Assembly (NCBI GenBank): GCA_005792285.1
Contig: SXSI01000008.1
Coordinates: 1 to 47,139, forward strand
DNA: 47,139 nt
Origin: Bacteroidota bacterium
GTDB lineage: Bacteria; Bacteroidota; Ignavibacteria; UBA10030; UBA8401
Direction: 5' to 3'
Made by a program: the position numbers and the translations under genes. Below the pieces are notes generated by a model. It had not been told where the DNA came from, did no database searches, and saw only the letters and a program-made list of their open reading frames with translations. The stretch's first letter is position 1, and each line of letters begins with the position of its first letter. Below are positions 1 to 47,139 of the stretch, in pieces.

Positions 1-191
1 GCATAAATTGTATCGAACGCTAAACTTGATTTTCCCGAACCACTAACTCCGGTGATAACTGTAAATTTATTGCGCGGAATTTGTACTGATATATTTTTTA
101 AATTATGAACACGAACGCCCTTCAAAACAATTGGCGGTTTTATAATTGGATTGTCGGTTAACTTTTTCTTCGAAACTCCCTGTCTGCTCAC
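1..191 (-). CDS. uvrA: UvrA excinuclease ABC subunit A, N-terminal fragment
   Basis: Only about 63 N-terminal codons are in the window; the gene runs off the left edge. UvrA is the ATP-dependent damage-sensing subunit of nucleotide excision repair. The visible part reads as a short lead, then [12 protein letters not shown], then the Walker A motif [17 protein letters not shown], which is diagnostic of UvrA. The start chosen is a GTG at 189-191. Upstream in frame there is no ATG before a stop codon at 216-218, so a GTG start is the simplest reading. It lies 19 bases after the phosphatase stop and is probably co-transcribed with it. No clear ribosome binding site is seen. Confidence 0.93.
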
Positions 192-210
192 AAAAAAATA
201 TTTTACTAAC

Positions 211-1857
211 TTATTTTAGAATCTGATAAAGTATATTCCCCTGATTTCCACTTGTTGAAGAAATTCCAAGAATGTAACTTAGAGTTGGCGCAATATCTGC
301 CGGACTTGAATTAAATGGATAATCTCCTTTTTTAATTCCAACACCATAAAAAAGTACAGGAACATGAGAATCATAATCCCATGGTTCGCCATGATTTGCT
401 CCTTCAGAAAAATCTTTAGTTAAAATCGCCTTACCTACTTGTTTAGATGGTTTATAAGTTCCAACATAATTTGGTGAGAGTTGAAAAAATAAATCTCCAC
501 TTCTCGTTGGATAAAAAGAATTAATTGCTTGCTTTCCAATATTTGTTGAAACTGCTCCCTCTTGTAACTGCTCCGAAGAATAAACTGCTGCAATCCCTTC
601 AAAAGTTAAAAGTGTGTCTGATATAATTTTAGCAGCATCCTCAATTTTAATTTCATGAGATTTTAATGCTTCTCTGTTCAGATAAATGTTATTCCCATTG
701 ATATTTGATAACCATTTCTGACTTGTAGGTAATTTTCCAAAGTTATCTATAAGTACATTTTCAACTGCAGAAATTAATACATCCCAAGGAACTCGTCCTG
801 CATTTGCTAATGGTTTCTTTTCCAAAATAATTTCTGGAATAGGTGCAATTCCATGATCCGCTGAAAGTGAAATCAAAATATTACCAAGTCCAATTTTTTT
901 ATCAAGTACATTAAAAAATTCTTCAAGCTGCCTGTCTGTTCTTATTGTCATATCCATAACTTCGTGACTGTTCGGTCCGAATGTATGGCCGACATAATCA
1001 TTACTTGAAAGTCCAACGCAAAGTAAATCTGTGATTTCATCTTCGCCTAATTTTTCTTCATTAATTAAATTCAATGTGAATTCAAATAAGGATTCATTTC
1101 CAAATGGTGAATTTATTATTTTTACATAACTATCAATTTTATGTGGAAAGGAGCGACTCATGTCTAATGCTATGCTTTCGCCAACAACATCATCATTTCC
1201 CATAAACTCATATTCTTTTTCAGGCAATAATTTCGTCCATCTCTTTCCAACAAACGAAGTTATTTTTCCACTACTATTAAAATTTGAAACCCATTTTGGA
1301 AGATTATTTAAATAATAAGTTGAAGTTGTGAAAACAGATTCCGCGTTCATAAAATATGCAGCATCTGCTAATTTTCCCCCCATTAATATTGCTGAACGAT
1401 CTTTAAATGAAACAGAAAATACTTTGGATTTAAAATTGGATGAAAGTTTTAGTTCATCACCTACAGTAGTTCCATGAAAATTTCGAGGTGAACGAAACTT
1501 GACGCTTGAAATCCCTAAAATCGGATAAATTGTATCTTCAACACAATAGACTTTTTGTTTTGTAATATTATTAAACCATTCATTTGCAATAATACCATTT
1601 ACATTTGCATACGAACCACTCATTAACACAGCATGTCCCGGTCCAGTTTCATTTGATGAATGTAAAAATTTTGAATTATTTAAATTTGCACCATTATCTA
1701 AAAATAATCTAAATCCCCTTTTGCCAAAATGCTTTTCGAATCGTTCTAAATATTCATACCGAAATTGATCGATACTTATGAATACAACTAATTTTGGTTT
1801 CGGTGATGAATTAATAAGACAAGTTGATAGGAATAAAAGTAAAAATATTTTTTTCAT
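211..1857 (-). CDS. PafA-type alkaline phosphatase, exported
   Basis: A 548-residue exported phosphomonoesterase of the alkaline phosphatase superfamily. The start chosen is the ATG at 1855-1857, because it opens a signal peptide ([18 protein letters not shown]) and has AGAGAA just upstream; a longer in-frame start at 1902 would bury that signal. Visible active-site residues are a metal Asp (D30), the nucleophile T71 in ETGPGH, N92 in IIANEW, K152 and R154 in FKDRSAI, metal ligands D287 and H291, and the DH pair of SADHG. The Thr nucleophile with Asn 21 residues later and the K-x-R pair match the phosphate-binding set known from PafA of Elizabethkingia, which favours a monoesterase over a nucleotide pyrophosphatase. 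It probably scavenges phosphate in the periplasm. uvrA follows 19 bases downstream. Confidence 0.85.
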
Positions 1858-1938
1858 TGAGTTCTCTTTTTTGTATAAAATTTGTTTCGCAATATAATGC
1901 AAGTTTGATTATGGTATAAATAAAAAGATTTATAATTC

Positions 1939-1970
1939 TTGATTAATCAAATGCACTTCGGTATTTTTTG
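1939..1970 (+). promoter_or_regulatory. Candidate Bacteroidota-type promoter of rlmN
   Basis: TTG (1939-1941), a 20-base spacer, then TATTTTTTG (1962-1970), close to the TTG-N19-21-TAnnTTTG pattern of Bacteroidota promoters but with one extra T. The element ends 2 bases before the rlmN ATG, so the transcript would have almost no leader. The -33 part sits inside a perfect palindrome, TTGATTAATCAA (1939-1950), which could bind a dimeric regulator. This is pattern matching only. Confidence 0.35.
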
Positions 1971-1972
1971 GG

Positions 1973-3058
1973 ATGAGTTCTAAGGAAAAAGTCGATTTAA
2001 AGGGATTAACAATCAATAAACTAAAGCAATATATGAAATCCATAGATCAGCCACAATTTCGTGCTGAACAAGTTTTTAACTGGATTCACAAACACAGAGT
2101 TAATTCTTTTTCAGAAATGAAAAATGTACCAAACGATCTTCAAGTGATTTTTACTAAATCTGCAAAAATTGGAAACATAGAAATTTCAAAACATACAAAT
2201 CAAAGTAACGATGGTACAATAAAATTTCTTTTTTCATTGTCAGATTCAACTTCGGTTGAAAGTGTTTTAATTCCACCTCGACCTGAAGCAGTTGATGTAA
2301 ATACAAGATTGACTGTCTGTATATCAACACAAGTTGGTTGTCCACTTGATTGTAAATTTTGTGCAACTGGAACAATTAATTTTAATAGAAATTTAACAAC
2401 AAGTGAAATTGTTGATCAAGTTATCCAACTTCAGAAAATTTCTAAAAAGCCAATTACAAATATTGTTTATATGGGAATGGGTGAGCCATTATTAAATTAC
2501 GATAATGTGATGAGCTCAATTGAATTATTAACTGAACAAAAAGGAATGGGATTTGGTTCAAGTAGAATTACAATTTCAACTGCCGGTTTTGCAGATAGAA
2601 TTAGACAAATGGGAGATGAAAATAGAAAAGTAAAACTTGCTCTTTCACTTCATTCGCTTGTTGATGAAGTTAGAGTACAAATTATGCCGATAACAAAAAA
2701 ATTCTCGGTCAAAGAATTAATTGATTCACTTTTTTATTACCAATCAAAAACAAATAAGAGTTTAATGTTTGAATATATTTTATTTGAAAAAATAAATGAT
2801 CGACTCGAAGATGCAGAGTTACTAACTAAAGTTTGCAAAAAATTAAAAGCAAGAGTAAATATTATTCCATTTCATTCGATTGATTTTACACATCCCGAAG
2901 GATTTGCTAAAACTCTAAAACCTTCATCTCCTGAAAGGGCTTTGGAATTTGTAACAAAATTAAAGCAAAATAAAGTTTTAGTATTTCAACGATTAAGCGC
3001 AGGAATTGATATTGATGCAGCTTGTGGACAGCTTGCATTTACACATTATCAGCAATAA
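1973..3058 (+). CDS. rlmN: Dual-specificity rRNA/tRNA adenine-C2 methyltransferase RlmN
   Basis: 361-residue radical SAM enzyme that methylates C2 of A2503 in 23S rRNA and A37 of some tRNAs. The [4Fe-4S] motif CPLDCKFC is at C123, C127 and C130. The two catalytic cysteines of the family are C116 (LTVCIST) and C351 (DAACGQLA), the latter in the correct C-terminal position. The YMGMGEPLLNY and ALSLHS motifs are also present. Length is normal. It is the first gene of a plus-strand run; adk follows after 9 bases. The ATG is preceded directly by a promoter-like element, so the mRNA may be leaderless. Confidence 0.97.
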   Translation: MSSKEKVDLKGLTINKLKQYMKSIDQPQFRAEQVFNWIHKHRVNSFSEMKNVPNDLQVIFTKSAKIGNIEISKHTNQSNDGTIKFLFSLSDSTSVESVLIPPRPEAVDVNTRLTVCISTQVGCPLDCKFCATGTINFNRNLTTSEIVDQVIQLQKISKKPITNIVYMGMGEPLLNYDNVMSSIELLTEQKGMGFGSSRITISTAGFADRIRQMGDENRKVKLALSLHSLVDEVRVQIMPITKKFSVKELIDSLFYYQSKTNKSLMFEYILFEKINDRLEDAELLTKVCKKLKARVNIIPFHSIDFTHPEGFAKTLKPSSPERALEFVTKLKQNKVLVFQRLSAGIDIDAACGQLAFTHYQQ

Positions 3059-3067
3059 CTTTCAATT

Positions 3068-3733
3068 ATGAAATTAATTTTATTTGGCGCTCCAGGAGTT
3101 GGAAAAGGTACGCAAGCAAAAATTTTAGCAACTCAATATAAAATTCGACACATTTCAACCGGCGATATTTTACGACAAGCAATAAAAGATGGCACACAAT
3201 TAGGAATTAAAGCGCAGCGATTTATGGATGTTGGAAATTTAGTTCCCGACGAAGTTATAATTGGAGTTGTTCGTGAAGGATTGGCCAAACCAATTTATCA
3301 AAATGGATTTATTCTCGATGGATTCCCCAGAACTTTGCCACAAGCTGAAGATTTGGATAAAATATTTCGAACTCTGAATTTTAAGCTCCCTTTTGTATTA
3401 AATATTTATGTTGATGAATCGATTATAATTAGCAGATTGAGTGACAGATATAGTTGTAAAAATTGTTCAAAAGTTTTCAGCCATAAACTTGATGGAGTTA
3501 CTATAAATGATAAATGTATTTCTTGTGGCGGAGATTTATTTCAACGGGAAGACGATAAACAGGAAGCTGTAACGCGAAGATTACAAGTTTATCGCGACTT
3601 AACTGAACCAGTAAAAAATTATTATCAAAAACAAAATTTACTTTACGATGTGGATGGAGATGGCGAAATTGCTGTTGTTCAGAAAAGAATAACTGAACTT
3701 TTAAATAAATTAATTTTTGATGAAAATAAATAA
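3068..3733 (+). CDS. adk: Adenylate kinase, zinc-LID type
   Basis: 221-residue adenylate kinase (ATP + AMP to 2 ADP), cytoplasmic. The P-loop GAPGVGKGT starts at residue 7, the AMP-site motif is DGFPRT at about 84-89, and the long LID domain carries four cysteines (C130, C133, C150, C153) that would bind a structural zinc, as in Gram-positive and many Bacteroidota enzymes. It is 9 bases after rlmN, and its last 14 bases overlap the start of the next gene, which suggests translational coupling. Confidence 0.97.
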   Translation: MKLILFGAPGVGKGTQAKILATQYKIRHISTGDILRQAIKDGTQLGIKAQRFMDVGNLVPDEVIIGVVREGLAKPIYQNGFILDGFPRTLPQAEDLDKIFRTLNFKLPFVLNIYVDESIIISRLSDRYSCKNCSKVFSHKLDGVTINDKCISCGGDLFQREDDKQEAVTRRLQVYRDLTEPVKNYYQKQNLLYDVDGDGEIAVVQKRITELLNKLIFDENK

Positions 3734-4505
3734 ATTAGGTTCTCCAGAAAAACCACTAATTATTGCACATCGGGGATTTTCCGAAATTGCCCCAGAAAAT
3801 TCGATGGCTGCATTCGAATCCGCAGCAAATGCAAAAGTTGATATGATCGAATGCGACGTTCGATTGAGCAAAGATAATAAATTCGTAATTCTTCACGATT
3901 CAAAATTAGATAGAACTACTAATGGAAAAGGTAATCTTCGAACAAAAACATTAAATGAAATTAAAACTTTAAATAATGGTGAATGGTTTTCAAATAAATT
4001 CAGAAATGAAAAATTAGTTACTTTAGAAAAACTTCTCAAGTGGCTACCAAAATCAATAATTTTAAATATAGAATTGAAGCCGGATGTTTTGAGTAGCTCC
4101 GAGGAATCAGCTGAAATTAAACTTGTTGAACTTTTAAATAAATTTGAAATGTCTGAAAGATGTATTGTAACTTCCTTTAATCATAAAAAAATAAAAACTA
4201 TAAAAGAATTAAATTCTAAATTGACAACTGGAATAATTTTTAATCCAATAAAAAATTTTAGGAATTCTCCATCACAACTTTGCAATCGATTTAATGCAGA
4301 TATTTTTATTTGCAACAAACACCAATTACAAAGTGAAGTTGTTGAAGATGCTCACAAAAATAAATATTTAATTTATGTTTACGGTGTTAAATCTGAACGA
4401 GACGTTAATCATGCTTGGCAATTTAAAGTTGACGGAATTATTGCCAATGATCCTCTTTTTGTTAAACAGGCACTTCAGAAAATTAATATACTTTCTTCAA
4501 TTTAA
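3720..4505 (+). CDS. Glycerophosphodiester phosphodiesterase family protein
   Basis: 261 residues, GDPD (GlpQ/UgpQ) fold. It is expected to hydrolyse glycerophosphodiesters to glycerol 3-phosphate and an alcohol. The motifs are HRG at 17-19, PENS, IECDVRLSKD and VILHDSKLDRTTNG, together giving the metal ligands and the catalytic His pair; IELKP and the C-terminal DGIIANDP also fit. No signal peptide is seen, so a cytoplasmic UgpQ-like enzyme is more likely than periplasmic GlpQ. The start is the ATG at 3720, one codon after an in-frame TTG; it overlaps the end of adk by 14 bases. It ends head-on against the cupin gene with a 1-base gap. Confidence 0.9.
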   Translation: MKINKLGSPEKPLIIAHRGFSEIAPENSMAAFESAANAKVDMIECDVRLSKDNKFVILHDSKLDRTTNGKGNLRTKTLNEIKTLNNGEWFSNKFRNEKLVTLEKLLKWLPKSIILNIELKPDVLSSSEESAEIKLVELLNKFEMSERCIVTSFNHKKIKTIKELNSKLTTGIIFNPIKNFRNSPSQLCNRFNADIFICNKHQLQSEVVEDAHKNKYLIYVYGVKSERDVNHAWQFKVDGIIANDPLFVKQALQKINILSSI

Positions 4506-4506
4506 T

Positions 4507-4866
4507 TTATTCGCGATGTGCGGATTCCAAACTAAACGCAGGAATACAAACACACCAATATTCAGCACTTTCATTAAATGGATTTGAGCTTTGCACTCTT
4601 ACACCTTTATTTAATTTAAGCGTTTCCCCTTTTTGTAAAATTAATTCTTCATCATCAACAATAATTTTTATTTTTCCATTTATCATTATTATAATTTCTT
4701 CAAATTCAGGATTTTGAAATGGCTCACTCCAATTTGGAGGTGCATTCATATGTGCAAGACTGTAATTTTTCTCTCCACTAGATGCGAGTCCAAAATGTTC
4801 TTCAATTAATTTTCCATCATTTGTTGGAACAATGAATGGTGAAAATTGTTTAAAATAATTTTTCAT
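4507..4866 (-). CDS. Small cupin-domain protein
   Basis: 119 residues forming a single cupin barrel: the segment FEEIIIMINGKIKIIVDDEE is followed by an LQKGETLKLNKGV turn. The usual cupin metal ligands are not all evident: the first motif lacks the H-x-H pair, so metal binding is doubtful. Function is unknown; relatives are annotated only as cupin domain proteins. The ATG at 4864-4866 lies one base after the fatty acid kinase stop. An alternative in-frame ATG at 4888-4890 would add eight residues and overlap that gene by 23 bases. Neither start has a clear ribosome binding site, and both imply coupling to the upstream kinase. Confidence 0.75.
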   Translation of the reverse strand: MKNYFKQFSPFIVPTNDGKLIEEHFGLASSGEKNYSLAHMNAPPNWSEPFQNPEFEEIIIMINGKIKIIVDDEELILQKGETLKLNKGVRVQSSNPFNESAEYWCVCIPAFSLESAHRE

Positions 4867-4867
4867 A

Positions 4868-6661
4868 TTAGGAATTCTGTAAGTCGTCATTTAAGGATTG
4901 AATAGCAACAGCAATTGCATTTGGTCCAGAGTGAGCACCTAACGCTGGACTGATAGTTGTAAAAATAACATTTTCTCTTCCAGCTATTTCAACAAATATT
5001 TTTTCTAACTCTCTGGCGTTCTCCTCAGCTTTTGCGTGAGCAATCCCAACTCGAAATGGAGTTTTAGGAAGTTTTTTTATAATAAATTTTTTGAATTTTT
5101 TAAATTTATTTTGTTTGCCAAAAGTAAATCCGTCGGCCTTAACCCCATTTTCCGTAAAAGTTAAAATTGGATTCAAATGTAGAAAATCTGCAAGTCTCTT
5201 TTTTGAAGCAGGTAATCTTCCACCACGAACTACAAATTCTAACGAATCAAGTGAAATATAAACTCTGCAATTTAAAATGGATTGTTTGGCAATTTTTAAA
5301 ACTTCTTCAATAGTTTTCTTTTTTCTGATTGTTTCTGAAATTCGCATTGCAATCAATCCCATACCAACGCTTCCATTGAACGCTTCAATCACATTTATTG
5401 GAAAATCTGTAATTCCTTTTGCTGCAGAAACTGCTGACTGATAAGTGCCACTTAATTTACTTGGCAAGTGAAGTGAAATAGCACTTTTATAATGTCCGGA
5501 AAGAAATTGATATTGTCTTCTGAAATCTCCCGGTGTTGGTTGCGATGTTGTCGGATGAATTGGATTTATTTTTAGTTCATTCCAAAATTCATCTATTGTA
5601 ATTGTAACTTTATCAACGTAAAATTTGTCACCAAAATTAAGCCGAACGGGGACCATATGAATATTATATTCATTTAGTATTTCCTCAGGTAAATCACATC
5701 CGGAATCTATTACGAGAGCAATATCGTCGTGGTCTTTGTGAATGTCGGATTGCTGTTTAAGCATGTCGTCTGCTTTTTCATTCGAAATAATTCCATATCG
5801 TTCACAAATTGCAAAAACATTTTTCGGACTATTTGTATGAATATGTAGTTTAATTTTATTTTTTGTTCCACCAAGAATTAAACTATTCCCAAGTTGTGCG
5901 AGTTCCTCTTTTAATTTAACTCGATCAATTTCTATTCCATTTATTAAACATTCAGTACAAAACTGAAATTCTTCCACAACTTCTGGCATGTTGGTAAATT
6001 TATCTTCACTAAAAACATTAACTTGAAAATGTTCAGGGATTTGTCCAGAATCGATGTACTGTTGAATTCCATTCAGCATTTCAACAAATCCTTGTGCGCC
6101 AGCATCAACAACTCCGGCTTTTTTAAGAACCGCAAGTTGATTTGTAGTTTCCTTTAAAGATATTTTTGCTCTTTCCAAAGATTGTTGAAATAAAATTGTA
6201 AAATTATCAAACCGTTTACTTAATCTATTTAATTCATCAACCCAATCTGTAATTGTAGTTAATATTGTTCCCTCTTTTGGTTGAAGTAGTGCATCGTATG
6301 CATAAAGTTTTCCTTTTGCAGCAGCTTTTGCAAAATCTTGAGTCGTAACTCTGCTTATATCATTCAAGCCATCTGCGATGCCAACAAAAAATTGTGCGAG
6401 AATTGCTCCAGAATTTCCACGAGCTCCATCGAGCGCGCTTTCTGCAACAAGCTGGCTCATTTCATTTATTCCGGTATGAATTTGTTTTGAAATTCCCTCT
6501 TGAATTCCTAAAAGTGTAAATGCCATATTTGTTCCGGTGTCGCCATCGGGAACAGGAAATACATTTATTTTATTTAAATAATCTTTATTGGCAATAACTT
6601 GACGAAGTCCCGCAATTAATCCATTTTTGTATCTTATACCATCTAAATAAAGTATTGCCAT
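4868..6661 (-). CDS. Fused DAK2-DegV protein, FakA-FakB-like fatty acid kinase
   Basis: 597 residues. Residues 1-200 are a DhaL/DAK2 ATP-binding domain (VPDGDTGTN at 38-45, ALDGARGNSGA at 76-86). Residues 230-280 match the FakA middle domain, with CTE at 235 and HIHT at 273, positions that in staphylococcal FakA form a zinc site. Residues 313-595 are a complete DegV/FakB lipid-binding domain: DSGCDLP, TTSQPTPGDF, LPSKLSGTYQSA, VRGGRLP, NPIL and the C-terminal GAHSGPNA. In Firmicutes FakA and FakB are separate proteins: FakB presents a fatty acid and FakA makes acyl-phosphate for phospholipid synthesis. Here both halves are on one chain, so the protein may phosphorylate its own bound fatty acid. 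Substrate use is inferred. The cupin gene follows directly. Confidence 0.85.
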   Translation of the reverse strand: MAILYLDGIRYKNGLIAGLRQVIANKDYLNKINVFPVPDGDTGTNMAFTLLGIQEGISKQIHTGINEMSQLVAESALDGARGNSGAILAQFFVGIADGLNDISRVTTQDFAKAAAKGKLYAYDALLQPKEGTILTTITDWVDELNRLSKRFDNFTILFQQSLERAKISLKETTNQLAVLKKAGVVDAGAQGFVEMLNGIQQYIDSGQIPEHFQVNVFSEDKFTNMPEVVEEFQFCTECLINGIEIDRVKLKEELAQLGNSLILGGTKNKIKLHIHTNSPKNVFAICERYGIISNEKADDMLKQQSDIHKDHDDIALVIDSGCDLPEEILNEYNIHMVPVRLNFGDKFYVDKVTITIDEFWNELKINPIHPTTSQPTPGDFRRQYQFLSGHYKSAISLHLPSKLSGTYQSAVSAAKGITDFPINVIEAFNGSVGMGLIAMRISETIRKKKTIEEVLKIAKQSILNCRVYISLDSLEFVVRGGRLPASKKRLADFLHLNPILTFTENGVKADGFTFGKQNKFKKFKKFIIKKLPKTPFRVGIAHAKAEENARELEKIFVEIAGRENVIFTTISPALGAHSGPNAIAVAIQSLNDDLQNS

Positions 6662-6784
6662 TTATAGAATTAAAATAAATTTTTTATTGATGAAGGTTCG
6701 AATTTGAAATAATAATTAATATTTGATTCATATTTTAATTTAACTTTTAATGATAACAATAATCAGCAACTTAATCAATGTTAA

Positions 6785-8854
6785 TTATTTATTAAGATTG
6801 CTTATTAATTTCAATGCTTCCTCAATATCGTTAGTTGGGGATTCACATTTATAATTCGAACAAATGTAAATTGTAGGTTTACCATTTATCATTTTATAAT
6901 CCTTTAGGAATGGAGCGAATTGGGATACCTTATTTTCTCCAGTTTCTGATTTAAATAATATAATTTTATTTGGGATGAATAATTTCTTAATTGATTTTAA
7001 TATTTTTAATACATTTGCGGAAAGATTTTTATCGACAATTACGATTTCAATTTTATTACTTTTATAGTAGTCGAACGAACAGAGGAATTGTGTAAATGCA
7101 GAGGGAGAGTTTTTAATATTATTTGAAAATGAATTAATAAGTAACTCGGAATTTATTTTTAAAACATTTCGTGCTGTAATTTTGTGAAGCCACATCAAAT
7201 TTTGTAAAGCAATTGAATTTCCAGATGGAATTGCACCATCGTAAATTTCTTTTTGCCGCGTAATTAATTGTTCACTATCGGTTGCTGTAAAATAAAAACC
7301 GCCATTCGATTCATCCCAAAAATATTTGAGAACAGTTTCGTTTAAATTTAAAGCTACTTCAAGATACTTCTCTTCGAGAGTTGATTCATAAAGTTCTAAG
7401 AGTCCCCAAATAAAAAACGAATAATCATCTAAGTTTGCATTTATTCCTGCGACTCCATCTCTGTATCGATGCAGCAATCTTCCATTGGAAATCATTTTAT
7501 CTATTATAAAATCAGCAGAATTCTTTGCTGCAATTAAATATTTTTTATCGTTTAATAATATTCCACCTTTTGCAAGAGCAGCAATCATTAGCCCATTCCA
7601 ACTTGTTAATATTTTATCGTCTTTTAAAGGATGGATTCTTTTTTTTCTTTCATTAAATAACTTTTGGCGGGAAAATTCTAAATTATCTGATAATTCATTT
7701 TTTGAAATTTCTTCGATAGGTTTTTCTAAATGTATAATATTTTTTCCATTTTTTTGTTTTGTAAATTCATCTGGATAATTACCTTCTAAATCTATTTTGT
7801 AAACTTTTGCAAATAATTCAGCACTTTCTTCACCAATCGTATTTACAATTTCATCGTAAGTCCAAAGATAAAATTTACCTTCTTCACCTTCGCTATCTGC
7901 ATCTTCTGCAGAATAAAATCCACCAGACGAATCTGTCATATCACGAATTACGTAATTAAAAATTTCTTCAGCACATAATTTAAAATATTTATTTCCAGTC
8001 GATTGTAATGTTTCTACGAATGCGATTGCAAGCATTGCTTGATCGTAAAGCATTTTCTCAAAATGTGGAACTAACCATTTCGAATCAGTCGAGTATCTGT
8101 GATAACCGAATCCAATGTGGTCGCAAATTCCTCCACATTTTATCGATTGTAAAGTTTTTGTTATAATATCGAGTGATCTAATATTTTTTGTCTTTTGATA
8201 ATATCGCAACAAAAATAAAAAATTGTGCGGTGATGGAAATTTGGGATGCGAACCAAATCCTCCATTATTTTCATCAAATCTTTTATTCAGTTGATCGAAT
8301 GCAATTTCAAAAATCGATTCATCAATTGTTTGAGGATTTTTTACAGGAGATCGATTAAAATATTCTAAAATTTTGTTACTTGAAGTTTCAACTTCGTTTC
8401 TTTGTTCTTTCCAAGCTTTACTAATTCTCGGGATCAAATCCATCATTCCAATTCTTCCGTGAATAGAATATTTTGGAAAATAAGTTCCAGCAAAAAATGG
8501 TTTTTTATCCGGAGTTAAAATTAAATTCAATGGCCAACCTCCACTACCGGTTAATATTTGGCAAACTTCCATATAAATATTATCAATATCCGGTCTCTCT
8601 TCTCTATCAACTTTAATTGAAATAAAATTCTCATTCATTAATTTTGCAACTTCATCATCTTCGAATGATTCTCTTTCCATAACATGGCACCAATGACATG
8701 TAGAATAACCAATGGAAAGGAAAATTGGCTTATCCTCAATTTTAGCTTTTTCGAAAGCATCATTATTCCAAGCAAACCAATCCACAGGGTTGTATGCATG
8801 TTGAAGTAGATAAGGACTACTTTCTTTTATTAATTTATTAGTTGATTTAGACAT
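6785..8854 (-). CDS. YyaL/SPATA20-type thioredoxin-domain protein (DUF255)
   Basis: 689 residues. The N-terminal thioredoxin-like domain has the family block [15 protein letters not shown] and a CHWC active site (C53, C56), then GGWPLN and GTYFP. The remaining 500 residues resemble an alpha/alpha toroid like that of glycosyl-hydrolase-fold enzymes, with [22 protein letters not shown] and [13 protein letters not shown]. It is a widespread family without an established reaction in bacteria. The start is the ATG at 8852-8854, which gives the family N-terminus MSKSTNKL; an upstream ATG at 8878 adds eight untypical residues. It lies 36 bases after acpS. The 123 bases between it and the kinase gene (6662-6784) are very AT-rich and show no gene. 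Confidence 0.88.
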
Positions 8855-8890
8855 GTTAATTACTAAAATAGTAATCACAAAAAGATAACT

Positions 8891-9268
8891 TTACTTCGTT
8901 GGCTCTTCAATTACAACTACAGCAAGTGCATGATCGGCGGTATGTGTTAGAGTTAGAAAAATTTCAGATTGTTTTAATTCATTTTTAAAAAATCCAGTAT
9001 AATTAATTGCTGGCTTTCCAGATGGATGCCGAGTTACTTCAACATCTTTCCAACTAAATTTATACATTATACCTGTACCAAGTGCTTTGCTAAATGCTTC
9101 TTTTGCTGCGAATCTTGCAGCGTAATGTTGCGCAGAATGAGGTTTACGACTACAATAAAGTTGCTCTCCTTTTGTAAAAATTCTATTTAAAAATTGTTTA
9201 CCGTAATTATTAATTGTTTTTTGAATTCTTCCAACTTCAATAAAATCAACTCCAATTCCTTTTATCAT
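8891..9268 (-). CDS. acpS: Holo-[acyl-carrier-protein] synthase
   Basis: 125 residues. It transfers 4'-phosphopantetheine from CoA to acyl carrier protein, activating fatty acid synthesis. The motifs GVDFIEV (Mg ligand D8) and RFAAKEAFSKALGTG (Mg ligand E57) are intact, as is the C-terminal LTHTADHALAVVV strand. Length is typical for the trimeric AcpS type. It sits one base after the HAD gene, in the middle of the long minus-strand run, so expression is probably shared with the neighbours. Confidence 0.96.
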   Translation of the reverse strand: MIKGIGVDFIEVGRIQKTINNYGKQFLNRIFTKGEQLYCSRKPHSAQHYAARFAAKEAFSKALGTGIMYKFSWKDVEVTRHPSGKPAINYTGFFKNELKQSEIFLTLTHTADHALAVVVIEEPTK

Positions 9269-9269
9269 T

Positions 9270-9950
9270 TTATGAATTTAAAGTTTTAACAATTTTTAAT
9301 ATTTCACTAATATCATTTACTTCGTAATCAGCATGCGATTCAATTGTTCCAAAAGTATCGCCATATTTTGCAAAAATAGTTTTCATTCCAACTTTTGAAG
9401 CACCAACAACATCTCTGTCAGCCCAATCTCCAATCATTAAAGATTCTTCAGCGTTAACTTTTAATTCACTCAAAGCTTTTTTAAAAGGTGCTGGATGAGG
9501 TTTTCTTTTTCCCGTATCATCAAAAGTTACAACCACATCGAAAATTTGATGAAGATTTAAATAAGTAAGTCGAAGCCACGCTTCACGAGAAGGTGCATCT
9601 GAAACGACTGCAAGTTTAATTCCATTTTTGGTTAATGTAATAAGTGTTGAATAAACATGCGGATATAAAACTAATGCGGCTTCTCTTTCTCTTCGATATG
9701 CAATTATTCCTGCAGATAGAATTTTATAATCAACTTTTTTAAATTTGCTATAAAGAAGTTCATCGAATACATTTTGAAATTCCATTCCCTTCTCTTTGTA
9801 AATAACATTTATTCTACTTTGAATTTCCTGATAGGTTAAATTTAATCCGGCATCGATCATGGCATTAGTTGCCGCAGAAATAGATTGCTTTTTCATTTTC
9901 ATAAAGTCAACCAAAGTATTATCCAAATCAAAAACTACTGCTTTAATCAT
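9270..9950 (-). CDS. HAD superfamily hydrolase, subfamily IA
   Basis: 226 residues with all four HAD motifs. Motif I is FDLDNTLVDF (nucleophile D8, acid D10), motif II the Ser of VVSDAPSREAW, motif III the Lys in GKRKPHPAPF, and motif IV IGDWADRDVVGA. The helical cap between residues 15 and 90 places it in subfamily IA, with phosphoglycolate phosphatase-like enzymes. The substrate cannot be read from sequence. Its ATG overlaps the stop of the preceding 88-codon gene by four bases (ATGA), a strong sign of coupling, and acpS begins one base after its stop. Confidence 0.88.
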   Translation of the reverse strand: MIKAVVFDLDNTLVDFMKMKKQSISAATNAMIDAGLNLTYQEIQSRINVIYKEKGMEFQNVFDELLYSKFKKVDYKILSAGIIAYRREREAALVLYPHVYSTLITLTKNGIKLAVVSDAPSREAWLRLTYLNLHQIFDVVVTFDDTGKRKPHPAPFKKALSELKVNAEESLMIGDWADRDVVGASKVGMKTIFAKYGDTFGTIESHADYEVNDISEILKIVKTLNS

Positions 9951-10213
9951 ATAAGTTTTAATTTAACAAGTTCATCTTCAATAGATTCCCGAAGTTCGTT
10001 TGTCATTTCATCTTTTGAAAGACCAAAATTTTCAAATGCTTTATAAAGTATGCTAATCTTTCGTTGTGGTGATATTTTTTTATTTATTACTATTACTCTT
10101 TCCGCTTTGAATATGCAATAACCTCCGTCAAAATCTCCTTTTTCATATCTAATTGAAATATCAAATGAAGCACCAAGTTCTTCTAATTCTTCTAAAATTT
10201 TTTCTAAAGACAT
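9947..10213 (-). CDS. Hypothetical protein, 88 residues
   Basis: Family not recognised. It has an acidic N-terminal helix (LEKILEELEELGASFD), then an apparent beta hairpin (ISIRYEKGDFDGGYCIFKAERVIVINK), then two helices (PQRKISILYKAFENFG and EMTNELRESIEDELVKLKL). There is no signal peptide and no cysteine pair. The YCIFKAERVIVINK strand followed by a conserved-looking helix suggests a compact alpha/beta cytoplasmic protein. It is a real gene judging by its tight packing: its start lies one base after the membrane-protein stop at 10215, and its stop overlaps the HAD start by four bases. Confidence 0.7.
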   Translation of the reverse strand: MSLEKILEELEELGASFDISIRYEKGDFDGGYCIFKAERVIVINKKISPQRKISILYKAFENFGLSKDEMTNELRESIEDELVKLKLI

Positions 10214-10214
10214 A

Positions 10215-10718
10215 TTAATTTATCTTTTTTAATGGTTTAAATATTGTAAAAATAATTATTGTAGAATATCCCATAAGTGCCATATATGGTGCGCCGACCA
10301 ATGCATGTACTCTGTGAACAAAAAGTTTTCGTAATTCATTAATATCAACATTTTGGGAAAATTCTAATTGAATAAATTTTAAATCAATCCAAATTGTAAA
10401 AAGTTCAACTGGCAGAAAAACAATTAATATTAATATTGATATCAAAAGCCACCCTTCTTTTTTTAGAGTGTACTTTTTTTCTTTGATAAATAATATTGAA
10501 AATAAAAGAGTCAGCACAAATCCTAAAATATACATTATGGTACTTTTTGCTATGAGCGAATATAATATTCTTTCTGAACTTAATGAAGCAGGTGGTGCAA
10601 ATGCAAAATTTTTTCCCGACAACATTTCGGAACTGATAAAAAGTTTCGTTGCTACTCCGCTAATCCACAACACAAGTCCAACTGCAAGAAGTAATAATAT
10701 TAATTTATCTTTTTTCAT
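10215..10718 (-). CDS. Four-helix membrane protein of unknown function
   Basis: 167 residues with four probable transmembrane segments at about 5-27 (LILLLLAVGLVLWISGVATK), 53-78, 88-110 (LLISILILIVFLPVELFTIW) and 140-162. A conserved-looking polar stretch, ELRKLFVHRVHALVGAPYM, precedes the last helix; its HRVHALVG could be functional, for example in metal or heme contact, but this is a guess. No family was recognised. It is 15 bases downstream of the 10734 gene and one base upstream of the next gene in the same minus-strand run. Confidence 0.72.
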   Translation of the reverse strand: MKKDKLILLLLAVGLVLWISGVATKLFISSEMLSGKNFAFAPPASLSSERILYSLIAKSTIMYILGFVLTLLFSILFIKEKKYTLKKEGWLLISILILIVFLPVELFTIWIDLKFIQLEFSQNVDINELRKLFVHRVHALVGAPYMALMGYSTIIIFTIFKPLKKIN

Positions 10719-10733
10719 TTATAAATAGTGCAA

Positions 10734-11156
10734 CTATTTTTTGAATCCCAGCTTCCAATTTTTTACCCAAGTTAGATCACTCAATAATATTACAAAGTTG
10801 CTAATAGATTCGTGTGTAATTTGAAAATACTTTTTATTGAATCTATCTTTTTTTTCCGAATCTAAATTATTAATTATTAACTCTATTTTTGATTTTACGT
10901 CATTCATGCCTTTATTATATTCAGTGATTAGTTTATCATATCCATCACCAGCAACACCAATCCTTTTCATAATAGTAAGTGCATTCGTCATAAATTTAGA
11001 AATAAAAATAATATCATTAAACACATTTTGATTATTATCTTTTTCGGAAAGTTCAGCTAATATTTCAAGATCTTCTATTTTTTGTAATCTATTTTTTGAA
11101 AATATATTTACCTCATTAATAAAGGATTTTGTTTCATCGCTAATTTGTAAATTCAT
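10734..11156 (-). CDS. Hypothetical all-helical cytoplasmic protein
   Basis: 140 residues, lysine- and glutamate-rich and almost entirely helical, with no signal peptide or membrane segment. No family was recognised. Its ATG shares one base with the TGA stop of the upstream glycosyltransferase gene (TGATG), so translation is coupled to it. The product could be a small adaptor or a helical bundle; the sequence does not say which. Confidence 0.68.
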   Translation of the reverse strand: MNLQISDETKSFINEVNIFSKNRLQKIEDLEILAELSEKDNNQNVFNDIIFISKFMTNALTIMKRIGVAGDGYDKLITEYNKGMNDVKSKIELIINNLDSEKKDRFNKKYFQITHESISNFVILLSDLTWVKNWKLGFKK

Positions 11157-12205
11157 CAGCTTAATATATTTTTAATTTCTACAAACACTTCTTCTGTCGA
11201 AATCAGATTCATACAATTAAAATGATCTTTTGGGCAATTTGCTTTCCCAATATGTGAACATGGTCTGCAAGGAACGTCATTTCTTTCGACAATAGTAAAT
11301 ATTGTTTGAAATGGAATAAAACCAAATTCTTTTACAGTTGATCCGAAAATTGCAACAACTGGTTTTTGTTTTGCAGCTGCAATATGCATCAAAGCAGAAT
11401 CGTTTGATACAACTACATCACAAAATTCAATTGCAGCAGCTGTTTGTAAAATTGTAAATTGTCCCGAATAATCTGTGCCTGAATTTGGAATTGCGTTATT
11501 TATCGTCTTTGAAATCTCACTGCAAATTGATTCGTCATTTTTATCTCCGAAAAGAATTATTTTTGCATGAAATTTATTCGCAAGTTTAATTCCCAATTCT
11601 GCAAATTTTTCTTTTTGCCAACGCTTTGTATTGTGTTTTGCACCAGGACAAAGTGCAATCGTTTTCTCATAATTCTTTAATTTCAAAGTTGCAATTTTAC
11701 TCGCTATCCCAAATTGTATTTCATCTGGTATAAATATTTCTAATCCTTTTCCGTCATCTTCAATCCCATATTCTTGAAGTGTAGAAATATATCTTTCAGA
11801 AACTGGAAATATTTTTGGATAAATATTTTTTTTAAAATATACAAGTTGAATTCTTTCCCAAATCATTTTATTTACACTAACTACATCACTTACACCAATT
11901 AGATTTCTTAAATAAATTGACCTGAGGTTATTTTGTAGATCAACAATTAAATCATATTTCTCAATTTGAATTTTTTCTTTTAGCTCTTTCAATCCTTTAA
12001 ATCCAACTGAGGTGTCGAGTTCATGCACAACACTTATGTGATGACTAGATTTTACGAGTTCAGAAAATTCTTTTTTGATTGCGAAATCTATACGAGCATT
12101 ATCCCCAACTTTTTTTCTAAGTATTCTTAAAAGAGGTGAAGTTAAAACAATATCCCCAATTGAACTTAATCTTATTACTAAAATTTTTTGCGGTAACTCT
12201 CTCAT
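11156..12205 (-). CDS. Family 9 glycosyltransferase, heptosyltransferase-like
   Basis: 349 residues with a two-domain GT-B fold of the ADP-heptose:LPS heptosyltransferase family. The N-terminal motif is ILVIRLSSIGDIVLTSPLLR, the second domain starts at ALCPGAKHNTKRWQ, and the donor-site motif is SNDSALMHIAAAKQKPVVAI. A C-terminal cysteine-rich stretch (VPCRPCSHIGKANCPKDHFNC) is common in the RfaF-like branch. It likely adds a sugar to the lipopolysaccharide core on the cytoplasmic face of the inner membrane. It is the first gene of the long minus-strand run that ends at the cupin gene, and is divergent from the cytochrome gene across 81 bases. Confidence 0.9.
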   Translation of the reverse strand: MRELPQKILVIRLSSIGDIVLTSPLLRILRKKVGDNARIDFAIKKEFSELVKSSHHISVVHELDTSVGFKGLKELKEKIQIEKYDLIVDLQNNLRSIYLRNLIGVSDVVSVNKMIWERIQLVYFKKNIYPKIFPVSERYISTLQEYGIEDDGKGLEIFIPDEIQFGIASKIATLKLKNYEKTIALCPGAKHNTKRWQKEKFAELGIKLANKFHAKIILFGDKNDESICSEISKTINNAIPNSGTDYSGQFTILQTAAAIEFCDVVVSNDSALMHIAAAKQKPVVAIFGSTVKEFGFIPFQTIFTIVERNDVPCRPCSHIGKANCPKDHFNCMNLISTEEVFVEIKNILS

Positions 12206-12250
12206 TTCTGTTAAAATACTTCTTTATGATAGTAGTTGCAATTTTGTATG

Positions 12251-12282
12251 TTTGTAATTTTGTTAAGACAGTAATATATTTG
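12251..12282 (+). promoter_or_regulatory. Candidate Bacteroidota-type promoter of the cytochrome gene
   Basis: TTTG at 12251-12254, a 20-base spacer, then TATATTTG at 12275-12282, an exact match to the TAnnTTTG element of Bacteroidota. The element ends 4 bases before the ATG at 12287. Transcription would therefore begin at or very near the start codon, giving a leaderless message unless translation starts elsewhere. The assignment rests on motif and spacing only. Confidence 0.45.
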
Positions 12283-12286
12283 AGAG

Positions 12287-12661
12287 ATGAAAATTAGAAA
12301 TATTAAATTTATTATTTTACTTTTCCCATTTATTTTATTTGGTCAAAATAAATCAAAGAAAAAAATTTCTTTCAGTAAAGATGTTTTTCCTTTAATTCAG
12401 AGTCGTTGCTTACCTTGCCATGCAGTTGATGCAGAAAATCCAAGTATGTTAATTTTAGAAAATTACGAAAGTATGAAATTAGGCGGAAAACATGGATCTC
12501 CTATTATTCCATATAAAGTAAATGAAAGCTCTCTTTCATTTAAACTAAAACCAGATCCAATTTTTGGCGAACAAATGCCAATTACAAAACGAAAAAGATT
12601 AACTCCCGAAGAAATCCGAATTATTGATTTATGGATTTCCCAAGGTGCAAAAAAGAATTAA
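12287..12661 (+). CDS. Exported single-heme c-type cytochrome domain protein
   Basis: 124 residues. A signal peptide (NIKFIILLFPFILFGQ) is followed by a small cytochrome domain of the kind found at the N-terminus of planctomycete-type cytochrome proteins: SKDVFPLIQSRCLPCHAVD with heme-binding C41, C44 and H45, then SLSFKLKP, EQMPITKRKRLTPEEI with a possible Met axial ligand, and IDLWISQGAKKN. It is expected in the periplasm as a small electron carrier or redox sensor. No oxidase or reductase genes are nearby, so its partner is unknown. It converges on the amidohydrolase gene with a 3-base gap. Confidence 0.88.
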   Translation: MKIRNIKFIILLFPFILFGQNKSKKKISFSKDVFPLIQSRCLPCHAVDAENPSMLILENYESMKLGGKHGSPIIPYKVNESSLSFKLKPDPIFGEQMPITKRKRLTPEEIRIIDLWISQGAKKN

Positions 12662-12664
12662 AAT

Positions 12665-13978
12665 TTAATTTAGTTTCTTTTTCAAAACTCCTAGGTCTTC
12701 ATATTTACGAATATATTTATCACGAAGAATTGTATGTTTGCTTGTTAAGTCAACAATTCGACCGTCAATATATGCATTCGTAACATTGCTCATAACTTCG
12801 AGTGGGTCTCCTGTTGAAACAAATAACGTTGCATCTTTTCCAACTTCTAAACTTCCAACTTTATTTTCAATACCAAGAATTTTAGCTGCATTAATCGTTA
12901 ACGATCTCAAAGCTTCGTCTGCTGGTAAACCATGTGCAACAGCGAAGCCGGCATAAAACGCTGTATTGCGTTCCTGAGAATTTTCATTTTGAACAGAAAT
13001 ACTAAATTGAATTCCGGAGTCGTATAATTTTTTTGGTAATTCCCAATTGTAATCCGGATCTTCCCAACGACGAGCTGGAAGCGAATATATTTCCGACAAA
13101 ATTACCGGAACATTTTCTTTTTTCAATAAATCAGTTACGTAAACTGCATCTCTTCCGCCAACAATTACAATTTTAACTCCCTGCTCTTTTGCAAATTGAA
13201 CTGCAGCTTCAATTTGTAATTGATCGTTTGCTACAACGAATAATAGTTTTTTGCCAGAAATAAATGGCTCCATTGATTCTAACTTTAGATCAGTTTTTGC
13301 TACTCCATTTTTTTTCAAAAGTTGATATGCTTTTGCATCTTCAAAAAGATTTCGCAATGCAACTAAATCTTTTTCTCTCTCTTTTTTCTGTTCATCTTCT
13401 GTAGTTCGAACAAATTGAGATTGACTTGTTCTCATATTTGGCCAATTAATTACAAGTCCAGTTGGTGCATCAAGAGTCATATCTTCATGTGTCCAGCCAT
13501 CCATTTTTAAAACTGCGCTTTTCCCACTTACAATTCCACCTTCTGGCATTGTGTGAGTTAACAAAAATCCATTTGCTCTTGTAGTTGGAATTAAATCGCC
13601 ATCAGGATTCACGGATATTTCAGCACGAACATTCGGATTGAATTTTCCGGTTTCTATATTGTCGCGTGTTGAACGAATTGCTTCAAGTTCTACAAGACCA
13701 ACAAGTGAAGTTGCACTAATTAATCCGGGGTAAACATGTTTACCATACAAATCTATTTTTTCAGCATTCGCAGGGATTAAAACATTTTCTCCAATCGCAG
13801 TAATTTTTCCATTTTCAAAAAGAATTGTTCCTTTTGAATAAGTTGGTCCTGTAATTGTATGAATTATTCCATTAGTCAATGCAATTGGTTTGGATTGTTT
13901 TTTCCCAGGAATTTGATCTGATGAAAATAAAATTGTTGATGTTAATAAAATTGTAAAAAATAATTTAAGTGTTTTCAT
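12665..13978 (-). CDS. Exported amidohydrolase-fold protein lacking the HxH motif
   Basis: 437 residues. A signal peptide (MKTLKLFFTILLTSTILFSS) is followed by a beta-sandwich/TIM-barrel amidohydrolase fold: the strand block ALTNGIIHTITGPTYSKGTILFENGKI is cut here for length, then HVYPGLISATSLVG, and at the end ALRSLTINAAKILGIENKVGSLEVGKDA. Where active enzymes have PGLID-x-H-x-H, this one has PGLISATSLV, so the first two metal ligands are missing and catalysis is doubtful. The start is the ATG at 13976-13978, which shares a base with the TAA of the upstream 1021-residue relative (TAATG); an earlier in-frame start lies inside that gene and would spoil the signal peptide. It may work as a partner of the upstream protein. 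Confidence 0.85.
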   Translation of the reverse strand: MKTLKLFFTILLTSTILFSSDQIPGKKQSKPIALTNGIIHTITGPTYSKGTILFENGKITAIGENVLIPANAEKIDLYGKHVYPGLISATSLVGLVELEAIRSTRDNIETGKFNPNVRAEISVNPDGDLIPTTRANGFLLTHTMPEGGIVSGKSAVLKMDGWTHEDMTLDAPTGLVINWPNMRTSQSQFVRTTEDEQKKEREKDLVALRNLFEDAKAYQLLKKNGVAKTDLKLESMEPFISGKKLLFVVANDQLQIEAAVQFAKEQGVKIVIVGGRDAVYVTDLLKKENVPVILSEIYSLPARRWEDPDYNWELPKKLYDSGIQFSISVQNENSQERNTAFYAGFAVAHGLPADEALRSLTINAAKILGIENKVGSLEVGKDATLFVSTGDPLEVMSNVTNAYIDGRIVDLTSKHTILRDKYIRKYEDLGVLKKKLN

Positions 13979-16900
13979 TATCGTGTTCCTCCTACACCAA
14001 TTTCTCCATCGCAATCATAAGAATAACTTCTGCGTGGAAGAGTTGGCGGTGTTGGTGTTGATGTTGGTGATTTTTTAGTTCGAAGAACTTTTTGAACAAG
14101 TTCAGTCCGTTGTTTTGCAACTTCAATTTTCAATTGATCGTCATTTTTGCGATCGTAATATTTTCTTCCATCAATCCAAGTTTGTTCGCAAATAGCTGTT
14201 GTTGAAAGAGGAGATGCGCTCCACATTGCAACATCTGCATCTTTGCCAACTTTTAATGAACCAATTTTATTTTCTAATTGTAATTGTTTTGCGGGATTTA
14301 TTGTTATAAGATTTAATGCATCGACTTCACTCATTCCACCGTAACGAACTGCTTTCGCTGCTTCCAAATTCATTCTGCGCGCCATTTCATTTGAATCAGA
14401 ATTGAATGAAACATTTACACCAACATTATTCATAATTGTTCCTGCATACGGAATTGCATCAACAACTTCATATTTATAAGCCCACCAATCACTAAAACAA
14501 GATGCACCAATTTTATGTTTTTCCAATTCTTCTGCAATTTTATAACCTTCAAGCACATGTTGGAAAGTTGCGATTCTAAAATTAAAATCATCGGAAACAC
14601 GTACTAACATTAAAATTTCATCTTGTCTATAACTATGCGCATGAACAAGTCTTTTTCCATCGAGAATTTCTTCGAGTGCTTCTAATTCCAAATCTGTTCT
14701 TACAGGAATTAAATTTGGATTTTTTGCAGAATTTGCTTTTGCAAGTTTGTAATCTTGTGCCGCACGAAATTCATCGCGAATAATTTGTTCAACACCCATT
14801 CTTGTTTGAGGATATCTTGTTGTATTCATATCTCCCCAATTGGATTGTTTTGGATTTTCACCGAGAGCAAATTTAATTCCTGATTTCGCTTCTTTTATTT
14901 TTAAATCTTCTGGCAATAAACTCCAGCGAAGTTTTATAATTTGATTTTGTCCACCAATTGCATTTGCAGAACCATGCAATAAATTTGCAGAAGTTAATCC
15001 ACCGGCAAGTTGTCGATAAATACTCATATCATCGGAATTAATTACATCTGCAATTCTTACTTCAGAAGTTATCGCTTGTCCAGATTCGTTCACACCATCA
15101 GAAATTGCTGCGTGAGAATGACAATCAATTAAACCGGGAGTAATATGTTTTCCAGTTGCATCAATTACAATTGCATTTTTTGGTGCAGGAATATTTTTTT
15201 CAATTTTTTTTATTTTTCCTTCTTCAAGAAGAAGGTCGGTGTTTTGCAAAACTCCCGCATCTTCTGAAGTCCAAACAGTTGCATTTTTGAAAAGTACAAA
15301 CTCAGGTTGTTCGGGTGGTTTTGAATATCCAAATGCACCTTCGGGATAGACAATTTCAAAAGAAGATTTTTCTACTAATTTTGGTTTTGTTGTATCAGGT
15401 TTTTCAACAAATGCATTTTTCAAAATTCCGGTACAAAATATTTGCGTACCATCGCCAAGTTCACCATTTCCTGCAAATGTATTTTTTTCAACATTCACAG
15501 TAAGTCGAACAACACCTTTCATATTTAATGAATCTCCCGAAAAAGAAAGAATTAAAGTTGAAGCATCTGTTTTAGTAATTGTTGGTTTTACTTTTATTTT
15601 ATTATGTGAAATTGTTACCGCTGGACTTTCAACTTCTCCAGTAATTTCGAATGAAAGAGTATCAATTGAATTTCCAAGTTGAACAGACCAAGTACCTCGC
15701 GGATCGATTTTTGGTGCTGCTTTAACTTCATATCTTTTTCCAGCAATCCAAGTTTCTCTTATTTTTGTTTTCTCTGTAAAATAATCTCCATTTGTTAAAA
15801 CTAAATTTGCAATTTTCCCAATTTCAATTGTTCCAACTAAATTTTGGATTCCTAATAATTCTGCTGGAATTGTTGTAAGTGAAGCTAAAGCATCTTCTTT
15901 TTTCAAACCTCTGCTAACTGCGAGATTTACATTTTCTCTGAACTTCGATACATCTTTTAATTGCGAAGTTGTAAATGCAAAATTGATATTTGCATTTTTA
16001 AGTTTCAATGGATTTTCTGGTGCAAAATCCCAATGACGTAAATCGTCAAGTTCAACATTTAAAGCGAGTTGCGGGGTTTCTACATTTGGTGCATCTGGAA
16101 AATTAATAGGTAAAATAATCGGAACATTTAATTCTTTAATTGCTGCAATTCGGCGATACTCAAATCCATTACCACGAAGTATATATGAAAGAGCAAATTC
16201 TTTTGCCAAAGATCCTGCTCGAAGTAAATTTAATTCATCGTTAGCTTCGAAAACAACTTTCTGTTTATTTGTTAATGAAGGATCGAGAGCTGCTAGTGAA
16301 GAATTCTCTTCTTGTTTTTGCTGAGTAGAATTTTTTTTGTAAGCAGCTTGCGCTTTCGAATACCATTCACCGTCAAGTAAAGTTTGGCGAACAATAGAAA
16401 TTATTCCCATTAAAGAATTTGGATAACCTTGCGACATTGGTTCACGATCAAAAGAGATATGTTGAAATACATTTGAATTTAAAATTTGTGAATGAGTATT
16501 CCCTTCTCCAAGATTAACAACTGCACTTGTACCTTTTATAAGTCCACTTATTGGAGAAGAATTTACAGATGTAAAACCAAGCGCGCGAAGTTTTTCTGCA
16601 GCATCTTTATCGGGCATAAAATTTTCAGAAGCAGAAAATTCCGGTCGAATTCCATTGTTCCAATAAAGTGAACCACGAGGAACAACTGGTTGAGATTGCT
16701 GCATCATAAATTGACTTCCGCCACCAGGTGTTGGTTGTGGACGTTTCGGTTGGCCATAATCATTTGAAGCATCTATAAATCCTGCGTAAGCAGTAAGTCC
16801 CGTACAATCCCATTTACGCGCGTTTACAGGGATTGTAACATTCTCATCAACTTCACGAATCACTCCATCGGAAATTAAAATTGTTCCTTTGTCAATGCGT

Positions 16901-17043
16901 TTCGTTGGCGAAATTATAATAGTAAGATTTGTTAATGCATGAATTCCCGGTTGATTTGAACGAATTCCTTCTACAGGAAAAGTTTGAGCCGAAGAATTGT
17001 AAAGCCAACAACATGCAAACATAAAAGTTAAAATATTTCTCAT
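13978..17043 (-). CDS. Tandem two-domain amidohydrolase, exported
   Basis: 1021 residues with a signal peptide (RNILTFMFACCWLYNSSAQ). There are two amidohydrolase modules. The first (about 30-440) has AYAGFIDASNDYG at the metal-motif position and so lacks the H-x-H ligands. After a beta-rich linker (about 455-580) the second (about 590-1005) has GLIDCHSHAA with H642 and H644, then HAHSYR, FQHVLEG and NSDSNEMARR, so a metal-dependent active site is likely. The C-terminal tail is Pro/Thr/Ser-rich. It resembles imidazolonepropionase-like periplasmic amidohydrolases; the substrate is unknown. The start at 17041-17043 is fixed by an AAAGGAGC ribosome binding site and by the tRNA gene just upstream, which a longer reading frame would run into. 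Confidence 0.87.
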   Translation of the reverse strand: MRNILTFMFACCWLYNSSAQTFPVEGIRSNQPGIHALTNLTIIISPTKRIDKGTILISDGVIREVDENVTIPVNARKWDCTGLTAYAGFIDASNDYGQPKRPQPTPGGGSQFMMQQSQPVVPRGSLYWNNGIRPEFSASENFMPDKDAAEKLRALGFTSVNSSPISGLIKGTSAVVNLGEGNTHSQILNSNVFQHISFDREPMSQGYPNSLMGIISIVRQTLLDGEWYSKAQAAYKKNSTQQKQEENSSLAALDPSLTNKQKVVFEANDELNLLRAGSLAKEFALSYILRGNGFEYRRIAAIKELNVPIILPINFPDAPNVETPQLALNVELDDLRHWDFAPENPLKLKNANINFAFTTSQLKDVSKFRENVNLAVSRGLKKEDALASLTTIPAELLGIQNLVGTIEIGKIANLVLTNGDYFTEKTKIRETWIAGKRYEVKAAPKIDPRGTWSVQLGNSIDTLSFEITGEVESPAVTISHNKIKVKPTITKTDASTLILSFSGDSLNMKGVVRLTVNVEKNTFAGNGELGDGTQIFCTGILKNAFVEKPDTTKPKLVEKSSFEIVYPEGAFGYSKPPEQPEFVLFKNATVWTSEDAGVLQNTDLLLEEGKIKKIEKNIPAPKNAIVIDATGKHITPGLIDCHSHAAISDGVNESGQAITSEVRIADVINSDDMSIYRQLAGGLTSANLLHGSANAIGGQNQIIKLRWSLLPEDLKIKEAKSGIKFALGENPKQSNWGDMNTTRYPQTRMGVEQIIRDEFRAAQDYKLAKANSAKNPNLIPVRTDLELEALEEILDGKRLVHAHSYRQDEILMLVRVSDDFNFRIATFQHVLEGYKIAEELEKHKIGASCFSDWWAYKYEVVDAIPYAGTIMNNVGVNVSFNSDSNEMARRMNLEAAKAVRYGGMSEVDALNLITINPAKQLQLENKIGSLKVGKDADVAMWSASPLSTTAICEQTWIDGRKYYDRKNDDQLKIEVAKQRTELVQKVLRTKKSPTSTPTPPTLPRRSYSYDCDGEIGVGGTR

Positions 17044-17047
17044 AATT

Positions 17048-17058
17048 AAAGCTCCTTT
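17048..17058 (-). promoter_or_regulatory. Strong Shine-Dalgarno site of the tandem amidohydrolase
   Basis: On the minus strand this reads AAAGGAGCTTT, with the AGGAG core about 9 bases before the ATG at 17043. It decides the start of the gene. Strong Shine-Dalgarno sites are rare in this window. The same 11 bases recur in front of the divergent M28 peptidase gene at 17278-17288. Confidence 0.75.
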
Positions 17059-17076
17059 AGTTTTTTTTAATAACAG

Positions 17077-17150
17077 TACACCCGGAGGGAATCGAACCCC
17101 CAACCCTCGGTTTCGAAGACCGATGCTCTATCCAGTTGAGCTACGGGTGC
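17077..17150 (-). tRNA. tRNA-Arg (anticodon TCG)
   Basis: 74 bases that fold as a full cloverleaf: acceptor GCACCCG with CGGGTGT (one G-T pair at the end), D arm GCTC-AACTGGATA-GAGC, anticodon arm TCGGT-CTTCGAA-ACCGA, variable loop GGGTT, T arm GGGGG-TTCGATT-CCCTC and discriminator A. The loop gives anticodon TCG, which reads the CGA arginine codon and by wobble other CGN codons. CCA is not encoded (the next bases are CTG), so it must be added by the tRNA nucleotidyltransferase. It lies 33 bases upstream of the amidohydrolase ATG on the same strand and may share its transcript. Confidence 0.96.
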
Positions 17151-17236
17151 GTTAAGATTTTGAAATTACATGATTTTGAGTTATTGTGAAAGTAATATTT
17201 TGAGTTAAACTTGAAAATAAATTTTTAAAACAATCC

Positions 17237-17268
17237 TTGTTCTTTTCATTGATTTTCTTTATTCTTTG
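17237..17268 (+). promoter_or_regulatory. Candidate promoter of the M28 peptidase gene
   Basis: TTG at 17237-17239, a 20-base spacer, then TATTCTTTG at 17260-17268, a nine-base variant of TAnnTTTG with the same spacing as the rlmN and cytochrome candidates. Transcription would start about 15 bases before the ATG, leaving room for the AGGAG site at 17280-17284. Evidence is motif and spacing only. Confidence 0.35.
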
Positions 17269-17277
17269 AATTATTAA

Positions 17278-17288
17278 AAAGGAGCTTT
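17278..17288 (+). promoter_or_regulatory. Shine-Dalgarno site of the M28 peptidase
   Basis: AAAGGAGCTTT immediately before the ATG at 17290, with AGGAG ending 5 bases upstream of the start codon. It favours the ATG at 17290 over the in-frame TTG at 17287. It is identical to the site in front of the amidohydrolase gene on the other strand. Confidence 0.7.
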
Positions 17289-17289
17289 G

Positions 17290-18753
17290 ATGAAACAGTT
17301 ATTAACTAAATACATTTTATTATTTTTCTTTGCAAGTTTTTCGTTGTATAGCCAATCGGCACAAACACAACAATTAATTTCGGCAATGATTGGTGAATCA
17401 CCATTAGAGGAAGATTTGCAAGAATTATGTGATGTAATTGGAGGAAGAGCAACAGGTTCTAAAGGTAATTTGGAATCAGTTGAATGGGGATTAAAAAAAT
17501 TTCATGACGCTGGAATTTCTGCACAAAAAGAAGCATTTGGAATGCCACGAGTTTGGCTTGAAAAGAAAACTGAAGCAACTGTTTCAGGAGATGCAAACTT
17601 CCAAATAAGAATTGTTGCAATGCCATTTTCAATTGGAAGTAAAAATGGAAATTTTATCGGACAACTTATTAGTGGTGGAAAAGGAACTGACGAGGAATTG
17701 AAAAAAATAAATTCCAAAATGAAAGATAAATTTTTAGTAATCGATTCTGACGAGTTAAAAGATATCGATGGACTTTTCGTTGATTATGCCAATTCAGCAA
17801 AAATTGAAAAGTATTCTATTTCATCCGGTGTGAAAGGAATTCTTTATGTGGGTTCCAGACCGACAATGACAATGTTTCGACACAATGCATCGCAAGGAGA
17901 TGAAAATAAAACACCACTTTTTTCTGTTGCTCGTGAACATGGAGCGAGAATTATTAGATTACTTAAACTTGGAAAAAATTTATCAGTCAATATAAAATCT
18001 GAAATCGAAGATGGAGGAGAATATAAAAGTTTCAATGTTGTCGGTGAAATAAAAGGGAGAACAAAACCTGATGAAATTGTTTTGATTGGAGCTCATCTTG
18101 ATTCGTGGGATCTTGGTCAAGGTGCAAATGACAATGGTTGCAATATTGCAATGATGATTGATATGGCGCGACAAATAAAAAAACTTGGACTTAAGCCGGA
18201 ACGAACAATTAGATTTGTTTTATGGAATGGCGAGGAACAAGGAATGATCGGTTCGTGGAGATATACAAATACACATTTGAATGAAATGGCTAATCATGTT
18301 ATGGTTGGTTCTATTGATATTGGAAGTGGAAGAATTAATGGATTTTTTGTAAATGGCCGACAAGATGTTATGAATGAACTTGAAAAATCTTTAAAACCAG
18401 TTTCAGGTTTTGGTCCATTTAATAATTTAGAAGAGCCAGTTGTCGGAACTGATAATTACGATTTTATGTTGCACGGAGTTCCGAATATTGTTGGGAATCA
18501 TGAACCACAATTTTATGGTCCAACTTATCATGCAGAATCTGATACTTATGATAAAGTAGATTTACGCCAACTGCGAATTAATGGCGCTGTAACTGCTGCA
18601 GTTGTTTGGTATTTTGCAAATGAAAATGTAAAACTTCCAAGACAATCGAGAGCTGAGGTTCAAAAAGTAATAGAAAACACTTCGCTTAGATCTCAAATGG
18701 ATATGTTTAATTTATATCCAGCTTGGGAAAATGGTTCAAGAGGAATTAAATAA
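17290..18753 (+). CDS. Secreted M28-family zinc peptidase with PA domain
   Basis: 487 residues. A signal peptide (MKQLLTKYILLFFFASFSLYS) is followed by a PA-type insertion at about 110-230, then an M28 aminopeptidase domain. Zinc ligands are in place: H269 and D271 in GAHLDSWD, bridging D281 in ANDNG, general base and ligand E315-E316 in NGEEQG, D343 in SIDIGSG and H414 in YHAESDTYD. The family includes leucyl-type aminopeptidases and glutamate carboxypeptidase-like enzymes; specificity is not readable. It likely digests peptides in the periplasm or outside the cell. The lipocalin-like gene follows after 7 bases. Confidence 0.92.
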   Translation: MKQLLTKYILLFFFASFSLYSQSAQTQQLISAMIGESPLEEDLQELCDVIGGRATGSKGNLESVEWGLKKFHDAGISAQKEAFGMPRVWLEKKTEATVSGDANFQIRIVAMPFSIGSKNGNFIGQLISGGKGTDEELKKINSKMKDKFLVIDSDELKDIDGLFVDYANSAKIEKYSISSGVKGILYVGSRPTMTMFRHNASQGDENKTPLFSVAREHGARIIRLLKLGKNLSVNIKSEIEDGGEYKSFNVVGEIKGRTKPDEIVLIGAHLDSWDLGQGANDNGCNIAMMIDMARQIKKLGLKPERTIRFVLWNGEEQGMIGSWRYTNTHLNEMANHVMVGSIDIGSGRINGFFVNGRQDVMNELEKSLKPVSGFGPFNNLEEPVVGTDNYDFMLHGVPNIVGNHEPQFYGPTYHAESDTYDKVDLRQLRINGAVTAAVVWYFANENVKLPRQSRAEVQKVIENTSLRSQMDMFNLYPAWENGSRGIK

Positions 18754-18760
18754 TTTAACG

Positions 18761-19261
18761 ATGATGAACTTATTATTATTTTATTTATTGCTATTAATTT
18801 CTAATCCAGCTTATCAATTAAATAAGGAACAGATTATTGGCGATTGGTATTTATCATTTGATCCCGATAGTTTTGAAATAGATAAAATGTCCGATCTTGG
18901 TTTTTTTGAAAAGCAGATGTATAAATTATTTGCAGCAAAAAAAATAAAAGCTTCAATGGATTCTAATAAAACCATAATGAGTTTTTTAGAAGATGGCAAG
19001 TTCAATATGAAGAGTGCAAAATCTACAAGAAAGACCGATGGAACTTGGAAAGTTGAGAATGGTAATTTAGTAATTGAGCCAACTCAAAAAGAAACTAAAA
19101 ATGATAAACCAAAACAAAGTGATAAAAAGAAATTCTCAATGAACTTTAAAGATGGTAAATGGTTTTTTAAAGGGAGTAATTTATTTTTTTATTACAAACA
19201 AAAAAATGAACTTGTAAATAGTGGTATGTACTTAAAAAAGGAATTACAAAAACCAGTTTAA
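18761..19261 (+). CDS. Small exported lipocalin-like protein
   Basis: 166 residues. A signal peptide (MMNLLLFYLLLLISNPAY) is followed by a lipocalin-like block: IIGDWYLSFD, a variable helix, then repeated short strands TIMSFLEDGKF, KTDGTWKVENGNLVIEP and GKWFFKGSNLFFYY, a pattern seen in small one-domain proteins that report 'lipocalin-like'. A lysine-rich insertion (KETKNDKPKQSDKKK) sits between strands. The start is one of two adjacent ATGs at 18761 and 18764; a start at 18731 would overlap the M28 gene and mask the signal peptide. It ends one base before the convergent esterase gene. The ligand is unknown. Confidence 0.75.
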   Translation: MMNLLLFYLLLLISNPAYQLNKEQIIGDWYLSFDPDSFEIDKMSDLGFFEKQMYKLFAAKKIKASMDSNKTIMSFLEDGKFNMKSAKSTRKTDGTWKVENGNLVIEPTQKETKNDKPKQSDKKKFSMNFKDGKWFFKGSNLFFYYKQKNELVNSGMYLKKELQKPV

Positions 19262-19262
19262 G

Positions 19263-19922
19263 TTAATTATCAATTTTTGAAGATAGCCAAATACTAAAAT
19301 CCCGAAAGCTATCGTTGTCGATCCAGTGCCCCATATTATATTCTTTGTACGTTAGTTCAATCGGTAATTTTTCTAATAATAATTTCGAGTCGCGCGCTCT
19401 TGTAATTGGAATAACTTCATCATGTAAACCATGAACCATAAAAATTTTGAGATGTTTTAATTCGGAATCACTTTTCTTTTTTTCAAAAGTTATACTTGTA
19501 AATCTTCCACTCAGTATTATTGCAGAATTTATTTTTTCTGGAAATACCAAAGCGGTGTGTAAAGAAATCATTGCTCCTTGGCTAAATCCCAATAAAAATA
19601 TTTTTTTTGCATCAACTTTATATTCGGTTATTACTTCATCAATAAATTTAATTATTTGTTCGCAACTTTTTTGAGCTTGTTCAAGGTCGGCGTCAATAAC
19701 TTCTTTACTATATTTAAGTGCAAACCATTGAAATTGATGTGGACCTAATTGTTGCGGTGCTCGAATCGAAATAATTAATAATCTTGGATCAAGTTCTTCG
19801 GCAAATGAAAATAAATCTGCCTCGTTACTTCCATATCCGTGTAGTAATAAAAGTAACGGAGGTGAATCTGATTTTATACTCGGTTCACGTTTTAGAAAAT
19901 AAAAAGAAAAATTGCTATTCAT
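19263..19922 (-). CDS. Phospholipase/carboxylesterase family alpha/beta hydrolase
   Basis: 219 residues without signal peptide. It belongs to the cytoplasmic YpfH/lysophospholipase-carboxylesterase family: LLLLHGYGSNEADLF at the oxyanion side, nucleophile S114 in LGFSQGAM, acid D168 in VHGLHDEVIPI and base H199 in NMGHWID form the triad. It should cleave short carboxylic esters or lysophospholipids. It lies downstream of plsC on the same strand with a 60-base gap, which suits a role in lipid turnover but does not prove it. Confidence 0.9.
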   Translation of the reverse strand: MNSNFSFYFLKREPSIKSDSPPLLLLLHGYGSNEADLFSFAEELDPRLLIISIRAPQQLGPHQFQWFALKYSKEVIDADLEQAQKSCEQIIKFIDEVITEYKVDAKKIFLLGFSQGAMISLHTALVFPEKINSAIILSGRFTSITFEKKKSDSELKHLKIFMVHGLHDEVIPITRARDSKLLLEKLPIELTYKEYNMGHWIDNDSFRDFSIWLSSKIDN

Positions 19923-19982
19923 AATTTGAGGATTTCGAAAAATCTATTCTCCCATAAAATATAAAAGTTTCGAAAAAATTAT

Positions 19983-20759
19983 TTAGTTTAAACTTGGCAA
20001 TCCACTTTGCACAGATTCTTGGCTTAACTTCATAATCGTTCTCGCATCCATTCCTTCTTCAGGATAAATTGGTTTATGAATTATTAAATTCATAACAATT
20101 TTCCGTACAGTCAACATTCTAAAACCGTGTCCAAAAAATGTTTCCGATTGAAACCAGGCATAAAATTTTTTTTCTTCGTTTTTAAATTGTTTACCATTAA
20201 TTGAACCAAAAGTAATTGTCAAAGGAAGAACTGGTTTTTTCGATTCAATAACAGCAAGGTAAAAAGATGGTTTGAATGGTAAAAGTTTATCTCCGTTTGA
20301 AGTTGTGCTTTCCGGAAATACAACAACTGAATTTCCTTTTAATAAAGAATCCGCAACAATTTTTGCCCGCGACGCACCTTGAGTAAGTTTTGATCTGTCA
20401 ATAAAAATAACTCCACCGATCAAACTGAGCCAACCAAAAATAGGCCACCTAATAACTTCTTTTTTACCAACAAATTGAGTTGGAATTACAGCTCCTATTA
20501 AACATATATCAAAATAGCTTAAGTGATTCGCAACAATCAAATATGATTCTTTACTTTTAATATTATTTTTTCCTTCAACTTTAATTTCAATATTAAAAAT
20601 CCAGCACATTCCAATTGCCCAAGATTGCGTAAGCTTTGATATAATTTTTCTACGAAGAGGTTTTGTAAATGGAATTATTAATAAATTAACTAAGCCTCCA
20701 AATAGAAGGTAAAAAATTAGGTGAATTGAAAAAGTGAGAAACCTACTTAGGCGTAACAT
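19983..20759 (-). CDS. plsC: 1-acyl-sn-glycerol-3-phosphate acyltransferase
   Basis: 258 residues, membrane-anchored LPLAT family. An N-terminal hydrophobic segment (IHLIFYLLFGGLVNLLIIPF) is followed by the catalytic NHLSYFD motif (H79, D84), GGVIFIDRSK and the substrate-binding FPESTTSNG, then LPLTITFG. It converts lysophosphatidic acid to phosphatidic acid with an acyl donor, the second acylation of phospholipid synthesis. Its first 17 bases overlap the 3' end of the propeller gene, so the two are translated from one message. Confidence 0.9.
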   Translation of the reverse strand: MLRLSRFLTFSIHLIFYLLFGGLVNLLIIPFTKPLRRKIISKLTQSWAIGMCWIFNIEIKVEGKNNIKSKESYLIVANHLSYFDICLIGAVIPTQFVGKKEVIRWPIFGWLSLIGGVIFIDRSKLTQGASRAKIVADSLLKGNSVVVFPESTTSNGDKLLPFKPSFYLAVIESKKPVLPLTITFGSINGKQFKNEEKKFYAWFQSETFFGHGFRMLTVRKIVMNLIIHKPIYPEEGMDARTIMKLSQESVQSGLPSLN

Positions 20760-21801
20760 TCTTTTTAATATTCTTGTAATTCCAATCTGCTAGAAAAATA
20801 TTTATTTCTCTTCTGGATTTTGCTCCGCGTGCTGATGCAAATATTATTTTTTTTTCATCAGGAGAAATCATTGGAAACCCATCAAACCCATCTGTAAATG
20901 TAATTTGTTCTAAATTTGCTCCTGAAGTATCAACAATAAAAAGGTCAAAATTAAATTTATTTGGATCACCTACATTTGATGAAAAAATAATTTTTTTTCC
21001 ATTCTTCGTAAAATAGGGTGCAAAGTTTGCAGCACCATTATTTGTAAGTTGCCTTTTATTTGATCCATCACTATTCATAATAAAAAGTTCCATTTGAGAA
21101 GGTTTAACTAACTCCTTTGAAAGTAAATCTTCTCCTAATTTTTTATCCTCAATTGAAATCGGATGATGTGCACGATAAATAATTTGTTTTCCATCGTTCG
21201 AATAAAATGCTCCTCCATCATATCCATTATCAAATGTAATTCGCTTTTGATTTGTGCCATCGATATTCATCTCATATAATTCAAGATCGCCATCTCGCGA
21301 AGAAGTAAAAATTATTTTTTTACCATCCGGCGAAACCGTGCATTCTGCGTCATAACCGATTGTGGTAGTTAATTGCTTTAAATCAGTTCCATCTTTTTTA
21401 ACTGTGAAAATATCATACTCATCAAAAACTGCCCAAACATATCCTTTTGAACGATCAGCATCAGGCAAGCAATCATCTGCTGCAGCATGTGTTGAAGCAT
21501 AAACAATTCTATCTGTTCCGGGAATAAAATAACCGCAAGTAGTTCTTCCCTTTCCAGTTGAAATTATAACTTCATTTTCACCTTTTAAATTCATTGTAAA
21601 AATTTGATCGCATTTTAAATTTCCCTTAGTTGCTTGAAAAACTATTTCTTTTCCGTTCGAAGAGAAATATGCTTCAGCATTTAAACCACCAAAAGTTAAT
21701 TGTTTTAAATTGGAAATATACTTTTCATTTATATTTATTAACGAATCACTTGCAAACAATTGCAAAGCTGATATTAATAGTGTAATAATTATTATTTTCA
21801 T
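20743..21801 (-). CDS. Exported PD40 (TolB-like) beta-propeller protein
   Basis: 352 residues. A signal peptide (MKIIIITLLISALQLFAS) precedes about six PD40 repeats, recognisable by SPDGKKIIFTSSRDGDLELY, TKNGKKIIFSSN and SPDEKKIIFASARG, each separated by an LTT/ITF turn with N-I/M-D-G-T. The fold is the TolB-type propeller, and the protein is probably periplasmic and protein-binding. There is no peptidase domain and no Pal or TolA neighbour here, so it is not tolB itself. It heads a two-gene unit with plsC. Confidence 0.86.
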   Translation of the reverse strand: MKIIIITLLISALQLFASDSLININEKYISNLKQLTFGGLNAEAYFSSNGKEIVFQATKGNLKCDQIFTMNLKGENEVIISTGKGRTTCGYFIPGTDRIVYASTHAAADDCLPDADRSKGYVWAVFDEYDIFTVKKDGTDLKQLTTTIGYDAECTVSPDGKKIIFTSSRDGDLELYEMNIDGTNQKRITFDNGYDGGAFYSNDGKQIIYRAHHPISIEDKKLGEDLLSKELVKPSQMELFIMNSDGSNKRQLTNNGAANFAPYFTKNGKKIIFSSNVGDPNKFNFDLFIVDTSGANLEQITFTDGFDGFPMISPDEKKIIFASARGAKSRREINIFLADWNYKNIKKNVTPK

Positions 21802-21926
21802 TTGCCAAAAATACGATTGTTTTATTACATAATTAAGATAAAAATTTCAAAATAAATTAAAAATATACTTGCATAAATTACAAACTTTACTTAATTGGTA
21901 GTTATAATTTAAACCAATAACCTCTT

Positions 21927-21977
21927 ATGAAACTATTAACATTAATAATTGCAATCTTTTTAAATTCTGCAAAGTGA
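21927..21977 (+). CDS. Sixteen-codon leader-like mini-ORF
   Basis: ATG at 21927, product MKLLTLIIAIFLNSAK, stop TGA at 21975-21977. The stop overlaps the GTG start of the transporter gene (GTGA), the classic arrangement for translational coupling. The peptide looks like a bare hydrophobic signal-type helix. It may be a leader that controls access to the GTG, a remnant of another gene, or chance. A 6-bp inverted repeat (ATTGGT/ACCAAT, 21894-21918) lies just upstream. No codon bias test is possible at this length. Confidence 0.3.
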   Translation: MKLLTLIIAIFLNSAK

Positions 21978-22492
21978 TTTTTAATATTTTGATTTATGTA
22001 GCAAGTATTGTTTGTGCAAATTATACAGCAACTTGGTTTTTACCAATTTCTACTTTTGCATGGGTTTCAGTCGGAACGCTAATTTTTGGAATCACTTTTA
22101 CACAACGTGATAGAATTCATTCACTTGGTAGAAAAAAAGTTTATCTAATTATTATTCTCACAGCAATTATAAATGCATTATTTTCATTTATTTGGGAAAT
22201 CCCAACGCGTATTTTAATTGCATCTTTCTGCTCAATAATTATTTCTGAAATAACTGATACCGAAGTTTATCAAACTTTCATAAATCGTCATTGGTTTTCG
22301 CGAGTTGCAAGAAGTAATGCCGTAAGTATTCCGCTTGATAGTGCTTTTTTTAATTTATTAGCATTCTATAACGTCTATTCAACTGCAATTTTATTGGGTT
22401 TAATTTTAGGTGAAATTATAGTTAAAGGTGTTGTTAGCTTGATTTATGCAGTTGTAATAAAAAAAATTAGCAACTTAAACCTTTTTAGATAA
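21974..22492 (+). CDS. VUT-family (queuosine-precursor-transporter-like) membrane protein
   Basis: 172 residues, about five or six transmembrane helices. It carries the family patterns STFAWVSVGTLIFGITFTQRD, IHSLGRKKVYL, FCSIIISEITDTEVY and NAVSIPLDSAFF. The best studied member of this group, YhhQ, imports queuosine precursors preQ0/preQ1; other members are only called putative vitamin transporters. The start is a GTG at 21974, chosen because the family N-terminus begins here and no ATG is near. No preQ1 riboswitch was found in 21802-21973. The protein is shorter than typical YhhQ (about 220). Confidence 0.8.
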   Translation: MIFNILIYVASIVCANYTATWFLPISTFAWVSVGTLIFGITFTQRDRIHSLGRKKVYLIIILTAIINALFSFIWEIPTRILIASFCSIIISEITDTEVYQTFINRHWFSRVARSNAVSIPLDSAFFNLLAFYNVYSTAILLGLILGEIIVKGVVSLIYAVVIKKISNLNLFR

Positions 22493-22540
22493 TATGAATC
22501 TAACTTGTAAATAATAAAATTAATTGAAGAAATAAATAAA

Positions 22541-23245
22541 ATGAAAAACTTATTAGCAGTAATACTCTTCTCTGTTGTTTCTATCTTCGCGCAAAATGAA
22601 AAAGATATTAAAATAAACAAAGATGGCAAAATTGAAAGAGAAGGAAAAGAAATAGTTATCAAAAGAATTGGATCAGGAGACAAAGAAATTTTTGAAGGAT
22701 CACCAAAAGGTATAAAAAAGATAATTGTTACAGCTAATGGTAAAGAAGGCTTTTTGAAAAAATTAAATTTAACTGAAGAACAAAAATTTAAAGTTGAAAA
22801 AATTCAATTTGAAACCAAAAAGAATGCAATTGAATTACGAGCAAAGCTTGCTTTATTAAAACTTGAAATTGCTTCACTATTAAAATCTGAAAATATTGAT
22901 AAATCATCAGTTGAAAAGAAAATCAAAGAATCATTTGATAAAACATCTGCATTATTTACTAATCGACTTGATTCATGGTTTAAAGTAAATGATTTATTAA
23001 ATGCTGAACAGAAAAAACTTTGGAAAGTAGTTTTAAATAAAAGAAAACAAGCTGGAAACTTAAGAGCGAAAATGCGTTTTATGCATTCTTCTAGTTCTGG
23101 AATGAACCATGGTTTTGGTGGTGGTGAAAAATTTGATATTGAAGTTAACGATTCGGGTTATGGATATTGGTACGGCACTAACGACAATGATGACGGCTTA
23201 GATTCTGATGAAAAAGAAATTCAAGTAAAAATTATTAAAGATTAA
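22541..23245 (+). CDS. Exported Spy/CpxP-like LTxxQ protein
   Basis: 234 residues. A signal peptide (MKNLLAVILFSVVSIFAQ) precedes a charged N-terminal segment, then a long helical region with two LTxxQ-type motifs (KLNLTEEQKFKVEKIQ at about 77-92 and LLNAEQKKLWKVVLNKRKQ at about 152-170), as in Spy/CpxP periplasmic chaperones and metal sensors. The tail is Gly/Asp/Tyr-rich (SGYGYWYGTNDNDDG) and is unusual for the family. A role in envelope stress or metal handling is inferred. The terminator at 23269 follows the gene. Confidence 0.78.
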   Translation: MKNLLAVILFSVVSIFAQNEKDIKINKDGKIEREGKEIVIKRIGSGDKEIFEGSPKGIKKIIVTANGKEGFLKKLNLTEEQKFKVEKIQFETKKNAIELRAKLALLKLEIASLLKSENIDKSSVEKKIKESFDKTSALFTNRLDSWFKVNDLLNAEQKKLWKVVLNKRKQAGNLRAKMRFMHSSSSGMNHGFGGGEKFDIEVNDSGYGYWYGTNDNDDGLDSDEKEIQVKIIKD

Positions 23246-23268
23246 ATAAATATTTTTTTCGTAACACT

Positions 23269-23293
23269 AAACGGGACTTCGTATCCCGTTTTT
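23269..23293 (+). terminator. Rho-independent terminator between convergent genes
   Basis: Stem AAACGGGA (23269-23276) pairs with TCCCGTTT (23284-23291) around a 7-base loop CTTCGTA, followed by T-rich sequence. It ends the plus-strand Spy-like gene 24 bases after its stop. Read from the minus strand the hairpin exists but the following T tract is weak, so it serves mainly the plus strand. Confidence 0.88.
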
Positions 23294-23296
23294 ATT

Positions 23297-26242
23297 TTAA
23301 TATGGATTTATAAGTGATAGTCTAAAATATTCTTCATCCTTGCTTGGTTCATGTCGCGGATGAGCTCGTCCATAAGCAAAATTAAATAATGCAAAATCGC
23401 CAAATTTTAGAGCGAACTTCATTTCATAACCAGTTGTAATAATTATTTTTGGTTTTATTTCACTTTTAGAATACCAAGCATTTCCAAAATCATTCACTGA
23501 TGAAATACTTAATGAACCGATTGTAATTCCAAAAATATTTAACGGAAGTTTTTCAGCAATTGGGAACCGTATTTCAATTGAACCAAAAATTAATCTATCT
23601 CCCAATCTAATATTATCCCAACCTCGCAGTGAATGGTTTTCATCATATTGAATTAAAGAAGAAATATCTTCTGTTTGCCATGGATAATAACTTGCTGGGT
23701 CATTTGTAATTCCAATATAATCTTGCGAAGGTGCTTTGCCACTTAATATTTCACTTTTTACTCTTCCATAAAAAATTAATCGTTTCGAAATTGGATAATT
23801 TAAATAAGCGTCCGATGTTATTTTTGTATAATTAAAATTTCCAAATAGTTTTGAATTTGCATTTTCAAATTGAACTTTTAATCCTTTTCCTTGCGTTGGG
23901 AACCAATCAACATTTGTAAAAGGTCGTTTGTCAAGCCATCTGTATTTTAATAATAAAATTCCCTCTTCAGCATTTTCCGGAATTGGTAATATTTTATTTT
24001 CTAATTTATTTCTGTAAACCGGTTTATTATTTTCAATCTTGTCATACATACTTTCAACACTTCGTTTTTGGAATTTAATTCCAAAACTAAATGTATGATC
24101 AGAATTCATTGCATCCCCAAAATTACTTGGAATCGATCCTGAAATTTTTAGAAGATCAACATTTTCATTTAGTCCACTCAAACTTTGATCGTAATTTCTA
24201 TATTTGGAAGTTGAATTTTTCCCAACTTCAACCGAAAGTAAGGGCCAATACATTGCGTTTATATAAGACAATAAAATTTGTTGTTCTCTTTCTACACCAT
24301 TTGTCAATTGTCCGGTAACTCCAATTATATTTCTCATCATTGGATCGGATAATAAAAATGCACCAGTTGCACCGCTACTTGACGAAAAAATAATTGGAAT
24401 TACAATCCATGAATAAAGTTTCAAATTATTGATTAACGAATATTTTTCTATTTGCGTGTTGGATTGTCGTGCGAAATTTTTCGGTAGTTTTATCTGTGAT
24501 CCCGCAGTTTTCCAATCCCAATAAAATGGGTTCATTGATAAATCTGTAAGTTTTGCAATTCTATTTGGATCGACTAAAACTAATTTTGCAGAATCTTTCT
24601 CCGGAAGTATAATTGAAATAAGTAGTGTAGAATTTGGAGCTTGTTGAACCGCGCTGATTCCATCTCCAACATCAGTAATTTGTTTTAGCGAATCATTTTC
24701 CAAATTAATTGTGTGAAGATTTAGTGTTCCTCCTTTGTGAGAAGTAAAAGTAATTGACTTATTATCACTGCTCCAAATCGGTCTTGATTCTGCTTCCGGA
24801 TTTCTTGTAATGATATTTATTTTTGAAGTTTCAAAATTATAAAGAGCAATGTTTACATTTCCATCCTCTTGAGATAATGCAAATGCAATTTGTTTTCCAT
24901 CTGAAGAAATCGAAGGAGTAATAATTTCTGTTTCGGCTTTAAAGTCAGTTAATTTTCTTTTTGTTTTCTTTTTAAGATCATATAAAAACAAATTTGCTAC
25001 ACTATTATTGTGTGATACAAAAATTATTTCCTCTTTATTTGGAACAAAAACTGGATAAGTTGCACGAACTGTAGATGTAATCCAATTTGATTCTGAAATT
25101 TTTGTATCATAAATTTTGATATCGTAAGTCATCGACTGATTTTCATCGTAATGGTATTTTGAATATGCGAGGTACTGATTATTTCTTGACCAATCCATCG
25201 AAGGATGGAATTCTCCATTATCAATTTCTTTAAATAAATATTTTGGAGCTTGCTTAACTGAATCTTTTGATTTGTTAGAAAATATTTTTTGGAAAAAAGA
25301 TTTTTCCTGCGTTGTTTCTTGTTCAGCTATAATTAAAGATTTATCCATTTGCCAATCATCCATTTCCCCTATAATTGCAATGTGGATACTGTCTTCTGCT
25401 AATCGGAAAGCAAAACTTTTTTTCAAAGGAAGTGAAATAATTTTTCCAACATCCTCATATCTTTCTTTTTGAGCGCGATATCCAAAAAAAGAAGTACTCA
25501 TATCTCTTCGCCACTCCTCGTTAAATTGTTCAACTGAAATTCCTGTTTTTAATTTGAAAGCATCGTCAAAAAAGAAAACCCCTACACTATTTCTATTGTG
25601 AACAATTGAATAAATAACTGAATCTCCGAAGCGATGAGACATATATAATAATTTCGAAAATCCATCATCATGCGGATCCATTTTATCTGATTCATTTCGA
25701 AGAAAACTATATTTGTGTTTAATGTCCGATCTATATGGCCGCCATCGTTCTGTAAAATATTCAGCTGATCCTTCAATAAACCAACTTGGTGTTCCCGATA
25801 AAAGAATTCCAAATGGTTCAGGTAGCCAACTTTTTATCGAATTCAGAAGAACAACATGTTGAAGTTCGTGCGATACAACTTGTGTTAACCATTTTTCATC
25901 TTCCAACCAAAGCGCAGCATCATTTTGATCAACCCAAATAACTACATTGTTATTCCAGTTTGCAAAACCATTCATGATTTCATCTTCAGCAGTGAATGTA
26001 ATATCTATCGTCCCAATTTTTTCTAATTTTACTTGCTTCAACAAAGATGGTAGAATCGCTTCTGAAATATCAATTCCCTTTTTTGCAATTTCTTCTATTT
26101 CAGTATGATAATGAATTCTGAAATTTTTTGATGTGATTGTTTTCCAATTTAATTCCGGATGAGTTCGATTGCTGAAAAACCAAGTTCCTTGAGAGCTCGA
26201 AATTAGTGGAAGAAAAAATATTAACAGAATTAATTTTTTCAT
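23297..26242 (-). CDS. Gluzincin protease - PD40 propeller - Omp85-like barrel fusion
   Basis: 981 residues with a signal peptide (MKKLILLIFFLPLISSSQG). Residues 30-260 are a peptidase-MA-like domain with HELQH (H125, E126, H129) and a third ligand in WFIEGSAEYF (E157). Residues 300-600 contain PD40 repeats (SSDGKQIAFALSQEDGN, SSDNKSITFTSHKGGT). The last 370 residues are beta-rich and end like an Omp85/BamA barrel (LRGWDNIRLGDRLIFGSIEIRFPI, then NDFGNAW and RLSLINPY). It is probably an outer-membrane protein whose protease and propeller parts face the periplasm. It starts 2 bases after the serine hydrolase-VanX gene, with GAGGA inside that gene's end as its ribosome binding site. Substrate unknown. 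Confidence 0.85.
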   Translation of the reverse strand: MKKLILLIFFLPLISSSQGTWFFSNRTHPELNWKTITSKNFRIHYHTEIEEIAKKGIDISEAILPSLLKQVKLEKIGTIDITFTAEDEIMNGFANWNNNVVIWVDQNDAALWLEDEKWLTQVVSHELQHVVLLNSIKSWLPEPFGILLSGTPSWFIEGSAEYFTERWRPYRSDIKHKYSFLRNESDKMDPHDDGFSKLLYMSHRFGDSVIYSIVHNRNSVGVFFFDDAFKLKTGISVEQFNEEWRRDMSTSFFGYRAQKERYEDVGKIISLPLKKSFAFRLAEDSIHIAIIGEMDDWQMDKSLIIAEQETTQEKSFFQKIFSNKSKDSVKQAPKYLFKEIDNGEFHPSMDWSRNNQYLAYSKYHYDENQSMTYDIKIYDTKISESNWITSTVRATYPVFVPNKEEIIFVSHNNSVANLFLYDLKKKTKRKLTDFKAETEIITPSISSDGKQIAFALSQEDGNVNIALYNFETSKINIITRNPEAESRPIWSSDNKSITFTSHKGGTLNLHTINLENDSLKQITDVGDGISAVQQAPNSTLLISIILPEKDSAKLVLVDPNRIAKLTDLSMNPFYWDWKTAGSQIKLPKNFARQSNTQIEKYSLINNLKLYSWIVIPIIFSSSSGATGAFLLSDPMMRNIIGVTGQLTNGVEREQQILLSYINAMYWPLLSVEVGKNSTSKYRNYDQSLSGLNENVDLLKISGSIPSNFGDAMNSDHTFSFGIKFQKRSVESMYDKIENNKPVYRNKLENKILPIPENAEEGILLLKYRWLDKRPFTNVDWFPTQGKGLKVQFENANSKLFGNFNYTKITSDAYLNYPISKRLIFYGRVKSEILSGKAPSQDYIGITNDPASYYPWQTEDISSLIQYDENHSLRGWDNIRLGDRLIFGSIEIRFPIAEKLPLNIFGITIGSLSISSVNDFGNAWYSKSEIKPKIIITTGYEMKFALKFGDFALFNFAYGRAHPRHEPSKDEEYFRLSLINPY

Positions 26243-26244
26243 AA

Positions 26245-28548
26245 CTAATTTAATTCCTCAAAAGTTTTATTATAAATTGGATAATTTTGCCATCCCTGAT
26301 AATCAAAATGCCACCATTCCCATTCGTAAACATTAAAGCCAACTTGTTCAATAGTTGTGCGTAATAATTCTCTGTGCCAACGCTGCAATGTAGTTCCTCC
26401 GGGATAATCTGGAAAAGCGCGCGGACCAAATTCATCATAACCACTAACCATGTCAACTGGTTTTTTTGTTTCCAAATCATATAAAGTAATATCAACTGCG
26501 CAACCACGATTATGCCGCGAACCTTTCGCAGGTTCAGCTACAAATATTCTTTGTTCAACGGGAGTTGCATCCCAAAACATTTTTGTAACATACCAAGGTC
26601 TGTATGCATCATGAATTAATAATCCATATCCATATTTTTTTAAAATATTTTGCGCACGAACTAAAGCATTCGCCGCATCCGATTGCAAAAACGCTTTACT
26701 GGATTTGTAAAATGGAGTTCCCATAAAATTATTTGTTGAAGCATATCGAATATCATACTGAATTGATTTATCAAGTGAACGCATTTCAACAAGTTTTGAA
26801 TCACTCATTTTATTTGTTTCAATTGGTGGAGTTGATTCAATTGCTTTTTTATACAAATTATTATAAGAATCTAAAGGTACAACTTTAAAAGTTGAGCCAT
26901 CTTCTCCATCAATTTTTCTTCTTTCAAATTTAATTCCTGCAGCAGTTGCAGAAATTGCTTTTCCATTTTTGTCTCGTTCAAAAATTATTTTTTCTCCGTG
27001 ATACATATTATAATTTGGGAAAGCATAAACATCTTTTGAAATTTCTGTAAGAGGATCAAATTCTGTCCATTCAATTAGAGCTGTAAGTTTTCCATGCATT
27101 TCTAAAATATAAAGTGGAATATGATCGAATCCGTATTCACCAATCAATCCTTCCCAGTGAGTTGGAATTTTTGAAGGTTTATTATTTTTAACTCGTTTTA
27201 TAATATCACCTCCAAAAATAATTGAATTCCAACTTTTGTCAGTTGGATAAAATTTTGCTCCGAAAGTTTGTTTGTCATCAAACATTAATGTGTCAGAATT
27301 ATATGCAAGTGAACGAACTTCTGCTCTTAAATTTGGTGATTGTAGAATTATTTTATCCCCTCTTTTTAAGAATTCAATTTTGCCAATACTGCTTTCGTAC
27401 AATCCTGTTAATTTTTTAATTTGAAGCTGGGTAAGTGGAAAAGTTTTTAATGGTCTCGGAAATTCTCTTTTTTCTTTTTCAGCCAAAACTAATCTTAGTG
27501 CATAGTTTGCAATTCTATCTGTTGTTGAGTTAACAACATCCATTGAAGCCGCAACTATTACACCAATTTTTTTTTCAGGCAAATAAGAAAATGAAGTAGC
27601 AAAACCAAAAACTGCACCTCCATGACCAACTTTTTTATGCCCGTCTAACTGATCTACAGAAAACCCAATTCCGAATCCAGATTTATTTTTTGAATATTGA
27701 ACCGTGTACATTTCTTTTAATGTTGATGGGGAAAGTATTTTTTCATTTCCCGACATTCCATTTGAAGCCAACATTTTTATAAATTTTGCAGCTTCGTTTA
27801 CTGAACAATATAAATTTCCCGCTGCTTCAATTCCTAAACGAAAATTTGGCGCAATTGATTCTCTTCCATCATAACTCCACATTATTGCATCAGCGAGATT
27901 ATCTTTCACAGTTGGAGTAACTCGAAAAGAAGAATTTTTCATTCCAAGTTTATCTAAAAGTTTTTCTGAAATATAATCGTGAAATGGTTGGTTTTTTATT
28001 TTTTCAATTACAAAACCTGCAGTGTTAATTGCCGCGTTGGAATATTTAATTTTTGTTTCCGGTTCATAAACAATTGTTGAATTGTAAATACTCTCAACAG
28101 ATTGTTTTATTGATGGTTCGGTTGCATCAAAATAACTTCCAACTGGAGATTCTCTAACTAATCCCGATCGATGTGTCATTATATGTCGTAAAGTAATTTG
28201 CTTCCCAAATGGATTTTTAGGATTGAATTCCGGTAAATAAGTTGAAACTGGAAGATCAATATCGATTTCTTTTTTTTCTACAAGCTGCATAATCGCAATG
28301 TCAGTAAAAAGTTTCGAAACTGAACCGACACGATAAACTGTATTAGCTGATGCAGATTTTGTTTTTTTTGAATCTTCAAATCCAAAACCATTTGCATAAA
28401 TTGTTTTATCAGAATCGATTATAGCGATTGATATTGCCGGAATTTTTTTATCATTCAATTCATACTTAATATATTCTTCAAGCAATTTAATGAATTGTTG
28501 AGAAAAAGCTGAGTTAATAAACAAAAGATATAATAGTATAGTTCTCAT
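26245..28548 (-). CDS. Serine hydrolase (class C beta-lactamase fold) fused to VanX-type dipeptidase
   Basis: 767 residues, signal peptide (MRTILLYLLFINSAFSQ). Residues 20-360 are a penicillin-binding-protein/class C beta-lactamase-like serine hydrolase with S76-V-S-K79, Y169-S-N171 and KVGHGGAVFG. A linker region of beta character (about 370-580) follows. Residues 588-765 are an M15 D-Ala-D-Ala dipeptidase: SIQYDIRYASTNNFMG, AYRPW, SRHNRGCAVD (zinc ligands H679 and D686) and EWWHFD (general base E744, H747). It should act on cell-wall peptides in the periplasm, trimming or hydrolysing D-Ala-D-Ala. Both halves keep complete motifs. Vancomycin resistance is not implied, since no vanS/R/H/A-like genes are nearby. 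Confidence 0.9.
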   Translation of the reverse strand: MRTILLYLLFINSAFSQQFIKLLEEYIKYELNDKKIPAISIAIIDSDKTIYANGFGFEDSKKTKSASANTVYRVGSVSKLFTDIAIMQLVEKKEIDIDLPVSTYLPEFNPKNPFGKQITLRHIMTHRSGLVRESPVGSYFDATEPSIKQSVESIYNSTIVYEPETKIKYSNAAINTAGFVIEKIKNQPFHDYISEKLLDKLGMKNSSFRVTPTVKDNLADAIMWSYDGRESIAPNFRLGIEAAGNLYCSVNEAAKFIKMLASNGMSGNEKILSPSTLKEMYTVQYSKNKSGFGIGFSVDQLDGHKKVGHGGAVFGFATSFSYLPEKKIGVIVAASMDVVNSTTDRIANYALRLVLAEKEKREFPRPLKTFPLTQLQIKKLTGLYESSIGKIEFLKRGDKIILQSPNLRAEVRSLAYNSDTLMFDDKQTFGAKFYPTDKSWNSIIFGGDIIKRVKNNKPSKIPTHWEGLIGEYGFDHIPLYILEMHGKLTALIEWTEFDPLTEISKDVYAFPNYNMYHGEKIIFERDKNGKAISATAAGIKFERRKIDGEDGSTFKVVPLDSYNNLYKKAIESTPPIETNKMSDSKLVEMRSLDKSIQYDIRYASTNNFMGTPFYKSSKAFLQSDAANALVRAQNILKKYGYGLLIHDAYRPWYVTKMFWDATPVEQRIFVAEPAKGSRHNRGCAVDITLYDLETKKPVDMVSGYDEFGPRAFPDYPGGTTLQRWHRELLRTTIEQVGFNVYEWEWWHFDYQGWQNYPIYNKTFEELN

Positions 28549-28606
28549 AATTTTTATTGGGGTTTTATAGTTTCGCTCCGTGTTAATTTTTATAGTACTT
28601 TAAGTT

Positions 28607-29914
28607 ATGATTCTTCAAATAATAATCATTTTTTTGTTAATTCTTATAAATGGAATTTTTGCAATGGCTGAAATGGCAATTGTTTCATCAAACAAAATAC
28701 GATTGCAACATCTTTCAAACAAAGGAAACCGAAATGCAAAAGTTATTATGCAATTAATTTCAATTCCTGAAAGATTTCTTTCAACAGTTCAAATTGGCAT
28801 TACAATTGTGGGATTATTAACAGGCGCAGTGGGTGTAACTTTATTGTCAGATGATGTAAATTTGATTATCAAATCAGTTCCCTTTTTAAATTATTATTCA
28901 ATTCCAATTTCGTATTTCGTTGTAATTCTAATTATTACATTCTTCTCATTAGTATTCGGTGAATTAGTTCCAAAAAAATTAGCTTTACAATATTCAGAAA
29001 GAATTGCTTTAGCCTTAGCCCATCCATTATTAATAATCGAAACATTTTTTAAACCGATGGTAAATTTATTAAGTGGCACAACTTGGTTCATTACAAAATC
29101 TTTGAAACTTTCGGCTTCCAAAGAATATCCTGTAACACAAGAAGAATTAAGTGTTTTAATTGATTTGGGAACAAAAGCAGGAATCTTTAAAAAAACTGAA
29201 CATGATATAGTTGAACGAGCACTTACATTAAAAAATTATAAAGTTTCTTCATTTATGTTGCCCCGCCATGAAATTATTGGGATTCCAATTAATGCAACAA
29301 AAGATTCAGTTTTAAAAATAATTCAGGAGACGCAATTTTCTAATTATCCAGTTTTTGAAGATTCTCTCGATAATATTTCAGGAATTATTTCAGTGAAACA
29401 AATATTTTTGGAAAATGAAATTGACCAAAGTTTTTCAATCCAAAAATATATTTCTAAACCAACATTTATTCCTGAAACTGCTTCGGCACTTGAAGCTTTA
29501 AATCATTTTAAAAATACACACTCGCATATTAGTTTTGTAGTTGATGAATATGGGGCTTTACAAGGATTAATTTTTTTAAATAAAATAATTGAAAATATTC
29601 TTGGCCTTTTTCCTGTTATACAAGTATCGCAAGAAGATGAAATTATTAAGAGAATAGATGGTTCTTATTTGATGGATGGATCCGTGAACATCCAAAAATT
29701 CTTAACAACTTTAAAAATCAACTCAACAATGGATGAAGATAATTCTGGAGAGTTTGCTACTTTAAGTGGATTTATTTTTTCTAAATTGGGAAAGATTCCT
29801 AAATCATCGGATTTTTTTATTTGGAATGACATTAAAATTGAAGTCGTTGATATGGATGGCAATAGAATTGATAAAGTATTAATAACCAATATAAGTAATA
29901 AGCCAAATAATTAA
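28607..29914 (+). CDS. CNNM/CorC-type membrane protein with CBS pair
   Basis: 435 residues. A DUF21/CNNM transmembrane domain (1-190; starts MILQIIIIFLLILINGIFAM, with a TVQIGITIVGLLTGAVG stretch), a CBS-domain pair (about 205-320, with YPVFEDSLDNISGIISVK and VVDEYGALQGLIF) and a C-terminal CorC/HlyC domain (about 345-425, MDGSVNIQKF, FATLSGFIFSKLGKIP). Members of this family export or regulate Mg2+ and related divalent cations; older names call them hemolysins, which is not supported. It is divergent from the serine hydrolase gene across 58 bases. Confidence 0.92.
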   Translation: MILQIIIIFLLILINGIFAMAEMAIVSSNKIRLQHLSNKGNRNAKVIMQLISIPERFLSTVQIGITIVGLLTGAVGVTLLSDDVNLIIKSVPFLNYYSIPISYFVVILIITFFSLVFGELVPKKLALQYSERIALALAHPLLIIETFFKPMVNLLSGTTWFITKSLKLSASKEYPVTQEELSVLIDLGTKAGIFKKTEHDIVERALTLKNYKVSSFMLPRHEIIGIPINATKDSVLKIIQETQFSNYPVFEDSLDNISGIISVKQIFLENEIDQSFSIQKYISKPTFIPETASALEALNHFKNTHSHISFVVDEYGALQGLIFLNKIIENILGLFPVIQVSQEDEIIKRIDGSYLMDGSVNIQKFLTTLKINSTMDEDNSGEFATLSGFIFSKLGKIPKSSDFFIWNDIKIEVVDMDGNRIDKVLITNISNKPNN

Positions 29915-29958
29915 TTATTTCTTCCTCTAAATTTTTGTAATTTGAACTCCATAAATTG

Positions 29959-31971
29959 ATGATACAGGAAAAAAAACAAAATTTTTATAAAAGGGTTAAA
30001 AAACTAATAATTGGTGGAGCTCGTAATCCATTTGATGTAAAAATATTTCACTCAATCTCATTAATTGCTTTTTTTGCATGGGTTGGTTTAGGAGCAGATG
30101 GACTTTCATCAGCAAGTTACGGACCAGAAGAAGCATATTTAGCTCTCCATTCTCATCCAAGTCTTTCAATACTAGTAGCACTTGCAACTGCTATAACAAT
30201 TTTTATAATTAGCGCATGTTACTCACAAATTATTGAAGTCTTTCCTTCGGGCGGTGGTGGATATTTAGTTGCGAGTAAATTGCTCAGCCCTTCAATTGGA
30301 ATGGTTTCTGGATGCGCATTAATTATTGACTATGTACTTACAATTACAATTTCAGTTGCGAGTGCAGCTGATGCTGTATTTAGTTTCTTTCCAATGGAAT
30401 ATCATTCTTCAAAAATACTTTTTGCATCATTCGGTCTATTTTTACTTATAATTATTAATTTACGGGGAATTAAAGAATCTATAATTTATCTTTTACCTAT
30501 ATTTTTGGTTTTTATTTTAACACATGTTTTCGCAATTGGTTTTTCTATTACCACACATTTTTTTAATCTTACTAATATTTTTCAAAATACATTTGTTGAT
30601 TTACAAAAAGCAAATTATGAAATTGGTTTTTTTGGAGTTGCAGCACTTCTATTAAGAGCATATAGTATGGGAGCCGGAACTTACACAGGAATTGAAGCTG
30701 TAAGTAATGGACTTCCAATTCTTCGCGAACCAAAAGTAAAAACCGGCAAACGAACAATGAAGTACATGTCTATTTCTCTCGCGGTAACAGTTTTCGGTTT
30801 GATGTTAGCGTATTTACTTTATGAAGTAAAACATGTTCCCGGAAAAACTTTAAATGCAGTTTTATTCGAATCAATTTCAAGTTCATGGGGAGCATATGCA
30901 ACACCATTTGTCGTTTTAACTTTACTATCGGAAGCTGGAATTTTATTCATCGCTGCACAAGCAGGATTTCTTGGTGGACCAAGAGTTCTTTCGAACATGG
31001 CAATTGACAGATGGTTCCCATCACGCTTCGCAATGTTGAGCGATAGATTAGTAACTCAAAATGGAGTGCTGTTAATGGGATTGTCCGCATTGGTTATGAT
31101 GTTAATGACAGGTGGTTCGGTTAAAGCATTAATAGTTTTGTACTCTATAAATGTATTTATCACTTTCTCAATTTCAATGCTTGGCATGGTAAAACATTGG
31201 TGGAAAGAAAAAAATCAAGATAACTATTGGAAAAGAAAAATGATTGTTAGCGGAACGGGATTAATTTTATGTGTCTTTATTCTTGTGACAGTTGTTATTA
31301 CCAAATTTTATGAAGGTGGTTGGTTAACTCTTTTAATAACCGGCGGACTAATTCTTCTAGTTGTTATTACTAAACGCCATTATTTAAAAACTACAAAGCT
31401 TCTTCGTCGTTTGGATAATTTAATTGTGCAAGCTGTTGAGACATCATCATCATTAACAAAAAAACGAAAACGTAAAGCTCCATTTTTTGAAAAATCACAA
31501 ACAGCAATTTTTCTTGTAAATGGTTTCAATGGACTTGGACTTCACACTGTTTTAAACGTTATAAGATTATTCCCAAATATTTATAAAAATTTTGTTTTTG
31601 TTCAAGTTGGTATTTTAGACGCGGGTAATTTTAAGGGAGTAAAAGAAGTTGACAATTTAAAAGAAAAAGTTAGAGATGATTTAATAAAATATGAGAGCTT
31701 TATTTCAAATCATGGTTTTTACGCCGACTCAATTCAGTGTGTAGGAACTGATGTTGTTGAAGAAGTAATTAAAGAACTTCCAGATATTTTAGAAAAATAT
31801 CCTAATGCAGTATTTTTTGGCGGACAATTAGTTTTTCCTGAAAATACTTTCCTGTCACGATGGTTGCATAACTACACAATCTTTACTTTACAAAGAAAGT
31901 TCTATCAAGAAGGAGTTCCTGTAGTAATTCTACCAGTTCGAGTTACGTACGAACAACTTAATGTTGCTTAA
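29959..31971 (+). CDS. APC-superfamily permease, KimA/YdaO-like
   Basis: 670 residues: about 12 membrane helices, then a cytoplasmic domain of about 190 residues from residue 480. The helix 1 motif GLGADGLSSASYGPEEAYL and the FPSGGGGYLVASKLLSPS region resemble the K+ importer KimA of Bacillus more than amino acid permeases. The SALIDY-type segment ALIIDYVLTITISVASAADA also fits. K+ or a K+-like substrate is therefore the better guess, but an amino acid substrate is not excluded. The start is the ATG at 29959, just after an in-frame TTG. It follows the CNNM gene by 44 bases. Confidence 0.82.
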   Translation: MIQEKKQNFYKRVKKLIIGGARNPFDVKIFHSISLIAFFAWVGLGADGLSSASYGPEEAYLALHSHPSLSILVALATAITIFIISACYSQIIEVFPSGGGGYLVASKLLSPSIGMVSGCALIIDYVLTITISVASAADAVFSFFPMEYHSSKILFASFGLFLLIIINLRGIKESIIYLLPIFLVFILTHVFAIGFSITTHFFNLTNIFQNTFVDLQKANYEIGFFGVAALLLRAYSMGAGTYTGIEAVSNGLPILREPKVKTGKRTMKYMSISLAVTVFGLMLAYLLYEVKHVPGKTLNAVLFESISSSWGAYATPFVVLTLLSEAGILFIAAQAGFLGGPRVLSNMAIDRWFPSRFAMLSDRLVTQNGVLLMGLSALVMMLMTGGSVKALIVLYSINVFITFSISMLGMVKHWWKEKNQDNYWKRKMIVSGTGLILCVFILVTVVITKFYEGGWLTLLITGGLILLVVITKRHYLKTTKLLRRLDNLIVQAVETSSSLTKKRKRKAPFFEKSQTAIFLVNGFNGLGLHTVLNVIRLFPNIYKNFVFVQVGILDAGNFKGVKEVDNLKEKVRDDLIKYESFISNHGFYADSIQCVGTDVVEEVIKELPDILEKYPNAVFFGGQLVFPENTFLSRWLHNYTIFTLQRKFYQEGVPVVILPVRVTYEQLNVA

Positions 31972-32016
31972 AATTTCAAGCTTGCCAAATTTTTAACTCA
32001 GTTTTAATAATTAAAA

Positions 32017-33147
32017 ATGAATCGAAAAGAATTTCTTAAATCCACAGTTGCAACACCATTAATATTAGCATCACCATTTGCATTTTTTGAAAAAGGGATT
32101 TCAAAAATTAATTCTTCAAAAAGAATGAAGTTTTCCTTTAGACCATACACCTTAGAATTAAAACACGTTTTCACAGTTTCTGCAATGTCCAGAACCACAA
32201 CTCCCGTAATGTTAACAAAGATTGAATATGATGGATTAATTGGTTACGGAGAGGCATCAATGCCACCATATTTGGGGGAATCGCATGAAACTGCAAATTT
32301 ATTTCTTTCAAAAGTTAATTTGTCGAAATATAAAAATCCATTTGAACTTGAAACTATTTTGGCTGACATCGATGCAATTGATAAAGGTAATCCGGCTGCG
32401 AAAGCTTCTGTTGATATCGCACTTCATGATTTGATTGGAAAATTATTAGGACAACCATGGTATAATATTTATGGACTCGATGTAAAAAAAACTCCATTTA
32501 CAGTTTTTACAATAGGGATTGACACACCGGAAGTTGTTCGAGAAAAAATGAAAGAGTCAGCCGAATTTAAAATAATTAAAATTAAACTTGGCAAGGAGAA
32601 CGATAAAGAGATGATTGATACAGTTTGTTCTATAACTGATAAACCAATCACAGCAGATCCAAACCAAGGTTGGAAAGATAAAAATTACGCAATTGAAATG
32701 ATTCACTACTTAAAAGAAAAAGGTGCATTATATATTGAGCAACCACTTCCAAAAGAAAAAATTGATGACCTCGCTTGGTTAACTGAAAAAAGTCCGATAC
32801 CAATTTTAGCAGATGAAGGAGTTCAACGGTTATCAGATATACCAAAAGCAAAAAATGTTTACAGCGGAATAAATATTAAATTGATGAAGTCAACAGGAAT
32901 GCGTGAAGCTCATAAAATGATTTTACTTGCAAAATCTTTAGGAATGAAAGTAATGCTCGGCTGTATGACTGAAACTTCCTGCGGTATTTCAGCAGCTTCG
33001 CAACTTTCTCCACTTGTTGATTGGGCAGATTTAGATGGTGCGACATTAATTAAAAATGATTTATTTGATGGAACAAAGATTATACAAGGTAAAGTAACAC
33101 CAAATTCCCTTCCAGGAATTGGTATCAAAAAATTGCAAAAAAGTTGA
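32017..33147 (+). CDS. Exported dipeptide epimerase, enolase superfamily
   Basis: 376 residues. The N-terminus NRKEFLKSTVATPLILASPFAF resembles a Tat signal in which the second arginine is lysine (R-K-x-F-L-K), followed by a muconate-lactonizing-type barrel. Catalytic residues are K188 and K190 in IIKIKLG, metal ligands D214 (TADPNQG), E241 (IEQPL) and D266 (LADEG), and K288 in NIKLMKSTG. The DLDGATLIKNDLFDG segment is typical of L-Ala-D/L-Glu epimerases, which interconvert stereoisomers of the murein dipeptide L-Ala-D-Glu. An exported form is unusual since the best known enzyme is cytoplasmic. It is 45 bases after the permease. Confidence 0.87.
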   Translation: MNRKEFLKSTVATPLILASPFAFFEKGISKINSSKRMKFSFRPYTLELKHVFTVSAMSRTTTPVMLTKIEYDGLIGYGEASMPPYLGESHETANLFLSKVNLSKYKNPFELETILADIDAIDKGNPAAKASVDIALHDLIGKLLGQPWYNIYGLDVKKTPFTVFTIGIDTPEVVREKMKESAEFKIIKIKLGKENDKEMIDTVCSITDKPITADPNQGWKDKNYAIEMIHYLKEKGALYIEQPLPKEKIDDLAWLTEKSPIPILADEGVQRLSDIPKAKNVYSGINIKLMKSTGMREAHKMILLAKSLGMKVMLGCMTETSCGISAASQLSPLVDWADLDGATLIKNDLFDGTKIIQGKVTPNSLPGIGIKKLQKS

Positions 33148-33206
33148 TTTTCTCAATTTGCTTGAATAGATTACAGCTAATTATTAACAACACTTAAAAA
33201 TAGAAT

Positions 33207-34151
33207 ATGAAAAAATTATTATTTCCACTCTTTTACACATCATTTATAATTCTTACCGTATTAACTTTTCAATCTTGTGCTGGGTCCGGTGAAACTACTC
33301 TAGTACAACCGATAACTGATGCTACAACTCAAGACACAACTACAACAACTGATGATGCACCATTGGATCTTTCTAGTTCTGAAAATGTAACAGAAGAAGG
33401 AGTTGATACAGTTTATACAGAAATTCCGGAACCTGAACAAGCAATAGTTGTTGTTGCTCCATCAGATACACTTATTGAACTTACTCCTGAAAGTCCAACA
33501 GAGGTATATGATTTTAATAATGATGCAATGCTCAGAGAAAATGAAGCGTTAAGAGAAGAAAATGAATTACTAAAAGGTCGTGTTTCAAATCTCGAAAAAG
33601 ATATTTCTATTTTGGAATCAAGTACATCGATATTAAATAAAGAGCCAATTAAAAGACAACAACAATCGGCAACAGAAGTAAATAATGAATCAACTGCGGA
33701 CATACTCGCAATAACAACCGAAAGTGAAAATAAAAATTATCCTACAGCAGCAATTTCAAAATCACCAGTCATGGCTGGAAAGTCTTCACCAGAAGAAATT
33801 TCGGCATATAAAAGTTCATTGGAAATTCTTAAACAAGGAAATTATGCTGCAGCAACTGATCAACTACAAAGTCTATTAAGTGGTGGATTAAAAGCAGATC
33901 TCGCAGATAATGTTTATTACTGGTTAGGTGAATCTTCTTTCGGACAAAAAAAATATGATGAAGCTCTTTCGAATTTTAAACAAGTTTCAAACTACAAAAT
34001 TTCTGAAAAGAAAGATGATGCTCAATATATGGTTGCGCGTTGTTACGAACGCTTAGGAAAATCACAACAAGCTGTAACAGAATACAAAAAATTGATTGAA
34101 AGTTATCCGACTAGTGAATTTGTAAAACGAGCGCAAGCGCGATTACGATAA
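33207..34151 (+). CDS. CpoB/YbgF-like TPR lipoprotein
   Basis: 314 residues. The signal peptide has a lipobox ending QSC (C24), so it is a lipoprotein. A Thr/Ser/acidic stretch follows (to about 100), then a coiled coil (AMLRENEALREENELLKGRVSNLEKDI is broken here for length), a disordered linker and C-terminal TPR repeats (about 195-314: SLEILKQGNYAAATDQLQ, YYWLGESSFGQKKYDEALSNF, ARCYERLGKSQQAVTEYKKL). This layout matches YbgF/CpoB, which links Tol machinery to cell-wall synthesis. The tol-like operon lies only 3.3 kb away, on the other strand. Its last 9 bases overlap the end of fbp. Confidence 0.8.
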   Translation: MKKLLFPLFYTSFIILTVLTFQSCAGSGETTLVQPITDATTQDTTTTTDDAPLDLSSSENVTEEGVDTVYTEIPEPEQAIVVVAPSDTLIELTPESPTEVYDFNNDAMLRENEALREENELLKGRVSNLEKDISILESSTSILNKEPIKRQQQSATEVNNESTADILAITTESENKNYPTAAISKSPVMAGKSSPEEISAYKSSLEILKQGNYAAATDQLQSLLSGGLKADLADNVYYWLGESSFGQKKYDEALSNFKQVSNYKISEKKDDAQYMVARCYERLGKSQQAVTEYKKLIESYPTSEFVKRAQARLR

Positions 34152-35168
34152 ATCGAATTCGCGACCGTCAATAAATTCTTTACAGATTTTAATATCTTCC
34201 GAACTGCCAAGAAATAGTGGCGTTTTTTGGTGAAGTGAATCCGGTTTTATATCGAGAATTCTCTGCTCGCCATCCATTGCAACTCCTCCTGCTTGTTCAA
34301 CAATCATTGCTAATGGATTTGCTTCGTACATAAGTCGAAGTTTTCCTTTTTTATTTCTAATGTCGCTCGGATACATAAATATTCCACCATATAAAAGTGT
34401 TCTATGAAAATCTGCAACTAACGAACCAATATATCTCAGAGAATATGGACGCGATTCTTCTTTATTTTCTTCCTGTAAAAATTTAATATATTTTTTTACT
34501 CCAGGTTGCCAATATTTGTAGTTGCCTTCATTTACACTATAAATTTTTCCTTTTGCAGGAATTTTTAAATCTTCATGTGAAAGTAAAAATTCACCGATAC
34601 TTGGATCGAGTGTAAAACCATAAACACCATTTCCGGTTGTGTAAACTAACATTGTGCTCGAACCATAAACAACGTAACCAGCTGCAATTTGTTTAAAACC
34701 TCCCTGCGTACAATCTTCTATAGTTCCTTTACCACTTTTGGAAATTCTTCTGTAAATAGAAAAAATTGTTCCAATGCTAACATTTGCATCAATATTAGAT
34801 GAGCCATCAAGCGGATCATAAAGTAAAACATATTTTCCGGTTGGATATCGATCCGGAATATGAAGAACATCTTCATTCTCTTCAGAAGCCATCACGCATA
34901 GATTTCCACCGTGATCCATTGCTTTGTAAATTGTTTCATCAGCAAATACATCTAACTTTTTAACTTGATCGCCATGAATATTTTCTTTTCCCGTGGCGCC
35001 CAAAATATTTACTAAACCTGCTTTACTTGTTTGGCGCCAAATTATTTTAAAAGCAAGAGTCAAATCACGAAGAACTCCAGAAAAATCTCCGGTTGCACCA
35101 GTGTGCAATCGTTCTTGTTCGTTAATATGTCTTTCGATTGTTACAACTTTTGATTGAGACGAATTCAT
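34143..35168 (-). CDS. fbp: Class I fructose-1,6-bisphosphatase
   Basis: 341 residues, the gluconeogenic enzyme that hydrolyses fructose 1,6-bisphosphate to fructose 6-phosphate. The Mg2+ motifs are ASEENEDV (E96, E97) and LLYDPLDGSSN (D118, D121). YGGIFMYPSD, NPLAMIVEQAGGVAMDG and the phosphate-binding RYIGS are also in place. It is the last gene of the ilvE-CNB-TRL-fbp run, with 12 bases from the preceding gene, and overlaps the convergent TPR lipoprotein gene by 9 bases. Confidence 0.97.
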   Translation of the reverse strand: MNSSQSKVVTIERHINEQERLHTGATGDFSGVLRDLTLAFKIIWRQTSKAGLVNILGATGKENIHGDQVKKLDVFADETIYKAMDHGGNLCVMASEENEDVLHIPDRYPTGKYVLLYDPLDGSSNIDANVSIGTIFSIYRRISKSGKGTIEDCTQGGFKQIAAGYVVYGSSTMLVYTTGNGVYGFTLDPSIGEFLLSHEDLKIPAKGKIYSVNEGNYKYWQPGVKKYIKFLQEENKEESRPYSLRYIGSLVADFHRTLLYGGIFMYPSDIRNKKGKLRLMYEANPLAMIVEQAGGVAMDGEQRILDIKPDSLHQKTPLFLGSSEDIKICKEFIDGREFDLS

Positions 35169-35180
35169 TTTAAAAATATT

Positions 35181-35504
35181 TTATTGCTGATTTAATTCGT
35201 TAAGAGTTTTGCTATCTCCCCAGACAACGGTTTTATGTACATACATTAAAAACCAAAAGAAATATTTTGTTTCTTCTTCAACATGGTGAATTCTTCTAAT
35301 CTTTCCATTTTGAAGTGCGGTTTGTAAACTTGCATCTCCCATTGTGATAATTCCAAGAAATACAGTTGAAGTTGCCTCTCCACGGCGCAAAGATAATGGA
35401 TCAACTCTGTTATCCCACATCATTGGTGAAGTTCTGTGAATCGTCATACAACCACTTAATATAAGAAACGAAAGAAAAAGTATTGTGCGGAGTGTTGGCT
35501 TCAT
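35181..35504 (-). CDS. TRL-like small lipoprotein
   Basis: 107 residues with a lipoprotein signal (FLSFLILSGC, lipobox Cys at 19). The mature part contains GDASLQTALQNGKIRRIHHVEEETKYF split by a short turn, which resembles the 'TRL' family of small bacterial lipoproteins with no known role. It is likely anchored to the inner leaflet of the outer membrane. It lies 7 bases after the cyclic-nucleotide-binding gene and 12 before fbp. Confidence 0.65.
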   Translation of the reverse strand: MKPTLRTILFLSFLILSGCMTIHRTSPMMWDNRVDPLSLRRGEATSTVFLGIITMGDASLQTALQNGKIRRIHHVEEETKYFFWFLMYVHKTVVWGDSKTLNELNQQ

Positions 35505-35511
35505 AAAATCC

Positions 35512-36096
35512 TTATTTTATATTTTTATTTTTTTTTGATTTTGATAAAGATTCAATTTCATTTCGCAATTTTTCTACTTCGGAATTTGTTTGTCGCAATC
35601 TTTCGCTAACAAGTTGTGCTAATCTCATTAAAATTTTAGAGCCGAGTTTCGGATTTCGATTTAATAATTCTTCAAGATCTTGTCGGAAAAATCCAATTAT
35701 TTCAGATTTCATAGTTGTAATAACCGAAGCTGAACGAGGAGAATCATCGAGCAAAGAGAGTTCACCAAAACATTCACCAGCTGAAATTGTTGCTAGTTGA
35801 CTTGAACCATTTACTTTACCCATTAACAATACATTTGCTTCACCTTGTTCGATAATATACATCCCCAATCCGGGATCATTTTGGTAGCAAATATATTCTT
35901 TTTCAGTATAAGTTCTTTTGTGAACGATCGAAGTTATTTCTCGAAGTTCATTTACATTTAAAGTTTGAAACAATGGAATAGCAGCAAGTTTTTCTTCTAT
36001 AGTTGTGAGTTTTTTCTTGAAAACTGAAAGTCCCAATAACCCTTTCTCGTCTCTTCGAAAAATATTTTTAATTGATTTTTTTTGTGTTTGCTTCAT
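35512..36096 (-). CDS. Cyclic-nucleotide-binding domain protein without DNA-binding domain
   Basis: 194 residues. Residues 40-150 form a Crp-type cNMP-binding barrel: the phosphate-binding cassette reads GECFGELSLLDDSPRSASV with the conserved Glu and Arg. A basic N-terminus precedes it. The C-terminus is a helix (MRLAQLVSERLRQTNSEVEKLRNE) that ends in lysines, with no winged helix, so it is not a classical Crp/Fnr regulator. It may sense cAMP, cGMP or a cyclic dinucleotide and act by protein contact. It lies between ilvE (11 bases) and the TRL-like lipoprotein (7 bases). Confidence 0.85.
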   Translation of the reverse strand: MKQTQKKSIKNIFRRDEKGLLGLSVFKKKLTTIEEKLAAIPLFQTLNVNELREITSIVHKRTYTEKEYICYQNDPGLGMYIIEQGEANVLLMGKVNGSSQLATISAGECFGELSLLDDSPRSASVITTMKSEIIGFFRQDLEELLNRNPKLGSKILMRLAQLVSERLRQTNSEVEKLRNEIESLSKSKKNKNIK

Positions 36097-36107
36097 TAGA
36101 AAGAATA

Positions 36108-37028
36108 TTATACAAAAGTTAACCAGTTATGTTTGTCATTTCCATTTTCAATTACATCTGTAAAAAGTTGTTGTAATTTTCTTGTAATTGGTCCTGCAAT
36201 CCCATTCCCAATTTGAATTCTATCAACAGACCTAATTGGTGTAACTTCAGTTGCAGTTCCAACAAAGAAAAGTTCATCAGCAACATAAAGCATTTCTCTG
36301 CTAATTATTTTTTCTTCAACTTTAAGACCAACATCATTTGCTAATTCAAAAATTGATGCACGAGTAATTCCTGGAAGAACTGAATCAGTTAAAAGTGGAG
36401 TGTAAAGAATTCCATTACTTACAAGAAAAAGATTTTCGCCACTTCCTTCACTAACATAACCTTGAGTTGTTAATGCAATTCCTTCTTTGTAACCATTTAC
36501 ATAAGCTTCCATTTTAATTAATTGGGAATTCATATAATTTGCGCCAACTTTCGCAAGTGTCGGCATTGTATTTGGAGCAAAACGCGCCCAAGATGAAACA
36601 CAAACATCAACTCCTTTTTCTAAAGAATCAGCACCTAAGTATTTTCCCCATTGAAAAACAATTATAGAAGCGTCAACTGGACAATCTTCGGAAGCTACTC
36701 CAACTCCACCATATCCACGATAAACAATCGGTCTAATATAACACCATGGAAGTCCATTGGCTTTTATCGTATCCAAAACTCCTTGAGTGAATTCTTTTTT
36801 TGTGAAAGGAATTTCGGTCCTATAAATTTTTGTAGAATTATATAATCGATTGATATGTTCATCTAATCGGAAAACAGCTCTTCCCTTTTTTGTATCATAA
36901 CATCGAATTCCTTCGAACCAACTTGAGCCATAATGAACAACATGAGAAAGAATATGAATGTTTGCATCTTTCCAATCAACAAGCTTTCCATTCATCCAAA
37001 TTTTACTAACAGGTGTTACTGGTGCCAT
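36108..37028 (-). CDS. ilvE: Branched-chain-amino-acid aminotransferase
   Basis: 306 residues, PLP fold type IV. It interconverts branched-chain 2-oxo acids and Leu, Ile and Val, using glutamate. Visible motifs: HVVHYGSSWFEGIRCYD near the start, the lysine of SQLIKMEAYVNGYKE as PLP Schiff-base Lys, VSEGSGENLFLVSNG, LPGITRASI and the FVGTATEVTPI phosphate loop. It heads a four-gene run (ilvE, CNB, TRL, fbp). A TAAATTTG box lies 12 bases upstream of the ATG on its strand without an obvious -33 partner. Confidence 0.95.
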   Translation of the reverse strand: MAPVTPVSKIWMNGKLVDWKDANIHILSHVVHYGSSWFEGIRCYDTKKGRAVFRLDEHINRLYNSTKIYRTEIPFTKKEFTQGVLDTIKANGLPWCYIRPIVYRGYGGVGVASEDCPVDASIIVFQWGKYLGADSLEKGVDVCVSSWARFAPNTMPTLAKVGANYMNSQLIKMEAYVNGYKEGIALTTQGYVSEGSGENLFLVSNGILYTPLLTDSVLPGITRASIFELANDVGLKVEEKIISREMLYVADELFFVGTATEVTPIRSVDRIQIGNGIAGPITRKLQQLFTDVIENGNDKHNWLTFV

Positions 37029-37159
37029 AATTTTTTATCCAAATTTATTAAATTAAAAATACATACTTTTGTTAATCTCACTTAGCTAAATAACAAATAA
37101 TTTAGTAAGAAAACTATAAAGTTTATTATAATTTTTCTATCTTATTATAAATCATTTTT

Positions 37160-37447
37160 ATGATACCTCTCATAATATTTTATCTTCATATAGTTGCTGC
37201 ATTATATATTTTGACTTATCAATATCAGAAGGAAAATATTGCTTCTGGCTTTGTTTCATTATCATTCTTTCTCCTAATTTTTTCAGTTGGATGGAGTATT
37301 TGCACATATATTTCAACTTTAATTATTGAACCCGAAGGATTTGGATTTTTTTTAGATAGGAATACTATTTCGTTAATTTTACTTTCAGTAAGTGAAGTAA
37401 CTTTTTATTTTGTTTTTTTCAGAGAAACTACTTCACAACAAAATTAA
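37160..37447 (+). CDS. Small membrane protein of unknown function
   Basis: 95 residues with three probable membrane segments at about 2-19, 29-54 (ASGFVSLSFFLLIFSVGWSIC) and 68-89. No family was recognised. It is transcribed away from ilvE across 131 bases and ends inside the 3' end of the opposing tonB gene (20-base overlap). Small helix-rich proteins of this type are common in the phylum but uncharacterised. Confidence 0.55.
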   Translation: MIPLIIFYLHIVAALYILTYQYQKENIASGFVSLSFFLLIFSVGWSICTYISTLIIEPEGFGFFLDRNTISLILLSVSEVTFYFVFFRETTSQQN

Positions 37448-38207
37448 AAGTAATAATACAAGTTTGATCTTTTTGAGGAAACGAACTTTGAAGTGGTTCA
37501 AATACCCATTGTGCAATCGCGTTTATTGAAACCTGTTCGAGAACAGGATTTTCTTTTTGTAAAGGTTTAGAATCTTTAACAGTTCCATTCGGAGCAACAG
37601 TTACTTTAATTTTAATTTGAGCTTGTTGGCTAACTTTGTCAGGAAATTTTGGTAGCACTTTATTATAAATACTTCTTGTAAAAGTTCCACTCCATTGAAT
37701 ATTGAATCCGACATCTGTTGCACTTTTAGTTGAAATTCCACCTTTGTATGGAGAAGAAACAATATTACTTCCATCTAAATCTTCTCCCGTAATTTCTCCT
37801 TTTATTTTTCCTTTTGTAGTTCCTATTGGATTAGTTAATTCTGACGAAGTTGAGAGATTTTTTTGTTTAGTTACTGTTGGAGAATAATCTTCGGATTCTT
37901 TTTTAGTTGTTGTTGGTGAATTAATTTTTTCTTCATCGCGAACTAAATTACTTCTTTTTGGTAAACTAATAATATTATTTGCTTCAATTTCCTTTTGAGC
38001 AATTCCGGATGCGCCACTTGTTGCGGTACTTAAGGGAATATTTTCATTCAACAATGCTTCGTTAATCGGTCCCCAACTTATTTCAGTAAAATCTGGTGGT
38101 GTTGATTTTACGGAAAATGGTGTAAGAAATGCAAACCAAATCAATAACACGTGTATCACGATTGAAAAAAACCAACCTATTGAAATATATTTTTTTTGTG
38201 AAATCAT
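37428..38207 (-). CDS. TonB-family energy transducer
   Basis: 259 residues. An N-terminal membrane anchor (YISIGWFFSIVIHVLLIWFAFLTPF cut here) precedes a low-complexity Thr/Ser/Lys-rich periplasmic spacer (about 70-165), and a TonB C-terminal domain from about 175: NKVLPKFPDK, QIKIKVTVAPNGTVKDSKPL, SINAIAQWVFEPL. It transmits proton-motive energy from ExbB/ExbD to an outer-membrane partner. It begins at the base right after the exbD stop and is the last gene of the TPR-barrel-SPOR-exbB-exbD-tonB operon. The spacer lacks the Pro-Glu/Pro-Lys repeats of classical TonB. Confidence 0.87.
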   Translation of the reverse strand: MISQKKYISIGWFFSIVIHVLLIWFAFLTPFSVKSTPPDFTEISWGPINEALLNENIPLSTATSGASGIAQKEIEANNIISLPKRSNLVRDEEKINSPTTTKKESEDYSPTVTKQKNLSTSSELTNPIGTTKGKIKGEITGEDLDGSNIVSSPYKGGISTKSATDVGFNIQWSGTFTRSIYNKVLPKFPDKVSQQAQIKIKVTVAPNGTVKDSKPLQKENPVLEQVSINAIAQWVFEPLQSSFPQKDQTCIITFNFVVK

Positions 38208-38624
38208 TTATTGCTCAGATACTACTTCCGGAGGTTCAGTTGCAATCATAAATTTTTTTGCACCAATACCTTTTGCAATATCAATTACTTCTACAGCTTG
38301 TTGCAAACTAACTTCTTTATCAGAATAAATTATTACAACTTGTTGTCTATCTTTATCCAACATTGGAATTAAAAGTTGTGCTAAAGTTTCCTTTGTAACA
38401 GGAACTCTATTCAAAAATAATTCACCGGTTTTTTGGATAACTATTACTGCATGTTGATCTGTTGTTACTTCTCCCTGAATTGCCTCCGGTAATGCAACAT
38501 TAACTCCCGGCAAAGCAACAAATGATGAAGCTAAAAGAAAAAATATCAATAGTTGCATTACAATATCAGATAAAGAGGAATAATTAAATTCCGGGCGAAT
38601 TCTATTTCTTACTTCGAACTTCAT
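38208..38624 (-). CDS. ExbD/TolR-family biopolymer transporter
   Basis: 138 residues. A single membrane segment (SLSDIVMQLLIFFLLASSF) carries the proton-pathway Asp (in SLSD), as in ExbD and TolR. A periplasmic domain follows (NVALPEAI, AVIVIQKTGELFLN, VVIIYSDKEVSLQQAVEVIDIAKGIG broken here). It forms the motor with ExbB/TolQ. It lies 5 bases after exbB and abuts tonB. Whether the system is Tol-like or Exb-like cannot be decided by sequence of this protein alone; the TonB neighbour favours Exb. Confidence 0.92.
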   Translation of the reverse strand: MKFEVRNRIRPEFNYSSLSDIVMQLLIFFLLASSFVALPGVNVALPEAIQGEVTTDQHAVIVIQKTGELFLNRVPVTKETLAQLLIPMLDKDRQQVVIIYSDKEVSLQQAVEVIDIAKGIGAKKFMIATEPPEVVSEQ

Positions 38625-38629
38625 ACTAT

Positions 38630-39316
38630 TTAATTATTTTCTCCGCTTTCAGCGGTATCGTCAAAATAAGTTTTTTGTTCAATAGTGTTTGTTTCAGTTT
38701 TAGTAGAACCACTTAAAACAATTTCAATAAATTCTTCGGTTGTTTTTTCCATTTGAAAAACAATTCTATTTACACGATCGACAAAGTGGTTGTAAAATCC
38801 AAGTGCTGGAATTCCAACAATTAATCCAAATGCAGTTGTTATCATTGCTTCCCAAATTCCGGAAGCCAAATCTGCTGGACTAACATTTCCGCCAAGTTGT
38901 TGAATTGTTTGAAACGCTGCAATCATTCCAGTTACTGTTCCTAAAAATCCAAGCATTGGTCCGATTCCAGAAATATTTGCAAGCACACTTAATCTTTTTT
39001 CAAGAAGAAAAACTTCTTCTTTTCCTGCAATGTGAATTGCTTCCTGAATTGCTGGAAGTCCCATTTTATATTTTGAAATTGCTTTTCCCAAAATCCGTGC
39101 GATTGGTTTTTTTACTGCGATTGTAGCATTTTCCGCTTCTTCAAGATTTCCTCTCATTAATGCAGAACGAATTGAAGAAAGTAAATCGTTTGGATTATAT
39201 TTTGCAAATGAGATTATTAAATATTTTTCAACAATTACCGCAACTGCAATTATTGAACAAAGTAGAATCGGCCACATTACAAGTCCACCTTTGATAAATA
39301 AATCGTATAAGTTCAT
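38630..39316 (-). CDS. MotA/TolQ/ExbB-family proton channel protein
   Basis: 228 residues. Three membrane segments: about 13-36 (LVMWPILLCSIIAVAVIVEK), 103-130 (ISGIGPMLGFLGTVTGMIAA) and 147-172 (IWEAMITTAFGLIVGIPALG). The GxLGTVxGMI and ITTAFGLIVGIPAL motifs are diagnostic of ExbB/TolQ. With the ExbD protein it forms the inner-membrane proton-driven motor. The C-terminus ends in an acidic, Thr-rich tail (about 200-228) that is longer than usual. It is 5 bases upstream of exbD. Confidence 0.93.
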   Translation of the reverse strand: MNLYDLFIKGGLVMWPILLCSIIAVAVIVEKYLIISFAKYNPNDLLSSIRSALMRGNLEEAENATIAVKKPIARILGKAISKYKMGLPAIQEAIHIAGKEEVFLLEKRLSVLANISGIGPMLGFLGTVTGMIAAFQTIQQLGGNVSPADLASGIWEAMITTAFGLIVGIPALGFYNHFVDRVNRIVFQMEKTTEEFIEIVLSGSTKTETNTIEQKTYFDDTAESGENN

Positions 39317-39341
39317 ATTCGTATTATTCCTTTTTTAAAAT

Positions 39342-40001
39342 TTAATTTTCTCTTATGCGGACAACATTATATCCGCTTTCTAAAGTTGGTGCAATTTTTT
39401 CTGCGTAAAGTCGCGCTTCTCTCGATGAATTATATTTTCCAATAAAAACACGATAGCGACCATCTTTACCTTTCACTCTATCTATAAAAGCTGGAATTCC
39501 AGCATTGTTAAAAAGCAAAACTTGTTCTGATGCTTTTATTTGCGTTCCCCAAGAAGAAATTTGGATTGAATAACTTCCAGTTCCCATTGCAACACTTCGA
39601 GCTTTTGATGGAGGTGGTGGTGGAGGTGGCGGAGGTGCTTTTCTAGTTGGTGTATCTGGAGAAGTGGTCCTTCCTTTTTCTGTTATCAATGCAGGTTTTA
39701 AAGTTACACCAGGTTTTACAAGTTCTACTACAGGAGCAGTTGGAACTGCATTTGAATCAGCTACAGCAGTTGTATCTGGAAATTGCATAGCTGGAAATTG
39801 TTTTTTTTCTTCATCAAAAACGCCGAAGAGATATAAAGTCAATCCAATAATTCCCAAACCTAAAACTCCGGCAACACTAATTGCAATTGGAAATGGAAGT
39901 CCAAGAATTTTTTTCTTTCCTGCAATTGGTGGTGCTCCCGGTTTTGCTCCTGGGATTGGTGCTCTTGGTGGTGGTGTTCCTTTTAAATTTAAATTTGGCA
40001 T
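39342..40001 (-). CDS. SPOR-domain membrane protein
   Basis: 219 residues. A Pro/Gly-rich cytoplasmic N-terminus (PPPRAPIPGAKPGAPP) precedes one membrane helix (about 36-58, ISVAGVLGLGIIGLTLYLFG), a periplasmic spacer with a poly-proline run, and a C-terminal SPOR domain from about 145 (GSYSIQISSWGTQIKASE, GIPAFIDRVKGKDGRYRVFIG, YNVVRI). SPOR domains bind denuded glycan strands of peptidoglycan, usually at the division site. A good Shine-Dalgarno site (GGAG) precedes the ATG. It sits between the barrel and exbB genes, which ties the motor to the cell wall. Confidence 0.88.
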   Translation of the reverse strand: MPNLNLKGTPPPRAPIPGAKPGAPPIAGKKKILGLPFPIAISVAGVLGLGIIGLTLYLFGVFDEEKKQFPAMQFPDTTAVADSNAVPTAPVVELVKPGVTLKPALITEKGRTTSPDTPTRKAPPPPPPPPPSKARSVAMGTGSYSIQISSWGTQIKASEQVLLFNNAGIPAFIDRVKGKDGRYRVFIGKYNSSREARLYAEKIAPTLESGYNVVRIREN

Positions 40002-40021
40002 ATTATTCTCCTTTTAGAATC

Positions 40022-41671
40022 TTACCAGCGATATGCTGCTCCAAGTGAAATAAAAATTCCTGGTTCGTTATAACCTTCCCACATTTCATATTTTGAATTT
40101 AGTAAATTTTCCATTCTTAGAACTGCAGTTAAATTATTTAAAATATTATAGTCAATTTTTCCAGATAATTTAAAAATACTTTCCGTCTTTCCATCAGATT
40201 TTTTGAAACCAAATCCTCTCGGAGAAGACAATTGTAAATCAATTGTTGAAGACAAATTTTCAATTATTGGCATTTGATACTTAGCAAGAACTTCCAACAC
40301 AGGAACATACGGAAGGACTTCGAGTGAATCAACTGGAAGATTATATTTCCCTGAAACAATTAAATTATGTTTAAAGTCATTCTGATAAGTTACTGTAGCA
40401 CTTGCAATAATTTCATTTGAATTAAAATATATTGCATCAAACATTTTATTTGTATCGGCTTTGTAAAATGGACGATCTTCTGCAGATCTAAAAGCTATAT
40501 CACTTCGTAATTGTAATTTTTCTGAGAATCTGTATAATCCAGCAACCGATAATTGAATTGGAATCGTCATATGATTTAATGCGGTAAGAGAAGAGACATA
40601 TGGATTTATTTCAAGATAATCTTGAATAGACAATTTTTTTACATCGCGTGAAATTGTAAATGTTAATTGAAGCGGATTTGAGTATTGATAATTAAGTAGA
40701 AAATTTCCACCAAATTGTGATTGAGAATTATTTTGTGTGCCGCGATAAAATATTTCTGTTAATTGTAAAGAGGTATTAATTTCACGATTCCATCGATAAT
40801 CAAAATTTAATCCATTTCGAAAATAATATGACTGATGTCCTTCCCTCATATAAACAGATTGATATTGTGAAAATAATTGGTAAGTAACTGAATTAATTGT
40901 TGTGCTACTTGTTGCCGATAAAGAAAATTTATCTTCCGTGAGATCATTAAAATCACTCATACTTAAAACATTTATCCCGAGTTGTAATTGATAAGAAAGC
41001 GGATTGTTTAACCACGAAGGATTGAATTCCGACTGTAAAATATTTCCGTTGAATGAAAAATTATTTACAGATCTATTTTTACTTGAATCTTTTGAACCGA
41101 ACAAACCATAATTATCAATTCCAATTCCTACTTTAGCTTGTCCGCGGGATTTTACAAGAAAGGATATTGAATTTTCTAAATTTAATAATGAAATATTTCC
41201 GCCAAGTTCGATATTCCCTTTTTGCTTATCTGCATTTGAAACATGACCATTTGTTTGATAAAGCATTCCGTGAAATAAAATTCCGGAGGTTTCATAATTT
41301 TTCCCAAACCAACCTTCAATTGCCGGGGTTGAATAGCTTCCAAAAGAAAGCAAAACTTTTCCACTCATTATTTCTCTTTCACGTTGAAGTTGATGCTGAG
41401 TTTTTTTCTGCTGATCGGTGTTTGGTAATAATGAAATTGGTTTTGTAGTTACTTGATAAATTTTATCTTCATCAGCTAACTGCCGTTCAACTAATTGTGG
41501 TGTAAGATATTCTTCTTTTGTAATTACAAATTCAGGATTATCGATTTTAGGCATTAAAGTATCCTGCGAAGTTGGACCGGTCTCTTTAGTAATTGAAGGA
41601 ACTTCTTTTTCCTGTGCAAAAATATTAGTTACAAAAAATACTACAAAACAAAAAATAATAATGTTTTTCAT
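40022..41671 (-). CDS. Plugless TonB-receptor-like outer-membrane barrel
   Basis: 549 residues. Signal peptide (MKNIIIFCFVVFFVTNIFAQ), then about 100 residues of low-complexity polar sequence instead of a plug domain, then repeated amphipathic strands from about 125 to the end. The C-terminus resembles a TonB-dependent receptor: RMENLLNSKYEMWEGY followed by GIFISLGAAYRW with a terminal aromatic. No TonB box or plug is recognised. It overlaps the TPR gene by one base (TAATG) and is followed by SPOR, exbB, exbD and tonB genes. It is probably a barrel of unknown transport or scaffold role; the plug might be a separate protein. Confidence 0.8.
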   Translation of the reverse strand: MKNIIIFCFVVFFVTNIFAQEKEVPSITKETGPTSQDTLMPKIDNPEFVITKEEYLTPQLVERQLADEDKIYQVTTKPISLLPNTDQQKKTQHQLQREREIMSGKVLLSFGSYSTPAIEGWFGKNYETSGILFHGMLYQTNGHVSNADKQKGNIELGGNISLLNLENSISFLVKSRGQAKVGIGIDNYGLFGSKDSSKNRSVNNFSFNGNILQSEFNPSWLNNPLSYQLQLGINVLSMSDFNDLTEDKFSLSATSSTTINSVTYQLFSQYQSVYMREGHQSYYFRNGLNFDYRWNREINTSLQLTEIFYRGTQNNSQSQFGGNFLLNYQYSNPLQLTFTISRDVKKLSIQDYLEINPYVSSLTALNHMTIPIQLSVAGLYRFSEKLQLRSDIAFRSAEDRPFYKADTNKMFDAIYFNSNEIIASATVTYQNDFKHNLIVSGKYNLPVDSLEVLPYVPVLEVLAKYQMPIIENLSSTIDLQLSSPRGFGFKKSDGKTESIFKLSGKIDYNILNNLTAVLRMENLLNSKYEMWEGYNEPGIFISLGAAYRW

Positions 41672-44600
41672 TATAATTGTTCCAATTCTTTAAGGCGACG
41701 TTTTGCCTCTGTAATTAATCCAAATTCGGTTGTTTGCTTCAGTACAAAATTATATGATTCCTTTGCTTTTATTTTCTGATTTGTTTTTTCGTAACACTCA
41801 CCAAGTTGTAAATAAGATTTTGCAATCCAAATTCCGGAAGCTGGATAAACATATCTCACTCTCATAAATGAAATAATTGCTTCAGTATAATCTGGTGGAT
41901 TTTGTGTTTGATAAATCATACCGATTGAATATTGCGACTCAGCTCCTAATTCATCAGTATGAGAAAGTGCAACAGTTTTAAATAACTCAATTCCTTTATT
42001 AAAATCTTTTCTTTCCGTATAAATTTTTGCTAATTCAACTCTAGATTTATCGCCTGCATTACTTTTTGGATGTTGTGCAATAACCGATGAATATTTATTT
42101 ATTGCATCATCATCTTTTCTTAAAAGTTGAAAAATTATTCCTTGTTGAAATGAAGCTTCCTGTGATTCAAAAGATTTTTGATATTCTCTTTCAATTCGTG
42201 CTAATGTAGTTTGTGCTTCGCTTCTCATTCCTTGTTGAATTTGCGCTAATCCCAATTCAAGAAGTATTCTCGGAGAATATTCATTCGATTTATTTTTTTC
42301 AGAAAGTGGTTTAAGAATATTAATTGCATTCTGCTGTTGATTTATTGTTCTGTATGCTTTTGATAATTTTAATTGTGCATCTATAATTATTTTACTTTTT
42401 GGATAGTCTGTTATTATTTGATTTAAGGTAGTAATAGATTCTGCAACTTTATCATTTGTGAAAAGTAATTCACTCTTCTGTAAAAGTAAATCCGATTTTA
42501 TATTTGATTTTGGGTTGTCAGCAATAAAATTGTCTATTAAAGTAATACTTTGCAATGGCTTCTCTAACAAAACATAGCAATAAACTATTCCACTAAATGC
42601 ATCTAAAATAAATTCTGTTTCAGGAAATTTTGTTATAACAATAGAATATGATTCGATTGCTTTTTCATAATTCCCGGAATTATAATATGCATCGGCTATA
42701 CTATAATATGCTCTCGGTAATAAATCGCTCTTCGAAAATCCTTCTATAAAATTTGAAAATGTTTGAATTGCTTCCGGATATTTTTTCTCTCGGAAATATA
42801 TCCAACCAGTTGTATAAAGTGCATCATCTGCATATTCAGATTGAGCAAACTTGCCCGATAAATCTTTAAATACTTGAATTGCTTTTTGCATATTCCCAAC
42901 TTTATAATACGATTGAGCAAGTTGGTGAATTGCATAATCATTTTCTTTATTTGATGGAAATTTTTTTATTAAGTCAGACAAAGTAGAAACAGCATCAGTA
43001 TATTTTTTAGAATAATAAAACGCATCTGCTAATCGAAGCTGTGCATCATAAACAAGTTCGTGTGTCGGATATTTATTTAATAACGTTTGAAATGTTTGAA
43101 TACTTTGCGCGTAAAGTTTTTGATTATAAAGTGACCATCCCAAACCGTGTAAAGCATCAGGTAATCTTTGATGATTTGGTGATTGTCTAATAAATTCTTT
43201 ATAATTTTTCTCAGCATTCGAGAATTGTTGTAATGCAAAATATGTTTCACTCAACCAAAAAACTGCGTCATGATTTAATGGATATGATTTATACAATACT
43301 ATATAATCTGAAAAAGAATTAATTGCCTCGTTATATTTTTTTGCTTTATAACTACTCCACCCTTTTTGGAAAATAGCTTCGGATTTTAATGTATCATTTG
43401 TGTTTGGTGTAGTTAAAATATTCGAAAATGATTTTTCGGCTTCTTTATAATTTTTCTGTACAAGGTTTATTTCACCAATCATTTTAAAAGTAATTCCACG
43501 AAGAGAACTTGTTTGAAATTTATCAATTAATTTTGAGTACGATTCGAATGATTGTTGATATTTTTTTAAATCAAATAATAATTCTCCGGCATCAAAAAGT
43601 GCGTCATCTGCCAACTCATGTGTTGGGAATTGTGTTGCTACTTTTTGGAAAGTTAAAATTGCATCTTCCTTTTTTTCAATAAGTCGATACGTGTAAGCTA
43701 ATCGATATGTTGCTTCTGTTGCGTATGGAGATTTTTGCTGACTTATTTTGCTGAGCAATTTTATTGCTTCATCATATTCTTTTGTTTGAATAAATGATAG
43801 CGCAAAAGTGTATTGAGATTTATTTATTAATTCATGATCGGGATATTGTTTTTCGAAATTTAATAAATACTTTCTCGCTTCAGGAATTTTTCCAAGTGCA
43901 AGATTCGAAATCCCTTGTAAATACATCATGCTTCCACTTAAAATAGAATTATCAGCTAAATCAATTCCAATTTCTGAAAAGTGTAGCAACACTTCTTCAT
44001 ATCTTTTAAGCGAATACAAAACTTCGCCAATGTGAATTACAACTTTTTGAGTGAGTTCCTTTTTTGATTCATCATTTTTAAAATTTTGTAAATATAATTT
44101 GAAACGTGTTAATGAGTTTTCGAAATTTCCTTGTTTTTCATATAACCAACCGATCGAATAAAATGCATACGGAGATAACGAATGCGTTGTCGAACTATCC
44201 GCACTTATACTGTAAAATAAATGTGCATTTGATAATTGCTGAAGTTGATAAAAACTTTCTCCGCTCCAATATGCAGCTTGTCCAAATAATTTATGAGCTG
44301 GATATTCTTTAGTTAGTCTCGAAAAATATTTTGCAGAATTTTGATATTGATGCAATCCGTAAAATATTTCTCCCATTCTATATAAAGTGTGTGTATGAAT
44401 TTCGTTGTGTTGATATTTTGTATCAATAATTTCAAACCGACGCAGTGCTTGAATTGTATCTGAAGTATTCAAATAAGATTCACCAAGAATAAAAAGTGCA
44501 TCCGTTTGTTTTATCGATGAAGGATATTTTTCGACAAAATATTTTAATTGATCGACTGCCAATTGAAAAAGTTTATCTTGATATAAACCATATCCAAAAG

Positions 44601-44700
44601 CGTAATCTTGTTCTTCTTGAATTGTGTTATCAGCTATTTGTGAATAGCCAAAATTGAAAAGAAGTAGTAAAAGTAATAATTGTTGAGTTATTGTTTTCAA
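41671..44700 (-). CDS. Large exported TPR-repeat protein
   Basis: 1009 residues with a signal peptide (KTITQQLLLLLLLFNFGYSQ). Nearly the whole mature chain is tandem TPR helices of the 34-residue kind, many with YPSS/FPTH-type turns and Y-x-x-A-I-x-x-F motifs (for example KKYPEAIQTFSNFIE and GNYEKAIESYSIVITKFP), about 25 in number by eye. The start is a TTG: the reading frame has no ATG before an in-frame stop upstream, and the TTG opens the signal peptide. It heads the barrel-SPOR-exbB-exbD-tonB operon, and CpoB-like TPR proteins act with Tol/Pal, so a role as periplasmic scaffold for the motor is likely. Confidence 0.85.
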   Translation of the reverse strand: MKTITQQLLLLLLLFNFGYSQIADNTIQEEQDYAFGYGLYQDKLFQLAVDQLKYFVEKYPSSIKQTDALFILGESYLNTSDTIQALRRFEIIDTKYQHNEIHTHTLYRMGEIFYGLHQYQNSAKYFSRLTKEYPAHKLFGQAAYWSGESFYQLQQLSNAHLFYSISADSSTTHSLSPYAFYSIGWLYEKQGNFENSLTRFKLYLQNFKNDESKKELTQKVVIHIGEVLYSLKRYEEVLLHFSEIGIDLADNSILSGSMMYLQGISNLALGKIPEARKYLLNFEKQYPDHELINKSQYTFALSFIQTKEYDEAIKLLSKISQQKSPYATEATYRLAYTYRLIEKKEDAILTFQKVATQFPTHELADDALFDAGELLFDLKKYQQSFESYSKLIDKFQTSSLRGITFKMIGEINLVQKNYKEAEKSFSNILTTPNTNDTLKSEAIFQKGWSSYKAKKYNEAINSFSDYIVLYKSYPLNHDAVFWLSETYFALQQFSNAEKNYKEFIRQSPNHQRLPDALHGLGWSLYNQKLYAQSIQTFQTLLNKYPTHELVYDAQLRLADAFYYSKKYTDAVSTLSDLIKKFPSNKENDYAIHQLAQSYYKVGNMQKAIQVFKDLSGKFAQSEYADDALYTTGWIYFREKKYPEAIQTFSNFIEGFSKSDLLPRAYYSIADAYYNSGNYEKAIESYSIVITKFPETEFILDAFSGIVYCYVLLEKPLQSITLIDNFIADNPKSNIKSDLLLQKSELLFTNDKVAESITTLNQIITDYPKSKIIIDAQLKLSKAYRTINQQQNAINILKPLSEKNKSNEYSPRILLELGLAQIQQGMRSEAQTTLARIEREYQKSFESQEASFQQGIIFQLLRKDDDAINKYSSVIAQHPKSNAGDKSRVELAKIYTERKDFNKGIELFKTVALSHTDELGAESQYSIGMIYQTQNPPDYTEAIISFMRVRYVYPASGIWIAKSYLQLGECYEKTNQKIKAKESYNFVLKQTTEFGLITEAKRRLKELEQL

Positions 44701-44773
44701 AATATACAGTAATCCTAATTCATTTAAAGTGATAGTCTAAATACGTACTATAAGTTCTGTAATTTACAACATG

Positions 44774-44797
44774 AATATTTATTTTGCAATAAATATT
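44774..44797. other. Perfect AT hairpin between carB and the TPR operon
   Basis: AATATTTATT (44774-44783) pairs exactly with AATAAATATT (44788-44797) around the loop TTGC, a 10-bp stem made only of A-T pairs. It lies 9 bases past the carB stop, where a terminator would be expected, but no T tract follows on the carB strand. It may be a weak terminator, a protein-binding palindrome, or chance in AT-rich DNA. The rest of the 105-base gap shows no gene. Confidence 0.35.
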
Positions 44798-44805
44798 GAG
44801 ATTGC

Positions 44806-47139
44806 TTATTTCTGTAAATATTCCTGTAAACTTAAGACTGAATGTTTTTTCTTGAGTAAATACTCAATTCCCTTTACAGCGCTTACTGCGGCCGATATTG
44901 TTGTAATAAACGCAATTTTATGCTGAACCGCCGCCCAACCAATCGCGTATTCGTCGTATCGTGAACCTTCGCCGAATGGGGTATTTATTACAAGTTTTAC
45001 TTCCCCATTTTTAATTCTGTCAACAATGTTTGGTCTTCCTTCTTGAACTCGAAAAATAAATTCACATGGAATATTATTTTGTTGCAGAAATTTTGATGTA
45101 CCTAAAGTTCCTATTAATGAAAATCCTAAACTCAAAAAGTTTTTTGCGATTTCTAAAATTTTCTGATTTTTATCTCCGTCGTTAACACTGATAAAAACAA
45201 TTCCAGATTTTGGTAACGGATTCCCAGCACTTAAATTTCCTTTTGCAATTGATTCACCAAACGATCTTGAAATTCCCATAACTTCACCTGTTGATCTCAT
45301 TTCGGGACCGAGAAACATTTTTACTTTTGGAAATTTTGAAAATGGAAAAACAGCTTCCTTTACAGCGATGTGTTTTATTTTTCTGAAATCAAAATCTAAA
45401 ACTCCTAATTCTTTTAAACTTTTTCCAACCATAACTTTTGCTGCTATTTTTGCTAAAGGAATTCCTGTAGTTTTACTTACGAATGGAACAGTTCTCGATG
45501 CACGCGGATTTACTTCCAACACATAAAAAATATTATCCTTGTATGCAAATTGAATATTCAACAATCCGATTACATTTAAAGCTTTTGCTAATTTTTTAGT
45601 AATCTCAATCACTTCATCTATTTTATCATTTCCAATAATATATGGCGGCAGTGTACAAGAGCTGTCACCAGAATGAATTCCTGCCTCTTCAATATGCTCC
45701 ATCACTCCACCGATCAAAACATCTTTTCCATCGCAAACTGCATCAACATCAAACTCAGAAGCATTCTCCAAAAATTTATCTATCAAAACTGGTTTTTCCG
45801 GAGAAATATTTACTGCTTGTTTCATATACTCACGAACAGTTTTAGAGTTGTAACAAATTTGCATTGCTCTTCCACCGAGAACATACGATGGTCGAACAAG
45901 AACCGGGAATCCAATTTTTTCTGCAACCAAAACTGCATCTTCAATTTTAAAAGCGGAACCGAAAGGAGGATGTTTTATTTTTTCTTTCTTTAACAAATCA
46001 CCAAATCGTTGTCGGTCTTCAGCTAAATCTATTCCTTCTGTCGAAGTTCCAAGTATATTAATCCCTTGTTCTTCCAATGCTTTTGCGAGCTTTAATGGAG
46101 TTTGTCCACCGAATGAAACTATTATTCCATCTGGTTTTTCATGATCGCAAATATTTAATACATCTTCAAAAGTAAGTGGTTCAAAATATAATTTATCAGT
46201 TGTATCGTAATCAGTTGAAATTGTTTCGGGATTACAATTGATCATAATCGTTTCGTAACCTTCTTCTCGCAAAGCATAAACTCCATGCACGCAACAATAA
46301 TCAAATTCAATTCCTTGACCAATTCTATTTGGACCGCCGCCAAGAATTATAATTTTCTTTTTGTCAGTTCGTATCGATTCATTTTCCTGTTCATAAGTTG
46401 AATAATGATACGGCGTTGAAGCTTCAAATTCTGCAGCGCAAGTATCAACAGTTTTATAAACTGGGATTATTCCTTTTTTTATTCTAGATTTTCTGACTGA
46501 GAGTTCATCCTTCTTCCATAAAAAAGCTAATTGTCTATCTGAAAATCCAAGTTGTTTTGCTTCGTAAAAAACATTTCTCGGAATTTCTGAAAGTTTTTTC
46601 TTTTCAAATGATTTTAATTTTTCTTCGAACTGAACAATTTGTTGGATGTTAAATAAAAACCAACGATCAATTTTTGTTATTTCAAATATTTCATCAATAG
46701 TCATTCCAAGTTGGAAAGCATATCGCAGATAAAAAATATTTTCTGGTTTTGGTTGAAGCAGTTGCACTCTAACTTTAGAAATCCAAACTTTTTTCTCTTC
46801 AGAATTAAGATTAGAAATTTCTATAATATCTTTTCCATCAGCACCAAGTCCGAAACGACCTTGCTCCATCGAACGTAACGCTTTCTGCAAAGCTTCTTTA
46901 AAAGTTCTGCCGAAGGACATTGCTTCGCCAACTGATTTCATTTGAATTCCAAGTGTGTCGTCAACTCCTTTGAATTTTTCAAAATCCCAACGAGGAATTT
47001 TTACAACTGTATAATCAATAGTTGGTTCAAAAGAAGCAGGAGTTAATTTTGTAATATCATTTGGAATTTCATCGAGCGTATAACCAATTGCTAATTTTGC
47101 AGCTATTTTTGCAATTGGATACCCAGTTGCTTTTGAAGC
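44806..47139 (-). CDS. carB: Carbamoyl-phosphate synthase large subunit, C-terminal part
   Basis: 777 codons in the window; the reading frame stays open to the right edge, so about 300 N-terminal residues are missing. The frame at the edge reads SKATGYPIAKIAAKLAIGYT, part of the first ATP-grasp half. Then come the oligomerisation domain, and the second ATP-grasp half (LGGGPNRIGQGIEFDYCCVHG, SFGGQTPLKLA, RPSYVLGGRAM, EVNPRASRTVPFVSKTTG), and the allosteric domain (INTPFGEGSRYDEYAIGWAAVQ). It makes carbamoyl phosphate for arginine and pyrimidine synthesis. carA is not in the window. The ATG at 46941 is internal and must not be taken as the start. Confidence 0.97.
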   Translation of the reverse strand, partial: ASKATGYPIAKIAAKLAIGYTLDEIPNDITKLTPASFEPTIDYTVVKIPRWDFEKFKGVDDTLGIQMKSVGEAMSFGRTFKEALQKALRSMEQGRFGLGADGKDIIEISNLNSEEKKVWISKVRVQLLQPKPENIFYLRYAFQLGMTIDEIFEITKIDRWFLFNIQQIVQFEEKLKSFEKKKLSEIPRNVFYEAKQLGFSDRQLAFLWKKDELSVRKSRIKKGIIPVYKTVDTCAAEFEASTPYHYSTYEQENESIRTDKKKIIILGGGPNRIGQGIEFDYCCVHGVYALREEGYETIMINCNPETISTDYDTTDKLYFEPLTFEDVLNICDHEKPDGIIVSFGGQTPLKLAKALEEQGINILGTSTEGIDLAEDRQRFGDLLKKEKIKHPPFGSAFKIEDAVLVAEKIGFPVLVRPSYVLGGRAMQICYNSKTVREYMKQAVNISPEKPVLIDKFLENASEFDVDAVCDGKDVLIGGVMEHIEEAGIHSGDSSCTLPPYIIGNDKIDEVIEITKKLAKALNVIGLLNIQFAYKDNIFYVLEVNPRASRTVPFVSKTTGIPLAKIAAKVMVGKSLKELGVLDFDFRKIKHIAVKEAVFPFSKFPKVKMFLGPEMRSTGEVMGISRSFGESIAKGNLSAGNPLPKSGIVFISVNDGDKNQKILEIAKNFLSLGFSLIGTLGTSKFLQQNNIPCEFIFRVQEGRPNIVDRIKNGEVKLVINTPFGEGSRYDEYAIGWAAVQHKIAFITTISAAVSAVKGIEYLLKKKHSVLSLQEYLQK

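Follow-up and report, generated by a model that had tools for sequence, protein, structure and literature searches.

A conserved six-gene operon of Bacteroidota joins a Ton-type motor to a plugless receptor-type barrel: a candidate outer-membrane pulling machine

The described systems closest to the one reported here are Tol-Pal (TolQ-TolR-TolA-TolB-Pal-CpoB), the ordinary Ton motor (ExbB-ExbD-TonB) and the TonB-dependent receptors (TBDRs). A 2025 survey found Bacteroidetes to be without tol-pal loci and expected other systems there; how the outer membrane is constricted and held in Bacteroidota without Tol-Pal is an open question (PMC12204202). PorE, a CpoB-TolB-CP-Pal fusion, has been proposed as an outer membrane-peptidoglycan tether of Bacteroidetes that fills this gap (PMC12204202). 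A search of the open-access literature found no prior description of the system encoded by the operon below.

Operon layout and motor genes

The window analyzed is a stretch of 47,139 nt from a Bacteroidota bacterium (Ignavibacteria; UBA10030; UBA8401; assembly GCA_005792285.1, contig SXSI01000008.1). Six ORFs are found at 37428-44700, all on the minus strand, in the order TPR protein, barrel, SPOR protein, ExbB, ExbD and TonB. The intergenic spacings in operon order are -1 (a TAATG overlap), 20, 25, 5 and 0 bases. The initial annotation had proposed this order; the ORFs and the Pfam matches agree with it, and the arrangement is no accident, as the complete order recurs in all same-family loci having enough contig (15/15). 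Promoter and terminator scans gave signal at chance level. The features are as follows.

41671..44700, minus strand: TPR protein, 1009 aa, TTG start; Pfam TPR_6, 15 stretches
40022..41671, minus strand: plugless TBDR-type barrel, 549 aa
41510..41539, minus strand: TonB-box-like decamer NPEFVITKEE, barrel residues 45-54 (column test and alignment)
40028..41359, minus strand: 22-stranded barrel domain, barrel residues 105-548 (AF2 model)
39342..40001, minus strand: SPOR protein, 219 aa; Pfam SPOR 1.1e-6
about 39390-39581, minus strand: SPOR domain, periplasmic, within the SPOR protein
38630..39316, minus strand: ExbB/TolQ motor subunit, 228 aa; Pfam MotA_ExbB 5.3e-30
38208..38624, minus strand: ExbD/TolR motor subunit, 138 aa; Pfam ExbD 2.4e-25
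37428..38207, minus strand: TonB, 259 aa; Pfam TonB_C 8.9e-6
37437-37640, minus strand: TonB_C domain of the operon TonB (Pfam)

The key Ton motor residues are kept in TonB and ExbD. ExbD has the expected transmembrane aspartate (D20, in SLSDIVMQLL, as read from the sequence), and TonB has a transmembrane helix with the S-x3-H motif (S15/H19), followed by a periplasmic linker and the TonB_C domain. The SPOR protein crosses the membrane once and has, besides its SPOR domain, a linker rich in proline. A second Ton set (a separate TonB, an ExbB and two ExbD) is found in the same genome, and its TonB shares 22% identity with the operon TonB. The host genome also encodes 16 plugged TBDRs, which this second, ordinary set can serve. 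The operon search against the TolA equivalogue TIGR02794 scored 22.3 bits vs the cut-off of 59.45, and none of the six genes carries a PorE-type OmpA peptidoglycan-binding domain by Pfam. The TolQ-likeness of the operon ExbB was dropped as evidence for Tol, since the housekeeping ExbB likewise scores TolQ above ExbB.

The barrel, its N-terminal tail and the TPR protein

The AF2 model of the barrel has 22 strands with pLDDT mostly above 90. In a Foldseek search of the PDB the 50 best matches were all plugged TBDRs (BtuB, E 5.7e-18), and the C-terminal profile matches TBDRs as well, FyuA being the best (E 3.3e-8). The barrel, initially annotated as receptor-like, is thus a true relative of TBDRs. 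The plug, which the same annotation had reported missing and whose confident detection would have counted against its proposal, was not found: the barrel gave zero Pfam matches at E<=1, plug domain PF07715 included, and a profile search of 42 barrel homologues found the plug in 0/42 (E<=0.1). The place of the plug had been described as about 100 low-complexity residues. The absence of a plug there was borne out; the description as simple low complexity was not. Residues 16-100 are unfolded in the model. Conservation within the protein is highest in two blocks, and one of them lies in the disordered pre-barrel segment of ~83 residues. The extracellular loops, of 3-22 aa, are short and form the best-conserved structural class in the homologue alignment (1.72 bits of information, with strands at 1.41 and periplasmic turns at 1.00), the opposite of what is expected for a ligand receptor.

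The tail includes a decamer with the family form LPEFVITGxE (NPEFVITKEE in the studied barrel). In a comparison with the TonB boxes of the host genome's 16 plugged receptors, it is the best column window of the barrel alignment (9.46; runner-up -1.57). This column test is BLOSUM-averaged, scores all column windows of the alignment, and replaced a stricter PSSM, which on single sequences gave a median p of 0.09 and a p of 0.53 for the studied barrel's own box. By this sequence comparison, the tail appears to carry a TonB box that was kept despite the loss of the plug, and this box may bind TonB. A conserved motif of this kind on a plugless barrel strengthens the earlier suggestion that the target of TonB's pull is not a plug. 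To our knowledge, this would be the first TBDR to drop the gate (the plug) yet keep the handle (the TonB box). Tail residues beyond the box are also conserved in the alignment.

The TPR protein has a signal peptide followed by about 26 TPRs forming one continuous solenoid. Its AF2 model (mean pLDDT 91, pTM 0.57) contains 53 helices after the signal. The length is near-constant (median 1009 aa, IQR 998-1025, 158 loci) and barely changes while homologue identity drops to 21-35%.

Distribution of the operon and of Pal

The initial annotation held that rare co-occurrence of the genes would speak against a unit; they co-occur strongly. TPR and barrel genes adjoin in 15/15 loci of the host family, 40/40 at class level and 67/72 named loci. 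The five named loci lacking the adjacency belong to a single lineage, in which both genes are retained apart. The TPR-barrel pair is the invariant core, and the position of the motor genes varies: a dedicated TonB lies inside the operon in every host-family locus, and several lineages beyond the class have their motor genes away from the pair (L230, L236, L252, L253). Elsewhere in the phylum the SPOR slot is taken by a protein that joins an HU-CCDC81 or HU domain, a transmembrane segment and SPOR; in the KSB1 loci a search for SPOR gave no match. The TPR-barrel system is phylum-wide in Bacteroidota and is also found in neighbouring phyla. A count of barrel matches in 377/396 phylum genomes was rejected, as its weak matches (e.g., families f16, f31 and f33) are ordinary plugged receptors without a TPR neighbour. 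The extent had been understated at first, when the operon looked like a local curiosity.

The Pal_lipo profile has no match in the host genome (E<=1e-3) and none in the sister genome. Pal was above cut-off in 0/100 class genomes and TolB in 0/41 relatives' genomes, where only partial propeller-repeat matches were seen. In f33, the one barrel-lacking family looked at in detail, true Pal is found in 8/8 genomes tested, and in the loci read it lies within a canonical tolB-pal-pal-cpoB; 0/36 barrel-positive genomes tested have true Pal. Strict mutual exclusion of Pal and barrel was upheld only in part, as the barrel-lacking families f9, f16, f46 and f50 are also without Pal above cut-off, from which it follows that a cell can divide lacking both. 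The exclusion comes mainly from one family and is possibly one evolutionary event. The Tol-Pal-like machine suggested by the initial annotation fits this distribution of Pal; its role is what we infer.

Proposed mechanism, alternatives and known systems

We propose, at a probability of about 0.5, that the six genes specify a Tol-Pal-like machine that pulls across the envelope, with the plugless receptor as its outer-membrane anchor. Proton-motive force, via ExbB-ExbD, would drive the dedicated TonB, whose C-terminal domain would grip the TonB box on the disordered tail of the barrel. As there is no plug, there would be no gate to unfold, and the pull would pass by way of the barrel wall to the outer membrane. 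As the anchor, the barrel would take Pal's part, with its pore probably shut by the conserved extracellular loops. Placement at denuded (septal) peptidoglycan may be the task of the SPOR protein. The TPR solenoid, with its constant length, may bridge the parts or be their scaffold, the function of CpoB in Tol-Pal. The machine would probably serve to constrict and stabilize the outer membrane at division in a lineage without Tol-Pal. The full claim, that Bacteroidota and KSB1-type bacteria have an undescribed envelope machine in which a plugless TBDR anchors the proton-driven motor mechanically and takes the place of Tol-Pal in constricting the outer membrane, is more tentative and somewhat short of even odds.

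The best surviving alternative, though unlikely, is a TonB-energized conduit in which the plugless pore passes a large substrate (protein, lipoprotein or polysaccharide) in or out, the TPR solenoid hands it over in a chaperone-like way, and TonB pulls the cargo or gates the barrel. The fold is of transporter ancestry, and TPR solenoids commonly bind cargo peptides. Against it, the extracellular loops have not diversified but are short and conserved, the gene that follows the barrel encodes SPOR or HU-SPOR (a peptidoglycan or division element), and an unsystematic look at the clusters turned up no cargo-like gene that recurs. PopC protein secretion in Myxococcus requires a TBDT and its Ton system, but a plug-less Oar variant failed to support this secretion (PMC6434023). 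FusB, a TonB homologue, is studied in ferredoxin import (PMC13253070).

Less likely again is a stationary scaffold from outer membrane through peptidoglycan to inner membrane, in which the tail binds the TPR solenoid and ExbB-ExbD-TonB mainly serve other receptors. The invariance of the TPR-barrel core with a variable motor position would fit, as would the conserved tail residues beyond the box; TPR superhelices bind extended peptides, and the TPR groove could instead be what the tail binds. Against this, no other stretch comes close to the tail motif in its match to the TonB boxes of the host genome, and the host-family operon always has its dedicated TonB though the host genome has a second Ton set. 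A machine for motility or adhesion at the cell surface, akin to Glt/Agl of Myxococcus, is improbable: the classes of parts are alike (ExbB/D-like motor, TonB-like and TPR proteins, outer-membrane barrels) and the operon TonB weakly matches the AgmX/PglI C-terminus (NF033768, E 0.0025), but at 17.9 bits, far under the family cut-off of 40; the system is also phylum-wide, and its minimal outer loops speak against an adhesin platform. A degenerate TBDR operon drifting to loss would explain a barrel without plug and is refuted by the conservation of single-ORF, intact homologues of the same design in many families and loci.

The pulling machine proposed here is a candidate for the one that Bacteroidota were thought to lack. 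A phylum-wide operon that joins motor, peptidoglycan binder, TPR scaffold and outer-membrane anchor makes the constriction question directly testable. If the proposal is true, Ton parts can exert force on the outer membrane itself.

PorE is proposed for the same Tol-Pal gap in the same phylum; unlike the operon system it is an OmpA-domain lipoprotein with neither barrel nor motor, and the Pal profile is unmatched in the host genome. The Oar-Ton(Oar)-PopC secretion of Myxococcus xanthus is likewise a non-import use of a TBDT and Ton system, but Oar is a plugged receptor, and its plug is of consequence (PMC6434023). With TBDRs (BtuB, FyuA, OprC, FoxA) the barrel shares 22 strands, fold, C-terminal sequence homology and an N-terminal TonB-box-like motif. 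It differs from them in the missing plug, in the short conserved extracellular loops, in a TPR neighbour nearly everywhere and, in the host family, in SPOR and motor genes of its own. Tol-Pal has the same kinds of parts: a PMF motor pair, a transmembrane force transducer, a periplasmic TPR protein, a peptidoglycan-binding element and an outer-membrane anchor. The operon system, in contrast, is without TolB or Pal, its anchor is an integral barrel and not an OmpA-type lipoprotein, its TPR protein has about 26 repeats vs few in CpoB, its peptidoglycan contact is via SPOR and its transducer carries a TonB_C domain. With the ordinary Ton system the operon shares all three motor proteins and their key residues, whereas its own motor seems reserved for a single plugless barrel and comes linked to a TPR and a SPOR protein.

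Gene order and conservation of the operon

The initial annotation placed six genes in order on one strand, and this agrees with the ORF coordinates and with Pfam matches to TPR, SPOR, MotA_ExbB, ExbD and TonB_C in the respective proteins.

Genes of the operon in transcription order
44700-41671, - strand, TPR protein
41671-40022, - strand, barrel
40001-39342, - strand, SPOR protein
39316-38630, - strand, ExbB
38624-38208, - strand, ExbD
38207-37428, - strand, TonB

The intergenic spacings are -1 (TAATG), 20, 25, 5 and 0. By sequence, ExbD has the transmembrane aspartate (D20) and TonB the S-x3-H motif (S15/H19). The flanking genes, carB-type upstream and ilvE-type downstream by reading, look like ordinary neighbours.

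That the genes co-occur was confirmed in a neighbourhood survey. All six are in order in 15/15 loci of the same family with enough contig; TPR and barrel genes adjoin in 40/40 fetched loci at class level and in 67 of the 72 GTDB-named TPR loci with room (Ignavibacteria, Melioribacteraceae, Kapabacteria and KSB1), these being adjacency rates and not prevalence, since loci were picked by barrel or TPR matches. In class-level loci SPOR and TonB usually lie downstream of the pair; ExbB and ExbD vary. The five non-adjacent exceptions (Balneola, Aliifodinibius, Gracilimonas) all keep the barrel elsewhere in the genome. In the one whose surroundings were examined (locus L226, same coordinates as G522), the barrel heads SPOR-ExbB-ExbD-TonB. 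Outside the class, the pair was found in 16/20 and 21/30 fetched loci; the second set included weak matches on purpose, of which the weakest turned out to be ordinary receptors with a plug. Two loci, L238 and L243, have barrel homologues with no TPR gene adjoining.

The TPR protein is predicted to be a single solenoid of about 26 repeats (mean pLDDT 91), with a global curve left uncertain by a pTM of 0.57. Its length is nearly constant (median 1009, IQR 998-1025, n=158 loci), which is unusual among repeat proteins. A solenoid of such size could, as estimated from typical TPR geometry, be of the order of the periplasm width.

Other lineages fill the SPOR slot with a protein that combines an HU-CCDC81 or HU domain, a TM segment and SPOR; KSB1 loci gave no SPOR match. 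In L252, L255, L258 and L226, the slot after the barrel encodes SPOR or membrane proteins fused to HU-CCDC81 domains. Such fusions in other classes suggest a link from nucleoid to peptidoglycan. Just after the HU-type gene of L252 is a PorP/SprF family-like gene (4250-5260, - strand; by eye).

A receptor-type barrel without a plug

Profile searches with the 549-aa barrel gave no Pfam or NCBIfam match. AlphaFold2, run on an alignment of 42 homologues, predicted 22 strands in residues 105-548 (mostly pLDDT >90) and an unfolded segment at residues 16-100. The top 50 Foldseek hits to this model in the PDB are all TonB-dependent receptors (BtuB 1nqe, E 5.7e-18). The TonB-receptor-like C-terminus noticed earlier was borne out: a sequence profile independently matches FyuA, PiuA, CntO and others (best E 3.3e-8) over the C-terminal half of their barrels. 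The reported lack of a plug also held, with PF07715 in 0/42 homologues at E<=0.1; 5/42 match the receptor barrel family. It was concluded that the barrel is derived from a TonB-dependent receptor and is without a plug.

Assuming receptor topology for the assignment of strands to sides, the extracellular loops are 3, 8, 9, 4, 4, 6, 22, 5, 12, 16 and 18 residues long. At 1.72 bits they exceed both the strands (1.41) and the periplasmic turns (1.00) in information content, and among the loops the last is the most conserved (NLLNSKYEMWEGYNEPGI, W531, Y534). With its short, conserved loops, the outer face is unlike that of a receptor, and the loops probably shut the pore.

The N-terminal tail carries a motif, LPxxxLPEFVITGxExI, conserved through most of the class. 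Every ten-column window of the alignment was scored against the TonB boxes of the genome's 16 plugged receptors. Residues 45-54 (NPEFVITKEE) score 9.46 (z 6.7 over all windows) and the next distinct window -1.57. Under a strict PSSM, the barrel's own decamer falls below significance. The L083 decamer (IEEVVVTRDR) is a near-perfect TonB box, and some relatives are alike; in other classes the motif drifts, by eye, to e.g. EEVNVVKAY or RTVTVTSAF. We infer that TonB binds this box.

Motors and a proposed pull on the outer membrane

Three MotA_ExbB genes were found in the genome, along with two TonB_C proteins that pass the cut-off. Beside the operon, contig C43 carries an ExbB-ExbD-ExbD-TonB set of the ordinary kind (L037, G000:C43, 1089-6393), followed by a PstS-like protein (by reading) and a TPR protein. 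The remaining ExbB resembles MotA, and its partner resembles MotB/OmpA. The C43 set could serve the 16 plugged receptors, and the operon motor would then be free for the plugless barrel.

In a plugged receptor, the plug is what TonB pulls. Here a flexible linker ties the box directly to the barrel wall, so a pull by TonB would load the outer membrane. SPOR on septal glycans, together with the TPR scaffold, would give a Tol-Pal-like constriction built from Ton parts. The architecture and homology of the operon are very probably as described; we give this anchor-and-pull mechanism a probability of about 0.5. That it takes the place of Tol-Pal in division is a more tentative proposal.

Comparison with Tol-Pal and TonB-dependent receptors

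In the parts of a 2025 survey that treat the Tol-Pal gap (PMC12204202), Bacteroidetes have no tol-pal loci, PorE (a CpoB-TolB-CP-Pal fusion) is proposed as a tether and further systems are expected; these passages do not mention the operon. There was no Pal-profile match in the window genome or its sister, the Pal cut-off was passed by 0/100 class genomes, and the TolB cut-off by no relative searched. Many other members of the class have OmpA-type domains, and therefore PorE-like proteins may coexist in them. In family f33, Pal is over cut-off in 8/8 genomes tested, the barrel finds only generic receptor matches, and the loci read hold a tolB-pal-pal-cpoB cluster. Its tandem pal genes were seen in L296 and L294 (L291 is of the same family). 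Pal passed in 0/36 barrel-positive genomes tested; families f9, f16, f46 and f50 have neither. This distribution, resting on the one family f33, is suggestive of barrel and Pal being complementary.

Three other genes in the window were noted:

33207-34151, + strand, CpoB/YbgF-like coiled-coil and TPR lipoprotein (lipobox-like LTFQSCAG)
23297-26242, - strand, PD40 propeller repeats fused to an Omp85-type barrel
26245-28548, - strand, 767-aa fusion of a beta-lactamase-type domain and a D-Ala-D-Ala dipeptidase (Peptidase_M15), adjoining the PD40-Omp85 gene

The lipoprotein is kept in this genome, which has no Pal match and no TolB over cut-off. The PD40-Omp85 protein is the genome's best TolB-profile match (1.8e-25, below cut-off) and looks like the 'OMP-TolB-like' proteins from which, in the part of the survey concerned (PMC12204202), TolB is proposed to descend.

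Relative to TonB-dependent receptors, the operon's barrel is related, yet it is plugless. Relative to Tol-Pal, the operon is not a member, being without Pal, TolB and TolA, but it would work alike.
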